Below, in pieces: positions 1 through 64,000 of a stretch of DNA of 64,000 bases. Made by a program: the position numbers and the translations under genes. Numbering within the stretch: position 1 is the first letter of the stretch; every line of letters begins with the position of its first letter. The stretch is from Chaetoceros tenuissimus. Lineage: Eukaryota > Bacillariophyta > Thalassiosirophyceae > Chaetocerotales > Chaetocerotaceae. The stretch covers positions 2,914,001 through 2,978,000 of the forward strand of contig BLLK01000069.1 of the NCBI GenBank assembly GCA_021927905.1, written 5' to 3'. The notes under the pieces were generated by a model. It was not told where the DNA came from. It searched no databases and saw only the letters and a list, made by a program, of their open reading frames with translations.

Positions 1-52
1 CGATAGACACAAATGCAACGAAGAGAAGAAAACTGATGAAATCAACCTTCAT
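1..52 (-). CDS. N-terminus of a secreted or membrane protein, cut by window edge
   Basis: An ATG at 52-50 on the minus strand opens a frame that stays open to the window edge (17 codons). The peptide starts MKVDFISFLLFVAFVS: one lysine, then a continuous hydrophobic stretch, which is what a signal peptide or first membrane anchor looks like. Nothing of the mature protein is visible, so no function can be given. The next 315 bp upstream have no competing gene and would hold the promoter. The call rests only on the hydrophobic start. Confidence 0.45.
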   Translation of the reverse strand, partial: MKVDFISFLLFVAFVSI

Positions 53-367
53 TTTTCAATCAGCAACTAGCAACTGTCAGTTGAGGTGTTGAGGTGGAAA
101 TGAGAGGAAGAAAAAAGAAAAGGCGACTTGTATCCCCGTAGCACCCGGATTTTATCGGAGAGAGGGATTTCAAAGATATAACGACATCCTTTCCCGGTTA
201 AAAATGAGCTAAAATATCACAATAAGGGACTCAGAGAACGTTAAACGGACCCATCAAGACTTGATAAAAAATTTCTTTTTTAATTTCGATGACAGAACAA
301 AACGGCGACGGATTATAGGAGATTAGGTCATATGGAGTTAAGATTTCTCTTAGATTATAAGAAGCCT
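53..367. other. Intergenic, no gene seen
   Basis: This 315-bp stretch lies between the start of the edge-truncated secreted protein and the stop codon of the RING protein, both on the minus strand. It is AT-rich with many short A and T runs and has no sustained open frame. It presumably holds the promoter of the left gene and the 3' UTR of the right one. Confidence 0.5.
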
Positions 368-2385
368 TCATCTTTGTCTATTATGTCGGGGGTCAGGATC
401 CAATCCATTGCGAATTAATGAAAATTCTGTTTCAAAATGATGTGATGTCGATCTGTCATTATTTCTATTTCTTCGGCTTCGTCTGTCCCTGCGAGCTCTA
501 TTGAACTGATACTCCGAAATATAGCTCGTTGAAGGATCATTATAATCAGAATTAAGCGCAGTAGTTCTGCCGTGATGGGTAGTTCTGCGGCTTCTTCTTC
601 CACTAGAAGCTCTGTTGTTTTGGTTGGGCTCAACTCTTGGAGACTCAACAACAAGCCCTCTTAATGACGATTCATCCTGAACGTGATGGGCCACGTTTCT
701 AATTCTTCGATTTCGTCTTTCCCTACTTCTTGAGTATTCTTGAAAGCGTTGTGGTGCTATTCTGTCCTGTCTCATGAAAGAAGAATTATTTATGTATATT
801 TGATTCTGTCTTTCCCTGCGTACCCTGCGTTGATTGGGCTGGTCACTTGAGAAAGCTGTTTGTAGTCTTAAAGTTGTAGCCATATGGTGGATGTTATTAT
901 CATATTGTCCATGATTACCTATCGGAAACATTTGTGCTTGTTGTGAACGGGAATCTAGTCCATTCCCACGGTGATACACAGAGTGAAGAGGTAGAGGTGG
1001 TGACAGTGGATTCTGATGATCCCTTGTGTTTGTTCCATATGCAGTTCCTATCGCAGTAGATCCATATGATGGTTGATTACGTGCGGTGCGAATGTTCGCA
1101 AGTATTTGGTCCTCCCAAGCATCTTGGTATCTATTTTGATGGGCAAAATTGGCTTCTTCTTCATCCGAGTATGAAAGAACATTATGTCCATTCAAATTGG
1201 TGTGAGGAAGATTAGCATCGTCATTCTCTGACGAATCTAGAATAGATACGTAGTGTGGTAATGAATATGAAATGGTAGATGAAGACAGCGATGACCTCAT
1301 ACTAGAAGATGACAGCGATGATGCCGAAGAATTCAACCTCTGCCTGCAGATTGGACAACTGTCCTTATTCGTCGCATTCGCTTGCTTATATAATCTCCAA
1401 CACGAACGATCAAGCGAATGTCCACAGCTCAAAATCTTGAGAGATTGATTATCACTTCCAATTCTTTCCTTAAAACTAATATATTTTTCCATACAGATGA
1501 TACATTCATGACACTCAAATGGATTATCTACTCTTGTTCTTACCCTCGCATGCATAGGATCTGGTTCAAATCTTGCTTGATGAGCATTTGAGTTGGGATC
1601 GAGAAAGTTTGCAGCGAGTTTTGCAATAACGACCACAATCGTAACCGTAAGAAAAATAACAACAACAATAAGAGAGAAAGCTTAATGATTTCACCATCGA
1701 GATGACGCCAAAAAAACAATTTTTCGTTTATCCGTTTTGTGGTTCTCTCAGCATCTTTGTCAGTTTGCTCGTTCAGGTGACGACTGCTAAGAGAGTTATC
1801 AAGTATTACGAAATGTAACGACCCAGCTATTTCGTCCCTTACCAAATGAAAGTCATCAGAGAAATATCCAAGATGAATATAGTCTTCTAAATGAGATATT
1901 GCTTTTCGTAAACTCTTGCTAGCCGATGCGATCATGGAGATATCTTCTATGTTAATGAGAATAAGTATGGATTGATATATTCTTTTTTTTCCAAGCAAAG
2001 ATGCATTTGCTTGAGGTGTGAAGAAAGGTTGATTTTCTTCTTCTGAGGAATTCATTGTTATATTCGTAAGACCTTCATCTGTGTTGAGGGAACTCGTTGT
2101 CAACACAACACTCAAATCAATCAAAGTCTCTTGAGAAAATTTCTCTAGAGTCTGAGTCAATTCATCATGATCTATCTGGGTCAAAATCTGTTCAGGATCG
2201 CAAATCGGATGATATGCATACAAATCTTTAGGTTGATCAAAAATATCTGGACATGCTTCAACTGTTGCTGAAAATGGAAAAGTCGACTTCCTCTCCTCTG
2301 AAATAACATGAAAGGGAAATGAATTCATAGCAGAGATACAATTGACCAAGATAAGGACAATCATCGCACCCCTCTTCATCTTCAT
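368..2385 (-). CDS. Membrane-anchored RING-type E3 ligase candidate (frame change in TM segment)
   Basis: Two overlapping minus-strand frames form one sensible protein. The first starts at ATG 2385 with a signal peptide (MKMKRGAMIVLILVNC) and about 225 residues of ectodomain that I do not recognise. The second supplies a RING finger: C-x2-C (CIIC), then C-G-H, a cysteine, and CPIC about 20 residues later. The fifth ligand position appears to be Asp rather than Cys/His. A serine/arginine-rich tail with no recognised domain ends at 368. The frames meet inside a hydrophobic segment near 1640-1680, which reads as a transmembrane helix in the second frame (LTVTIVVVIAKL). I found no GT-AG intron of credible length there. 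A one-base difference in the A5 run at 1652-1656 would unite the frames, so either the assembly is one base short or the gene is broken. Signal-ectodomain-TM-RING is a known ubiquitin ligase layout of endomembranes. Confidence 0.6.
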
Positions 2386-2930
2386 TCGACAATAAATCTA
2401 TAGGAGTTCCTTAGGTAAATATGAAATCCCAAGTGATTTAGATGAGGTATAGTATCAGAATGTAAGTCAAATCACGATCAAAGATGTGTATCATCCATGA
2501 TGAGCCATGAGTAGAGATGATGAGAGAACAAAAATGAACAAATGTTTTAAAAATCCGACCAAAAAGCTAAAATCATTCAAGTCAAAGACACGGGACTTGT
2601 TTCTTTGTGTCTGGTGACAGACTTTGACGTAACATACAGACATACAGGAGTGAACCGCTTTGCTCAGTGATCACAGGAGGAACTCTCAATTGCTACTTAT
2701 GAACGTATTTGAATTTGCTGTAATGCTTAGTGTCAAAACTATGGAAGCAAGTCCTATCCACGGCGAGTCGAGTCATCGCATGCGTAGGATTTATCATCAT
2801 CATTTCTCTGGCTGGAGTTGAACTGATGAATGAATAGGAAAATATGAAAACTTTACTTCATTATAATGTATGTATCAATCTGAGCAGTACGTAAGTAAAA
2901 GTTACAAAGGTAGATAGTATATTTTTTCAT
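2386..2930. other. Intergenic, no gene seen
   Basis: About 545 bp upstream of the RING protein and beyond the SECIS-like hairpin of the next gene. I see no open frame of gene quality and no repeat. It should contain the RING gene promoter and the distal 3' UTR of the DsbA-like gene. Confidence 0.5.
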
Positions 2931-3001
2931 TCTTCACTCTTTTCAGTTGTCCAAATTGTTCTTCTCAGATAAACCATTTATGACAACGTCATTCCAGTGC
3001 A
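2931..3001 (-). promoter_or_regulatory. SECIS-like element in the 3' UTR of the DsbA-like selenoprotein candidate
   Basis: Read on the minus strand, this begins about 80 nt after the stop codon. It has ATGAC at 2992-2988 opposite CTGAA at 2946-2942, the arrangement of the non-Watson-Crick SECIS quartet (UGAN facing NGAN). Directly inside lies a perfect 6-bp helix, GTTGTC (2987-2982) with GACAAC (2951-2946). An AAA follows 9 nt after ATGA, where the apical unpaired adenines are expected. The apical loop can form a small extra stem, as in form 2 SECIS. A short lower stem CACT (2999-2996) with AGTG (2938-2935) closes the base. I paired these by eye; no folding energy was computed. Confidence 0.7.
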
Positions 3002-3079
3002 TCGATGAATCAATACTATTTCCAACGTAATCCATTCATTTCACAGCAAAAAGTAAACCTATGTTTGGCTTTCTTGTGT

Positions 3080-3991
3080 TTAAGTTGAAAGCAAATTGTC
3101 TCTGCGATGACTTCCTTTTTGCACAAGCTCACTTGAAACTCCAAGAATATCAGCAAAGATGGGTCCATTCATGACCTCACCACGTTCTTCTATTTCACGA
3201 AAAAGATCTATGAAAACTCTTGAATGTGCTGCTCCATCAACTACTCTAGATCCCTCTATAATAAACTTTGGGATTCCATGTACACCCATTCTCTCAAGGG
3301 CATTTAAAGCATCTTCAATTTCTCTTCGTCCTTCATTTCCGTTCAAAAACTCCAGAATCTCTGATTCCTTCATAATGTCATCACCACTTACATAATCCTG
3401 TAGGCATTCATGAGCAACCTTTGCCACTTTTGGACGGTCATTCAAAGCAAATCCATCCACAAAATAGTAAACATTGAGACGATCATAGAGTGCCTCTGAA
3501 ACCTCAAGTCCATAAACTTTTCCAATGTGTTGAATCAATCTATGACTAGCCATTGTATTGCTAGTCAATCTATCGAGATTAAAATGAGGAATACCCGCTT
3601 CTTGTCCTCTACCCTTGAGATTATGTCCATATTTCTGCCGTTCCCAACCAGCTTTCCCTCCCCATTTCTTTATCAAACGTTCACGATTTGACTCAATAAA
3701 TGGCTTGTTTTCGTCGTAATGCGGTTCAAGGAAGAATGGAACTCGAAGCACAGAGAATGCAACTGGTCTTGGCGCCAATGTATTTGGCTTTGATAGTATT
3801 TCTTTCATTGCTTTCTCTAGATGCTTCTTTCCGACGTAGCCATTGGGTCACAGGGTATCGGAAATCAGTTCAATAGGTATAACAAGCGTGTTGTCGGCAC
3901 TAGATGAGGTTGAGAAAGCTGCTGGTGAAGTAAATTTCCAGTTCATTCTGGAACTTATGAGAGAACCTCTTAGTCCTCTGATGCTGATCAT
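3080..3991 (-). CDS. DsbA/FrnE-like thioredoxin-fold protein, candidate selenoprotein
   Basis: Starting at ATG 3991, the frame runs 303 codons to the TAA at 3082-3080 if the TGA at 3850-3848 (codon 48) is read as an amino acid. The first ~35 residues are Arg/Ser-rich, acidic-free and resemble a mitochondrial presequence. Then comes the family signature, here ISDTL-U-PNGYVGKKHLEKA, where relatives have DxxCPWCYxGKxxLE: the TGA sits exactly on the first catalytic Cys, and the second Cys is Gly. The rest is typical: HFNLDRLTSNTMASHRL, a helical insertion, and VHGIPKFIIEG with the cis-Pro. The family (FrnE, 2-hydroxychromene-2-carboxylate isomerase-like) performs thiol or glutathione chemistry. 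Starting at the internal ATG 3808 would discard the active site and the first strand. A TGA pseudogene is the alternative, but no other damage is seen and a SECIS-like hairpin follows. Confidence 0.75.
3848..3850 (-). other. In-frame TGA, predicted selenocysteine codon 48
   Basis: The codons around it read Asp-Thr-Leu-TGA-Pro-Asn-Gly-Tyr-Val-Gly. Frame and family similarity continue without a break on both sides. The position equals the nucleophilic Cys of the CPxC motif of DsbA/FrnE proteins. Confidence 0.7.
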
Positions 3992-4938
3992 CTTTTTAGC
4001 AGGGTGGATGCTATGAGCAATTCTAGGGATGAATAGTTGTTAAATTGGATAAGTGATTGTTCCTTAGTGGCTGTGAATGGCTATTAAACACACAATCTTT
4101 TCAGTCTGTTTTCCTTTTGGAAGTTTATTGTACTTGGTTACTAGCCCTATCGGTTGTACGGGCTGCGGGATTTGCGCGCAAAACGGGCGTCTCCAGGAAA
4201 AATATTTTTCGATTTTTTTTTGTTGAAATGACAAAAGTGATACACCAATCGAAAGGGCTCGTCGAGATCTGTTCAAAACCGTGCTAAAAGTTGAAAATGG
4301 AGGCCTGGAGGGGGACTTATGAAGTTTTCTCACCCCAAAATTCCCGGATTTTCCCTAGTTTTCCACATATTTAGCTGCCCGTATTTCCCCGTTGCGGGGA
4401 GTGCCCGCAGAATGGTGAAAATTTGCCCGTACAACCGATATGGTAGGGCTATTGGTTACTCGTACTATAATACTGACGACAGGTGGGACTGACCGTCAAC
4501 GTCTTTTTCAAAATGACGACTGAGAATTTCTCTTTATTTTTTTTTAATATTTGAATGAACAAATAAACTACAATAAAGAATATTTATTGTTTTAGATATC
4601 CTAGCTAGATATATTCTGCATCATTCATTCTGTATCCGACTCAATGATTCAGTCCATGAGGTGAAAGGAACGTATTTTTGGATTTTGTACCTATCTATTT
4701 AGCTTGAATAATGAACCAAATGCTTTTTCTTTTGTCCGTTGACACTCGTGCAAATGCAAAATAAGGATGAAGGTCAGTGAAAAACGTGTGCATTACCACT
4801 CCATCACTCCACCATCAATAATTTAACTTCGAAAGAAGAAGTGACTTCCTTATCAAAGGCATATTACAAGACAACTCTTCCACATATCAACACCTCCAAA
4901 CTGTTCTTAGAGTTACAAATTATAAAACAACAGCGACA
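3992..4938. other. Intergenic between DsbA-like and OSCA genes, carrying a MITE
   Basis: This divergent intergenic region holds no supported gene. Its only recognisable content is the 310-bp inverted-repeat element at 4142-4451 (separate entry). The rest should contain the promoters of the two divergently transcribed neighbours. Confidence 0.6.
4142..4451. mobile_element. Non-autonomous hAT-like MITE, 310 bp
   Basis: The ends are inverted repeats. The left end begins TAGCCCTAT then CGGTTGTACGGGC; the complement of the right end begins TAGCCCTACCATAT then CGGTTGTACGGGC, differing by a small internal insertion. The element is flanked by an identical 8-bp direct repeat, TTGGTTAC, at 4134-4141 and 4452-4459. 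An 8-bp target duplication plus short termini starting TAG fit the hAT superfamily; a Mutator-like origin with a 9-bp duplication (TTGGTTACT) is the alternative. The interior is GC-rich compared with its surroundings (CGCGCAAAACGGGCG, CCCGTTGCGGGGAGTGCCCG), with subterminal inverted motifs. It has no coding capacity. The intact duplication suggests a fairly recent insertion. Confidence 0.75.
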
Positions 4939-7900
4939 ATGTCAGCGGAAAATGAGCATATAATTCGCAGAATGGAGTTCTCAGATGCGGAGCTCGAACT
5001 TTTGACCACAAGCACTGTGATAGCAACTACATTCAAATTCTATGGATCCATCTTCTTAATATGCTTCACAGTCTTTCTCGTCCTGAGAGCTAAACTGCCT
5101 TCCATATATACATACAACTCCGTGCACGAAGACCAGGTGACGAAATTATCTAGAGATAGGCTAGGTCGCGTGAAGTGGATTTATAAAATTTTCAAACATA
5201 GCGATGAGGAATTATTTGAATCTTGTGGGCTGAGTGCAATTGTTTACTTGAGATTTTTAAGGCTGGGTCTTAAGCTGTCAGCATGGGGCGTCTTTAACTC
5301 GATATATCTACTGCCGTTAATGGTTTATGGATGCAAAAGTGAAACTGATGAATGTTCAAACCTGATTGATAGAATCAACAAGGCCTCATTAGGTAACATT
5401 TCTTCTCGTAACCCTAGTCTCCTTGGGACTACAGTTGCATCATATATACTTTTTGGAAAAGCAATGCACTACATCTTCAAGGAATTTCGTTGGTTTACAA
5501 AATGGAGGCACAAGTTTTGTATTCAGCCTACACCTGATAATTACACTGTTTATGTTGGCCATATACCAAAGAGATATCGTAGTGATGTAGCGCTGACCGA
5601 ATGGTTTCGCTCTATTTTTTCTCACGATGATGTATTGGAGGCCAAGGTGAGTTTTGTCTACAAAAACAAACTATTTTTTAAATATCAGTGCAACTAACTT
5701 GAGGAAATGTATCGTTTAGATCGCATTAGATATTAGAAATTTAGAAAAGAAAGTGGCAAAAAGAGAAACAGTAGTAGATAATCTTGAGCACGCTCTGAAC
5801 ATAAAAGCAAATAAAAGCTACGTCCCTAGGAACATACGCAGTCTCCGAAAAGAGCTGCACAAGCTAAATCAAGAGATTAGTAATGTCATTGGACAAATCG
5901 ATGAGGCCAAACTGAAAGAAAAGAAGAAGTTCCTTCGAGATATGGTTGAAGCTAACCTTGCTGGAGGATTATCTGATTCGAATTTATCTCAAGCGTCTTC
6001 TGTAGCCAATATGGTTCATGCTCTAATGACTCCGGACGATAGGAGAAGTAGACTGAAAAAATTTTCACAAGGTAGTAGACATCTTACGGCTAGAACTCTT
6101 GATCTAATGGATTCTTCAGATGTTAATATAAATATTCCAGCTGACTTTGGCGTCAATCCGGGGATCGAGTTAGATCCCTCTCTGAATACAATCAATAGTC
6201 TTGACTCAGGAGATGTGGTTATTACTCTACCTTCAGAATCATCCCAAGTTGATTTAAATGGTCTTGATACTACATCTCATTCCGATGAAAATATGGGTCA
6301 CAAGAAAAGCCCGACTTTTGATTCAATAGATACAGATGCTAGTATGAACCAAGTCTTCCATGGAACTGATGTGGAGAGAGCTATTAATTTTGATACGTCT
6401 CTTGTGATACAAGAAGATGCAGAATTACAACCTTTACGACAAAGGAGGGGTAAACTGGCGAATGGGAAAGACCATAAGCGCCATCATACATTTGGTTCTT
6501 TTGGGGCAGCTACAACAAAGAGTGTAGGGTCTGCAAAGAAATCACTTGGTACCTTGGGCAAAGGTGTAGGAAATGCTGGTATTCATGTAGGGAAAAATAT
6601 GCAGGCAGCTTACGGCAAGACTGTTGGTCGCTTGGGGAAATCAGTAGCTCAGTCGAAGCTTGGTAAGACAGTCGCAGGAACTGTTAATCAATCTGTTGTC
6701 GTCATGAAAAAAGGTGCCGAGAAAACAGTCAAGAAAGCAATGATTAATACAAAAGACTTGGCTGTTTACTCAGCTCACATAGCATTCAAAGCCAGCAATC
6801 GTGTGGCCCGTCTAATTGTACATGGGGATGATGGAGCTGTACTAGAGTCTGGCTTTGTTACTTTCAGTAATCTGAGCACGAAACAACAAAGTCTTCAGGT
6901 TGTTCATCATGAGAAACCATTTAAATTTCACGTAAAAGATGCACCCCTTCCTAGAGATATCATTTGGGACAATGTGGGAAAACCCCATGAAGAGATACAG
7001 TTTTCTTTTTGGTTGGCACAGGCAGCTACCGTGGCTCTTCTTTTATTTTACACTGTCCCAGTTGCCTTCTTCACCTCTCTTAGTGAAGCGCAATCTTTGA
7101 AGGATCTCCTTCCTACTTTGGAGAATACAATCGAAAAGAACCCTTGGATAGAGCCTTTTCTCGCTCAGCTTTCTCCTGTCCTGCTTGTTATACTTATAGC
7201 TGTTCTACCAGCCATACTCTCACTGATTTGCAAATATGAAGGGCACATAGGCCAGAATGAGCTGAAAGCTTCAATGATGACTAAACTTGCATCCTTTATG
7301 GTAAGATTTTATCTAGTTTACTTATTGTCAGCACAATGTCTCTACTAACGTTCCTCCACGAAGATTATTCAAATTTTCTTTGTTCAAGCTATCTCGGGTT
7401 CTATTTTTGATTCTCTTAATGATATGCTCAATAGTCCTTCGAAAGTAGTCAACCTACTTGCCACGGCTATTCCTAAGCAGGTGAAATCTTTCATACAATT
7501 TGTACTTGTACAGATGTTTATGGGTTGTTCCGTAGAAGTGCTGCGTCTGATTCGTGTTGCCCTAGGTTTCGCCCGCAGTCGAATCGGACCAAATTTGACT
7601 GAGAAGGAACGGAAAAAGAAGTACTTGTTTCTGGAGCCTCTCTCAAGTCCTGAGGAAATTGAATATCCCATGCTCTACTCTGAATTGGCTTTGTACTTCA
7701 TGGTCAACCTTGTGTATTCAAACATAGCGCCAATTATGAGTTATTTCATGGTATTGTGAGTATCTCTTTCTCATTCATTATCATTCAATAGTGCAATTGA
7801 CTAACTCTTCCTATAGCACCTTTTCCGTATTGAGTGTTGTGTATCGCCATCAATTAATTTACATCTATTCAAAAGAAGGTGATAAAGGTGGTCAACTTTG

Positions 7901-8741
7901 GCCTGTGATGATCCATCTTCTCATAGTCTGCATTTATGTATCAGAAATTACCCTGATTGGTATTCTGATCCTGAAGGAAGGAATCATAGCAGGTGCTCTG
8001 ATGGTCCCCCTATTTGTTTTCACTGTCCTTTTCACTTTTTATATTCAAAATCAACATTTCAGATGCACAAAATTTGTACCTTCAACCATCACTAAAGAAG
8101 AAGATTTGAAGAACTATGGGAAGCTTGATATATCATTCCTTCACAATCAGTACTTGCAGCCAGCGTTGAAAGTAAAGATGCTTTTTCCTGATAATGATAT
8201 TAGTGAAGTTGATGTAGAAGCACCGGGTACGCCCTTGGAAAAATTTCAAGCTGCAAATCGTCTAATTCAAGCTGCAAATCGTCTCCATACGGATAAGCAA
8301 AAACTTCATGGTTTGGAAACTGTTGAATCAAAAGAATATGAAAGTGATAATAGTGATTCTCCGTCAAAGACACCAAATATGAGGAACACAAGCATTCATC
8401 GATTCAATTCAAGTGAAAATGACGGAGTAGATACTGAGGATGATGTTTATCAAACTCCCAATCATGAGAGTAACATTCCTCGTAAATCGAGTAGAAGTCG
8501 TTCTTCGAGCGCCTCTGATATCAGTTATGACAAATTGGAAGATGAAGAAAATGACACCAATAAGACATGCAACGAGGGTATCATAGTACAAGATACAAAA
8601 AGACGCAAATCATCAGAGTCAAATGACTCTGGTTTAAGTTATGACATTTCGCAGGATAATAACAATGACGGACGAGATGAAGAGGCAACCGGTCAGTCTT
8701 CATTGGAAAATCTTTTGTCAGAATTAAGTTTCCAATTCTAA
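4939..8741 (+). CDS. OSCA/CSC1/TMEM63-type mechanosensitive cation channel
   Basis: Four exons: 4939-5646, 5720-7300, 7364-7755 and 7817-8741 (introns 73, 63 and 61 bp, GT-AG, phases 0, 0, 2), giving about 1201 residues. Order of parts: N-terminal TM segment (IFLICFTVFLVLRAKLPSIY), two more TM helices, the cytosolic RRM-like PHM7 domain beginning YTVYVGHIPKRYRSD, a long cytosolic insertion, then the 7TM pore domain (WLAQAATVALLLFYTVPVAF onward, through IIQIFFVQAISGS and YSELALYFMVNLVYSNIAP). The C-terminal ~215 residues are acidic, Ser-rich and disordered. The family gates calcium-permeable channels by membrane tension or osmotic stress. Unusual here are the ~300-residue insertion between the first cytosolic strand and the pore, with a lysine/glycine-rich quasi-repeat (KSLGTLGKGVGN, KTVGRLGKSVAQ, KLGKTVAGTVNQ), and the long acidic tail. 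Confidence 0.9.
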
Positions 8742-8871
8742 TTGTGTTCATGAAGACGATTTAGTTCATTTATACACTTACTTAGGAATTTTGAACACCA
8801 TTTTTATTTTTAAATTGATTAGTATTTCCATACTGTTCATCTTATTCTACATATTCATTTACACCACAGTC

Positions 8872-9573
8872 TTAATCTCTCTCAATCATTTGAGACTCTT
8901 CAACTTGATTCATAATCATGTCAGCAACCGCAGTTGCCTCTCCCATTCTGACAATCACTGGTACATCACCTTCAGCTGTAGACACTTCAATAATCTCCTT
9001 TCCATCTGCACAACAAAAGCATTGTTGTACAAAAGGAGCTGGAATTCCTTCGATGTCCACATCATCAACCTGAGACAAGTCAATGTTATTTACAGAGAAC
9101 TGCGCACAACAGCACAAGCGTACAGGTCCAACTCTTACAGGGTCTACAAGTCTGATCTTAAGATGATTGTTTGTCAAACGATAAGTACTTGGATCAACTG
9201 GACAAAGCCCACCGCATGAACCAACACACCAGTCAGCACATCCAAAAAACACACGTTCCTCTCCACTCCAGACAATTTTGTTTCTTTGTACTTGACGAGC
9301 TTTTCTTCCAAAAGTTTTCAAGATATGTCTAAAGCGACATCTATCTCCGACGATCTTGATGCCCATATCTTTCAAGTCTGCATCGGTAAGTTGAGGAGCA
9401 ACTTTACCTGTGATCCTGTGATGAACCAAGAGCTCTCTGTATTCACCGAGCCCTTTGTTTTCGAAAAAATCTGCAACGTCCTCGGAACTCCATTTCTCAA
9501 AATCAGAGACCTCTCTCACAGAATCCATCTGTTTGTAGTTTGTTGATGGGGCGACTTTAGAAGTAGGTGGCAT
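8872..9573 (-). CDS. SAM-domain protein with cysteine-rich C-terminal domain
   Basis: A single exon of 233 codons; the ATG at 9573 is the first in frame. Residues about 24-90 form a sterile alpha motif: FEKWSSEDVADFFENKGLGE, then LLVHHRITGKVAPQLTDADL and MGIKIVGDRCRFRHIL. SAM domains mediate homo- or hetero-oligomerisation and sometimes RNA binding. The remaining ~140 residues begin at a Trp-Ser-Gly-Glu-Glu-Arg-Val-Phe-Phe-Gly segment and are unusually rich in cysteine (CADWCVGSCGGLC, RLCCCAQ, QCFCCADG). They read as beta strands, possibly a PH-like fold, but I do not recognise the family. The gene is convergent with the OSCA channel (131 bp between stops). Confidence 0.75.
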   Translation of the reverse strand: MPPTSKVAPSTNYKQMDSVREVSDFEKWSSEDVADFFENKGLGEYRELLVHHRITGKVAPQLTDADLKDMGIKIVGDRCRFRHILKTFGRKARQVQRNKIVWSGEERVFFGCADWCVGSCGGLCPVDPSTYRLTNNHLKIRLVDPVRVGPVRLCCCAQFSVNNIDLSQVDDVDIEGIPAPFVQQCFCCADGKEIIEVSTAEGDVPVIVRMGEATAVADMIMNQVEESQMIERD

Positions 9574-10069
9574 TGTAGTATTCTTTTTATATAGAATCTT
9601 GTAAAATGAAGAGTGTTATGAGATCTCTAATTGAAGAAATAAAAAGGACATCAACCGTTGAATCAAAGGAATATGCTGGATTCGCCGAAAACTATTTTAG
9701 TGCGATATTGAACTAAAAAGCATTAAAATTTAAACATCATTTGAAGCTTTGGAGGTGATTTCATTTCTAGGAGGAGGGGCGTTTGTGTATCTATGAGAGA
9801 TTCAAAATTGAAAGGCACAATTGCATACTCAACTGACTTGGATTCTGTCGATCTCCGCTAGTTCAAAGCCCTATCAATGAGAAGCGAGGAAAGAAATATG
9901 TAAAAAAATATTCTTCAAGATGAATTTCAAAACACGGAATTTCAATTTAAAAGAGAAGAGCTTATAAAATAAAATTTAAAAATCCCCGATTCTGCAACTC
10001 TAACTCGTACTATTCCATTTATCCTACACAATCACTCAGATGGTGGGACTTCAGCTTATGCATAGTCCC
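9574..10069. other. Intergenic, no gene seen
   Basis: About 500 bp between the SAM gene start and the ribonucleotide reductase stop, both minus strand. It is AT-rich without open frames of gene quality. It would hold the SAM gene promoter and the reductase 3' UTR. Confidence 0.5.
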
Positions 10070-12724
10070 TTATGCACCACAACTGAGACAGATCTCATCA
10101 TCGTCTTCCTCCGCTTGATCCTGAGGTGCTTTTCTGTCCTTTGCCAGTTGCTCTTGGTCTACAGTGAACTTAATAGCATCTGCCTTTGGACGGGTACGCA
10201 AGTAGTACATACCAGTCTTGAGTCCCTTCTTCCATGCATAGAAATGCATACTTGTAAGTTTGGAGGTGTTAGGTTCTGCAATGTGCACATTCATACTTTG
10301 ACTTTGACAGATGTAAGCACCGCGGTCAGCAGCCATATCCAAAATCACCCTCTGAGAAATTTCCCATACTGTCTTGTATACATCACGCATGTGCTTTGGA
10401 ATCTCTGGAACATTTTGAACGGATCCACCATCTGCAATGATGCGGTTACGTACAGACTGAGTCCAAAGTCCAGCCGAAGTCAACTCTCTCAACAAATGCT
10501 TGTTAACAACAGTAAATTCTCCTGCAAGTACACGACGGTTGTACATATTGGATGTGTATGGTTCAGTACTCTCATTGTTTCCAAGAATCTGAGCAGTAGA
10601 TGCAGTAGGCATAGGAGCCATGAGAAGAGAGTTACGCATACCGTTCTCAGCAATATTCTCTTTGAGTCCCTTCCAGTCCCATCTGTCTGAAGGTGTAACT
10701 CCCCACATATCATACTGAAGAATTCCTTGACTTGCTGGTGATCCCTCGTAGGTCTCATATGGACCTTCTTGCTTTGCAAGTTCACAAGAAGCGGTACATG
10801 CTCCAAAATAGATTGTCTCGAAAATGTCCTTGTTGAGTTGCTTTGCCTTTTCTGAGTCGAATGGAATCTTAAGCATCATAAACACATCAGCAAGTCCTTG
10901 TACACCAATTCCAATTGGACGGTGACGGAAGTTAGAACTGTGAGAAGAAGTTAGAACCATACTCAAAATTGATGATGCGAAAACAAATCCAAAGATAAAT
11001 TCAATACTCACTTTTTACATTCTTGTCTTGGATAGAAGTTTCTTTCAATCACACGGTTCAAGTTTCTGGTGACAACCATACTGATTACCTTAAGTTTGTC
11101 AAAGTCGAACTTTCCATCAGTTCCCTCGTAATCAGTCGCTGGAGTACACAACTTACTGAGACTGATACTAGCAAGATTACAAACAGCAATCTCATCTGGC
11201 GCAGTGTATTCCACAATCTCGGTACAAAGATTAGAGCACTTGATAGTTCCCAAGTTCTTTTGATTAGACTTGTTGTTACAGTGATCCTTGAAAAGCATGT
11301 AAGGAGTTCCAGTTTCTACCTGACTGTCGAGAATAGCAAACCAAAGTACTTGCGCCTTCATGGTCTTTCTTCCTCTTCCCTCGCTTTCATATTTCTCGTA
11401 AAGTTCCTTGAACTCAGTACCGTAGCAGTCATCAAGTCCAGGACACTCATTAGGACACATAAGAGTCCAATCTCCATTGCTCTGTACTCTCTCCATGAAA
11501 AGATCAGGGATCCAAAGCGCGTAAAACAAATCTCTTGCTCTCTGGTTTTCATCTCCGTGATTCTTTCTCAAGTCCAAGAAAGCCATGACATCAGCATGCC
11601 ATGGTTCCAAATATGCTGCAATACTTCCTTTTCTCTTTCCACCTCCTTGGTCAACATAACGAGCAGTATTGTTAAAAACTCTCAACATTGGTACAATTCC
11701 GTTAGAAGTTCCATTGGTTCCACGAATATAACTTGCTGATGCACGAACATTACTAAGTGCCATTCCGATTCCTCCTGCATACTTTGAAATAACAGCACAG
11801 TGCTTGAGTGTATCATAAATTCCATCAATAGAATCTTCCTTCATGGACAAAAGGAAACAGGAACTCATTTGTGGGTTTGGAGTTCCAGCATTGAACAAAG
11901 TAGGGGTTGCATGAGTGAAAAATCTCTGGGAAAGAAGGTTGTAAGTCTCCAATACTCTAGGAATATCGTCCATGTGAATTCCAACAGCAACACGCATCAA
12001 CATGTGCTGTGGACGTTCTACAATTACACCATTGATTCTGAGCAAGTAAGCCTTCTCAAGAGTCTTGAATCCAAAGTAATCAAATTCAAAGTCACGGTCG
12101 TGAATCAAAGCTGCATCCAATGCATCCTTATTCTTCATGACACATTCATATACTGGAGTAGAAATCAAAGCTGCTGGAAGGTTGGTCTTTGGGTGCACAT
12201 ATTCATAAAGCGCCTTTACAGTATCTGAGAAAGATTTGGAGGTCATTTTGTGCAAGTTGGATACAGAGATACGAGCTGCAAGGATAGAACAGTCAGGATG
12301 CTGGGTAGCGAATGACGCAGCAGTCTGTGCTGCAAGCTCATCAAGCTCTACAGTGGTAACTCCAGGGTATACTCCCTGAATAACCTTTTGTGCAATTACT
12401 ACTGGATCTACGAACTACAAGATTGAAAAGAGATTTGAGTCAAAAAGAAGCATGAAGAAAATGTGTTTTGGAGTCTGCGTCATTTTTCACATATCAAAGA
12501 TATATGTGTTTTCTGCTATTCAAAGTTCTTCAACAGCGAATTTACAAAGTTCTCTCGCAGGTCATCACCATCTGGTCCTCACTCGCTAGGAGCACAGGTG
12601 TAATCTTACTTACCTTAGGATCAAGTCCATAACAGAGTTTGGTAATTCTTGAGGTAATCTTATCGAACGAAACAGAAGCCTTGCTTCCATCTCTCTTGAT
12701 CACATACATTCCACCGGACGCCAT
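10070..12724 (-). CDS. RNR1: Ribonucleoside-diphosphate reductase large subunit (class Ia, R1)
   Basis: Three exons: 12614-12724, 11012-12414 and 10070-10937 (introns 200 and 74 bp, phases 0 and 2), giving 793 residues, the usual eukaryotic R1 length. The N-terminus carries the ATP-cone ([18 protein letters not shown]). The core has the expected motifs: [20 protein letters not shown] with a redox Cys, [16 protein letters not shown], the active-site loop [28 protein letters not shown] and [17 protein letters not shown]. It ends [13 protein letters not shown], the mobile CxxC tail that re-reduces the active site. The enzyme reduces all four NDPs to dNDPs with the R2 subunit, which is not in this window. 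The second exon junction restores the invariant Asn-Ser-Asn segment, which confirms the splice. Confidence 0.97.
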
Positions 12725-13178
12725 TTTCTATATTTGTGTACTTTTAGGTTGTGAAGTTTTTAGATGACTACTCTGAATAACTTCAGTTTGTTTAATCTAT
12801 CAAACGATCCTGAGAACGGTAGATAGTAAATAATGAGGTGTATGAAATAGGTGGTTCAGTAGCAGGCCAGTGTGAAGATGTTTGATGAGAAAGCAAGTCT
12901 TGTAAATCAATTTTCTGCCAAAAAATGGCGGGCTTTTATTCCCAGATGAAAAAGCTCTTATGACAGCAGCTCTCATACTAAAACAGTCTTTTTCAATTTT
13001 TAAATTTCAAATAGACTGGCTATGTAGCTAGATTGACAATGCGGCGTAGAGTACACTTGCAAAACTTTATTGAAAATCCTATTTATATTTATTTATTGAA
13101 AATATATGCAGTATAAATAAATTCAATTTCCATTCCCATGCGAAAAATGTTTTTGGTGGAAAATTTCAATTTGTGTTT
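12725..13178. other. Intergenic, no gene seen
   Basis: About 450 bp upstream of ribonucleotide reductase and downstream of the MYND gene. No open frame or repeat stands out. It should carry the promoter of the reductase; I did not recognise a cell-cycle element. Confidence 0.5.
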
Positions 13179-15070
13179 TCATTCAAGCTCAATTATTTCT
13201 TTGCGCAGCCACTCCAAATGACTGACGTCTATTGATTCTTCAATCTTTTCTTCCTCCCCATACTCTCCATCAATTGAATTCTTTAGAAATGCTGTAAGTC
13301 TTTTAAAATAAGCACGCTTGTATTCATCTGTCCAAGGCAAGCCTTTGTTTGACTGGCAATCATTTTCATCATCACTGTCGAAACTCAATGCCTGAACAGT
13401 ATCCAATGTAGAATTCTTGCAAAGTGGGCTGTAAATGCTGAGACAGTGTTTTGTATTTGTATCACATATAGTAATGGGGATTTCTTTCGGTGTCTGCTGA
13501 ACAGTTTGTTCAGCCAGAAATATTTTTAGAATCTTCATGTTCTCAATTCTCGCCACCATATTGTTTGGTTGTTCAGATGGAATAACTACAGCACGATGTA
13601 ATGTTGTAATTGCACCATCCAGATCACCGAGTATTCTCTGAGATTTTGCTTTCCACTTATGGAGTGCTTGAAAGTTCCATATCATATCTTTTTTATTCTG
13701 CTTGATATATCTTTCATAATCATTTATCACTTCTTGATGTAACCCTAGATGATATTTGCACTCAAGCTTTCCACCGGGGATACCAATATTGACATAGTTC
13801 TTGAGTCTTTCATTGAAAGGTGTCAACGATGGCTTCGATAGGATGAATTCGAGATGATTGTAAATTGACAATCCTTCGTGAAATTTCCCAAGCTTTACAA
13901 ATATCTCGGCACGAAGAAAGATAAGGTCATATCTCACCAAAGTCCACGGTTCATCCTCGTCTTCATCTTTAATAGAAGAGCATTGAATTGTACCTGAACC
14001 ATCTCCATAAAGTCTAGTGTCAAGGTTGTTTAAAGTCTCAAGGGCTTGTTCATTTCTACCCAGCAATTTCATCAAGACAGCCAATTGATAGTTTGCCATT
14101 CTATCAAACTTTCTAACATTTGTGATCTTCATAATATCTCGGGCAGCATTTCTGAGAAACGCTTCTTTCTCATGAATACACAGTGGATAACTCATTGCAT
14201 ATCTGGTATGAAATAAAGGTTAGAACATGTGAACTTTTGTGCTGCTTTGAATCTAAAACAATGAACATATTAAAACTTACAATTTGTACGCTTCACTTTT
14301 TCTCAGTAAATAGCCTCGTATATCAGTATCATGCTTACGATTGCATGGGCAATGGTATTTCCAATGCCAATCATCATCCTCATAGCCTTTACCCGTCAAG
14401 TCATTCCAATAGTCGATGCAATTCCAACACATGACATGGTTACAACCATGCATCTTGACTGGATCTACTGGGCGCTTTTCTTCACACACGATACATGGTC
14501 CTTTTAAAGCCAGATGTTCATATCCTTGCACAGCACACCTGAGTCTATTGAAGATATTGGAACTAGACTTGACATTTACTGCTTTGCATGATTGCTTGTG
14601 AGAGTGCACCACTTGTCCATCCTCAACACCTTTCCAGTGTGCACTTTGACATTCCTTGGAGCAGTAATAGGCAAGCTTACAATTTGAGCAAATCTTTGTA
14701 GGCCTAGGTTTGTTACAAATTGGATTAGTACATGTCAGGTACTTCTTTGATAATACACTTGCTTCTTTCAATAGCTTTGAATTCTGGCTTTGATCACAGG
14801 AACAAGTCTTCAGTCTATTTACCACAATACAAATGTTGGGAGGAGTCTGATTCAAGTTCATATTTCCATTCGTAACGTCAAGATCTATCAAAATGTATGG
14901 CTGTCTTCTTGATTGAAATCGGTAATTGTAATATGGTAAGGATTAGAGTTATTTCCTGGAGATAAAGTACAAATAAAAGGTACTTTCCTTAGTGAGAACA
15001 CTTCCCTCTTCATCTGCTCGGGTAAAACAAAATTTTGTCTGCAGTAGTCGCCAAAATCTGTCGTATCCAT
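13179..15070 (-). CDS. MYND zinc finger protein with RING-like and TPR-like regions
   Basis: Three exons: 14984-15070, 14281-14900 and 13179-14202 (introns 83 and 78 bp, phases 0 and 2), 576 residues. The first intron was placed by phase: donor GTACCT, acceptor ACAG. Parts in order: a short N-terminal region; a MYND finger with CTNPICNKPRPTKICSNC, YYCSKECQSAHW, then a spaced His and Cys ending HKQSC; a second zinc-binding segment (CIVCEEKRP, GCNHVMCWNCIDYW, CPC) that resembles a RING; and a ~330-residue helical C-terminus with paired helices such as NYQLAVLMKLLGRNEQALETL, which look like TPRs. MYND domains bind proline-rich partners. Histone methyltransferase (SET) motifs are absent, so this is an adaptor or possible ubiquitin ligase rather than a SMYD enzyme. 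Exact target unknown. Confidence 0.75.
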
Positions 15071-15368
15071 GTCAACTATGTACGGTCCCTTAATTTAAAT
15101 TAAATTATCTAGCTAGAGTTTCTCAATTATCAAGCTAGTCAGAAATGAAGATGATTAACATGTACAGACGAAAGTGATCCGGATCATCGAGCATGCTGAA
15201 TGCTGAATGCAAATGTATCTCCCTTTGTTTGTTCATTTTTCATTGTAGTTCAGGAAATAAGAAGGAATACAAGTACGCATTCAATCAGACAGTATTTAGA
15301 AAACCTGGATCAAGTCGATTAGAAATCTGAATGAAGAGAGCGGATTATTTTTCACATTGTAGAAAAAA

Positions 15369-16553
15369 ATGAGTGTGCATAACAAGCAAGAGGGAGGGAA
15401 ATGCGAAGTCCCTCTGACAGCTTTACAACTATTCCATAACAACAGCAGAAGAAAGAAGAATGGATCTGAACCCAATAATTTATCTCTACAGACAGATCAA
15501 AATGCAGTATCGATGCCAATTCCTTTATTACTTCCTCCGTCAAAATCAGGAACAAGCGATAAATCTACCAACCATGACAATGACTGGCTAACTCTAGGCC
15601 AGAAACATATAGGATCCATCACGGAGCTTTCTGGAGAAGGAGGAACAGGAAAAACACAATTTCTCTTATCGCTATGCCTTACGACCGCTCTGTTACAAAC
15701 AGATACATTGAATACTAATGTAGGACATTCGGCTGTAGAAAACAAAAGACCTCGAGATTTTGATGAGTCCCAAGTCCTGAGTAATCAACAACAAAAGAAA
15801 AGACACATTAGTGAATTTCAGCAATCTATCTTGCCTGAAGCCCATCATGAATCAATTGAGTTTTGTGAAGCGTTGTTTGTATCAATGGGAGAATCAACGT
15901 CGTCTTCTCAGATTGCACATAGATTGCATCAAATGGCAGCTGCAAGGTCCGAAGAAATACCGTCGTCTCAATCATCTCCATCAACAATACGCCAAGTGAT
16001 GGAAAGAGTACATACTCGCATCATTCACAACACTGAAGAATTTATTGATTTGATTGCTGAGTTGCCCCATATCCTCAAATATGGTTTGAATCAAGGAAAC
16101 GGACAAAATGTAACAAACAAAAAGAGTCGATCCAATATTAGGCTTGTAGTTCTAGATAGTATTGCAGGATTGTACCGTATGGATGATAGTGTACAAAGTG
16201 ATAAATTCTTCTATATGAAACGAAGTGAAGAGTTGTTTGGTATCTCGGCGAAATTGAAACGCATATCAAAAGATTTTGGTGTCCATATCATCATCACCAA
16301 TCAAGTGACAACAACGCTTGAAGGAAATGTTTCAACTGGCGTGTGGAACCCAATTGATGGGAAAGTTCCTTCTCTAGGATTATCATGGAGTTGTTGTGTG
16401 AATGAGCGCTATTTTTTGAGTAGAAAAGAAATTTCTATGGGAGATAGTACGAGATTTGCGAGACGGCTTCATCTTTTGGCCTCGTCTCATTCTGAACAAG
16501 GCAAGAATGTTGAAATTCAGATTGAAACCAAGGGAGTGAGTTCTAAATTGTAA
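15369..16553 (+). CDS. XRCC3: RAD51 paralogue, XRCC3-like
   Basis: A single exon of 394 codons beginning at the first ATG. RecA-family motifs: GSITELSGEGGTGKTQFLLS (Walker A), IRLVVLDSIAGLYRMD (Walker B), and HIIITNQVTT, followed by a segment ending VPSLGLSWSCCVNERYFLSR that matches the XRCC3 subgroup (PxLGLxW). A low-complexity insertion of about 60 residues follows the Walker A helix (KRPRDFDESQ and QQQKKRH). XRCC3 acts with RAD51C in homologous recombination and Holliday junction processing in the nucleus. The family is certain; the assignment to XRCC3 rather than another paralogue rests on the C-terminal strand and the spacing and is moderately sure. Its start lies 298 bp from the divergent MYND gene. 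Confidence 0.82.
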   Translation: MSVHNKQEGGKCEVPLTALQLFHNNSRRKKNGSEPNNLSLQTDQNAVSMPIPLLLPPSKSGTSDKSTNHDNDWLTLGQKHIGSITELSGEGGTGKTQFLLSLCLTTALLQTDTLNTNVGHSAVENKRPRDFDESQVLSNQQQKKRHISEFQQSILPEAHHESIEFCEALFVSMGESTSSSQIAHRLHQMAAARSEEIPSSQSSPSTIRQVMERVHTRIIHNTEEFIDLIAELPHILKYGLNQGNGQNVTNKKSRSNIRLVVLDSIAGLYRMDDSVQSDKFFYMKRSEELFGISAKLKRISKDFGVHIIITNQVTTTLEGNVSTGVWNPIDGKVPSLGLSWSCCVNERYFLSRKEISMGDSTRFARRLHLLASSHSEQGKNVEIQIETKGVSSKL

Positions 16554-16686
16554 TAAAATGAAATAGAGAACACACCACTGTATCAGAAAGATTTTGGAAT
16601 CCAATAACATGTACTTTATAAAGTTTATTTTTTATCTCTGCCTCTTTTCCCCTTCATCAACATACTTTCAGATAATGTAGTATTTC

Positions 16687-18386
16687 TTACACTTGGCAAG
16701 TGACTGGGCAATTTGCGCGAACGACATAGTTTCTGCATTTCCTGGTGGTGTTTGTCGCGGCCCATGAGCAAGTTCTTTCATTACCATTTGGGAGAGTGAA
16801 GGATCCCACAGTATCAAATGGGGTACATGACGCTCCACAAGTTACAGGACAGAGATCGGAGACATTTGCCTTATTACAACGACTTGTATTCATAGATGCC
16901 CACTTACAGTGCCTATTTCTTCCGTTGACCTGAAACTTGTAGTCAACATCTTGGCAAGTGTCATCGTTGTCAGGACCATCTGGGCCATCAGGGCCATCCG
17001 ATTTATCACCACCTCCACACACACAACAAGCTTCGTTAGCTGTCTTTCCACCCATGCCTTCGAAAAAGTCACCAAATTCAGCACAGTTATTATCTTGTCC
17101 ATACCAAGAACAATCGTAATCTGCCCCATCAGAGTCATACCAATTCAAAGGGGAATCTACGCAAGAAGGTGGTGAAGGAGTAGGAGGACTTGGGGTAGGT
17201 GGAGTTGGAGTAGGAGGACTTGGGGTAGGTGGTGTAGGCGTAGGACCAGGATCATTGCCACCGCAAAAATCTGGCTTTGGCGATGAATGATCTGCACAAA
17301 TGGTTTCTGTTATCCAATCGTAACGATGTGCGACACGAGCGTAGACACCAGGCTATAGCAAGGAAAAGTGTCGATGAGATGAGATGAAAATAATCATATA
17401 TCGGAATAGTAAAAGGGTCAATTGAAGACTTACATAATTTGGATCAGCACATCCAATGCCCCACGACACAATTCCTGCAAGAACATTGTTATCAGCATCA
17501 TATAATGGACCGCCTGAATCACCTTGGCATGAGTCTTGATTTGGATCCGCCGCGCACATCATTTCATTTCCTGTGATGCCATTTCCATAAGAATTTCTGC
17601 ATTCACTGTTTGAAACGTACTTGACTTCAACTTCCTTGAGCCTGGTTGAAATGTTTCCAGTCTCAGTAGTACCGAAGCCGATAGGGTACAAATTAGCTTT
17701 TCCATTACTGTAGTACGGGGACTTGTCATCATCCAAAGGGACAGGTGTTGTTGTGACTCTAGAAGATAACTTCACAAGTGCAAAATCGTATTCTACAGTG
17801 TTGCTATTGTAGAGTGGGTCGCTGACTCCCTTGACAACTGATCTTCTCTCTCTTGTTTGACCACAGTTGTTGTTAGCCGACCAATCAGAGTTTTGGCATA
17901 AGGCTCCAATCTCAAACGCGAGATTGCCAAAGCCACCCTCTACACAGTGTGCCGCTGTTAGAACCCATTCTGGCGAGACCAAAGAACCACCACACCCCTT
18001 GAAACTGTAGTCAGATGGCCATGCCATTTTCGCAAACCACGGGTGTTTATCGTTTGGAACATCAACACCATTGATGATCCTCTGTGATTTACTTGCAGTG
18101 CTTCCTTTTGCTAGCTTCTCACTCCAAACTTTACAAATCTAAGCAAAATGATGAGAAGGTGTTTTATGTATGATACCCTAAAGAAAAATTTACTTACCGG
18201 AAGATATTTGTTATTCGGGTTTTTGCAAATGCATTTATAGTGTTCTTGGTTACTTTCGTCACTGCAATCAACTGCTGAAGAAAGGTTTCTCTGATGAGAG
18301 AACTCAATCTCAGTGTTGTCAGCGCCAGTGGTAGCAAGTGAGAGTGATAAGAATGTAACAAGTATAGCTTTCTTGAAATATGTCAT
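16687..18386 (-). CDS. Secreted trypsin-like serine protease with C-terminal ShK-like modules
   Basis: Three exons: 18198-18386, 17434-18138 and 16687-17352 (introns 59 and 81 bp, phase 0), 519 residues. A signal peptide (KKAILVTFLSLSLATTG) is followed by a pro-region, the activation site RIINGVDV, and an S1 domain with catalytic His (LTAAHC), Asp (EYDFALVKL) and Ser (QGDSGGPLYD). Asp six residues before the Ser predicts trypsin-type specificity for Lys/Arg. The third exon restores the PGVYARV segment of S1, confirming the splice. Then comes a Pro/Thr/Ser linker of repeated PPTPSPPTP type, a Cys-rich segment, a GPDGPDGPD run, and two ShK-like six-cysteine modules ending CPVTC. Chymotrypsin-fold proteases with such tails are common in diatom secretomes. 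Likely an extracellular or vacuolar digestive or signalling protease. Confidence 0.9.
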
Positions 18387-19102
18387 GATTGTTTGTGATT
18401 GTTGTTTAGTTTCGTTTCTTGGATGGATACTTTTTATGAGGAAAAGAATTGGAAGAAATTGAAAGGATGTAGATTAAAGCTGATTGAAGAATCGTGCCAA
18501 AAAGGTCATTAGGTGAAAGGAAAGTCTTTTAAATTTTCAAACAATTGAAATAAGTAAAATTTAGCTAGTCGGACAAAATATTTTTCCCTTTGGTCGGTCA
18601 TATGTCTGTTTCAGGGGATAATAAGATTTTTGCACTACTGCACAATGAATAAATATTTTATTCATCCAAGATTGATTTTATGTGTTAAGAAATGAAGTAC
18701 ATCCAATAATGATTTTGCAATTAGTTGCTATCACTTGCATTATGAGTGTTGATTCTTTAGAAGTGTTGATTTATTTGGTCCCAATATTATACGTATCATA
18801 TTTTTGACCTAGCCAGGAGTAGGAAGGGAAGACTGATGATTGCATCTGTTACGAATACTTGCGAAGTGTGGAAAGTACGGATAGATTTATTACTAAAGAA
18901 AAGGAATGAATTGAATGTATAGCAACATCAACATATCTACATCCACATGTCTAAATTATAGTTTCTGGAAAATATTCCTCAAGATTGAAAGAAAAACGTG
19001 CAAGTTCATTTATCCGGGAGTAAACATGGACTTCGCACATCGTGTCGAGGTGACATCAATCTCATGTCGAAATAACAAATTATATCACTTTCTTGCATTA
19101 GT
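18387..19102. other. Intergenic, no gene seen
   Basis: About 715 bp upstream of the protease gene and downstream of the P-type ATPase, all minus strand. Only short open frames occur and none resembles a protein. It contains AT-rich tracts and would include the protease promoter and the ATPase 3' UTR. Confidence 0.5.
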
Positions 19103-22100
19103 TTATACATGAATGACTCTACTTCTGACTGTTGTTGTGTTTCGTCTATTGCCAATATCTTCTACAACTGGATCAGATGTGTACTTATCCTCGTTTGAAT
19201 CAAACGAACTTTGGCTCTTCATTTTGCTTTTGCTCGTGAAGACTGGGTAATTGTGCCCGCTATCACTAAACCACCTTGAGAAAAATTTCTTTCTGATTGT
19301 GTCGAGAACTAGCACAGATGATGATAATAATAAAACAAGTACCATATCCGAAAACGAAAGAGCTTCGGTTTGGAAGATTTCTTGGAGTGGCTTAAAATAA
19401 ATCACAGCCAATTGTCCAATTATGGAACCACCCACTGCATATAGAAAGCTTGGATTCTCTGTAAAACTGATTTCGTAGAAACATCTATCTGATGAACGGC
19501 AAGCGTAGGCATTGAATAAATCGCAATTGACAAAAGTCATGAAGGTCATGGTTGTATCTCTTCTGGATATTGCATTCCCATCCATTTCCTTGGCAAACAC
19601 TGAAAGTGTTAATATTACAATCAGTACAGCACTTGAAATAGCTCGCAGAAGAAGAGCTTTCGTCAACAAAGGATCGGTAGATTTTCGTGGTTTTGCTTTG
19701 AGAATTCTTTCATCTACAGGTTCTACTCCCAAAGACTGGGCTGGTGGTCCATCCATAATGATCTAAAATTTTTCATGTTAGTCCAGAATGATGTATGCAA
19801 TATACATTTCGCTGGGGTCGGTACTTACATTTATCCACAGGATTTGCATCGCATTCAAAGGTGAGGGAAGTCCGAGAATTGTCGCAAAGCATTCCATGCT
19901 GAGGGCAGCAAATGATGTACTTAGTTGAAAGGCAAGAAAGTTTCGAATGTTGAAAAAAATGCCTTTCCCACCCGCTACAGCAGTCACGATTGTACAAAAG
20001 TTATCATCAGCAAGAACGACGTCAGCTGCTTCTTTTGCGACATCTGTTCCTCCTTTCCCCATGGCAACTCCAATGTCTGCAGCTTTGAGTGCAATAGCAT
20101 CATTCACTCCGTCACCTGTCATTGCAACAACTTCACCTTGAGACTGGAAAGCTCTCACTAAAGCCAGCTTATGTCGCGGTGCGACTCTGTAAAATATTTT
20201 AACTCCTAATATTGAATCAGCCAGCCTTTGCGGTGGGAATGCATCAATTTGTTCACCACTCAATGCTGTGAATGAAGAAAATTGTAAGTATATGAATATG
20301 CTTGAAATTGTTGAAGATCGCTTGCAAATGTCTTACCAAGTCCTGCACCAAATTCCAAATCGTCAAATGGATTGTGAGATACTGGAGAAGAATCGCCAAT
20401 GTCAGATTCATTCTGCATTTCAAGAGCTGCTTGTTTTGGTCCAATGATTCCGCATCGCTTTCCAATTGCTAGAGCAGTTTCTTTGGAATCCCCAGTCAAC
20501 ATCATCACTCTGACACCACTTTGTTGTAAATTCAAAACTGCCTCAGGAACTCCTTCTCTTGGTGGATCCTCCATTCCTACCAGTCCAGCAAAAGTTAAAT
20601 CATCCAAGGACGGTCCATATGCCATAGCTAGAACTCTTAGGCCACTTGAAGCCATCCTTCTTGATTGACTCAACACACGTCTTCGACCCTTTTCAGTGAA
20701 AGTAGTAGCTGAAGAATCTGCAGCGATATGAGATTGGCATTCGCCCAAAATAGCTTCAGGCATACCTTTCACAAAATAAAGTGCACCATCATTTTTAAAG
20801 CCGTTCACAGAATTTTTGCGCTGAGCAGCAAGTTTGAATGCTTGACAAGAATGTTCACTAAGTGGACGAGCTATAACCTCCATCCTTTTACGATCACTTG
20901 TGAATGGAACCTCCTGAATGCGATGATACTGCGTCCTTGGATCCAAAACTTTTGATTTTGCTGCACCTATTATTAGAGCCAGTTCAGTTGGCTGTCCAGA
21001 ATACGTTACTTGTGCGTGTTTATCATCTTCAATTGAATATGTTGCGTTATTACATATACATGCGACACCAAACAAAGCCTGCATTGCACTAAATTCCATA
21101 CTTGTCTCTATAACTTTTTGCTCTCCAGACTGAGTCTTGTCAGTGTTATCTGTTTGAGTGCTTCGCATTAGTGATCCCTTGCGTGGATCATACCCGACTC
21201 CAGTCAATCCAAAAGAGAGTGATGGATATGCCAAAGTATAGATACTTCTTGCAGTCATTTCATTTTGAGTCTTTGAAGTATATAAGCATTAGAAATATCT
21301 CAACATGTAAAGTTAGCAAAAAGGAAGAATTGGATACATACCAAAGTCCCTGTCTTATCTGACGCAACAATTGTCGCGCATCCCAAAGATTCAACAGACG
21401 TTAATTTCTTCACAATGGCATTAGATTTTGCCATTCTCAACACGCCCAATGCCAAAGTGACAGTCACACAGATTGGTAATCCTTCTGGGATAGCCGCTAC
21501 TGCTAAACTTACTGCAACTGTCACAGTTTCAAGGAACGGTCTTCCTAAACACCAACCCAACAAAGCCATTAATGCAATGACAACGCTACTAAGAAATGCC
21601 AAAGATTTACCAAGCTCATCAATTTTCACTTGCAATGGACTCTTACGATTTTCAAGATTGCGTAATTCATCTGCAACTTTTCCAAATTCTGTATCATTTC
21701 CGACTGCAACTACAATTGCTCTTCCTCTTCCCGAACAAACTAATGTCCCCATAAATGCAATGTTCTTTTGTTCTGTCAGAGGTGGATCTGAATTATTTGA
21801 TGAATAGGTTTCAAGACATGCTCCAGTTTTTGTTATGGATTTATTCTCTCCAGTCAATGAACTCTCATTCACTTTGAGTTCAACAGAATCAACAAGACGA
21901 CAGTCTGCAGGTACACGGCTATATTTTTGAATGTGAGACATTATATATTCCATAGAAAAGAGATATTGCCATGACTTTAAGTCGAGGCGATAATGGGAAA
22001 TTCAAGCACTTACTCCCCCGTTGATAAAAGAATTGAATCTCCAACCACAAGATCTTTAGCTGGGTATTTATCTCTTACTTGTCCATCTCGCATCACAGTA

Positions 22101-22711
22101 CAAGTATGTGGAACTAAATCTGATAATTTATCAAGTGCAGCTTCACTCCTATACTCCTGTACAGCAGCAACCAAGCTGACAATCGTCAATGCCAATCCAA
22201 TACTAACGGCATCCGCAGTTTGCTTCAAAGCAAGAGAAATTGCCGCTGAAACCAATAGCATAATATTTAAAGGTTCATCAAATTGCGATAGGAAAGCGCC
22301 AAAAGTTGGGTAGAACCAAGGTGCTATTCTCTTGATATATTTTATTTCAGGAATTGTGATTTTGTCAAAAAAACAAGTTGTCTTTTCTTTGTCGTCGTCT
22401 TCACCCTCGACAACATTTTTTCCAAAAAGGAGACGAATTAGTCGAGCTTGTTTGGTAGACCACCCACGAGACATGAGATGATCATTAGATTGCTCATGTC
22501 GTAAGGAACCCAGCAGTTTCTCGTCGTGCTCGCTTATTCCTTCTATTGCAATGGTTAATAGCTCTGACATTTTTCTTCCAACTTCATCTTCGTTCCATGA
22601 ACACTCTTCTTTTCGCGTGTATGGGTAAGCACCGTCATTCCCCGATATTTCATTCAGAGAAGGAGATGAATTGTTTGACGAGAAAGAAAAGTTTCTTCCA
22701 AAGGATGGCAT
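19103..22711 (-). CDS. P-type Ca2+/Mn2+-ATPase, secretory-pathway (SPCA/PMR1) type
   Basis: Five exons: 22014-22711, 21342-21918, 20337-21270, 19829-20265 and 19103-19762 (introns 95, 71, 71 and 66 bp; phases 2, 0, 1, 0), 1101 residues. Motifs in order: the actuator TGE ([11 protein letters not shown]); [18 protein letters not shown] in M4; the phosphorylation site SDKTGTLTQNE, rejoined across an intron; the P-domain [10 protein letters not shown] and [21 protein letters not shown]; and the M6 segment [18 protein letters not shown]. The C-terminal half ([34 protein letters not shown]) matches Golgi SPCA pumps rather than SERCA. SPCA pumps load the Golgi with calcium and manganese, needed by manganese-dependent glycosyltransferases. 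The ~100-residue N-terminal extension is divergent. Confidence 0.92.
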
Positions 22712-23374
22712 ATTTGTATTTGTTTTTCTTTTCGCTGTGGTTTAAATCATGAAGTTACATGTATGTAATTGTGGTATTAATTCAATCGTCTGAATCACGA
22801 GTAGTTTGTGTGTAATTCTGTAAGGTGTGTGAGATTGTTGCTTCTGCTTCAAATTTTCCGTTGAGCAAAGTCGGTTAAAATCTGGTAACGGTGGTACGTA
22901 GTTCAAATTATAAAAAATGAAAATGAATACTAATGGGGTATATCAAACTGCTATATTACTGAGATCTGTCTAGACAAAGCATCACAATCTTTATTTATAA
23001 AATATATCTTAATATGAAAGAAAAGGAGGTATGGAAGGAAGGAGATTGAAATATTTGACTTAAAACAAAAATGCTCAAGGAATTACGTAATAGCGACTAC
23101 TGATTCAGTACCGTCAATGTTTCATAAAATTTGTCCGTCCGAAAGAGGGAATTATGAGATAAGTGACCAATGATGACTCCCTCCTCCCTCATCCCTCACA
23201 TATCTCCAATACAAAATTGTATCGCCTCTTCTATATTAATATATTCTCATATATCCCATCATCAAAAACTGCAAAGCAAAAGAGAGCTGAAGAGAGATAT
23301 TATATAGTAGCAAAGATTCAATAGTATTGTAAAAGTAGGACCTTCCTAGTACTTGAAATCTAGAGCAGTGCTTG
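22712..23374. other. Divergent intergenic region, no gene seen
   Basis: About 660 bp between the divergently transcribed ATPase and glycosyltransferase genes. It has no gene-like frame. Both promoters must lie here. Confidence 0.5.
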
Positions 23375-24499
23375 ATGAATATGAATTTCACGAAACGACG
23401 AATTCGTTCAACAACAACAATAACATGCCTTACATCTATTCTCTTTTTGTGGGTCTTTTCCGAAACAATGAATAGTGAATATAGTGGTGGGGTTCGTCGA
23501 CAAGTTTCGAGCAGCACGGAAGAATTTCAAGAGGACCCGCAGATTGATTCATTACAAAATGTGACTGTTGAGATAACACCAGATTCAGATGACGATACTA
23601 GACCAACTATGCATACATACCTCGATTTAGATCCACTAGGTAAATAAGTATATTTGTCGTCCTAATTTGCAACAAAATCAAGACAATCAACAATAATTAA
23701 TTTTCTTTGCATATCTACTTTATTTTCCAAAGGTTACTGTTGTGAAATGATGAATGACCAACATGAACAACTTTTGAAGGCATGGGAAGTGAGTTGGAAT
23801 AGCAAAGGGTGGAAAACAAGAGTGTTGACTATTGATGATGCAAAGAAACATCCGGAGTTTGATTCAATTACAAAAGAACTTGAACGTCTGGGGTTAAATC
23901 CTTATAATCGAAAATGCTATTGGCGCTGGATGGCAATGGCCGCTCTTGATGAGTATGGGAATGAAGGTAATGGATCTTATTTTATGAGTGATTATGATAC
24001 CATTCCGTTGGAGTTGGATTCTGATAGAGGTCTGGAGCTGATAGATGAAAGCAAAGGAATATTCACATCATATCAAAATCATGTACCATGTCTCATGCAA
24101 GCATCTACAAGTGAATGGGACAGAGTACTCCATCTTTTGATTGATTCGTTACCAGAAGGTGCAGATGCAACTGCATCAGACATGATATCATTGCTTAAAG
24201 TGCGAGAAACCTTGGGAGATGATGCAGGAATAATATGGAAAGATGAAGTACAGACAGGGTTTCCTTTTCAAAAAGATGCAAATGGTAAAGTAGTCATTGA
24301 CTGTTTGAAAAGTAAGAATCTAGCAGTGCATCTTTCTCATAATGCTTGCAAAGCAGCTTACTGGGGAGGCTTTTACCCGGATGTTAACATGAAATATGGA
24401 ATGGTTGGAGCGAGATCAGAAGTCGTTACTTTTATTGGCCGAGAGTATAGCAATAGCTGTCACAGTCAAGAAGCTGACTCTGTCAAGATTGCCATGTAG
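23375..24499 (+). CDS. Type II membrane glycosyltransferase-like protein with DXD motif (paralogue A)
   Basis: Two exons, 23375-23639 and 23733-24499 (intron 93 bp, phase 1), 343 residues. The start is the first ATG, with a second Met two codons on. A short basic cytosolic tail (FTKRRIRS) precedes one TM anchor (ITCLTSILFLWVFS), giving Golgi type II topology. The catalytic region contains NRKCYWRWMAMAAL and FMSDYDTIPLELD, in which D-Y-D is the likely metal-binding DXD; then VPCLMQASTSEWDRVLHLL and VRETLGDDAGIIWK. I do not recognise a named GT family. It is clearly paralogous to the intronless gene at 53947-54984, sharing most of these motifs nearly residue for residue. Confidence 0.75.
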
Positions 24500-24651
24500 A
24501 TATTATGAACATACACTTTTATAATATATAGGTTCATTTGAATCAATATCACAAAATTTTCTAATAATACTTGTTCAAATTCCGAGATTTCATTTGTCTT
24601 CATACATACATACACCATAACAAAACAAAATGTAATCAAAGGAGGTACTAT

Positions 24652-25666
24652 TTAACTTAGAGCCTCCCCTAGCAACTTCTTTACTTCCTCCACAAAAATT
24701 TCTTTATCACCATCTTCATTTGAAAGATTATGGTTGCCACTTTCAATCATTAGTGGAAATATAGATTCCGTGTTACAGTGGTCGTCTGCGTCTGGACTAG
24801 TTGATCCACTCATGGCAGCACAAAGGCGATCCAATAGTAATTTCTTATCAATTGAAGCAGGGACATATTCGTCCTCACCAGAGAAAGCTACCAATGTCTT
24901 CATTCCTATTTGCTCTCCACGTTGTCCAAGGTGACGGAGTCGTAATGCCAATTCTTCGTCGCTCAAATCAGAAGAGAAGAAGTCATCGTCACCCCCAACG
25001 TCTTGAAGCGAAAGAAACCTTGCTGCAGTAATTGGAGCCCAAAATGCAGACCGAGGCTGAAATTAAATGAGATCTTTATGTTGTTCATCGTTTTGTGGCA
25101 CTATTGACAAAAGATAAGTTGATACTTACCATCATTTCGTCTTCTTGCCCGAAAGCTTGCAATTTCCTTGCATGTGCAATATTTGATTCATAATTTGGTC
25201 CATTCATGGCATCTTCCCGATCAGATACTGGTGCTTGTAGCGCAACAAGCTTTACCTTTTTCATTAACTCTTTGTCACCATATTTCATAAAATGCACTGA
25301 ATTTTGACAACCGGTGCTATGGCCTACCAGTGCAAAGGTCTCCGCAGATGAATGATGTACTAAATAATTCATGAGGTCGCCCAACTCATCAGTATCTCTT
25401 GAAAGTGTTCCATGACCAAATCCTAAACCAGATGATGAAATCATTGGTTGAACTAGAGACCATCCAAGTTCATGACATGCAGTCTCTAGATCTTTTGTGT
25501 ATGGTGTAGGTATAAGTCCATCACTCAGTCCACCAATCAATATACATTTGTTTTTTGAAGGTGGAGAGGACTCGAAAGCAACCAGACTTGGAAAGGACTT
25601 GTATTGAAATAAATTCCCTGAGAAGATGCCATAGGGAGAGATTGGCGGCACACTCGGAGGAGACAT
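24652..25666 (-). CDS. Alpha/beta hydrolase of the DUF1749 (UPF0613) family
   Basis: Two exons, 25130-25666 and 24652-25056 (intron 73 bp, phase 0), 313 residues. It has the fold's early strand KCILIGGLSDGLIPTPY, the nucleophile elbow LVGHSTGCQNSVHFM (Ser in GHSTG), LQAPVSDREDA after the following strand, and MKTLVAFSGEDEYVP, which carries the acid. The family's final His may be within MIESGNHNLSN. DUF1749 proteins are soluble serine hydrolases of unknown substrate in fungi, plants and algae. Convergent with the glycosyltransferase upstream (152 bp between stops). Confidence 0.82.
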
Positions 25667-25939
25667 GGTACCTAATATAGAGATTGTTTTGGTGTATGTA
25701 ATGTGCTTTATCTATTTGATGGTAGATTGGAAGAAGTGCTTTGGATTTTGGATTCATTCATCAATTTGAATGAATATCTTTGTGAGAGAATGAGCGGATG
25801 GCGGCGGATGGCGGCGGCTCTCTAAACTTGAAGTACGTACATCTCTCTATTTTTCCTCAAAATCTACTAAATTATGTGTATTCTTGACTTCGTAAAATGA
25901 AAGATAAAAAATGGTTTTATGCGCACTTGAAGTTCATCA

Positions 25940-27594
25940 CTACTGGTTTCCTCCAATCCCTCTCGGCAATGCTACTGTCATCATCTTTGAATTTCCTTTC
26001 AAGTTCTGATTTTTGTCGGAGAGGCTTGAGATGGAATCGCCCGTCATTCTTTCGACGACGACATGAACTGCGTTTGGAAATGAATACAGATTTTTGCTGG
26101 AAGAAGCAAGAGTGTCTTTAGTTGTATTTTCGGGGGGTTGGGAAAATGACTCTTGATTTACTTTGAGAGTGAGTTTTCGGAGATCTTTCCAGTCTGCCAA
26201 TCCTTCCGAATAAGTTTTGAGTGAGATACTCCTTTCTTGGACTAGCGAGGGAAACGTTGAGTCTAAAAGGGAAATGTCATTTTCGGCACTCTGAAGACAT
26301 AGATAATATATGCCGTTAAAGTAGATTGCAATCACGGCTACACCACTCGGACGGTAACTCTTGGATGCAATGCAATCAATATCTCTCATGATATGGTCAT
26401 TTGACTGACTGTCCTCTGGAACGCAATCAAACTGAAACAGAAAATTTAATCCAGGATCCTCTTGACTAATCATTCCCTTTGCTTCCAACTCTTCAATTTG
26501 TGGTGTGGTCATTTCTACTTCACGTTCCATGATTTGCTTGACTCTCTCCATCTTTTGTAAAGCTGTAGAAAATGTCTGATCCTTGGGTAGATCAGAAGAG
26601 TAACACAAGAATTCGAGCTGATGTTGCTGTTTCCTCAACGTTGGAATAATATGATTTACATCTTCGAGGTGTAGATGGGGTATAAGGACGGCTTCTCCGC
26701 TGTAAATCCAATTCCCAAAGACAAAAAGAACTTTTCTATTACTTGGATCTTTCCCTTCCCTGGCACACTGAATAATATAACTCTGACCATAACAATTGCA
26801 ATCGTTTGACACGTCTATTGTTTCTTTGCATTCTGAATCCAAACTAATTATTTCCCACAATGCTAGACTTCTCCATTTTACTCCATTTCGATTGTCGTCA
26901 TTCATCCCATCAAAGAATTTGAGTAAAATGCTTTCCCCTTGTGAGGACAAGTTTGGAATCTTTTCATCGAGGAGACTTTGGTCTGCTCCTTCTGCATTCA
27001 ACAAGATTGAGTAGAATATATTCTCAAAGTAAATCAAAATCATACATACTCCCTTGTCATATATTTTGCAACAGACGCATTCAATGGTATCCCATGATGG
27101 TGGAATGGAGTCTGTCATGAATTCAAAATAGAACTCTGACTCGAGCTCTACGTCTATGCAATTCATGACATGATCGGAAGTAAGCTCTTTAAGAATGAAC
27201 TGGCCGGCATTATCAACCAATTGTAAAGATGTGGTGTACAATGATTCTTTGCTCTCTTCAAAGTCTTCGCGTAATTGAAGATATTCATGTTGTTCTTGAA
27301 TAAGAGCTGGTAAGGAATGAATATTTTCTAGAGTTGGAGAAGGGATAGCAAGTCTACCTTCGTAGACGCATTCACCACTGGAAAGGCAAACGTTTAGAAT
27401 TTCGCAATCTTTTTGAATCGCATAAATTTCTTTATAACCTATTGAGTAGAAGAACTCTAGAGTAAGAAACAATGACAACTACAAATTGAAAAGAATGAAT
27501 CAGGTTTCTTATTCAGCCTTTAACTTTGTTTCTATTTGCTAGTACAACTTCTCACCTTGCATTTAATTGTTTTTTGTGCTACTCTCGACGACAT
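25940..27594 (-). CDS. Unknown protein with a two-fold internal repeat
   Basis: The body is one long exon, 25940-27478, that lacks an ATG at its 5' end. A small upstream exon, 27556-27594 (13 codons, ATG at 27594, donor GTGAGA), joins it in phase 0 through a TTTGTAG acceptor, giving 525 residues. I do not recognise the family. The protein contains two related halves: GVCMILIYFENIFYSILLNA with SLLDEKIPNL, versus GVAVIAIYFNGIYYLCLQSA with SLLDSTFPSL. Each half also contains a related preceding segment (CVYEGRLAIPSPTLENIHSL versus WIYSGEAVLIPHLHLEDVNH). The alternating strand-like and acidic segments suggest a beta-rich repeated domain. The C-terminal 60 residues are Ser/Lys-rich. It shares a 74-bp divergent promoter with PACRG, so a ciliary or co-expressed role is possible but unproven. 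Confidence 0.65.
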
Positions 27595-27668
27595 GAACTT
27601 CACAACCTTGTGAGACAAGTCTGGAAGCCTAAAAAAATGAGTCTCTGTTTAGAAATTTCTCAACCGGA
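27595..27668. promoter_or_regulatory. Bidirectional promoter/5' UTR region, 74 bp
   Basis: Only 74 bp separate the predicted start codons of the unknown repeat protein (minus) and PACRG (plus). A TTTTTTTAG reading on the minus strand just upstream of 27620 could be a 5' UTR acceptor, so transcripts may overlap. No TATA-like box is evident. Confidence 0.45.
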
Positions 27669-28675
27669 ATGGCAAACGTGAAATCGAAAACATGGGATAT
27701 CAAAATGAGGCAAAAGATTCCTTCTTTTGTTGAAACAGGATCTTGCTTTGATGCTACGAATATTGATAGAATCAAGGTACGGCTTCTTCATAATCTTTTT
27801 TCTCTTTCTGGCCTCGTCCAAAGCATGGAACTCACCAAATTTCTCAGACTCGACCTGGAGGCCATGACGCCTTACCAACAAAACCTATAGACGAAAGTGC
27901 ATTTTCCTATAATAAGAAAACGGCTCGTCGGTCACCCAAAAACTTTCAGAAGAAAAAGACTGGAACTGGAGGTACACTTGCCCCAAAGCCAGTTAGTGAT
28001 GACACACCTCCTTTTCCAGATGAAAACGTATCTCCCAAAGGTACAATCGATCGCAAGATTCGCTTTTCTGCTTTTGTAGAGAGGCCAAACCCACCAAATA
28101 CAGAATTCCGTCGCTTTTACGAACGGGGCGATTTACCTGTCCAGATTGACCATAGTGGTGTCCAGAACCGCATTGCTTGGAAAGTATCAATTGAACAGTT
28201 GGATTTTCATCATTATTTACCAATCTTTTTCGATGGATTACGTGAAATTGAAGAGCCTTATGCATTTTTAGCTGAACAGGGTGTATATGATATGATACAG
28301 GTTGCTTCTCAAAAAGTATTGCCAGTCATTCCACAACTCATTATTCCAATCAAAACTGCTTTGAATACAAGAAATAAAAATGTGATTATAAAAGTGTTGA
28401 AGGTTCTCCAAGCTCTTGTCAAATGTGATGAAAAGGGTCAAAATCTAGTTGGACAGGCATTGGTACCTTACTATAGGCAAATTTTACCAGTTCTGAACAT
28501 TTTCATTAGAAAGAATGATAATCTCGGCGATGGTATCGACTATGGTCAAAATAAGAGAGGAGACTTGGGTGAAATAATAATGGCTACTCTCGAGCAATTT
28601 GAGTTGCATGGAGGTAATGATGCATTTATCAACATTAAATATCTTGTACCAGTATATCAAAGCATCTTGAAATAA
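27669..28675 (+). CDS. PACRG: Parkin co-regulated gene protein, axonemal microtubule inner protein
   Basis: Two exons, 27669-27776 and 27824-28675 (intron 47 bp, phase 0), 319 residues. The C-terminal ~200 residues are unmistakable [99 protein letters not shown] and [18 protein letters not shown]. The N-terminal ~110 residues are lysine-rich and disordered, as usual in the family. PACRG is a structural protein of the inner junction of ciliary doublet microtubules. In a diatom it would serve the flagellum of male gametes. The intron is short for this window, but its splice is required to enter the frame that runs into the conserved domain. Confidence 0.95.
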
Positions 28676-28969
28676 GCGCATAGGTGGAATTAAAATAGGT
28701 CAAAAATTATTTCTTAGTATTGGTTTGTAAAACAGAGATTTACCACACTCAGGGGAGAGGGAAAAAAATATTTTTGTCTTTGACAGACTAAAAATTAGGA
28801 AGAGAATGACATACGACACTTTCACTTGAAATTCAATTTGCAATTTTGCTAGGCACGTCAGACAAATTTTTAGGAACAATCACATCATTTCGGAGGTTGC
28901 TTTCGCAATCGACTGAAATCTTTGTCGAAAACAGAGAAATAATAACCAATCACTGTCGACATTAACGTA

Positions 28970-30706
28970 ATGACTCAATTGAAGACATTCACCACTCGCC
29001 AAGACTTGGAGAAGGCATGTCGTCGCGTCAAACCAAGTTTGCCCCGCAAACGTGTAGACAAAGTTTACACTCCATTGAGCAAAGCCAGTGCTGCTAGCAC
29101 CACTGGAGCCGAAAATCAACTAAAGTCTCTTGATGCCGGAGTGAAAATTTGCGCACGAAAATTCAATGAATGGAAAGCTAAAGCTGATAAATTGCAAAAA
29201 CAATTGAACCAAAAACAAGATGACTTGATTGAATTGAAAAGAGAAAAGAACACATTGGAGCAAATGTTTGAAGGGACAAATGGGGAATCAAAAAAGATAT
29301 CAATGCTTGAGAAAGAAATTGAAAAGGCAAATGCCACTTCGGAGGCAAAATTGCATTATCGCCTTCAGCTTAATTTTATGCATTTGCGTCAACGCAAGAA
29401 TGTGATGATGATCGATACGCACATGGCAGAACTTACGAGCAATTTACAAGCAGTTGAAAATGAAATGATTAAACGAACTAGAATGCTAGGAGAGATCGAA
29501 TCAAGCTATACTGCAGCCCACCAAGCCTATGATCAGATGTGCATCGATATTGGAGTAGAGCGGGCACGTCGAGAAGAGGAGTTGATGTCAAAAGAAATGG
29601 AAGCACAGAATGCAGAGAAAATGGAAGAATGGAGAGCTCGTCAGGAATCAAGTAGAAAAGATTTTCAGGATGCGATTCATGGAGGTAACGATACTGAAAG
29701 AGATTTGAAACTATTGAAAATCAAGGAAAAGGAAAAAGAATTGCGAGTCTTACGAAGAAGGACAGAAATGAAAACAAATTGTCAAGATTCAACAGAGGAT
29801 ATCTTTTACAATATAAAACGAGCTACTGGCGTGAACAGCCTTGAAGAAATGCTCGAAAAATTCTCTGATCGTCATGACCAACAAAAGAGATTAGATCAGG
29901 AAAGACTTGAAGCCGAGGAACGCTTGGATGTTGCTAATTCCAAATTGACAAATTCTCAAAAGGCGTTCAATTCTATACTCTCTCACGGTAGCGGGGATAC
30001 AGAAGTAGTAAGATCCGCAATTGGTGAATTAAATAAAGATATCGAGGATGAAAGGGCAGAGTCGAAAAGTTTCAACTCAACAAAATCTCGGCTTGATGCT
30101 GTTTTGGTTGGATTGAGCCAGGGAGGAATGGGTTTGTATCAAAAGCTACTTCCATTTCACTCGTCGCTCTTGGGAGGAGACGCTCCAATGCTGTTGAGAA
30201 ATGTTTTAGCTAGTGATGCAATTGGAACTGCAAATGATACTCTGGAAATGCTAAAAGTTGTACAAGAAATTCTCTCGAAAATGCTCAATATAGTAGGTAG
30301 CATAGACACAGTAGTGGGAGCTCAACAATGTCCTCAAAAGCTTGATGAAAAAAGAGATAATTTATCAAACCCAAATCTAGGTGAAAATAATTGTCGCATC
30401 CAGGCAAAGGTAAGAAATTTTGAATGTATTGCCCACACTCGCTTCATATGTGTATTTTTTACAGAAATTTGTGTACATTAGGCGGCAAAATCAGCTAGGT
30501 CTAGACAAGATCGTTTTGATGATATGAATATTCAATCTGATGAGGATGACAATGACTCAATCAGGCTATCTTTAAAAGCACGCATAGGAAAGAAAAAGGA
30601 GCAGAAACTTACATCAGATGCCCAGAGAAAAATCAAAAGTAGCAATAGAGTAGATTCATTAAACAAGGCCCAGATATTTTTGACACAGCTACCAAAAGTC
30701 GAATAA
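28970..30706 (+). CDS. Coiled-coil protein of the outer dynein arm docking complex type
   Basis: Two exons, 28970-30409 and 30482-30706 (intron 72 bp, phase 0), 554 residues. Long heptad-rich segments cover about residues 50-280 and 300-380, e.g. KLQKQLNQKQDDLIELKREK. The block LRVLRRRTEMKT followed by IFYNIKRATGVNSLEEMLEK matches the conserved patch in ODAD1/ODAD3 (CCDC114/CCDC151) and Chlamydomonas DC proteins, which anchor outer dynein arms on doublet microtubules. A C-terminal basic region (RIGKKKEQKL) ends the protein. The family is likely; which subunit it is cannot be told from sequence alone. Its neighbour PACRG, on the same strand 294 bp upstream, is also ciliary. Confidence 0.78.
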
Positions 30707-30966
30707 AGATAATATACAATATGTCAATGTTTACAAGAAACGAGTTCTTAGTTATAGGAAAGTAGTGGCGTAGTATGTGGCAAAATACGATACAGACAAC
30801 ATTATAATAAAAAGTATAGCAGCGATACGATTGGCTATTGAATTAGTTTTATACTACTGTAAGTAATATGTACAGAAATATATTTCTAGTAGTATTATGA
30901 AAACATGTAACGGAAGAATGGAAGGAATCAACACTCGCGGGAAAGGATCGGACGAAAATCCGATAC

Positions 30967-33900
30967 TTAGGATCCGTAGTTAATTTCCCATTTATCCAAG
31001 GAATCATTGAATGATCCCTTTCTGTAAAATTTGACTTTCGAGAATCTTCTCTCAGTATCAAAACCCAAGTAAAAAGTCTTGTCGCCTTTCAATGTAGAAA
31101 TATAGCCTTCTGGAGTATTCACATCGTTGTCATTGATGAAAAACTTCTGGTTCTCTGGAAGAGGGTCATCGCAAGCATTGAACTTTAACTGGAGACCAAA
31201 TTTCTGCATGCAGCCATCGTATTTGGCAGCAAGAGTGAGCGAACCATCCTCATTGAAAGAAAAACGTTGCTTCTTAGAGTACTCTGTAGAACATTTACGA
31301 ATGTTAAAAAAAGAACCAACATCATAAGCGTTATCAATGGTTAAACACCAGGTAGATGTAGAGTCAAAACCTGAAAAAGAGGTGCTAATAGTAAAAGTAC
31401 GATCCGCCAATGAAGAAGGACTTTCTGAAGGAATATCTTAAGAATGGTCAAATGCAAAAAAAGGCGAAAAAATAAGAACAAGTAGAAACGACAGAACAAA
31501 GTTAGTAAAGTGTAAATCACGCAAAATAAGGGATATAACTATCCATTCTTCATTTACTCACCACTTGGTACGTCAGAAGGTACGTCAGATGGTACGTCGG
31601 ACGGAGTATCTGAAGGTTGGTCTATTGAGCACAAGTAGAAACGACAGAACAAAGTTAGTAAAGTGTAAATCACGCAAAATAAGGGAAATAATTATCCATT
31701 CTTCATTTACTCACCACTTGGTACGTCAGAAGGTACGTCAGATGGTACGTCGGACGGAGTATCTGAAGGTTGGTCTATTGAGCACAAGTAGAAACGACAG
31801 AACAAAGTTAGTAAAGTGTAAATCACGCAAAATAAGGGAAATTACTATCCATTCTTCATTTACTCACCACTTGGTACGTCAGAAGGTACGTCAGATGGTA
31901 CGTCGGACGGAGTATCTGAAGGTTGGTCTATTGAGCACAAGTAGAAACGACAGAACAAAGTTAGTAAAGTGTAAATCACGCAAAATAAGGGAAATTACTA
32001 TCAATTCTTCATTTACTCACCACTTGGTACGTCAGAAGGTACGTCGGACGGAGTATCTGAAGGTTGGTCTATTGAGCACAAGTAGAAACGACAGAACAAA
32101 GTTAGTAAAGTGTAAATCACGCAAAAAAAGAAAAAGCCGAAGAACCATTCTTCATTTACTCACCACTTGGTACGTCAGAAGGAACGTCAGAAGGTACGTC
32201 GGACGGAGTATCTGAAGGTTGGTCTATTGAGCACAAGTAGAAACGACAGAACAAAGTTAGTAAAGTGTAAATCACGCAAAATAAGGAAAATTACTATCAA
32301 TTCTTCATTTACTCACCACTTGGTACGTCAGAAGGTACGTCAGATGGTACGTCGGACGGAGTATCTGAAGGTTGGTCTATTGAGCACAAGTAGAAACGAC
32401 AGAACAAAGTTAGTAAAGTGTAAATCACGCAAAATAAGGAAAATAACTATCAATTCTTCATTTACTCACCACTTGGTACGTCAGAAGGTACGTCAGAAGG
32501 TACGTCGGACGGAGTATCTGAAGGTTGGTCTATTGAGCACAAGTAGAAACGACAGAACAAAGTTAGTAAAGTGTAAATCACGCAAAATAAGGGAAATAAT
32601 TATCCATTCTTCATTTACTCACCACTTGGTACGTCAGAAGGTACGTCAGATGGTACGTCGGACGGAGTATCTGAAGGTTGGTCTATTGAGCACAAGTAGA
32701 AACGACAGAACAAAGTTAGTAAAGTGTAAATCACGCAAAATAAGGGAAATTACTATCCATTCTTCATTTACTCACCTTGGTACGTCCAGAAGGTACACGT
32801 CAGATGGTACGTCGGACGCGAATCTGAAGGTTGGTCTATTGAGCACAAGTAGAAACGACAGAACAAAGTTAGTAAAGTGTAAATCACGCAAAATAAGGGA
32901 TATAACTATCCATTCTTCATTTACTCACCACTTGGTACGTCAGAAGGTACGTCAGATGGTACGTCGGACGGAGTATCTGAAGGTTGGTCTATTGAGCACA
33001 AGTAGAAACGACAGAACAAAGTTAGTAAAGTGTGAATCACGCAAAATAAGGAAAATAACTATCAATTCTTCATTTACTCACCACTTGGTACGTCAGAAGG
33101 TACATCAGAAGGTACGTCGGACGGAGTATCTGAAGGTTGGTCTATTGAGCACAAGTAGAAACGACAGAACAAAGTTAGTAAAGTGTAAATCACGCAAAAT
33201 AAGAAAAAGCCGAAGAACCATTCTTCATTTACTCACCACTTGGTACGTCAGAAGGAACGTCAGATGGTACGTCGGACGGAGTATCTGAAGGTTGGTCTAT
33301 TGAGCACAAGTAGAAACGACAGAACAAAGTTGAAGTTAGTAAAGTGTAAATCACGCAAAATAAGGGAAATAACTATCCATTCTTCATTTACTCACCACTT
33401 GGTACGTCAGAAGGTACGTCAGATGGTACGTCGGACGGAGTATCTGAAGGTTGGTCTATTGAGCACAAGTAGAAACGACAGAACAAAGTTAGTAAAGTGT
33501 ATATCACGCAAAATAAGAAAAAGCCGAAGAACCATTCTTCATTTACTCACCACTTGGTACGTCAGAAGGTACGTCAGATGGTACGTCGGACGGAGTATCC
33601 GAAGGTTGGTCTATTGAGCACAAGTAGAAACGACAGAACAAAGTTAGTAAAGTGTAAATCACGCAAAATAAGGAAAATAACTATCAATTCTTCATTTACT
33701 CACCACTTGGTACGTCAGAAGGTACATCAGATGGTACGTCGGACGGAGTATCTGAAGGTTGGTCTATTGAGCACAAGTAGAAACGACAGAACAAAGTTAG
33801 TAAAGTGTAAATCACGCAAAATAAGGGAAATTACTATCAATTCTTCATTTACTCACCACTTGGTACGTCAGAAGGAACGTCAGATGGTACGTCGGACGGA

Positions 33901-36900
33901 GTATCTGAAGGTTGGTCTATTGAGCACAAGTAGAAACGACAGAACAAAGTTAGTAAAGTGTAAATCACGCAAAATAAGGGATATAACTATCCATTCTTCA
34001 TTTACTCACCACTTGGTACGTCAGAAGGTACGTCAGATGGTACGTCGGACGGAGTATCTGAAGGTTGGTCTATTGAGCACAAGTAGAAACGACAGAACAA
34101 AGTTAGTAAAGTGTAAATCACGCAAAATAAGGAAAATTACTATCCATTCTTCATTTACTCACCACTTGGTACGTCAGAAGGTACGTCAGATGGTACGTCG
34201 GACGGAGTATCTGAAGGTTGGTCTATTGAGCACAAGTAGAAACGACAGAACAAAGTTAGTAAAGTGTAAATCACGCAAAATAAGGGAAATTACTATCAAT
34301 TCTTCATTTACTCACCACTTGGTACGTCAGAAGGTACGTCGGACGGAGTATCTGAAGGTTGGTCTATTGAGCACAAGTAGAAACGACAGAACAAAGTTAG
34401 TAAAGTGTAAATCACGCAAAAAAAGAAAAAGCCGAAGAACCATTCTTCATTTACTCACCACTTGGTACGTCAGAAGGAACGTCAGAAGGTACGTCGGACG
34501 GAGTATCTGAAGGTTGGTCTATTGAGCACAAGTAGAAACGACAGAACAAAGTTAGTAAAGTGTAAATCACGCAAAATAAGGGAAATAACTATCCATTCTT
34601 CATTTACTCACCACTTGGTACGTCAGAAGGTACGTCAGATGGTACGTCGGACGGAGTATCTGAAGGTTGGTCTATTGAGCACAAGTAGAAACGACAGAAC
34701 AAAGTTAGTAAAGTGTATATCACGCAAAATAAGAAAAAGCCGAAGAACCATTCTTCATTTACTCACCACTTGGTACGTCAGAAGGTACGTCAGATGGTAC
34801 GTCGGACGGAGTATCCGAAGGTTGGTCTATTGAGCACAAGTAGAAACGACAGAACAAAGTTAGTAAAGTGTAAATCACGCAAAATAAGGAAAATAACTAT
34901 CAATTCTTCATTTACTCACCACTTGGTACGTCAGAAGGTACATCAGATGGTACGTCGGACGGAGTATCTGAAGGTTGGTCTATTGAGCACAAGTAGAAAC
35001 GACAGAACAAAGTTAGTAAAGTGTAAATCACGCAAAATAAGGGAAATTACTATCAATTCTTCATTTACTCACCACTTGGTACGTCAGAAGGTACGTCAGA
35101 TGGTACGTCGGACGGAGTATCTGAAGGTTGGTCTATTGAGCACAAGTAGAAACGACAGAACAAAGTTAGTAAAGTGTAAATCACGCAAAATAAGGGAAAT
35201 TACTATCAATTCTTCATTTACTCACCACTTGGTACGTCAGAAGGTACGTCAGATGGTACGTCGGACGGAGTATCTGAAGGTTGGTCTATTGAGCACAAGT
35301 AGAAACGACAGAACAAAGTTGAAGTTAGTAAAGTGTAAATCACGCAAAATAAGGGAAATAACTATCAATTCTTCATTTACTCACCACTTGGTACGTCAGA
35401 AGGTACATCAGAAGGTACGTCGGACGGAGTATCTGAAGGTTGGTCTATTGAGCACAAGTAGAAACGACAGAACAAAGTTAGTAAAGTGTAAATCACGCAA
35501 AATAAGAAAAAGCCGAAGAACCATTCTTCATTTACTCACCACTTGGTACGTCAGAAGGAACGTCAGATGGTACGTCGGACGGAGTATCTGAAGGTTGGTC
35601 TATTGAGCACAAGTAGAAACGACAGAACAAAGTTGAAGTTAGTAAAGTGTAAATCACGCAAAATAAGGGAAATAACTATCCATTCTTCATTTACTCACCA
35701 CTTGGTACGTCAGAAGGTACGTCAGATGGTACGTCGGACGGAGTATCTGAAGGTTGGTCTATTGAGCACAAGTAGAAACGACAGAACAAAGTTGAAGTTA
35801 GTAAAGTGTAAATCACGCAAAATAAGGAAAATAACTATCAATTCTTCATTTACTCACCACTTGGTACGTCAGAAGGTACGTCAGATGGAGTATCTGAAGG
35901 TTGGTCTATTGAGCACAAGTAGAAACGACAGAACAAAGTTAGTAAAGTGTAAATCACGCAAAATAAGGAAAATAACTATCAATTCTTCATTTACTCACCA
36001 CTTGGTACGTCAGAAGGTACGTCAGATGGTACGTCGGACGGAGTATCTGAAGGTTGGTCTATTGAGCACAAGTAGAAACGACAGAACAAAGTTAGTAAAG
36101 TGTAAATCACGCAAAATAAGGGATATAACTATCCATTCTTCATTTACTCACCACTTGGTACGTCAGAAGGTACGTCAGATGGTACGTCGGACGGAGTATC
36201 TGAAGGTTGGTCTATTGAGCACAAGTAGAAACGACAGAACAAAGTTAGTAAAGTGTGAATCACGCAAAATAAGGAAAATAACTATCAATTCTTCATTTAC
36301 TCACCACTTGGTACGTCAGAAGGTACATCAGAAGGTACGTCGGACGGAGTATCTGAAGGTTGGTCTATTGAGCACAAGTAGAAACGACAGAACAAAGTTA
36401 GTAAAGTGTAAATCACGCAAAATAAGAAAAAGCCGAAGAACCATTCTTCATTTACTCACCACTTGGTACGTCAGAAGGAACGTCAGATGGTACGTCGGAC
36501 GGAGTATCTGAAGGTTGGTCTATTGAGCACAAGTAGAAACGACAGAACAAAGTTGAAGTTAGTAAAGTGTAAATCACGCAAAATAAGGGAAATAACTATC
36601 CATTCTTCATTTACTCACCACTTGGTACGTCAGAAGGTACGTCAGATGGTACGTCGGACGGAGTATCTGAAGGTTGGTCTATTGAGCACAAGTAGAAACG
36701 ACAGAACAAAGTTAGTAAAGTGTATATCACGCAAAATAAGAAAAAGCCGAAGAACCATTCTTCATTTACTCACCACTTGGTACGTCAGAAGGTACGTCAG
36801 ATGGTACGTCGGACGGAGTATCCGAAGGTTGGTCTATTGAGCACAAGTAGAAACGACAGAACAAAGTTAGTAAAGTGTAAATCACGCAAAATAAGGAAAA

Positions 36901-39900
36901 TAACTATCAATTCTTCATTTACTCACCACTTGGTACGTCAGAAGGTACATCAGATGGTACGTCGGACGGAGTATCTGAAGGTTGGTCTATTGAGCACAAG
37001 TAGAAACGACAGAACAAAGTTAGTAAAGTGTAAATCACGCAAAATAAGGGAAATTACTATCAATTCTTCATTTACTCACCACTTGGTACGTCAGAAGGAA
37101 CGTCAGATGGTACGTCGGACGGAGTATCTGAAGGTTGGTCTATTGAGCACAAGTAGAAACGACAGAACAAAGTTAGTAAAGTGTAAATCACGCAAAAAAA
37201 GAAAAAGCCGAAGAACCATTCTTCATTTACTCACCACTTGGTACGTCAGAAGGTACGTCAGATGGTACGTCGGACGGAGTATCTGAAGGTTGGTCTATTG
37301 AGCACAAGTAGAAACGACAGAACAAAGTTAGTTAAGTGTAAATCACGCAAAATAAGGGAAATTACTATCAATTCTTCATTTACTCACCACTTGGTACGTC
37401 AGAAGGTACATCAGAAGGTACGTCGGACGGAGTATCTGAAGGTTGGTCTATTGAGCACAAGTAGAAACGACAGAACAAAGTTAGTAAAGTGTAAATCACG
37501 CAAAATAAGAAAAAGCCGAAGAACCATTCTTCATTTACTCACCACTTGGTACGTCAGAAGGTACGTCAGAAGGTACGTCGGACGGAGTATCTGAAGGTTG
37601 GTCTATTGAGCACAAGTAGAAACGACAGAACAAAGTTAGTAAAGTGTAAATCACGCAAAAAACAGAAAAAGCCGAAGAACCATACTTCATTTACTCACCA
37701 CTTGGTACGTCAGAAGGAACGTCAGAAGGTACGTCGGACGGAGTATCTGAAGGTTGGTCTATTGAGCACAAGTAGAAACAACAGAACAAAGTTAGTAAAG
37801 TGTAAATCACGCAAAATAAGGGAAATAACTATCCATTCTTCATTTACTCACCACTTGGTACGTCAGAAGGTACGTCAGATGGTACGTCGGACGGAGTATC
37901 TGAAGGTTGGTCTATTGAGCACAAGTAGAAACGACAGAACAAAGTTAGTAAAGTGTAAATCACGCAAAATAAGGGATATAACTATCCATTCTTCATTTAC
38001 TCACCACTTGGTACGTCAGAAGGTACGTCGGACGGAGTATCTGAAGGTTGGTCTATTGAGCACAAGTAGAAACGACAGAACAAAGTTAGTAAAGTGTAAA
38101 TCACGCAAAATAAGGAAAATTACCGAAGATCCATTCTTCATTTACTCACCACTTGGTACGTCAGAAGGTACGTCAGATGGTACGTCGGACGGAGTATCTG
38201 AAGGTTGGTCTATTGAGCACAAGTAGAAACGACAGAACAAAGTTAGTAAAGTGTAAATCACGCAAAATAAGGGAAATAACTATCCATTCTTCATTTACTC
38301 ACCACTTGGTACGTCAGAAGGTACGTCAGATGGTACGTCGGACGGAGTATCTGAAGGTTGGTCTATTGAGCACAAGTAGAAACGACAGAACAAAGTTAGT
38401 AAAGTGTAAATCACGCAAAATAAGGGAAATAACTATCCATTCTTCATTTACTCACCACTTGGTACGTCAGAAGGAACGTCAGGTACGTCGGACGGAGTAT
38501 CTGAAGGTTGGTCTATTGAGCACAAGTAGAAACGACAGAACAAAGTTAGTAAAGTGTAAATCACGCAAAATAAGGAAAATTACTATCCATTCTTCATTTA
38601 CTCACCACTTGGTACGTCAGAAGGTACGTCAGATGGTACGTCGGACGGAGTATCTGAAGGTTGGTCTATTGAGCACAAGTAGAAACGACAGAACAAAGTT
38701 AGTAAAGTGTAAATCACGCAAAATAAGGAAAATAACTATCAATTCTTCATTTACTCACCACTTGGTACGTCAGAAGGTACGTCAGATGGTACGTCGGACG
38801 GAGTATCTGAAGGTTGGTCTATTGAGCACAAGTAGAAACGACAGAACAAAGTTAGTAAAGTGTAAATCACGCAAAATAAGGAAAATAACTATCAATTCTT
38901 CATTTACTCACCACTTGGTACGTCAGAAGGTACGTCAGATGGTACGTCGGACGGAGTATCTGGAAGGTTGGTCTATTGAGCACAAGTAGAAACGACAGAA
39001 CAAAGTTGAAGTTAGTAAAGTGTAAATCACGCAAAATAAGGGAAATAATTCATCACTCCTTCATTACCACCACTTCAGGCCGTCAGAAGGTACGCCGATG
39101 GTACGTCGGACGGAGTATCCGAAGGTTGGTCTATTGAGCACAAGTAGAAACGACAGAACAAAGTTAGTAAAGTGTAAATCACGCAAAATAAGGAAAATAA
39201 CTATCAATTCTTCATTTACTCACCACTTGGTACGTCAGAAGGTACATCAGATGGTACGTCGGACGGAGTATCTGAAGGTTGGTCTATTGAGCACAAGTAG
39301 AAACGACAGAACAAAGTTAGTAAAGTGTAAATCACGCAAAATAAGGGAAATTACTATCAATTCTTCATTTACTCACCACTTGGTACGTCAGAAGGTACGT
39401 CAGATGGTACGTCGGACGGAGTATCTGAAGGTTGATCTATTGAGCACAAGTAGAAACGACAGAACAAAGTTAGTAAAGTGTAAATCACGCAAAATAAGGG
39501 AAATTACTATCAATTCTTCATTTACTCACCACTTGGTACGTCAGAAGGTACGTCAGATGGTACGTCGGACGGAGTATCTGAAGGTTGGTCTATTGAGCAC
39601 AAGTAGAAACGACAGAACAAAGTTGAAGTTAGTAAAGTGTAAATCACGCAAAATAAGGGAAATAACTATCAATTCTTCATTTACTCACCACTTGGTACGT
39701 CAGAAGGTACATCAGAAGGTACGTCGGACGGAGTATCTGAAGGTTGGTCTATTGAGCACAAGTAGAAACGACAGAACAAAGTTAGTAAAGTGTAAATCAC
39801 GCAAAATAAGAAAAAGCCGAAGAACCATTCTTCATTTACTCACCACTTGGTACGTCAGAAGGAACGTCAGATGGTACGTCGGACGGAGTATCTGAAGGTT

Positions 39901-42900
39901 GGTCTATTGAGCACAAGTAGAAACGACAGAACAAAGTTGAAGTTAGTAAAGTGTAAATCACGCAAAATAAGGGAAATAACTATCCATTCTTCATTTACTC
40001 ACCACTTGGTACGTCAGAAGGTACGTCAGATGGTACGTCGGACGGAGTATCTGAAGGTTGGTCTATTAGCACAAAGTAGAAACGACAGAACAAAGTTGAA
40101 GTTAGTAAAGTGTAAATCACGCAAAATAAAGGAAAATAACTATCAATTCTTCATTTACTCACCACTTGGTACGTCAGAAGGTACGTCAGATGGTACGTCG
40201 GACGGAGTATCTGAAGGTTGGTCTATTGAGCACAAGTAGAAACGACAGAACAAAGTTAGTAAAGTGTAAATCACGCAAAATAAGGAAATTACTATCCATT
40301 CTTCATTTACTCACCACTTGGTACGTCAGAAGGTACGTCAGATGGTACGTCGGACGGAGTATCTGAAGGTTGGTCTATTGAGCACAAGTAGAAACGACAG
40401 AACAAAGTTGAAGTTAGTAAAGTGTAAATCACGCAAAAAACAGAAAAAGCCGAAGAACCATTCTTCATTTACTCACCACTTGGTACGTCAGAAGGTACGT
40501 CAGATGGTACGTCGGACGGAGTATCTGAAGGTTGGTCTATTGAGCACAAGTAGAAACGACAGAACAAAGTTAGTAAAATGTAAATCACGCAAAATAAGGG
40601 AAATAACTATCAATTCTTCATTTACTCACCACTTGGTACGTCAGATGGTACGTCGGACGGAGTATCTGAAGGTTGGTCTATTGAGCACAAGTAGAAACGA
40701 CAGAACAAAGTTAGTAAAGTGTAAATCACGCAAAATAAGGAAAATTACTATCCATTCTTCATTTACTCACCACTTGGTACGTCAGAAGGTACGTCAGATG
40801 GAGTATCTGAAGGTTGGTCTATTGAGCACAAGTAGAAACGACAGAACAAAGTTAGTAAAGTGTAAATCACGCAAAATAAGGAAAATAACTATCAATTCTT
40901 CATTTACTCACCACTTGGTACGTCAGAAGGTACGTCAGATGGTACGTCGGACGGAGTATCTGAAGGTTGGTCTATTGAGCACAAGTAGAAACGACAGAAC
41001 AAAGTTAGTAAAGTGTAAATCACGCAAAATAAGGAAAATAACTATCAATTCTTCATTTACTCACCACTTGGTACGTCAGAAGGTACGTCAGATGGTACGT
41101 CGGACGGAGTATCTGAAGGTTGGTCTATTGAGCACAAGTAGAAACGACAGAACAAAGTTGAAGTTAGTAAAGTGTAAATCACGCAAAAAACAGAAAAAGC
41201 CGAAGAACTATACTTCATTTACTCACCACTTGGTACGTCAGAAGGTACGTCAGATGGTACGTCGGACGGAGTATCTGAAGGTTGGTCTATTGAGCACAAG
41301 TAGAAACGACAGAACAAAGTTAGTAAAGTGTAAATCACGCAAAATAAGGGAAATTACTATCAATTCTTCATTTACTCACCACTTGGTACGTCAGAAGGTA
41401 CGTCAGATGGTACGTCGGACGGAGTATCTGAAGGTTGGTCTATTGAGCACAAGTAGAAACGACAGAACAAAGTTAGTAAAGTGTAAATCACGCAAAATAA
41501 GGAAAATAACTATCAATTCTTCATTTACTCACCACTTGGTACGTCAGAAGGTACGTCAGATGGTACGTCGGACGGAGTATCTGAAGGTTGGTCTATTGAG
41601 CACAAGTAGAAACGACAGAACAAAGTTAGTAAAGTGTAAATCACGCAAAATAAGGAAAATAACTATCAATTCTTCATTTACTCACCACTTGGTACGTCAG
41701 AAGGTACGTCAGATGGTACGTCGGACGGAGTATCTGAAGGTTGGTCTATTGAGCACAAGTAGAAACGACAGAACAAAGTTGAAGTTAGTAAAGTGTAAAT
41801 CACGCAAAAAACAGAAAAAGCCGAAGAACTATACTTCATTTACTCACCACTTGGTACGTCAGAAGGTACGTCAGATGGTACGTCGGACGGAGTATCTGAA
41901 GGTTGGTCTATTGAGCACAAGTAGAAACGACAGAACAAAGTTAGTAAAGTGTAAATCACGCAAAATAAGGGAAATTACTATCAATTCTTCATTTACTCAC
42001 CACTTGGTACGTCAGAAGGTACGTCAGATGGTACGTCGGACGGAGTATCTGAAGGTTGGTCTATTGAGCACAAGTAGAAACGACAGAACAAAGTTAGTAA
42101 AGTGTAAATCACGCAAAATAAGGGAAATAACTATCAATTCTTCATTTACTCACCACTTGGTACGTCAGAAGGTACGTCAGATGGTACGTCGGACGGAGTA
42201 TCTGAAGGTTGGTCTATTGAGCACAAGTAGAAACGACAGAACAAAGTTGAAGTTAGTAAAGTGTAAATCACGCAAAAAACAGAAAAAGCCGAAGAACCAT
42301 TCTTCATTTACTCACCACTTGGTACGTCAGAAGGTACGTCAGATGGTACGTCGGACGGAGTATCTGAAGGTTGGTCTATTGAGCACAAGTAGAAACGACA
42401 GAACAAAGTTAGTAAAATGTAAATCACGCAAAATAAGGGAAATAACTATCAATTCTTCATTTACTCACCACTTGGTACGTCAGATGGTACGTCGGACGGA
42501 GTATCTGAAGGTTGGTCTATTGAGCACAAGTAGAAACGACAGAACAAAGTTAGTAAAGTGTAAATCACGCAAAATAAGGAAAATTACTATCCATTCTTCA
42601 TTTACTCACCACTTGGTACGTCAGAAGGTACGTCAGATGGAGTATCTGAAGGTTGGTCTATTGAGCACAAGTAGAAACGACAGAACAAAGTTAGTAAAGT
42701 GTAAATCACGCAAAATAAGGAAAATAACTATCAATTCTTCATTTACTCACCACTTGGTACGTCAGAAGGTACGTCAGATGGTACGTCGGACGGAGTATCT
42801 GAAGGTTGGTCTATTGAGCACAAGTAGAAACGACAGAACAAAGTTAGTAAAGTGTAAATCACGCAAAATAAGGGATATAACTATCCATTCTTCATTTACT

Positions 42901-45900
42901 CACCACTTGGTACGTCAGAAGGTACGTCAGATGGTACGTCGGACGGAGTATCTGAAGGTTGGTCTATTGAGCACAAGTAGAAACGACAGAACAAAGTTAG
43001 TAAAGTGTAAATCACGCAAAAAAAGAAAAAGCCGAAGAACCATTCTTCATTTACTCACCACTTGGTACGTCAGAAGGAACGTCAGAAGGTACGTCGGACG
43101 GAGTATCTGAAGGTTGGTCTATTGAGCACAAGTAGAAACGACAGAACAAAGTTAGTAAAGTGTAAATCACGCAAAATAAGGAAAATTACTATCAATTCTT
43201 CATTTACTCACCACTTGGTACGTCAGAAGGTACGTCAGATGGTACGTCGGACGGAGTATCTGAAGGTTGGTCTATTGAGCACAAGTAGAAACGACAGAAC
43301 AAAGTTAGTAAAGTGTAAATCACGCAAAATAAGGGAAATTACTATCAATTCTTCATTTACTCACCACTTGGTACGTCAGAAGGTACGTCGGACGGAGTAT
43401 CTGAAGGTTGGTCTATTGAGCACAAGTAGAAACGACAGAACAAAGTTAGTAAAGTGTAAATCACGCAAAAAAAGAAAAAGCCGAAGAACCATTCTTCATT
43501 TACTCACCACTTGGTACGTCAGAAGGAACGTCAGAAGGTACGTCGGACGGAGTATCTGAAGGTTGGTCTATTGAGCACAAGTAGAAACGACAGAACAAAG
43601 TTAGTAAAGTGTAAATCACGCAAAATAAGGAAAATTACTATCAATTCTTCATTTACTCACCACTTGGTACGTCAGAAGGTACGTCAGATGGTACGTCGGA
43701 CGGAGTATCTGAAGGTTGGTCTATTGAGCACAAGTAGAAACGACAGAACAAAGTTAGTAAAGTGTAAATCACGCAAAATAAGGAAAATAACTATCAATTC
43801 TTCATTTACTCACCACTTGGTACGTCAGAAGGTACGTCAGAAGGTACGTCGGACGGAGTATCTGAAGGTTGGTCTATTGAGCACAAGTAGAAACGACAGA
43901 ACAAAGTTAGTAAAGTGTAAATCACGCAAAATAAGGGAAATAATTATCCATTCTTCATTTACTCACCACTTGGTACGTCAGAAGGTACGTCAGATGGTAC
44001 GTCGGACGGAGTATCTGAAGGTTGGTCTATTGAGCACAAGTAGAAACGACAGAACAAAGTTAGTAAAGTGTAAATCACGCAAAATAAGGGAAATTACTAT
44101 CCATTCTTCATTTACTCACCACTTGGTACGTCAGAAGGTACGTCAGATGGTACGTCGGACGGAGTATCTGAAGGTTGGTCTATTGAGCACAAGTAGAAAC
44201 GACAGAACAAAGTTAGTAAAGTGTAAATCACGCAAAATAAGGAAAATAACTATCCATTCTTCATTTACTCACCACTTGGTACGTCAGAAGGTACGTCAGA
44301 TGGTACGTCGGACGGAGTATCTGAAGGTTGGTCTATTGAGCACAAGTAGAAACGACAGAACAAAGTTAGTAAAGTGTAAATCACGCAAAATAAGGAAAAT
44401 AACTATCAATTCTTCATTTACTCACCACTTGGTACGTCAGAAGGTACATCAGATGGTACGTCGGACGGAGTATCTGAAGGTTGGTCTATTGAGCACAAGT
44501 AGAAACGACAGAACAAAGTTAGTAAAGTGTAAATCACGCAAAATAAGGGAAATTACTATCAATTCTTCATTTACTCACCACTTGGTACGTCAGAAGGTAC
44601 GTCAGATGGTACGTCGGACGGAGTATCTGAAGGTTGATCTATTGAGCACAAGTAGAAACGACAGAACAAAGTTAGTAAAGTGTAAATCACGCAAAATAAG
44701 GGAAATTACTATCAATTCTTCATTTACTCACCACTTGGTACGTCAGAAGGTACGTCAGATGGTACGTCGGACGGAGTATCTGAAGGTTGGTCTATTGAGC
44801 ACAAGTAGAAACGACAGAACAAAGTTGAAGTTAGTAAAGTGTAAATCACGCAAAATAAGGGAAATAACTATCAATTCTTCATTTACTCACCACTTGGTAC
44901 GTCAGAAGGTACATCAGAAGGTACGTCGGACGGAGTATCTGAAGGTTGGTCTATTGAGCACAAGTAGAAACGACAGAACAAAGTTAGTAAAGTGTAAATC
45001 ACGCAAAATAAGAAAAAGCCGAAGAACCATTCTTCATTTACTCACCACTTGGTACGTCAGAAGGAACGTCAGATGGTACGTCGGACGGAGTATCTGAAGG
45101 TTGGTCTATTGAGCACAAGTAGAAACGACAGAACAAAGTTGAAGTTAGTAAAGTGTAAATCACGCAAAATAAGGGAAATAACTATCCATTCTTCATTTAC
45201 TCACCACTTGGTACGTCAGAAGGTACGTCAGATGGTACGTCGGACGGAGTATCTGAAGGTTGGTCTATTGAGCACAAGTAGAAACGACAGAACAAAGTTG
45301 AAGTTAGTAAAGTGTAAATCACGCAAAATAAGGAAAATAACTATCAATTCTTCATTTACTCACCACTTGGTACGTCAGAAGGTACGTCAGATGGAGTATC
45401 TGAAGGTTGGTCTATTGAGCACAAGTAGAAACGACAGAACAAAGTTAGTAAAGTGTAAATCACGCAAAATAAGGGAAATAACTATCAATTCTTCATTTAC
45501 TCACCACTTGGTACGTCAGAAGGTACGTCAGATGGTACGTCGGACGGAGTATCTGAAGGTTGGTCTATTGAGCACAAGTAGAAACGACAGAACAAAGTTA
45601 GTAAAGTGTAAATCACGCAAAAAAGAAAAACTAACCATTCTTCATTTACTCACCACTTGGTACGTCAGAAGGTACGTCAGATGGTACGTCGGACGGAGTA
45701 TCTGAAGGTTGGTCTATTGAGCACAAGTAGAAACGACAGAACAAAGTTAGTAAAGTGTAAATCACGCAAAATAAGGGAAATTACTATCAATTCTTCATTT
45801 ACTCACCACTTGGTACGTCAGATGGTACGTCGGACGGAGTATCTGAAGGTTGGTCTATTGAGCACAAGTAGAAACGACAGAACAAAGTTAGTAAAGTGTA

Positions 45901-48103
45901 AATCACGCAAAATAAGGGAAATAACTATCCATTCTTCATTTACTCACCACTTGGTACGTCAGAAGGTACGTCAGATGGTACGTCGGACGGAGTATCTGAA
46001 GGTTGGTCTATTGAGCACAAGTAGAAACGACAGAACAAAGTTAGTAAAGTGTAAATCACGCAAAAAACAGAAAAAGCCGAAGAACTATCTTTCATTTACT
46101 CACCACTTGGCATATCACTTGGACTTTGACTTTCTACAATTGCTGCTGTTGCCGCATATCCTGTGTCTTGTGACACAGCATCAGAGACTGCTGTCAGTTT
46201 TTTTGCACTTTCTGCATCTGATGTCTCTAAAGGAACTGTAAAAGTTGTTGTAGCTTCCACTGGACCTTCTTCCAAACGTCTATTTCTTCTTGTCGTTCCG
46301 ATGGTAGTGCTCACTAAGTTTACAACCATATCTCCTAATGTCAATGGCGCATATCCTTTTCTAAGTCCACTCTCAATACCCTCTTTTAGTGTAGTTTGCT
46401 CACTTTCATTCAAGTCACTTAATTTCACGTCTGTGAATCTAATTACAAGTTGAAGGGCATTAGGTGTGGCAAGTGTTGGTAACAAAGATACAGATGGTGT
46501 GGTCGAAGGTATGGAAGATGGACTTAGAGATGGGACATTGGACGGCATTCTACTAATCTCTGTTTGTTCCACGATTCGAACATGACCTTCATAGTAACTG
46601 TCTGAGCCAGAATTGAAAGTAGGTCCACCAAGCACAATCCTTTCACCTGTTTTACTCATAGCAAGGCTCTTTCCTAAACTCATGTTGCTACTGCCTTCTA
46701 TTTCTGAAGCAACCTCGGTCCATTGAGGGGTTTCACTAGTAGTGTCTGCTTCATAGAGGCGAGCGTGACCATGATAGTATGCACCATGGTTTGGAGCTCC
46801 GATAACGACACGAATTTTGTTGTCGTCGGTAAGGTCACTGATGTCTAGACTGTATCCAAAGTAATCGCCGACGTAATAAGCACTCTCCGACTCGCCTTGC
46901 TCACCAATGATTGGCGCCCCACCAAACTGAGCATAAGAAGAACCATTCCATTTGTACACCCGGACAAGACCGGCATTGGTACCTGTTGAGGGCGAATGAT
47001 CGTACTTGATAGCTCCAACAGCGATGTAAGTGGCATCGTTATTGATTGCAACGCTACTTCCAAATTCATCCCCAGCTGCATCACCATGAAGAACTTTCCT
47101 TAGTGACCAGGAACTAGAACCTGAGACAAAACAGTAGATAGAAGCTGACCCCATCTGGAGTGCACTATCATTAGCACCATCATCACCAGTAGATCCAAAG
47201 ATAAGACAGTCTCCATCACCAGAAATCATCACAGAGCTTCCAGTATGGTCTCCACTGGATGTTCCCGGAATGACACTTCCCTTTGAAGTAACAGTAGCAA
47301 CACCGTTGCTAGTAGAAGCAATAGTTTTGACAAGGATACGACCAATGTCCTGAGAACCAGTAGTATCGTAGTACCTTTCACCAATAGCCAGAGTCGAGCC
47401 AGTAGCATCAAAAGAAACTTTTAGACCAAGCTTCGGTCCACCACCACCTGGACTTTCCTCGTAGGGAGTAGCGATTTTGGCCCAGTCGGTAGAAGTACTA
47501 GTAAGGTCATGCTCAAATATTTCTACAACTCCTTCTTCGCTTACGTTTGAATCACCTCTATTCGGAGAGTGAACATTAGCGATAGCTAGCCTCTTACCAT
47601 CCTTACTGATACTAACGTGAGCTCTTGCATCCTCTCTCCATTCAACATCATCAGATCCTTTAATGTCACTTCCGACTTTCTCCCAGTTACCATTGGCTCC
47701 TTCCTTCCAAACTTGGACAAGGTAATGGAATAGATCTGCTGTTGAATCGCTCTCCTCAATTGCACTGATAGCAACTACAGTACCATCACCACTGATATCA
47801 ACAGAAGTTCCAAACTCTTCCTCTGTATCGTTTGCAGCAGTGAAGGTTGCAAGCTGATGGAAATATGCAGTTCCTGGAGCCTGAGTCTGGAGAGCACGAG
47901 TGATACTGGATTCAAAGACGAACTGGAAAGTGTTTTGATGTGAATAATGAGACCTCAACATAAGTGTTTCAAAACAATTCAAAGAATGAAGCATGTGTAC
48001 TTACCTTGTGATCAGATTGGCCACTGATGTTGTCTGCAGTATCTGCTCCTGCACAGGCTTTGATGATGAGTGTAAAGCAAATGAAAAGTAATCCTCTCTT
48101 CAT
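30967..48103 (-). CDS. Giant secreted surface protein gene with 95 tandem PSD-repeat exons
   Basis: Exon 1 is 48005-48103 (signal peptide MKRGLLFICFTLIIKACAGA). Exon 2 is 46104-47922: an FG-GAP/beta-propeller-like region with repeats such as GTSVDISGDGTVVAIS, GSSVAINNDATYIAVGA and GYSLDISDLTDDNKIRVVIGA, a Ser/Pro hinge, then a ~120-residue domain from ALQLVIRFTDVKLSDL, ending QSPSDMPS. Then come 95 repeat exons (31562-46007) and the last exon 30967-31436, starting DIPSESPSSLADRTFTI, with WCLTIDNAYDVGSFFNIRKC; it may be a lectin-like beta-trefoil (low certainty). All junctions inside the array are phase 1 and consistent with exons 2 and 98. Expected product is about 2,650 residues. PSDxPS runs are typical of diatom secreted proteins, so a cell-wall or adhesive role is likely. 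The exon at 39071-39130 has an in-frame TGA and the one at 38912-38972 an extra base; both look like local sequence errors but could truncate the protein. Confidence 0.85.
31562..46007 (-). repeat. Tandem array of 95 exon-intron units (~153 bp each)
   Basis: I counted 95 units by locating the acceptor end of every exon. Each holds a 60-nt exon encoding DQPSDTPSDVPSDVPSDVPS in phase 1 (11 exons are 48 nt, one is 57 and one is 61) and an intron mostly of 93 nt, with 95-, 99- and 102-nt variants. Every intron begins GTGAGTAAATGAAG (one local exception near 39,060), contains TACTAAC about 34 nt before its end, and ends CTCAATAG or a close variant. Unit spacing is 141, 147, 153, 155, 159 or 162 bp. 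Differences between exons are almost all synonymous (GTA to GTT, GAC to GAT, TCA to TCG). Larger blocks recur with exact offsets: 32.9-33.9 kb at +3,223 bp; 39.2-40.1 kb at +5,202; 34.8-35.9 kb at +9,506; 31.7-32.8 kb at +11,344; 40.4-41.1 kb at +1,839. Confidence 0.95.
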
Positions 48104-48118
48104 CTTGAACACAAATAA

Positions 48119-48208
48119 CTAGAAAGAATTGATATTCGTCAGTCTTTTGTTACACAATAATGAAATGTGAGCAATAGGGATTATTTCAAGACGATAGTGA
48201 GTGCTTAC
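48119..48208 (-). other. Probable 5' UTR intron of the giant repeat gene
   Basis: On the minus strand, AAAG|GTAAGC at 48208 and TTTCTAG ending at 48119 define a 90-bp GT-AG intron that ends 15 nt before the start codon. There is no coding continuity upstream, so it would lie in the leader. Confidence 0.5.
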
Positions 48209-48209
48209 C

Positions 48210-49879
48210 TTTGATTTTGAATTTCAATCTCCTTTATTTAGTATGTGTTGATTTTATGATATTCCACTTATTGGCTAGATTTCAGTAGGTGTTCCACACT
48301 CATGCAGAATTTTTCCTCAACATCTGCAGGAATTCAGTCTTCAATTGCTCGTCGGAAGATCTATTTGTACATTGACAAAAATTTGTCATATATCGGAGTT
48401 TCGGAGAATTATTTGGTACGTATTTAAAAGATTTGAAATTACAAAATTGACCAATCATTTGCAGCGAGCAGGCCACTCCAGTTACTTTTCCTTCCTTACA
48501 GGATATGTGAGAAAAGACAAATACTTCATGAAGTATTGGAAATCTAACATCCAACATTCCAACTCCGAGCTCTGGGACTTTTGGATGATTCCACTTCATT
48601 GCAGACAAAAAGCCTAATGCGTTTGTAAGGTATGGAAAGTCTAGAGTTACGCAGTAGAGTGATACGTACAATAGAAATTTGTTCTTTTCATTGAAAGTAG
48701 TATTTTACGTAAGCTAAACCAATACGAGTAGGTACTAATAAGTATGTGTATTGGTCTATGTAAGGTACATGTGTATCGGAAAAAAATTCTTTACGGGATT
48801 TTTTCAATACTTCATGCAACCTACTCTTCTGCTGACGTGAGCGACACGTAAGAGCTCGGAGTCGCCACGCAAGATCTGCGTCAGATTCTCAGACCTATTT
48901 AGCAGGTTCGGTAGAAAATATCAGCTGGTACGATGATATTATTTGATAATCTTCTTCAATGTTTCCTTACGGATGCTTTAAAAATAATACGTATAGCAGT
49001 GCTTGAATATAACGTTAGGACAAACTAGCCTAGCTTATCTGATATGTACATTGAAAAAAATTGATTTCTCATCTTCAAGTTTTCCTTACAGAAACGTTTT
49101 TGAAAATAATACTTATAGGTTTAAAACTTCCCAAGGGCTGAACCTTCCCAACAGATTAAAACTTACGTAAGCACAAACAATACTGTATGAAGTATTCAAA
49201 TACTGACTCAGTTTTTGGTGAACTGACGAAGAATATTTGTGCGAGCGACCCGGAAGAAATGCGGAAGAAATGCGGAAGAAGCTTTAATCCCTCCAGACGA
49301 GTGCTGTTTGTATGAGCCAAGAAAAGTGCCAATCTGTTAAAATATACGTACTTAGTAATGCAACTTGGCTTGATTACTATGTGCAGCCAACTTTGCTAAC
49401 GACGACTTTTCGATCTCTATTATTGGGATATAGGGCATGCATGCAATATTCTTTTTGATGTTGTCTTGTAAGGTAGACTAGCTAGAAGTATGTTTTTTGA
49501 CAATCTTTTTGTTTTGAAAAGCATCGCGTCTGTCTGTCTCGTCTGTCCTCATTGGATTAGCTGAATAGATAGGAAGGGGAAGTAAAGAAAGAAAAATTTA
49601 CTAACTTTGATAGCAATGTTTCTAGCCATTTTGAATAATTTGTGCAAATGAAAATAAACCGAGCAAACGATACAAATACGTACAATGATGATGGATGATG
49701 ATTTTAGAGCAAAGATGGATGTACTATGATGAATAGTTATCGAATAAGTGCTACTACTGTCCAAAGTCAAAAGGTACTCATAGCCCTACAATCATCTACC
49801 TTCACCAAAGTACCTATTGCTTGAACTTAAACAGCAAAATTTTAATAACTCTTTTCTAAATTTTCAGAGAATCAAAATA
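48210..49879. other. Intergenic 1.7 kb, no convincing gene
   Basis: This divergent region lies between the giant gene and the GT49-like gene. A 123-codon minus-strand frame (48300-48671) has no recognisable domain and I do not call it. A diverged direct repeat of about 45 bp occurs near 48955-49005 and 49073-49120 (shared TCTTCAA, TTTCCTTAC, AAAATAATAC and TATAG blocks). A short triplication GCGGAAGAA lies near 49260. Promoters for both flanking genes should be here. Confidence 0.5.
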
Positions 49880-51856
49880 ATGATTTCAAGATGGAAAAAA
49901 GGGAAAACATCAAAAGAATCCATTTTGCCAAAAACACATCACGATGTGGAATCCAAAACTCCTGATTCGAGTACGAGCAAGGCTTCAAAGTCGAAACCAA
50001 AATTTTATTCAAATGGAAGCAGTAGCCGAAATAATGATGCTGGTCACAAACATCCCATTCAAGCAAATTACAGGTCACCTAAACCTGGATCTATAAATTG
50101 TATTCCAAGACATCATGCAAACATTCATATCAATCCAAATGCTGTTGGATGCACAACTTTTCTCATGGGAGGCCAGTACTATCCAGGGAAAGACAAGAAT
50201 AGACTTCATCTCCGACGCAAAACATTATGGTATAGGATATGCTGGTCTAGTCCTTTTCGAAAAATACTTTCTGCGATCCTAGTTATTTATCTTTTAATTG
50301 TATACGTTTTAAATCCAGCATTGAACACCGTTTTGCGTTATGGTGATATGCTTTCACATCATGGGAACTATACAGATCTGGATACTATTGCGACAAAGGG
50401 GGGAGGGAAATTAGTACATTTGAAACCTCTGCATATTGCGAAAGAAGACGCGAAACATATAATGAAACGTTTGAAAGAAATCAAAAATGAAAAAATGAGT
50501 ATAGAGAAAAGAAAAGCACTGATAAAGAAAATCATACCTGAGTGGTTTCGAAAGGAACACCAGATAAGTGAAGACTTGGATATTACCGATCCAGAGGAAT
50601 TAAGCAAAGGAAAGGTAGTTGAGAAACAAGAGGAAGCTGTGGAACCTGATTTTGATGCTGTTGATCCTGACGAAGAAATTAAAACCCCTGAACTTACAAA
50701 TGAAGGATCTAGGCTCAATCAAACGGATTCAAATAGTAACATAGATGTTGTACGGACTCTACAGAATAGAGGCATTCATGCCAAGGACTCGCAATGTCCT
50801 AGAGGAGTAGAAGACATATCCACCACTCTTGTCATACAATCGACTCTCGACCGAGTTAGGCTAATTTTCACGACTTGCCAAATATGGAGAGATCCAATAA
50901 ATCTCGTCGTGTACTTGAGTTCAGAAGAGTACACCAGCAATGATTGGGACAAATTGAAAGAGGAATTAAAGAATGTATGCCCACATGTAAAAATTATTGT
51001 TTATCATTCCAAATCAAGCAACGAAAGACGCTTGGAATATCCAATTAACAAACTACGAAATATCGGTTTGGATCATGTCATCACAAGTCATATACTAGTC
51101 ATGGATATTGATTTTATTCCCTCAGAAAGATTAGATAACGCAGTTCATAAAGCCATTGACTTGAGTATCGAAGCTAGGATGGACGACGATGGGAATAGAG
51201 GCGTTGACCCCAAAGATGCTTTGGTGATACCTGCATTTGAACGCAAATTACCACCATCGGTAGAATGTAAGACACTTCAAGACTGCCAAAATATTTCGTC
51301 ACAGGATCCAACATTTATTCCAAAATCGATGAAAGATTTACTAAAGTGTGTACAAGATGGAAGTTGTATAGTGTTTCAGAGTGATGTCAATATCGAGGGT
51401 CATTTTGATACAGGATCTAAGCAATGGCTTGAAAAGAACAATACTGAATCTTCGTCAATTATCGAATGCTTTCACTCTCAAAGATACGAACCATATGTGG
51501 TGCTTCCTTGGTGTCCGCTTGAACACAATGCAGTACAGAGAATAGCTCGTCGTGTACCTAGAGCCAGCTACTACGATGAGCGTTTTTATGGCTATGGCAA
51601 GAATAAGATACAGCAAATTGCACATCTTCGTGAATGTGGCTTCAAGTTCCAAGTGATTCCAGCTACCGGGTTTTTAGTCCATCATCCACATCCAGAGTCA
51701 GAAACAAAATCAGTGTGGAATGATAAGTCCAACTTTGATTTACACATGAAAATGGACGAACTCTATCCCAAGTATTTGCAAGAACTAAGATCTGTGTATG
51801 ATGATAATTTCGTAGAAACAAAACTCTGTCAACGAAAAAGAGGGAATGAAAAATAG
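49880..51856 (+). CDS. Golgi type II glycosyltransferase, GT49 (LARGE/B4GAT1-like)
   Basis: A single exon; I choose ATG 49880 (658 residues) because the frame upstream has no ATG. A ~130-residue basic, disordered cytosolic region precedes one TM anchor (ILSAILVIYLLIVYVL). A charged stem follows, then the catalytic domain: TLVIQSTLDRVRLIFTTCQI, NLVVYLSSEEYTSNDW, EYPINKLRNIGLDHVITSHI, LVMDIDFIPSERLD (D-I-D metal motif), YEPYVVLPWCPL, YYDERFYGYGKNKIQQIAHL and TGFLVHHPHPES. These match the second GT domain of LARGE, which adds glucuronic acid or related sugars in the Golgi. The cytosolic tail is much longer than in animals. Likely role in cell-wall or mucilage polysaccharide or glycoprotein synthesis. 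Confidence 0.85.
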   Translation: MISRWKKGKTSKESILPKTHHDVESKTPDSSTSKASKSKPKFYSNGSSSRNNDAGHKHPIQANYRSPKPGSINCIPRHHANIHINPNAVGCTTFLMGGQYYPGKDKNRLHLRRKTLWYRICWSSPFRKILSAILVIYLLIVYVLNPALNTVLRYGDMLSHHGNYTDLDTIATKGGGKLVHLKPLHIAKEDAKHIMKRLKEIKNEKMSIEKRKALIKKIIPEWFRKEHQISEDLDITDPEELSKGKVVEKQEEAVEPDFDAVDPDEEIKTPELTNEGSRLNQTDSNSNIDVVRTLQNRGIHAKDSQCPRGVEDISTTLVIQSTLDRVRLIFTTCQIWRDPINLVVYLSSEEYTSNDWDKLKEELKNVCPHVKIIVYHSKSSNERRLEYPINKLRNIGLDHVITSHILVMDIDFIPSERLDNAVHKAIDLSIEARMDDDGNRGVDPKDALVIPAFERKLPPSVECKTLQDCQNISSQDPTFIPKSMKDLLKCVQDGSCIVFQSDVNIEGHFDTGSKQWLEKNNTESSSIIECFHSQRYEPYVVLPWCPLEHNAVQRIARRVPRASYYDERFYGYGKNKIQQIAHLRECGFKFQVIPATGFLVHHPHPESETKSVWNDKSNFDLHMKMDELYPKYLQELRSVYDDNFVETKLCQRKRGNEK

Positions 51857-52440
51857 TTCAATCAGTAGCAGCACCAGTACGAGTTTAAACGATAAAGGTT
51901 GCTTGTTAATGAGTAGTTTAGGATTACGTAGAAACTTTTATGGAACAATTAAAAATCTATACGTATACGTAGGATTGAATTGGTCCGTAATTTTTCGAAC
52001 TAAGATCAACAAAGATGAAAATAGTAAAATTACCAATGACCTACTGGTAGGATTGGGTAGAATGGCCGACATGGCGGATATCAGGGAAGACAAAACGAGC
52101 ACAAACTATCTACGAGTACGTAGCTACACGCTGCATACTGTACAAGTAAAAAACAAAGCGTATCTTTTTTGTTGAGGTTAGTATTATTGTAATCATTGTG
52201 ATAGCTTAAGCTTTTGAGCTAGTACTTTTCCAGGAACATCGGAGATAAATCCAATCTTGAAAGTTCAGCTTACTTCGGGGCATCTACCCAACAGATTCAA
52301 TTCACATTGCGATATTTCCCCTGCGATAGCCCTCATTTTTAAAGGTCCTCAAGTTTCTCAGCCTGCCACAAAATCCCATCTTAAGCATCAGTATCTTAAT
52401 AAACAGACAGGTAGTCCCATCGCACAGCTATAATGATTTC
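51857..52440. other. Intergenic, no gene seen
   Basis: About 580 bp between two plus-strand genes. A short frame immediately after the GT49-like stop has no domain and I treat it as chance. Nothing else stands out. Confidence 0.5.
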
Positions 52441-53493
52441 ATGATGATAGTGTCATTTTTGAAACCAAGTCTTTGGTTTGGGATCCATCATGCTTTGAAG
52501 AAACAAATTCCAGACTCTGATTTTATTTATACTTCAATTTCGAGCTGGTTGAAGCAAGTGCTCATCACTTATCTTGTCATAACCGCTGCATGTTACAACT
52601 CCCTTGCACCTACTTCGCCTTTTGAAAAAAGGCTATGCTCTAGTGCTACAAGAGCTGCTATTGTAACAGCCTTAGCTCCACTCACATTGTCTCAAACTAT
52701 ACAAGTCCTTCCACATATTGAAATAATTACAAATAGACTTTCTCTTTGGCAAGCTCTTCGACAAGATCCCGAACCAGATGCGATTGAGGCTATTGAATCT
52801 GCGAAATCGCATGGATTGATTTCACGAAATAAATCTTGCGATATTTTCTTCCCTGAAATAAATCGAGATTCGGATAGAGTGAAAGCAATGCTGATTATAC
52901 CAGGCTTTTGTGTCAGTCATGAATCATATGCAGCAATAGCATCAAAGTTAGCAAAAGAAAATGGAATTATTGTTGCCATTCAAAATCTCGAACCATTTCG
53001 TGTTGCAGATGAATATTTTCTAGAGTTGAAACAAATAAAAAATGTGATGAGAACTGTTCAAAAGGAATTGCGTAGGAGAGACGAGACAAGCACAATAGAT
53101 GAGTGGTGCTTCTCAGGCCACAGTCTCGGAGGTTACTGTGTCATGAGATTGGCTCCACATCTAGCTTCTCTTCTTAAGAAAAATGCAAGTAATAAATTGA
53201 AAATTATGGTTTGGGGTGCTGGAGACAAGACGGAGTTCTTGACAGACATTAAAAATTTTAATAATATCAAAGTGAGTATCCTACTCGCAAAGGATGATAC
53301 TTATTGCAATATGGAGGATGCTCGTAAGTGTTTATCGTCCAAATTACCAGAGCACAGTTTTGATATAATAGATGGCAATCACGAGAACTTTGCAAGTTAT
53401 TCCTCATCAATTTCAAAAACATCAAGATCCGAGCAACATGAACAAATAGTCACAAAGACATGTGGATTCATACTAGAACGAGAAAATGACTGA
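52441..53493 (+). CDS. Membrane-associated alpha/beta hydrolase
   Basis: A single exon of 350 codons. The N-terminal ~110 residues contain one or two hydrophobic segments (WLKQVLITYLVITAACYN; ATRAAIVTALAPLTLSQTI). The hydrolase domain follows: AMLIIPGFCVSHESYAAIAS carries the oxyanion strand, EWCFSGHSLGGYCVMRLAP the nucleophile Ser in GHSLG, VSILLAKDDTYCNMEDA the acid, and IIDGNHENFASY the His. All three catalytic positions are present. The substrate is unknown. It resembles the family of small membrane-linked alpha/beta hydrolases whose HGNHxxF motif supplies the catalytic His. Confidence 0.75.
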   Translation: MMIVSFLKPSLWFGIHHALKKQIPDSDFIYTSISSWLKQVLITYLVITAACYNSLAPTSPFEKRLCSSATRAAIVTALAPLTLSQTIQVLPHIEIITNRLSLWQALRQDPEPDAIEAIESAKSHGLISRNKSCDIFFPEINRDSDRVKAMLIIPGFCVSHESYAAIASKLAKENGIIVAIQNLEPFRVADEYFLELKQIKNVMRTVQKELRRRDETSTIDEWCFSGHSLGGYCVMRLAPHLASLLKKNASNKLKIMVWGAGDKTEFLTDIKNFNNIKVSILLAKDDTYCNMEDARKCLSSKLPEHSFDIIDGNHENFASYSSSISKTSRSEQHEQIVTKTCGFILEREND

Positions 53494-53946
53494 AAATTAG
53501 AACTAAAAGTAGAATAAATATTGTTACTTTAAAAAGTAAAGGGAACGGAATTGTTTTTGATAAAGAAAGATATTGTATTGTACAATTGCATAAGTAGATT
53601 ATATTGGTGTTCCGCTTGCGATTCTAATAGATTCAGGTGTAAGAAACATCTATGATGAATGTTTAGATCCTTCATGCATTTCCAGACACAATACTTACTT
53701 GCTTATGGTATTATTTTTTGTACAAGAATGAACCATGAAGCACTTTGGAAAGTCATTGTGGTGTCTAGACGTCAAAGACACGTCATACAAAGACACATAT
53801 ACGAGGGCATTTTTTTCTTTTTTCATGACACTTGCTTCGCGTGTGAACATAGATAGTCCGATGAACACTAAAACACACACCTTCCTCCTTTCGTAATCAC
53901 TATCCTTTATCATCTCACAAACGAAAACTTCTTTGAACTATAGAAG
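53494..53946. other. Intergenic, no gene seen
   Basis: About 450 bp between same-strand genes, AT-rich, without a gene-like frame. It should hold the promoter of the second DXD glycosyltransferase. Confidence 0.5.
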
Positions 53947-54984
53947 ATGGAATCGAAAATACTGAAAACAAATATTAGGACCACTTTGATCTTGATCTCC
54001 TTCCTGGTCATCTTTGCTTTATTTTCTGACGATGACTACTCGAAACCAACTAACTTCCGGAGACAAACATCGACTGCTGAAATGAACACATATGATGACC
54101 AAGCAGGCGATGTAGATGAAATGAAGAGAGGAACCCAGTCCATGACAAAGGTGCCAGTTATGCATACTTTCCTTGAGCTAGATCCCAAGGGTTTTAATAA
54201 AGGTCATGAACGCATGATTGAATCATGGAAGGCTAGTTGGGAAAGTAGGGGATGGGAGACAAGAGTATTGACTCTTGATGACGCAAAGGCCCATCCAGAG
54301 TTTGAAACATTTACAGCAAAGTTAGAACGCTTAGAATTAAACGCATATGAGAAAAAATGTTATTGGAGATGGATGGCTATGTCCGCTCTTCATGGCGATG
54401 AATACAACGAAGAAGATTCATATTTTATGAGTGACTATGACACTATTCCATTGGAACTAGATGCGCAAAGAGGTCTAGCATTAATAGAGGAAAGCAATGG
54501 AATATTTACAGCGTACGATAACCATGTCCCATGTCTAATGCAAGGGACTAGAAGTGAATGGGACAGAGTACTGCATCTACTGTTTGATTCATTGCCTAAA
54601 AGCTGGACGAAAGTATCAGACATGTTGTCATTTCTAAAAGTGAGGGAAACGTTAGGAGATGACGCAGGAATAATATGGAAAAGCGATGTACAGAGTGATT
54701 TTCCATTTCAGAATGACGAGAATGGCGAAGTAGTCATCTCATGTGAGAAAAGCAAAAAAATAGCTGTTCATCTTTCTCATAGGGCATGCTCGGATGCATA
54801 TCGTAACCACATCTACCCTAGCAAAGTAATGGATCATGGAATACTTGGAAGCAGAGGAAGTGTTGCTACTTACATAGTGCAAGAATATCTGGAAAGATGC
54901 GAAAAGGAGGATGTCGGGTCTCTGGAAGCAGAAGAAAAAAGAATCGAAGATATACCACTAGTGGAATTATCCTTGAAACAGTAA
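53947..54984 (+). CDS. Type II membrane glycosyltransferase-like protein with DXD motif (paralogue B)
   Basis: A single exon of 345 codons. A short N-terminal tail precedes the TM anchor (TLILISFLVIFALFS). The catalytic region parallels paralogue A: VMHTFLELDPKG, EKKCYWRWMAMSAL, YFMSDYDTIPLELD, VPCLMQGTRSEWDRVLHLLF, VRETLGDDAGIIWK and KIAVHLSHRACSDAY. D-Y-D is the probable metal and sugar-nucleotide site. In paralogue A an intron interrupts the gene right after LDPLG; here the reading continues through LDPKGFNKGHERMIESW without one. The duplication is dispersed (about 30 kb apart, same strand), with the TM and stem regions diverged far more than the catalytic region. Confidence 0.75.
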   Translation: MESKILKTNIRTTLILISFLVIFALFSDDDYSKPTNFRRQTSTAEMNTYDDQAGDVDEMKRGTQSMTKVPVMHTFLELDPKGFNKGHERMIESWKASWESRGWETRVLTLDDAKAHPEFETFTAKLERLELNAYEKKCYWRWMAMSALHGDEYNEEDSYFMSDYDTIPLELDAQRGLALIEESNGIFTAYDNHVPCLMQGTRSEWDRVLHLLFDSLPKSWTKVSDMLSFLKVRETLGDDAGIIWKSDVQSDFPFQNDENGEVVISCEKSKKIAVHLSHRACSDAYRNHIYPSKVMDHGILGSRGSVATYIVQEYLERCEKEDVGSLEAEEKRIEDIPLVELSLKQ

Positions 54985-55418
54985 TGAGAAATATGCATTT
55001 TCTTTCTTCTCTTGTTTATTCTCTGAGCACTCATACTCATATAGTCTACTGAGCATATTTACGTTCTGGCAATATGTGAATACTAAAGAATAGTAATAAT
55101 AACAGCGAATAGATGTCTTTTTTGTCATTGTTGTGTTTACATAGCATGTTAGCTAGCTTGCTACAATTATGATTTTTTTGGCGCGAACTCCTTCATTATT
55201 CTTTTCTATGTTGAAGACTGAAGATGAGATGCTGTGGATGCTCGCTGCTAATAATGCATTTCACTTTACTCACTATCGATAGTACATAACGCTGGTTTTT
55301 GTTTTGGGTCAACGACTTTGTTCTTTAGCTGGTATTCATATAATACAAAAGCCCATATTCCTTACAAGGCTTTAAAGTTTGACCAGATGCCACTGAAGTT
55401 ACATCTTAATGACCTGGC
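54985..55418. other. Intergenic, no gene seen
   Basis: About 430 bp between same-strand genes with no open frame of interest. No repeat or RNA gene was noticed. Confidence 0.5.
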
Positions 55419-56936
55419 ATGTCAAGAGGTTCAATAGATTTGGTGCAGCTTGCATCAAAAAGAAGTGACTATGTTGCACATCTAAGACGTGCTTTTCTCT
55501 TGCGCGTTCATCCCGACAGATTCCGTTCTCATAATGAAAATATAAAAAAAATACAAGCAGAGGCAATCCAAAATGTGACGGATAGGCTTTCATCTGCAGA
55601 CTTTGGAGTATACAAGTCACCTGATCCTAGTGGTCATCATGACGCCTTACTATACAATTGGAAGAAACAAAGCTTTCATTTGGAACAGAAAGATGGATCA
55701 ATAAAACAATATACAGTAAATCTTAATGGTAATGCTGAAGATGTTTTGAGAGACATCTCAAGTGCTCTGAAAAGCACTGGAATGTCAGTACCACAGCCAC
55801 CATCTATGCCAAAGCTTGATCAAGAATTCAATGAGAAAGATTTTCATTCTAGCAAAAGCATAGAACAATACCGTATGAATTCAATTCTGCGTTCGGCCAA
55901 TGCTCATGCATCAAATCAAGTTAATATCAATGAAATTTTCAATGTAAATACACGACAAGGGAGAGACTTGTTGAGGTTTTTGAAGAAACTAGATAATGAT
56001 GAGATTGAACAAAGAAAAGCACATCGAATCGACGCATCAACATCAGCATTAATTGCACGTCAGCTCTTCAAATTTCAAAGTATAGATGGTACCGGTCTTG
56101 GATGGTCAAGCGCATCACTGACAAAGTATTTAAAATCTTTGGTACGTCTTTATGATGAACATCAATCCAAATTCAAGGTGGAATCATTTTATCCATTCCA
56201 GTTGGTTTTAAGTAATGATGAATTTAGAGATAAGGTCGATCTATTTGGTGGATCTATCATGCTCAATCCTGGATTTTCTGATGAGCAGAATTTGAAGACT
56301 CTCTTTGCAATTGATCAGGAATCCATTGATCAACTTGAAAAGAATAGAGATTTCCTTACGCAAAATCAAATGGTTGTACAAGATATCCTCAACATTAAAG
56401 TGAAGAAAGGCTACTCGTGCAGTAGTAAAGAATACCACGAATTTCTATCACAATTTGCACATCATCTTTCTTCGTTGAAATACAAAGAAGAAGAATCGAC
56501 TTCTCAGGCTTTGGCTTTACAGAGGATACAGGTAGTCATTGAGACCGCATATGCTTGTAGGAGACCTATTGTTACAAATACTGGCGAAATTCGAATATCT
56601 ACATGTATGAAATTTGACAATCTTTTAACATCCATCCGAGCAAAAAAGCTAGAAGCAATTAATAAAGTAGCAGATGAGCAGACAAAGCTTAGGAAAGCAA
56701 AAGAGCTAAAAGATATTGTTCAATACCAACTCATGTCTAGAATAAGGAAAGGCCGAACTGGAGTGACTACCGATCAATTCATAGAAGCTCTAACTGCATT
56801 TTTGGAGCTTCCAGAAGAAAAGATCTATCCAATAAGGGATTTAGTACAAGGGCACAATATACAAATTATGGGCGCAGGAAGATCGTGTCAAATAGGAGAT
56901 GATGGATCTTTGCTAATTCCTCATGACTGGCGGTAA
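55419..56936 (+). CDS. TCAIM-like protein (DUF4460/DUF4461, J-domain related)
   Basis: A single exon of 505 codons. The N-terminal segment HLRRAFLLRVHPDRFRSHNE carries an HPD tripeptide in a helix, the hallmark shared by J domains and DUF4460. The central and C-terminal parts contain FYPFQLVLSNDEFRDKVDLF and GGSIMLNPGFSD, as in the DUF4461 region of T-cell activation inhibitor, mitochondrial (TCAIM). The animal protein is mitochondrial and poorly understood, acting with Hsp70-type chaperones in some reports. No clear presequence is visible here, so location is uncertain. The last third is helical with RIRKGRTGVTTDQFIEALT. Confidence 0.7.
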   Translation: MSRGSIDLVQLASKRSDYVAHLRRAFLLRVHPDRFRSHNENIKKIQAEAIQNVTDRLSSADFGVYKSPDPSGHHDALLYNWKKQSFHLEQKDGSIKQYTVNLNGNAEDVLRDISSALKSTGMSVPQPPSMPKLDQEFNEKDFHSSKSIEQYRMNSILRSANAHASNQVNINEIFNVNTRQGRDLLRFLKKLDNDEIEQRKAHRIDASTSALIARQLFKFQSIDGTGLGWSSASLTKYLKSLVRLYDEHQSKFKVESFYPFQLVLSNDEFRDKVDLFGGSIMLNPGFSDEQNLKTLFAIDQESIDQLEKNRDFLTQNQMVVQDILNIKVKKGYSCSSKEYHEFLSQFAHHLSSLKYKEEESTSQALALQRIQVVIETAYACRRPIVTNTGEIRISTCMKFDNLLTSIRAKKLEAINKVADEQTKLRKAKELKDIVQYQLMSRIRKGRTGVTTDQFIEALTAFLELPEEKIYPIRDLVQGHNIQIMGAGRSCQIGDDGSLLIPHDWR

Positions 56937-57877
56937 CTGAAGCATTTGTCTTGTTTGAATATTCATTATGGTAGATGAAGAGCAATATTTCTAACTAACT
57001 AATAGAGATGATTTCATCCTTACTATTACATACTATCCGATACCGTAATCGTTGACAAATGAAAAAAACGGGCGTCGTCATTGATTGCTTTAGGCCATTT
57101 ATTGAAGCAGATGGTCAAGCCTTCTGGTTGTTCTGATCACATGACGAAGAAAAAACCTTTCACTGATGAGAAGGGTCGAAAATGTCTACAGTCTACTTTT
57201 TGTCTTATTCTGCGAATATTTACTGTTCCCTCATCACCTTTTTACTAATGTCAAATGTCTACCAATAGTGCTAATTTCCAGCCTTCTTAATAGCAGAAGC
57301 CTTCCTCCTAGTTCCCTGATGTAAATTTTATTCCCTTCAAACTGTTTTGTGCTGTGAGAAGCATTGCAAGCAATGTAATCCTTGGAAGCTAAAGTACTTG
57401 AGATAAGAATGATTTCATTTTCTTTCCAGAGAAGACAGCTTTGTCCTGCGAAACAGATTTTCAAGTTCAACAGAAGAGACAAACAGAGAGGGGAAGCGGG
57501 GAAGCTCTTCCTCAGAATTTCAAGACATATGACCGACATTCACTGTCGGTAGAAAGTCGGTAAGATAAGCTATTTTGGTTGTCAACATCTGGTATACTTC
57601 CACCCTTCTGATTCTACTTAAGCCCCTCCTGATGTTTGTTCAACGCGAAGACTAATTTTTCCTCTCTCCAAAAAACAACTGTTGTTGATGTGTTGACAAG
57701 ATCTATGGAGCACTTATAAGTAATTCAAACTTTGAAAAGCAAGCACCAGCAGAGAAGCCTTTTCTCACCTTTTGATTTGTTCATTCACTTCCTACAACTA
57801 CATATTTAGTCTTTGTATCAAACTCCTTAGGCAACTGGATACACTGATATATTCACTTTACACGAACACGAACGAAA
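56937..57877. other. Intergenic, long HSF upstream region
   Basis: About 940 bp between the TCAIM-like gene and the HSF gene, both plus strand. No frame here resembles a protein. The length is compatible with a long regulatory region and 5' UTR for the transcription factor. Confidence 0.5.
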
Positions 57878-58834
57878 ATGCAATCTTATACTCACAAAGA
57901 TAGAAGATCTCGCCATTTGGTCAAGCACGAGTATCATGATCATGCTTTAGATGAAGAGCCTACTACGAAGACCAAGAAAGCAAGGAAGGGACCTAGAGGA
58001 GGAGTTACAGTACCGTTCCCAGTGAAGCTTCACAACCTTCTCGAAGACAACAAGTACGAAGATATTATCTCCTGGCAACCTCATGGCCGTTGCTTTATCA
58101 TCCACAGACCTAAAGCTTTTCTGAAATCTGTTATGCCCAAGTACTTCAAGCAGACCAAACTCACAAGCTTCCAAAGACAGTTGAACCTCTACTCCTTCCA
58201 AAGACTTACGTCTGGACCAGATAAAGGTGGTTACTATCACGAGCTATTTCTCCGTGGTAAAGTACACCTTTGCTCCAGAATGCAAAGAATAAGAATTAAA
58301 GGAACCAGAACCAAGGGAGCCAGTAACCCAGATTCGGAGCCGAACTTCTATAGAATGTCTCCTATCGATGCAACTGTACCTGTGAAAGAAGAGCAGGATA
58401 GTAACGAAGAGACAGAAACAGAGGACAACCTTGAAGAGATTCCAAAATTTACCTACACAAGTTCACCTGTTTGTGTGAGCACACCAGTCACTGTGTCGCT
58501 TTCGAACAGTAGATCAGAGTCACCATCACCATTAGATAATGATTTCAGTCTCCCACAACTCCCAATCTCGACATCTGCTGCTCCAAAAGCGATCGAGCTT
58601 CCGATGAGTAGACGTCACAGCCTTCTTCTGGGAAATATAATGGAAGATCATAATACTGAAGATCATAATACTGATGCTATCGACCTTTCCACCTTTCCAG
58701 ATTTCCCTTATCTCCAGCAGGACGATTCTTTGACTTTTGAAGGAAAAGAGTTCCATTATCTTGAATCAGGTTTCCCTCTTGGAGACAATAACGAAGAGCC
58801 AACACCAAACAATACATTCTCTTTTAATTTCTAG
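57878..58834 (+). CDS. Heat shock factor-type transcription factor
   Basis: A single exon of 318 codons. A basic N-terminus (TKTKKARKGPRGG, a likely nuclear signal) leads into the HSF DNA-binding domain at about residues 44-135: VPFPVKLHNLLEDNKYEDII, SWQPHGRCFIIHRPKAFLKS, PKYFKQTKLTSFQRQLNLYS and the wing GGYYHELFLRGK. The recognition helix residues TSFQRQLN are intact. No long HR-A/B coiled coil follows; instead there is an acidic Ser/Thr-rich tail with a small duplication (EDHNTEDHNT). Diatoms have a greatly enlarged set of such HSF-domain proteins, most with unknown targets, so a heat shock role should not be assumed. Confidence 0.92.
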   Translation: MQSYTHKDRRSRHLVKHEYHDHALDEEPTTKTKKARKGPRGGVTVPFPVKLHNLLEDNKYEDIISWQPHGRCFIIHRPKAFLKSVMPKYFKQTKLTSFQRQLNLYSFQRLTSGPDKGGYYHELFLRGKVHLCSRMQRIRIKGTRTKGASNPDSEPNFYRMSPIDATVPVKEEQDSNEETETEDNLEEIPKFTYTSSPVCVSTPVTVSLSNSRSESPSPLDNDFSLPQLPISTSAAPKAIELPMSRRHSLLLGNIMEDHNTEDHNTDAIDLSTFPDFPYLQQDDSLTFEGKEFHYLESGFPLGDNNEEPTPNNTFSFNF

Positions 58835-59721
58835 AAAAACAACGAGCTTTGAATACATGAAAGAAAACCACGAAATATCAAAGAAAGACTACACTACTAG
58901 ACACTACTATATTTTCATCCAAATTAGATACATGAACGAAACAAATTTATTTCTCTAGAGTTACAGAAAGCAATATATAAATAAGTAGTAGACCTTCATT
59001 TGTGCATAAAGAGATATAAGAATTTACTATGTAGTCATGTTCAAGACCTCGAGAATATTACTATCAGCGCTGTAGTAAATCACGGATACTAAAATCAGAA
59101 GCCTTTCATCGGCAGAAAAAGTATTCCTCAAGACTAAGAGGGTTGAAAAAGGGTTCTGGTTCCATTTGCATTTTCGTTAGGGAGGGGGAGGAAGGGTGCT
59201 TTGAATTATCTTCTTCAAAAATCATAGCGATGCGACATTTTTTTGTACTATCGATCGAAACTGTCTTTCCATCGGGTATGCGTACTTTTCAGTAACTACT
59301 TTATTGATTGTAACGCATTGTAATTCTATGAAGGACTCTCTTCAAAGCAGCTCATCTTTCGATAATTACGTAGGTGTCAAGAGAATTTTTCATTTCCCAA
59401 AGATGTTTGGATTCCCTTTTCCTTGCTGAAAAGATACTTTAAGCTGAGAAGCCCCAAGCGCGCAAGTAGCAAGCTGACCTCTACGTACCCTTGCTATCAT
59501 CTTCATCGAATGGAAATAACGTCCGCTATAACGTGCTCCTACTGCTCTTCTTTTCCGATGACGACAACGACCCTCATCCATCCCATTTCATCTATCTTCA
59601 ATCTCAATAACTACTCACTCTCCGAGCCTGCACTACCCACACATCTGAGAAGTACTAATATATCGAGACCTCTGATTTGAAAGATCGAACATACTGAACA
59701 TATAAACTGACGGATATTGCG
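58835..59721. other. Intergenic, no gene seen
   Basis: About 890 bp between the HSF and the HAD hydrolase. Frames are short and show no domain. Nothing repetitive or RNA-like was noticed. Confidence 0.5.
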
Positions 59722-61190
59722 ATGCGATATCGGCTATTAACTTTTATCACATTTTTCACGTGCATGACCCTATCCAAGGCATTCACAACATCGACACTAT
59801 CTTCAACATCAAAGTATTTTTCCAGAGCTTTTGTCTCTTTCCAAGAGCCAACTTCTTCCAACGACGAATCGGACAAGTGGGAAAATATGTACTTGTAAGT
59901 TCTTGTCCTTCCAATGTTGATATGGATTATATGTTTTCTGTACTAATTTTTTCTTGTTTGTATAGTGAGAATGCACCGAAACAATCTTCCAAGGATCAGA
60001 GACAACAAAAAATTGTCAGGAGTGAAGTAAGAGTCGTTTCGTTTGATCTAGATAATACCATATGGAAGACAGGTGCTGTAATCAGTAGTGCAAATGATGA
60101 ACTTGCTCATCATATGGAGTCACTCGGAATTGACGTTCCTGTTAGAGTTGAAAAAGTAATGGGTACCTTGTTCAAAGAAAATAAAGCAAAATACTGTCCT
60201 CTACATGCTAATGATGATAATCTTGATTTGGACCATGTGAAAGCACCAGTTCTACTTACACAATTGAGAAAAGATGCAGTTTTAGAGATTTTGCGCAATC
60301 AGACGGTTGAACTCGAACATGATCTTGATCAATTGGCAGAAGAAGCGTTTCAGGTCTGGACTGAAGCTAGACACTCTGCAATCCCTCTCAACCTTGCTTC
60401 TTCGGTTTTGGAGTCCTTGGAAGAAATACGTAGTATGAAAACAAAGACTGGGCAAAATGTTGTTGTTGGGGCAATTACTGATGGCAATTCAGATCCGAGA
60501 AAAGTAGAGATTTTGAGGGATTTCTTCGATTTTGTTATCAATGCTGAACAAGTAGGAATTTCGAAGCCCGATCGCCGAGTCTATGATGCTGCAATTCAAC
60601 ATGTATCCACCAACGATGATTTGAATCATGTGTTTGACGAAGAGATAAGAGAAAACTTTGATATGCTTATAGATAGGTTAGGACCTTATTGGGTTCATGT
60701 CGGTGATGATTTTATCAAGGATATAGTTGCTGCGAAGGATATCAGTATGCGTAGCATTTGGAGTAGAGAACTTGTTTTAGACAAACACCAAGCAAAGGAA
60801 CCGTCTGTACCAAAACCCTCAAACGAAGCAGATTTCAACAAGGCCATGGCAAATAATAAAGTTGTTAACATGGTCATTGGTACTGAAGATTATTTAACGG
60901 ATGAAGTACACAGTGAATTTGCAGACGCTATTGTTGATAACTTTCGCCATGTAGCACACGTTATCACCGAATGGCATAAAGATGGCTTGGAAACAGAGGA
61001 AATAGAAACTAAATCTGTAGATCTTCCAGATTATTTCGAGGTAGTCATACCCGATGAAAAGGTATCAGAGATACCTGAAGTGGAAAACGAAGAAGTGAAG
61101 AAGTCAGACACAAAGTTCTGTATAGAATGCGGAGAAAAGTTGCTGCGTTCAGCTAAATTTTGCTCTAGTTGTGGGTTTAAACAACCTTAG
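59722..61190 (+). CDS. HAD-superfamily hydrolase with targeting peptide and C-terminal zinc ribbon
   Basis: Two exons, 59722-59894 and 59966-61190 (intron 71 bp with a TACTAAT branch-like site, phase 2), 465 residues. The ATG at 59722 opens a signal-like stretch (RYRLLTFITFFTCMTLS) followed by KAFTTSTLSS, which resembles the AF cleavage motif of diatom plastid proteins. HAD motifs follow in order: VVSFDLDNTIW (two catalytic Asp), GAITDGNSD, GISKPDRRVYDAA (Lys) and VHVGDDFIKDIVAAKD (acid pair). A long cap lies between motifs I and II. The final ~25 residues (KFCIECGEKLLRSAKFCSSC) form a four-cysteine zinc ribbon, not usual for HAD enzymes. Likely a small-molecule phosphatase in the plastid or secretory system; substrate unknown. 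Convergent with the PP2C gene (121 bp). Confidence 0.8.
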
Positions 61191-61311
61191 ATTAAATTTA
61201 AAAAGAAATACAAGTAAATATTGATAAACAATATAGTGGGAAATTAAAGATGAATACTAGAATTAGTCATTCTATCATCAAGAGATTATGGGTAGTTTCA
61301 TTCAGTTTCAT

Positions 61312-62487
61312 TCAGTCTCTTATAGGCTTGATTCCATCTGCACCTGAAGGTAGTGTCACCACGCAAATCGTCATATTGTCCCTTGAATTACGTTTCAGGC
61401 ATGTATCTAGCATATTTTCACATATATTACCCATATCACTTTCGCCACTATCCATGACATTTTGTATTTCTTCTGCACATTCCTGGTTGTCCATCACATC
61501 CCAAATTCCATCACACGCAAGAACCAAAAATTCATCATTATCATCATCTCTTGGACATACAATCAGTTCCGGTTCGATTGAAACCTTTTGAAGAGTAGGA
61601 TCCATTGCATCATTCATTTTAAACCGAAAGTCTCCTAATCCACGAGACACTGCTAAGTCACCATCGACACGTCTATATCTGACGAATCCTCCAGCATCTT
61701 TGACACGGCTTAATTCAGATGGACTGTTCGGTTTATGATCAAACGAAAGTGGCATAGCTCCTCCATCTCTGCAAAGAATAGCTCTGGAGTCGCCTGCATT
61801 ACAGCATATGATGTGATCTGGAGTCAAAAGGACCATAACAGCTGTAGAACCAGATCTGTCAACTACAACCTTCGGCATTGATTGAGGGCTGGGCTGGCGC
61901 GAGGAGCTCTGAGAATCACGCTCATCTTCTACTGCATGGACCTTCTTTCTTCTACTTCTTCCTCTAGACATTGATTTAGGGTTCATTGATCCTCCATACA
62001 TTTCAATCTTTTTCTTATACAGTGTTCTCAACTCACTATCAATATCAAAGAACGCTCCAAAAAGAGCCGACTTCACAAGCTTGACTCCAGGGACTTCTCT
62101 TCTCTCTGAAGCAGACATTGACAAGTATGCCTCCCATTCAGGCCTTTGTGTAAAAATTCTTAGAAAATTGTCTCCTGCAAAATCTGAAGTAAAGTTTCCT
62201 CCATGTCCATCAAAAACACAAAACAGAGCATGATCATGTAATGTTTCATATCCTCCTGGAGTTGGAATTTGTAGCGATGGGGCGAGGATGTGTGTATCTT
62301 CCATTGTAGCTCTCCACCCTTGCATTGAAGAAACTGCAAATTTCACTTCAGATGTTTCTGATCCTGTGGAGGAATACCTATCATCTCTCGTCTTCATCAT
62401 GTAACCTCTTTCTGTTTCTTTCTCGGTGATCGGACCTCCAATAGAAGATTCGTTTGTTTCTGAAAATCCTTCGAGTGAATTACCCAT
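61312..62487 (-). CDS. PP2C-family (PPM) protein serine/threonine phosphatase
   Basis: A single exon of 391 codons. It begins Met-Gly-Asn-Ser, a plausible N-myristoylation site, suggesting membrane association. PPM motifs: VSSMQGWRATMEDTH, LFCVFDGHGGNFTSDFAG, GSTAVMVLLTPDHIICCNAG, DSRAILCRDGGAMPLSFDHK, DLAVSRGLGDFRFK, LVLACDGIWDVMDNQE and SRDNMTICVV. All metal-binding Asp residues are present, so the enzyme should be active (Mn/Mg dependent). A lysine/arginine- and serine-rich insertion of about 45 residues (SRGRSRRKKVHAVEDERDS and onward) splits the domain before GSTA and could bind a partner. Confidence 0.93.
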   Translation of the reverse strand: MGNSLEGFSETNESSIGGPITEKETERGYMMKTRDDRYSSTGSETSEVKFAVSSMQGWRATMEDTHILAPSLQIPTPGGYETLHDHALFCVFDGHGGNFTSDFAGDNFLRIFTQRPEWEAYLSMSASERREVPGVKLVKSALFGAFFDIDSELRTLYKKKIEMYGGSMNPKSMSRGRSRRKKVHAVEDERDSQSSSRQPSPQSMPKVVVDRSGSTAVMVLLTPDHIICCNAGDSRAILCRDGGAMPLSFDHKPNSPSELSRVKDAGGFVRYRRVDGDLAVSRGLGDFRFKMNDAMDPTLQKVSIEPELIVCPRDDDNDEFLVLACDGIWDVMDNQECAEEIQNVMDSGESDMGNICENMLDTCLKRNSRDNMTICVVTLPSGADGIKPIRD

Positions 62488-62863
62488 GGTGTACTTGTTG
62501 GATTTGTATGAAGTCTATTGATATTGTGAAATATATGTATGCCGAGCTGCTGGTGAATCGGCAGAGAAATTTGGAGTTGGAACGGATGCTGGATTCATCT
62601 CAACGAAAATTTGAGAGTCTTGGCGTTGGATTGTAAGTTCTTATCATTATTACAATTTAGCTGTATCTAACGCCAATTGACATTCCTTTCATCACAAGTC
62701 TCGCTCATTAAACTAAATTTAGTGTAATATTTATAAAATTAGCCAAATAAAGACAAAATTAGTAGCTCAACATCTCGAAACGAGTCCCATCTCTTCTTTT
62801 CAAGGTTGTGAGTGATGTTTTGAGACTGGTGACTAGACTAGCTTCATTAAAAAAATATTTATT
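62488..62863. other. Intergenic, no supported gene
   Basis: About 375 bp between two minus-strand genes. A 43-codon plus-strand frame starts at 62507, just upstream of the PP2C start, and ends at a GTAAGT-like site. It may be chance or the first exon of an unrecognised transcript; I do not call it. Confidence 0.4.
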
Positions 62864-64000
62864 TTATGGCTGGAGACACTTAGCAACAAAAACCCCTATA
62901 GTTGTAGCACTTGCATAACCTAGTACTCCCCATACTGTAGCAGCCGTAATTAAGCCCCTTTTTTTATCCTGATCAATCTGCCTTTCGTCGATACTGCCTG
63001 CAAATGACGCTGCTGTCGATGCACCACCAATTGCAGCATTGGAAGCAACAAGTATTTCTTCCAAAGCAAGAGGCTTTCTAAATATTTTCATGAATACAAA
63101 TGACCCTAATCCAGTTGTTATTAAATGAACTGATAGTGCCAATAGCGCAAATATTAAACTGGAACTTCCTTGTGTCAAAGCTTCTTTTACATTTGCAGAT
63201 ACTCCAATAGCAGAGAAGAGGCACATGAAACAAAAGTCAGCTACACTTGGACCAACTCTTTTCAAATCTGATATACACCACTGCAGTCGCTCCATTGCAA
63301 ACAGTTTGCTCTTTGACAGAATTCTATTTGTAATTGTTCCTAGCAATGCTATCATTGCACACCCTAAACCTGGAAGAATATGACTTGTTTTTCTTTCAAA
63401 CGCATTTGCAACTTCGACAATTGTCATTGTTATGGAGACTATGAATGCATACGATGAAAATTTGATAGACTTTGGATCAGTGATGACTTTTTCGCCTTTT
63501 GGATAATGATCCATCCCTTTGTTGATTTCATCATCATTTTTTGACTGTTGAGTCAAGATTCTCCCTGGAAATATTTGTTTCAGACTCTTCATGGAAAGCA
63601 TAGTAGTCAGACCGACAAAATACAATGCCATCACTAGTAAATCTGCTGCAGCCATGGAACTGATTGTATCTGCAACAATACTGCTTGAATATTTATGTTG
63701 TAAGCATTGCGATGCCATTTGTGTAGATAAAATATTGGCTGTTGCAAAGAAATTGACAGAACCTCCTATATAACTTGCACAAAGGCATCCTAAAGAATAG
63801 AACGGAACAATATGAATCATATGAAAATAAATGACTTCAAGATATCTTTGCGATCTACGAGTACACACCTGCAGCAACCGAGGCCTCCATTGGAGTCATT
63901 CCAACAGATGATAGTGTAGGTGATTGTTGAGAAATACCAACCATTACAGAAGCTGCAATAAAACAACCGAGTATAGATCCAATAGATCCAATTATAAATG
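62864..64000 (-). CDS. DUF819-family multi-pass membrane protein, 5' end beyond window
   Basis: Two exons are visible, 63869 to the window edge and 62864-63789 (intron 79 bp, phase 1). The upstream exon reads IIGSIGSILGCFIAASVMVG and MTPMEASVAAG, joining to CLCASYIGGSVNFFATANIL, a hallmark of the DUF819 (YjcL-like) family. About seven TM segments follow, with VADFCFMCLFSAIGVSANV and ILVASNAAIGGASTAASFAG near the end and a final helix VLGYASATTIGVFVAKCL. The family resembles sodium-coupled carriers in its inverted repeats. Substrate unknown. It occurs in bacteria and plant or algal plastids, but the N-terminus that would show targeting is missing. Confidence 0.82.

Follow-up and report, generated by a model that had tools for sequence, protein, structure and literature searches.

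A predicted diatom gene with a stalk encoded by about 95 tandem exon-plus-intron units

The window (the whole 64,000-nucleotide stretch of Chaetoceros tenuissimus DNA analysed here) contains a long tandem array in which each repeat resembles one exon followed by one intron, raising the question of whether a single gene could be built from so many copies of such a unit. TRF finds a single array at 31478-46065 (period 153, 95.3 copies, score 24,548), and mean pairwise identity, gaps counted, is 93.5% among 95 exons and 92.1% among 95 introns; by this score and these identities, the tandem array is beyond chance. The 95 tandem exon-plus-intron units of the original prediction are borne out by TRF and by the gene model, which has 95 array exons and recovers the predicted 98 coding exons and 97 introns at the same coordinates. 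Specifically, the predicted gene runs on the minus strand from 48103 to 30967 and comprises two 5' exons, the 95 array exons and one 3' exon.

48005-48103, minus strand: exon 1, 99 nt, with the start codon and a hydrophobic, signal-peptide-like N-terminus, MKRGLLFICFTLIIKACAGA (signal peptide called by eye)
47923-48004, minus strand: intron 1, 82 nt, GTAAGT...CAG, other than array type
46104-47922, minus strand: exon 2, 1819 nt, an FG-GAP_2 repeat domain, then a PS-rich linker, then a further stretch, ending ...PSDMPS/G in phase 1
31437-46103, minus strand: array of 95 exons alternating with 96 introns, unit about 153 bp
45948-46007, minus strand: first array exon, 60 nt, typical, peptide DQPSDTPSDVPSDVPSDVPS
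31562-31621, minus strand: last array exon, 60 nt
31437-31561, minus strand: last intron, 125 nt, with an array-type 5' part and branch site and a 3' part that is not array sequence; acceptor AAG
30967-31436, minus strand: last exon, 470 nt, C-terminal domain, with TAA at its end

At the two ends of the predicted protein, Pfam places FG-GAP_2 (PF14312) in exon 2 (E 2.7e-13, 50.3 bits against a Pfam cut-off of 23; best stretch 46963-47079) and detects a weak Ricin_B_lectin similarity (PF00652, beta-trefoil) in the last exon (E 3.3e-5, 24.5 bits, under the Pfam cut-off of 29); the C-terminal domain is possibly lectin-like. Both AlphaFold models are poor (pLDDT 34.1 for the C-terminal domain and 40.5), so that the domain assignments come from Pfam alone. 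A PDB sequence search gave no match for the N-terminal part and, for the C-terminal part, 14 polyhedrin sequences at E 0.18-0.84, which we take as chance. Searches with either end domain confirmed no relatives in viral contigs, nor did that with the N-terminal part in prokaryote genome contigs, and the intron pattern found none in viral contigs. A degenerate PSDV pattern did pick out short stretches of PSDV-, PTDV-, PCDV- or PRDV-like sequence at 11 loci in viral contigs; nothing else resembling the present gene was seen within about 50 codons on each side of them, and some of their frames have nearby stops. Within the window, ARAGORN reports no tRNA and Rfam no match at gathering scores, and the domains and introns of the neighbouring genes point to a eukaryote, ParcG among these domains suggesting a flagellated lineage.

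The units are uniform to a degree that can be stated exactly. A 60-nt exon, predicted for every unit, is present in 82 of the 95, the remainder being 11 exons of 48 nt (of three kinds), one of 57 and one of 61 nt, and 80 of the 95 encode the peptide DQPSDTPSDVPSDVPSDVPS. The array introns are 89-102 nt long (n=95, last intron aside) and fall into 29 distinct sequences. The expectation of uniform signals holds for the donor GTGAGT and for TACTAAC in 95 of 96 array-type introns each, and fails in one donor (GTGGTA), one branch site (AACTAAC) and the acceptor of the last intron, which is AAG rather than TAG. All 96, last intron included, carry CTAAC and are free of AG from there to the acceptor, at a distance of 34 nt in 79 introns, 40 in 16 and 66 in one. 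The units are young copies of one another, and the agreement of their signals cannot be counted as 95 independent observations. As to a single phase throughout, the coding exons on both sides are open and share phase 1 with the array, and 94 of the 95 array exon lengths are a multiple of 3; the exception is the suspect 61-nt exon 47 (+1), and exon 46 contains a stop. The encoded stalk is composed of D, P, S, V, T and Q, with a single Cys in the damaged exon 87. Pleuralins and other diatom Pro/Ser-rich wall proteins are likewise secreted and rich in Pro, Ser and Asp, yet the pleuralin (PSCD) repeat contains Cys, and the array repeat, compared with pleuralins by description, differs in this respect.

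Substitutions that recur among units allow the two strands to be compared. On the minus strand, five of five recurrent exon substitutions are synonymous, whereas 46 of the 180 possible changes (25.6%) would be; the test covers 79 of the 95 exons (outside it are exons 46, 47 and 87, unit 49, which equals the consensus, and, on account of their length, the exons of 48 and 57 nt) and comprises five events only, one of them possibly an exchange between 12-nt sub-repeats. Satellite DNA, in the sense of a repeat without coding constraint, is not what these substitutions describe, few as the events are. Recurrent substitutions are about equally dense in introns (7 per 93 positions, in 60 introns of 93 nt) and exons (5 per 60). 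On the opposite strand, the array could be imagined to encode a 51-residue tandem-repeat protein, since one plus frame of the 153-nt consensus is stop-free and 19 listed plus-strand open frames of at least 110 codons lie within or overlap the array, the longest being the following.

40270-43110, plus strand: longest spurious open frame, 946 codons, no support as coding

In that sole open plus-strand frame, however, none of the same five exon substitutions and two of seven recurrent intron substitutions are synonymous, on which ground plus-strand coding was rejected. Moreover, 19 of the 95 array introns (last aside) are not a multiple of 3 and would shift the frame, and each plus frame has 166-290 stops over the array; such a protein is extremely improbable. 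Gene finders are at risk from these false open frames, which reach 946 codons over the array.

The intron reading was also compared with neighbouring genes in the window. Their introns are putative, obtained by open-frame joining and chosen with the sequence in view, and stand for 13 of 18 donor positions; donors at 6663, 20374, 51796 and 53841 (plus strand) and 28007 (minus strand), with no CTAAC in the tails shown, were set aside by judgement, and a donor with several acceptors was represented by its shortest intron. These 13 candidates measure 61-116 nt, begin with GTGAGT, GTAAGT or GTAAGA, and contain CTAAC in 5 of 13 cases (5 of 18 if the donors set aside are counted) versus 29 of 2,353 control [CT]AG sites. 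In the five CTAAC-bearing candidates the branch site lies 13-23 nt from the acceptor, which is shorter than in the array; the signals of the candidates otherwise appear similar to those of the array. Among all 97 introns of the gene, 76 have lengths that are a multiple of 3 and 21 do not, and retention of any one of the 96 array introns results in an in-frame stop. Taken together, the synonymous-only exon substitutions, the non-triplet intron lengths, the AG-free stretches from branch site to acceptor and the neighbour intron signals argue for the exon-plus-intron reading on the minus strand, as originally proposed, and the sequence evidence supports minus-strand splicing of the array.

How the array grew can be approached from the order of its units. 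There are 42 distinct units among the 95, in non-periodic order; the longest run of identical units found at two places is 7 (maximum 4 in 300 shuffles), the longest exact repeat within the array is 1,153 bp, and 3 of 94 adjacent pairs are identical. Insertion of an introner into an older coding repeat is not favoured: exon and intron recur jointly in duplicated blocks, and blastn of the array intron against the rest of the window finds no copy, the longest match being 13 bases. Exact repeats of up to 1,153 bp are hard to assemble, and units 46 and 87, where private columns cluster, resemble poor consensus, so the copy number might be an assembly artefact and the true array shorter or longer; that reading is unlikely, given that 42 distinct units in non-periodic order are the expectation for read-through of a real array.

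A few units depart from the rest and bear on whether the reading frame is sound.

39071-39130, minus strand: array exon 46, several private changes and an in-frame stop; the donor after this exon is GTGGTA
38912-38972, minus strand: array exon 47, 61 nt, one extra base, frame shift if included
38456-38512, minus strand: 57-nt array exon, one codon short, frame kept
32776-32835, minus strand: array exon 87, peptide scrambled, still 60 nt

With all 98 exons joined, the gene as assembled is not intact: the coding sequence is 7,954 nt, no multiple of 3, array exon 46 holds its first stop, which follows residue 1,529, and the frame then shifts from exon 47. The anticipated product of about 2,650 residues thus fails as assembled; skipping both exons 46 and 47 gives a frame of 2,610 residues. 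Their defects look like consensus errors, or like those of exons that need to be skipped. Were the defects in 46, 47 and 87 real, the array could instead be the decaying, satellite-like amplification of a unit from a once-working gene that has lost translation, and the broken frame, together with introns nearly as uniform as exons, would fit homogenisation without coding constraint. Nevertheless, the recurrent exon substitutions are all synonymous, frame-breaking or scrambling changes affect 3 of 95 exons (46 and 87, where private changes cluster, and 47, which adjoins 46), private columns are absent from 85 of 96 aligned rows, and the flanking coding exons remain open and in phase, all of which makes decay very unlikely. 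A somewhat less doubtful possibility, still an improbable one, is that splicing generates stalks of mixed length by exon skipping, with broken units 46 and 47 tolerated and spliced out. Near-identical donors might each be joined in frame to any downstream acceptor, and the damaged donor of unit 46 may be partly behind removal of the broken units. If so, having an intron in the unit would protect the gene from bad copies, a safeguard not available to a plain coding repeat.

We consider it highly probable, judging from the DNA, that the locus is a minus-strand gene for a secreted three-part protein whose stalk derives from about 95 copies of one exon-plus-intron unit. The anatomy, the phase, the substitution and length pattern and the block-duplication pattern are direct observations. 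The protein would read from an FG-GAP-type N-terminal domain through a stalk of about 1,800 residues, or about 450 Pro-Ser-Asp-(Val/Thr/Gln) motifs, to the C-terminal, possibly lectin-like, domain. The introns of about 93 nt would be normal spliceosomal introns removed by intron definition, using GTGAGT, TACTAAC and the first AG downstream. Recent growth of the array would have proceeded through multi-unit duplications, by unequal exchange or slippage, with exon and intron copied together, so that every added copy arrives with splice signals of its own and stays in phase 1. As the sound exons consist of whole codons in one phase, gain, loss or skipping of a unit alters stalk length only. The stalk is probably glycosylated on Ser, and its most likely function would be that of an extracellular spacer keeping a binding domain off the cell surface or wall.

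Tandem exon-intron genes are already known in protists and, with other unit sizes, in animals (spider silk, SmPoMuc), as far as the passages cited here go. The notion that such an arrangement is rarely or never described in a protist does not survive comparison with Tetrahymena species, for which the cited passages describe LRR genes by the thousand, built of tandem 90-bp exon/intron units, nearly all in one phase (PMC6564038). There the exons are exactly 90 bp and in phase 2, the unit is about 347 bp in T. thermophila, the number of exons per gene peaks at about 10, and a retrotransposon link is noted; growth is thought to occur via unequal crossing over, the youngest genes show nucleotide-level intragenic repeats, and RNA-Seq support is indicated by a supplementary-figure title (PMC6564038). 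The present array shares with these genes the protist setting and tandem units of a fixed-length exon plus an intron, nearly all in one phase, and differs in its 60-nt (some 48-nt) exons, phase 1, unit of about 153 bp, 95 copies, single gene and low-complexity stalk. In the Argiope MaSp2 and flagelliform spidroin genes, too, exons and introns alternate repetitively: the exons are similar, the introns small and nearly identical (mean 97.6% within a gene), and the authors suggest that repetitive introns aid homogenisation of the coding repeat; these are animal silk genes, and their protein is unrelated (PMC9779670). Both a whole exon plus a whole intron per unit (95 exons, 96 array-type introns) and near-identical introns within a gene (92.1%, 95 introns) are found here. 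The SmPoMuc mucin genes of Schistosoma mansoni, an animal parasite, also contain tandem exon-intron units, which, as excerpted, are about 1 kb long, number at most about 20 per gene and have microsatellites between them (PMC2576457). In an extract on LPA, the kringle IV type 2 VNTR likewise repeats large genomic units, with coding sequence, in tandem within a single gene (PMC11462820). The introner elements of Micromonas, also a unicellular alga, are likewise highly identical spliceosomal introns but, in the passages cited, genome-wide, whereas here the introns sit in one array beside their own exon (PMC4815162). What stands out in this array is the unit number (95), the short unit and the near-identity.

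If real, this gene would be a second protist case beside Tetrahymena, with units per gene far above the peak of about 10 exons in the cited passages on that system (PMC6564038), and the cell would have 97 introns to remove for one long protein with a serine-proline-rich stalk. By arithmetic, an efficiency of 99% per intron would leave 38% of transcripts fully spliced (0.99^97). Its near-identical introns, distinguished only by position and a few variants, would make the gene, if real, a natural assay of splicing fidelity, and likewise of the spread of an exon-intron unit by duplication.

The predicted gene lies on the minus strand, with its ATG at 48103 and its TAA at 30967, and the gene model bears out the predicted 98 exons and 97 introns. 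Its 95 array exons, numbered here in gene order, fall within a single TRF block (31478-46065) with a period of 153 and 95.3 copies.

Features of the predicted gene and of the array
Exon 1: 99 nt, minus strand, gene model
Exon 2: 1,819 nt, minus strand, gene model
Array exons: 95, minus strand, gene model
Last exon: 470 nt, minus strand, gene model
After the exon ending at 45205: example intron with the 6-nt insertion, minus strand
Between 31442 and 46241, including 40270-43110: 19 spurious open frames, each of at least 110 codons, the longest of 946, plus strand

The original prediction placed a 60-nt exon in each unit, which holds for 82 of the 95 array exons and not for the others (eleven of 48 nt, one of 57 and one of 61). 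The peptide DQPSDTPSDVPSDVPSDVPS is encoded by 80 array exons, while eleven peptides are short of one DVPS and another is short of one Ser; the remaining three exons are damaged or frame-shifted. The predicted uniformity of the splice signals stands in nearly all introns. Specifically, GTGAGT and TACTAAC are each present in 94 of 95 array introns and in the last intron, the remaining donor being GTGGTA and the remaining branch site AACTAAC, and the acceptor is TAG in the array introns but AAG in the last. In 16 array introns, a 6-nt insertion beside the branch site, TACTAACTTCAACTTTG, shifts the acceptor 6 nt away and leaves TACTAAC intact. The last intron is array-like to beyond its branch site and then differs, and this switch marks the 3' edge of the array.

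Four sequence tests support reading the array as spliced minus-strand coding sequence. Among the 79 array exons covered, five substitutions recur, and every one is synonymous when read on the minus strand; of the 180 possible changes there, 46 would be. By arithmetic, the chance of all five being so is about 0.001 given independence, or about 0.004 without the substitution that matches a neighbouring 12-nt sub-repeat. In the only open plus-strand frame, all five are non-synonymous, and plus-strand coding was rejected; a gene finder could nevertheless wrongly annotate the spurious plus-strand frames. Array exons change length in steps of 12 or 3 nt, with the 61-nt exon as sole exception, whereas 21 of the 97 introns have a length not divisible by 3. 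Of all 97, 60 measure 93 nt, 14 measure 95, ten 99, four 102 and two 96, with seven of other lengths. Retention of any of the 96 array-type introns would bring in an in-frame stop, and in all 96 the predicted acceptor is the first AG past a branch-site-like CTAAC, including the last intron despite its unlike 3' part. Candidate introns of neighbouring genes, obtained by joining open frames with 13 of 18 donor positions kept, measure 61-116 nt and have GTGAGT, GTAAGT or GTAAGA donors; CTAAC lies near the acceptor in 5 of these 13, versus 29 of 2,353 control [CT]AG sites. Against this, the branch-to-acceptor distance is 34-66 nt in the array but 13-23 nt in the five candidate neighbour introns with CTAAC. 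Variability alone cannot separate introns from exons, because recurrent substitutions are about equally dense in both (7 in 93 intron versus 5 in 60 exon positions).

The intact single-phase frame of about 2,650 residues that had been predicted is broken as assembled. The 98-exon CDS of 7,954 nt is closed, with a first stop after residue 1,529 within array exon 46 and one surplus base in exon 47; exon 87 is scrambled at unchanged length. Private alignment columns are clustered, 85 of 96 rows having none: unit 46 has 18, unit 87 eleven, unit 3 nine, unit 47 six, unit 52 five, unit 39 four, and units 38, 54 and 57 one each. The first-intron row (43) and unit 95 (33) score high, which we attribute to a missing exon and a different 3' end. 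The clusters in units 46 and 87 have the look of local errors in the consensus. Another possibility is that exons 46 and 47 are skipped in splicing: when both are omitted, the frame stays open for 2,610 residues and ends in the C-terminal domain, and omitting either one alone does not open it.

The 95 units comprise 42 distinct sequences, and a unit matches its neighbour exactly in 3 of 94 adjacent pairs. The longest identical run of units found at two places spans seven units, compared with at most four in 300 shuffles, and exact repeats in the DNA reach 1,153 bp. Judged from these patterns, the array therefore probably grew by recent duplication of several-unit blocks and not by the addition of single units.

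Tandem exon-intron units are already known, including in a protist, and the suggestion that units of this number and uniformity are rarely or never described there is not borne out in the light of the Tetrahymena precedent. In Tetrahymena species, LRR genes number in the thousands, and their arrays set exons of exactly 90 bp between introns nearly all in phase 2; the T. thermophila unit is about 347 bp, exon number peaks at about 10, and unequal crossing over, possibly with retrotransposition, is the proposed origin (PMC6564038). In animals, the introns of any one Argiope MaSp2 gene are 97.6% alike, and such units also occur in flagelliform spidroins (PMC9779670); SmPoMuc has units of about 1 kb, up to about 20 per gene (PMC2576457), and LPA KIV-2 has 5.6-kb units in 1-40 copies (PMC11462820). 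The present array has a shorter unit and more copies than the figures found for Tetrahymena, Argiope, SmPoMuc and LPA, which do not include the Tetrahymena and Argiope maxima. Among the matches listed from open-licence literature, outside which most subscription journals lie, we found neither this gene nor any diatom case. Given these precedents, the array would be a variant, new among the cases found, of known tandem exon-intron genes.

Elsewhere in the window, a Glyco_transf_49 glycosyltransferase (49784-51856, plus strand; E 1.4e-33) adjoins this Ser-rich secreted-protein gene, possibly by chance. A ParcG (Parkin co-regulated) protein is encoded at 27794-28675 on the plus strand (E 5.4e-76), which we take to suggest that this organism bears flagella during part of its life, and a short tandem repeat of period 15/30 bp occupies 17167-17245. 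Three IMG/VR viral contig stretches (L001, L005 and L008) share one translated stretch with a PTDV-type repeat, and show no resemblance to the array gene besides that repeat.

Exon 1 of the array gene starts with a signal-peptide-like stretch, as judged by eye, and exon 2 matches FG-GAP_2 (PF14312; E 2.7e-13). A Ricin_B_lectin match in the last exon falls below threshold (24.5 bits versus a cut-off of 29); structure prediction gave no usable model for either the N- or the C-terminal end. Without exons 46 and 47, the stalk has 1,815 residues (451 D, 451 P, 450 S, 265 V, 96 T, 94 Q and 8 others). We propose that its likeliest role is that of an extended extracellular spacer, which would probably be glycosylated.
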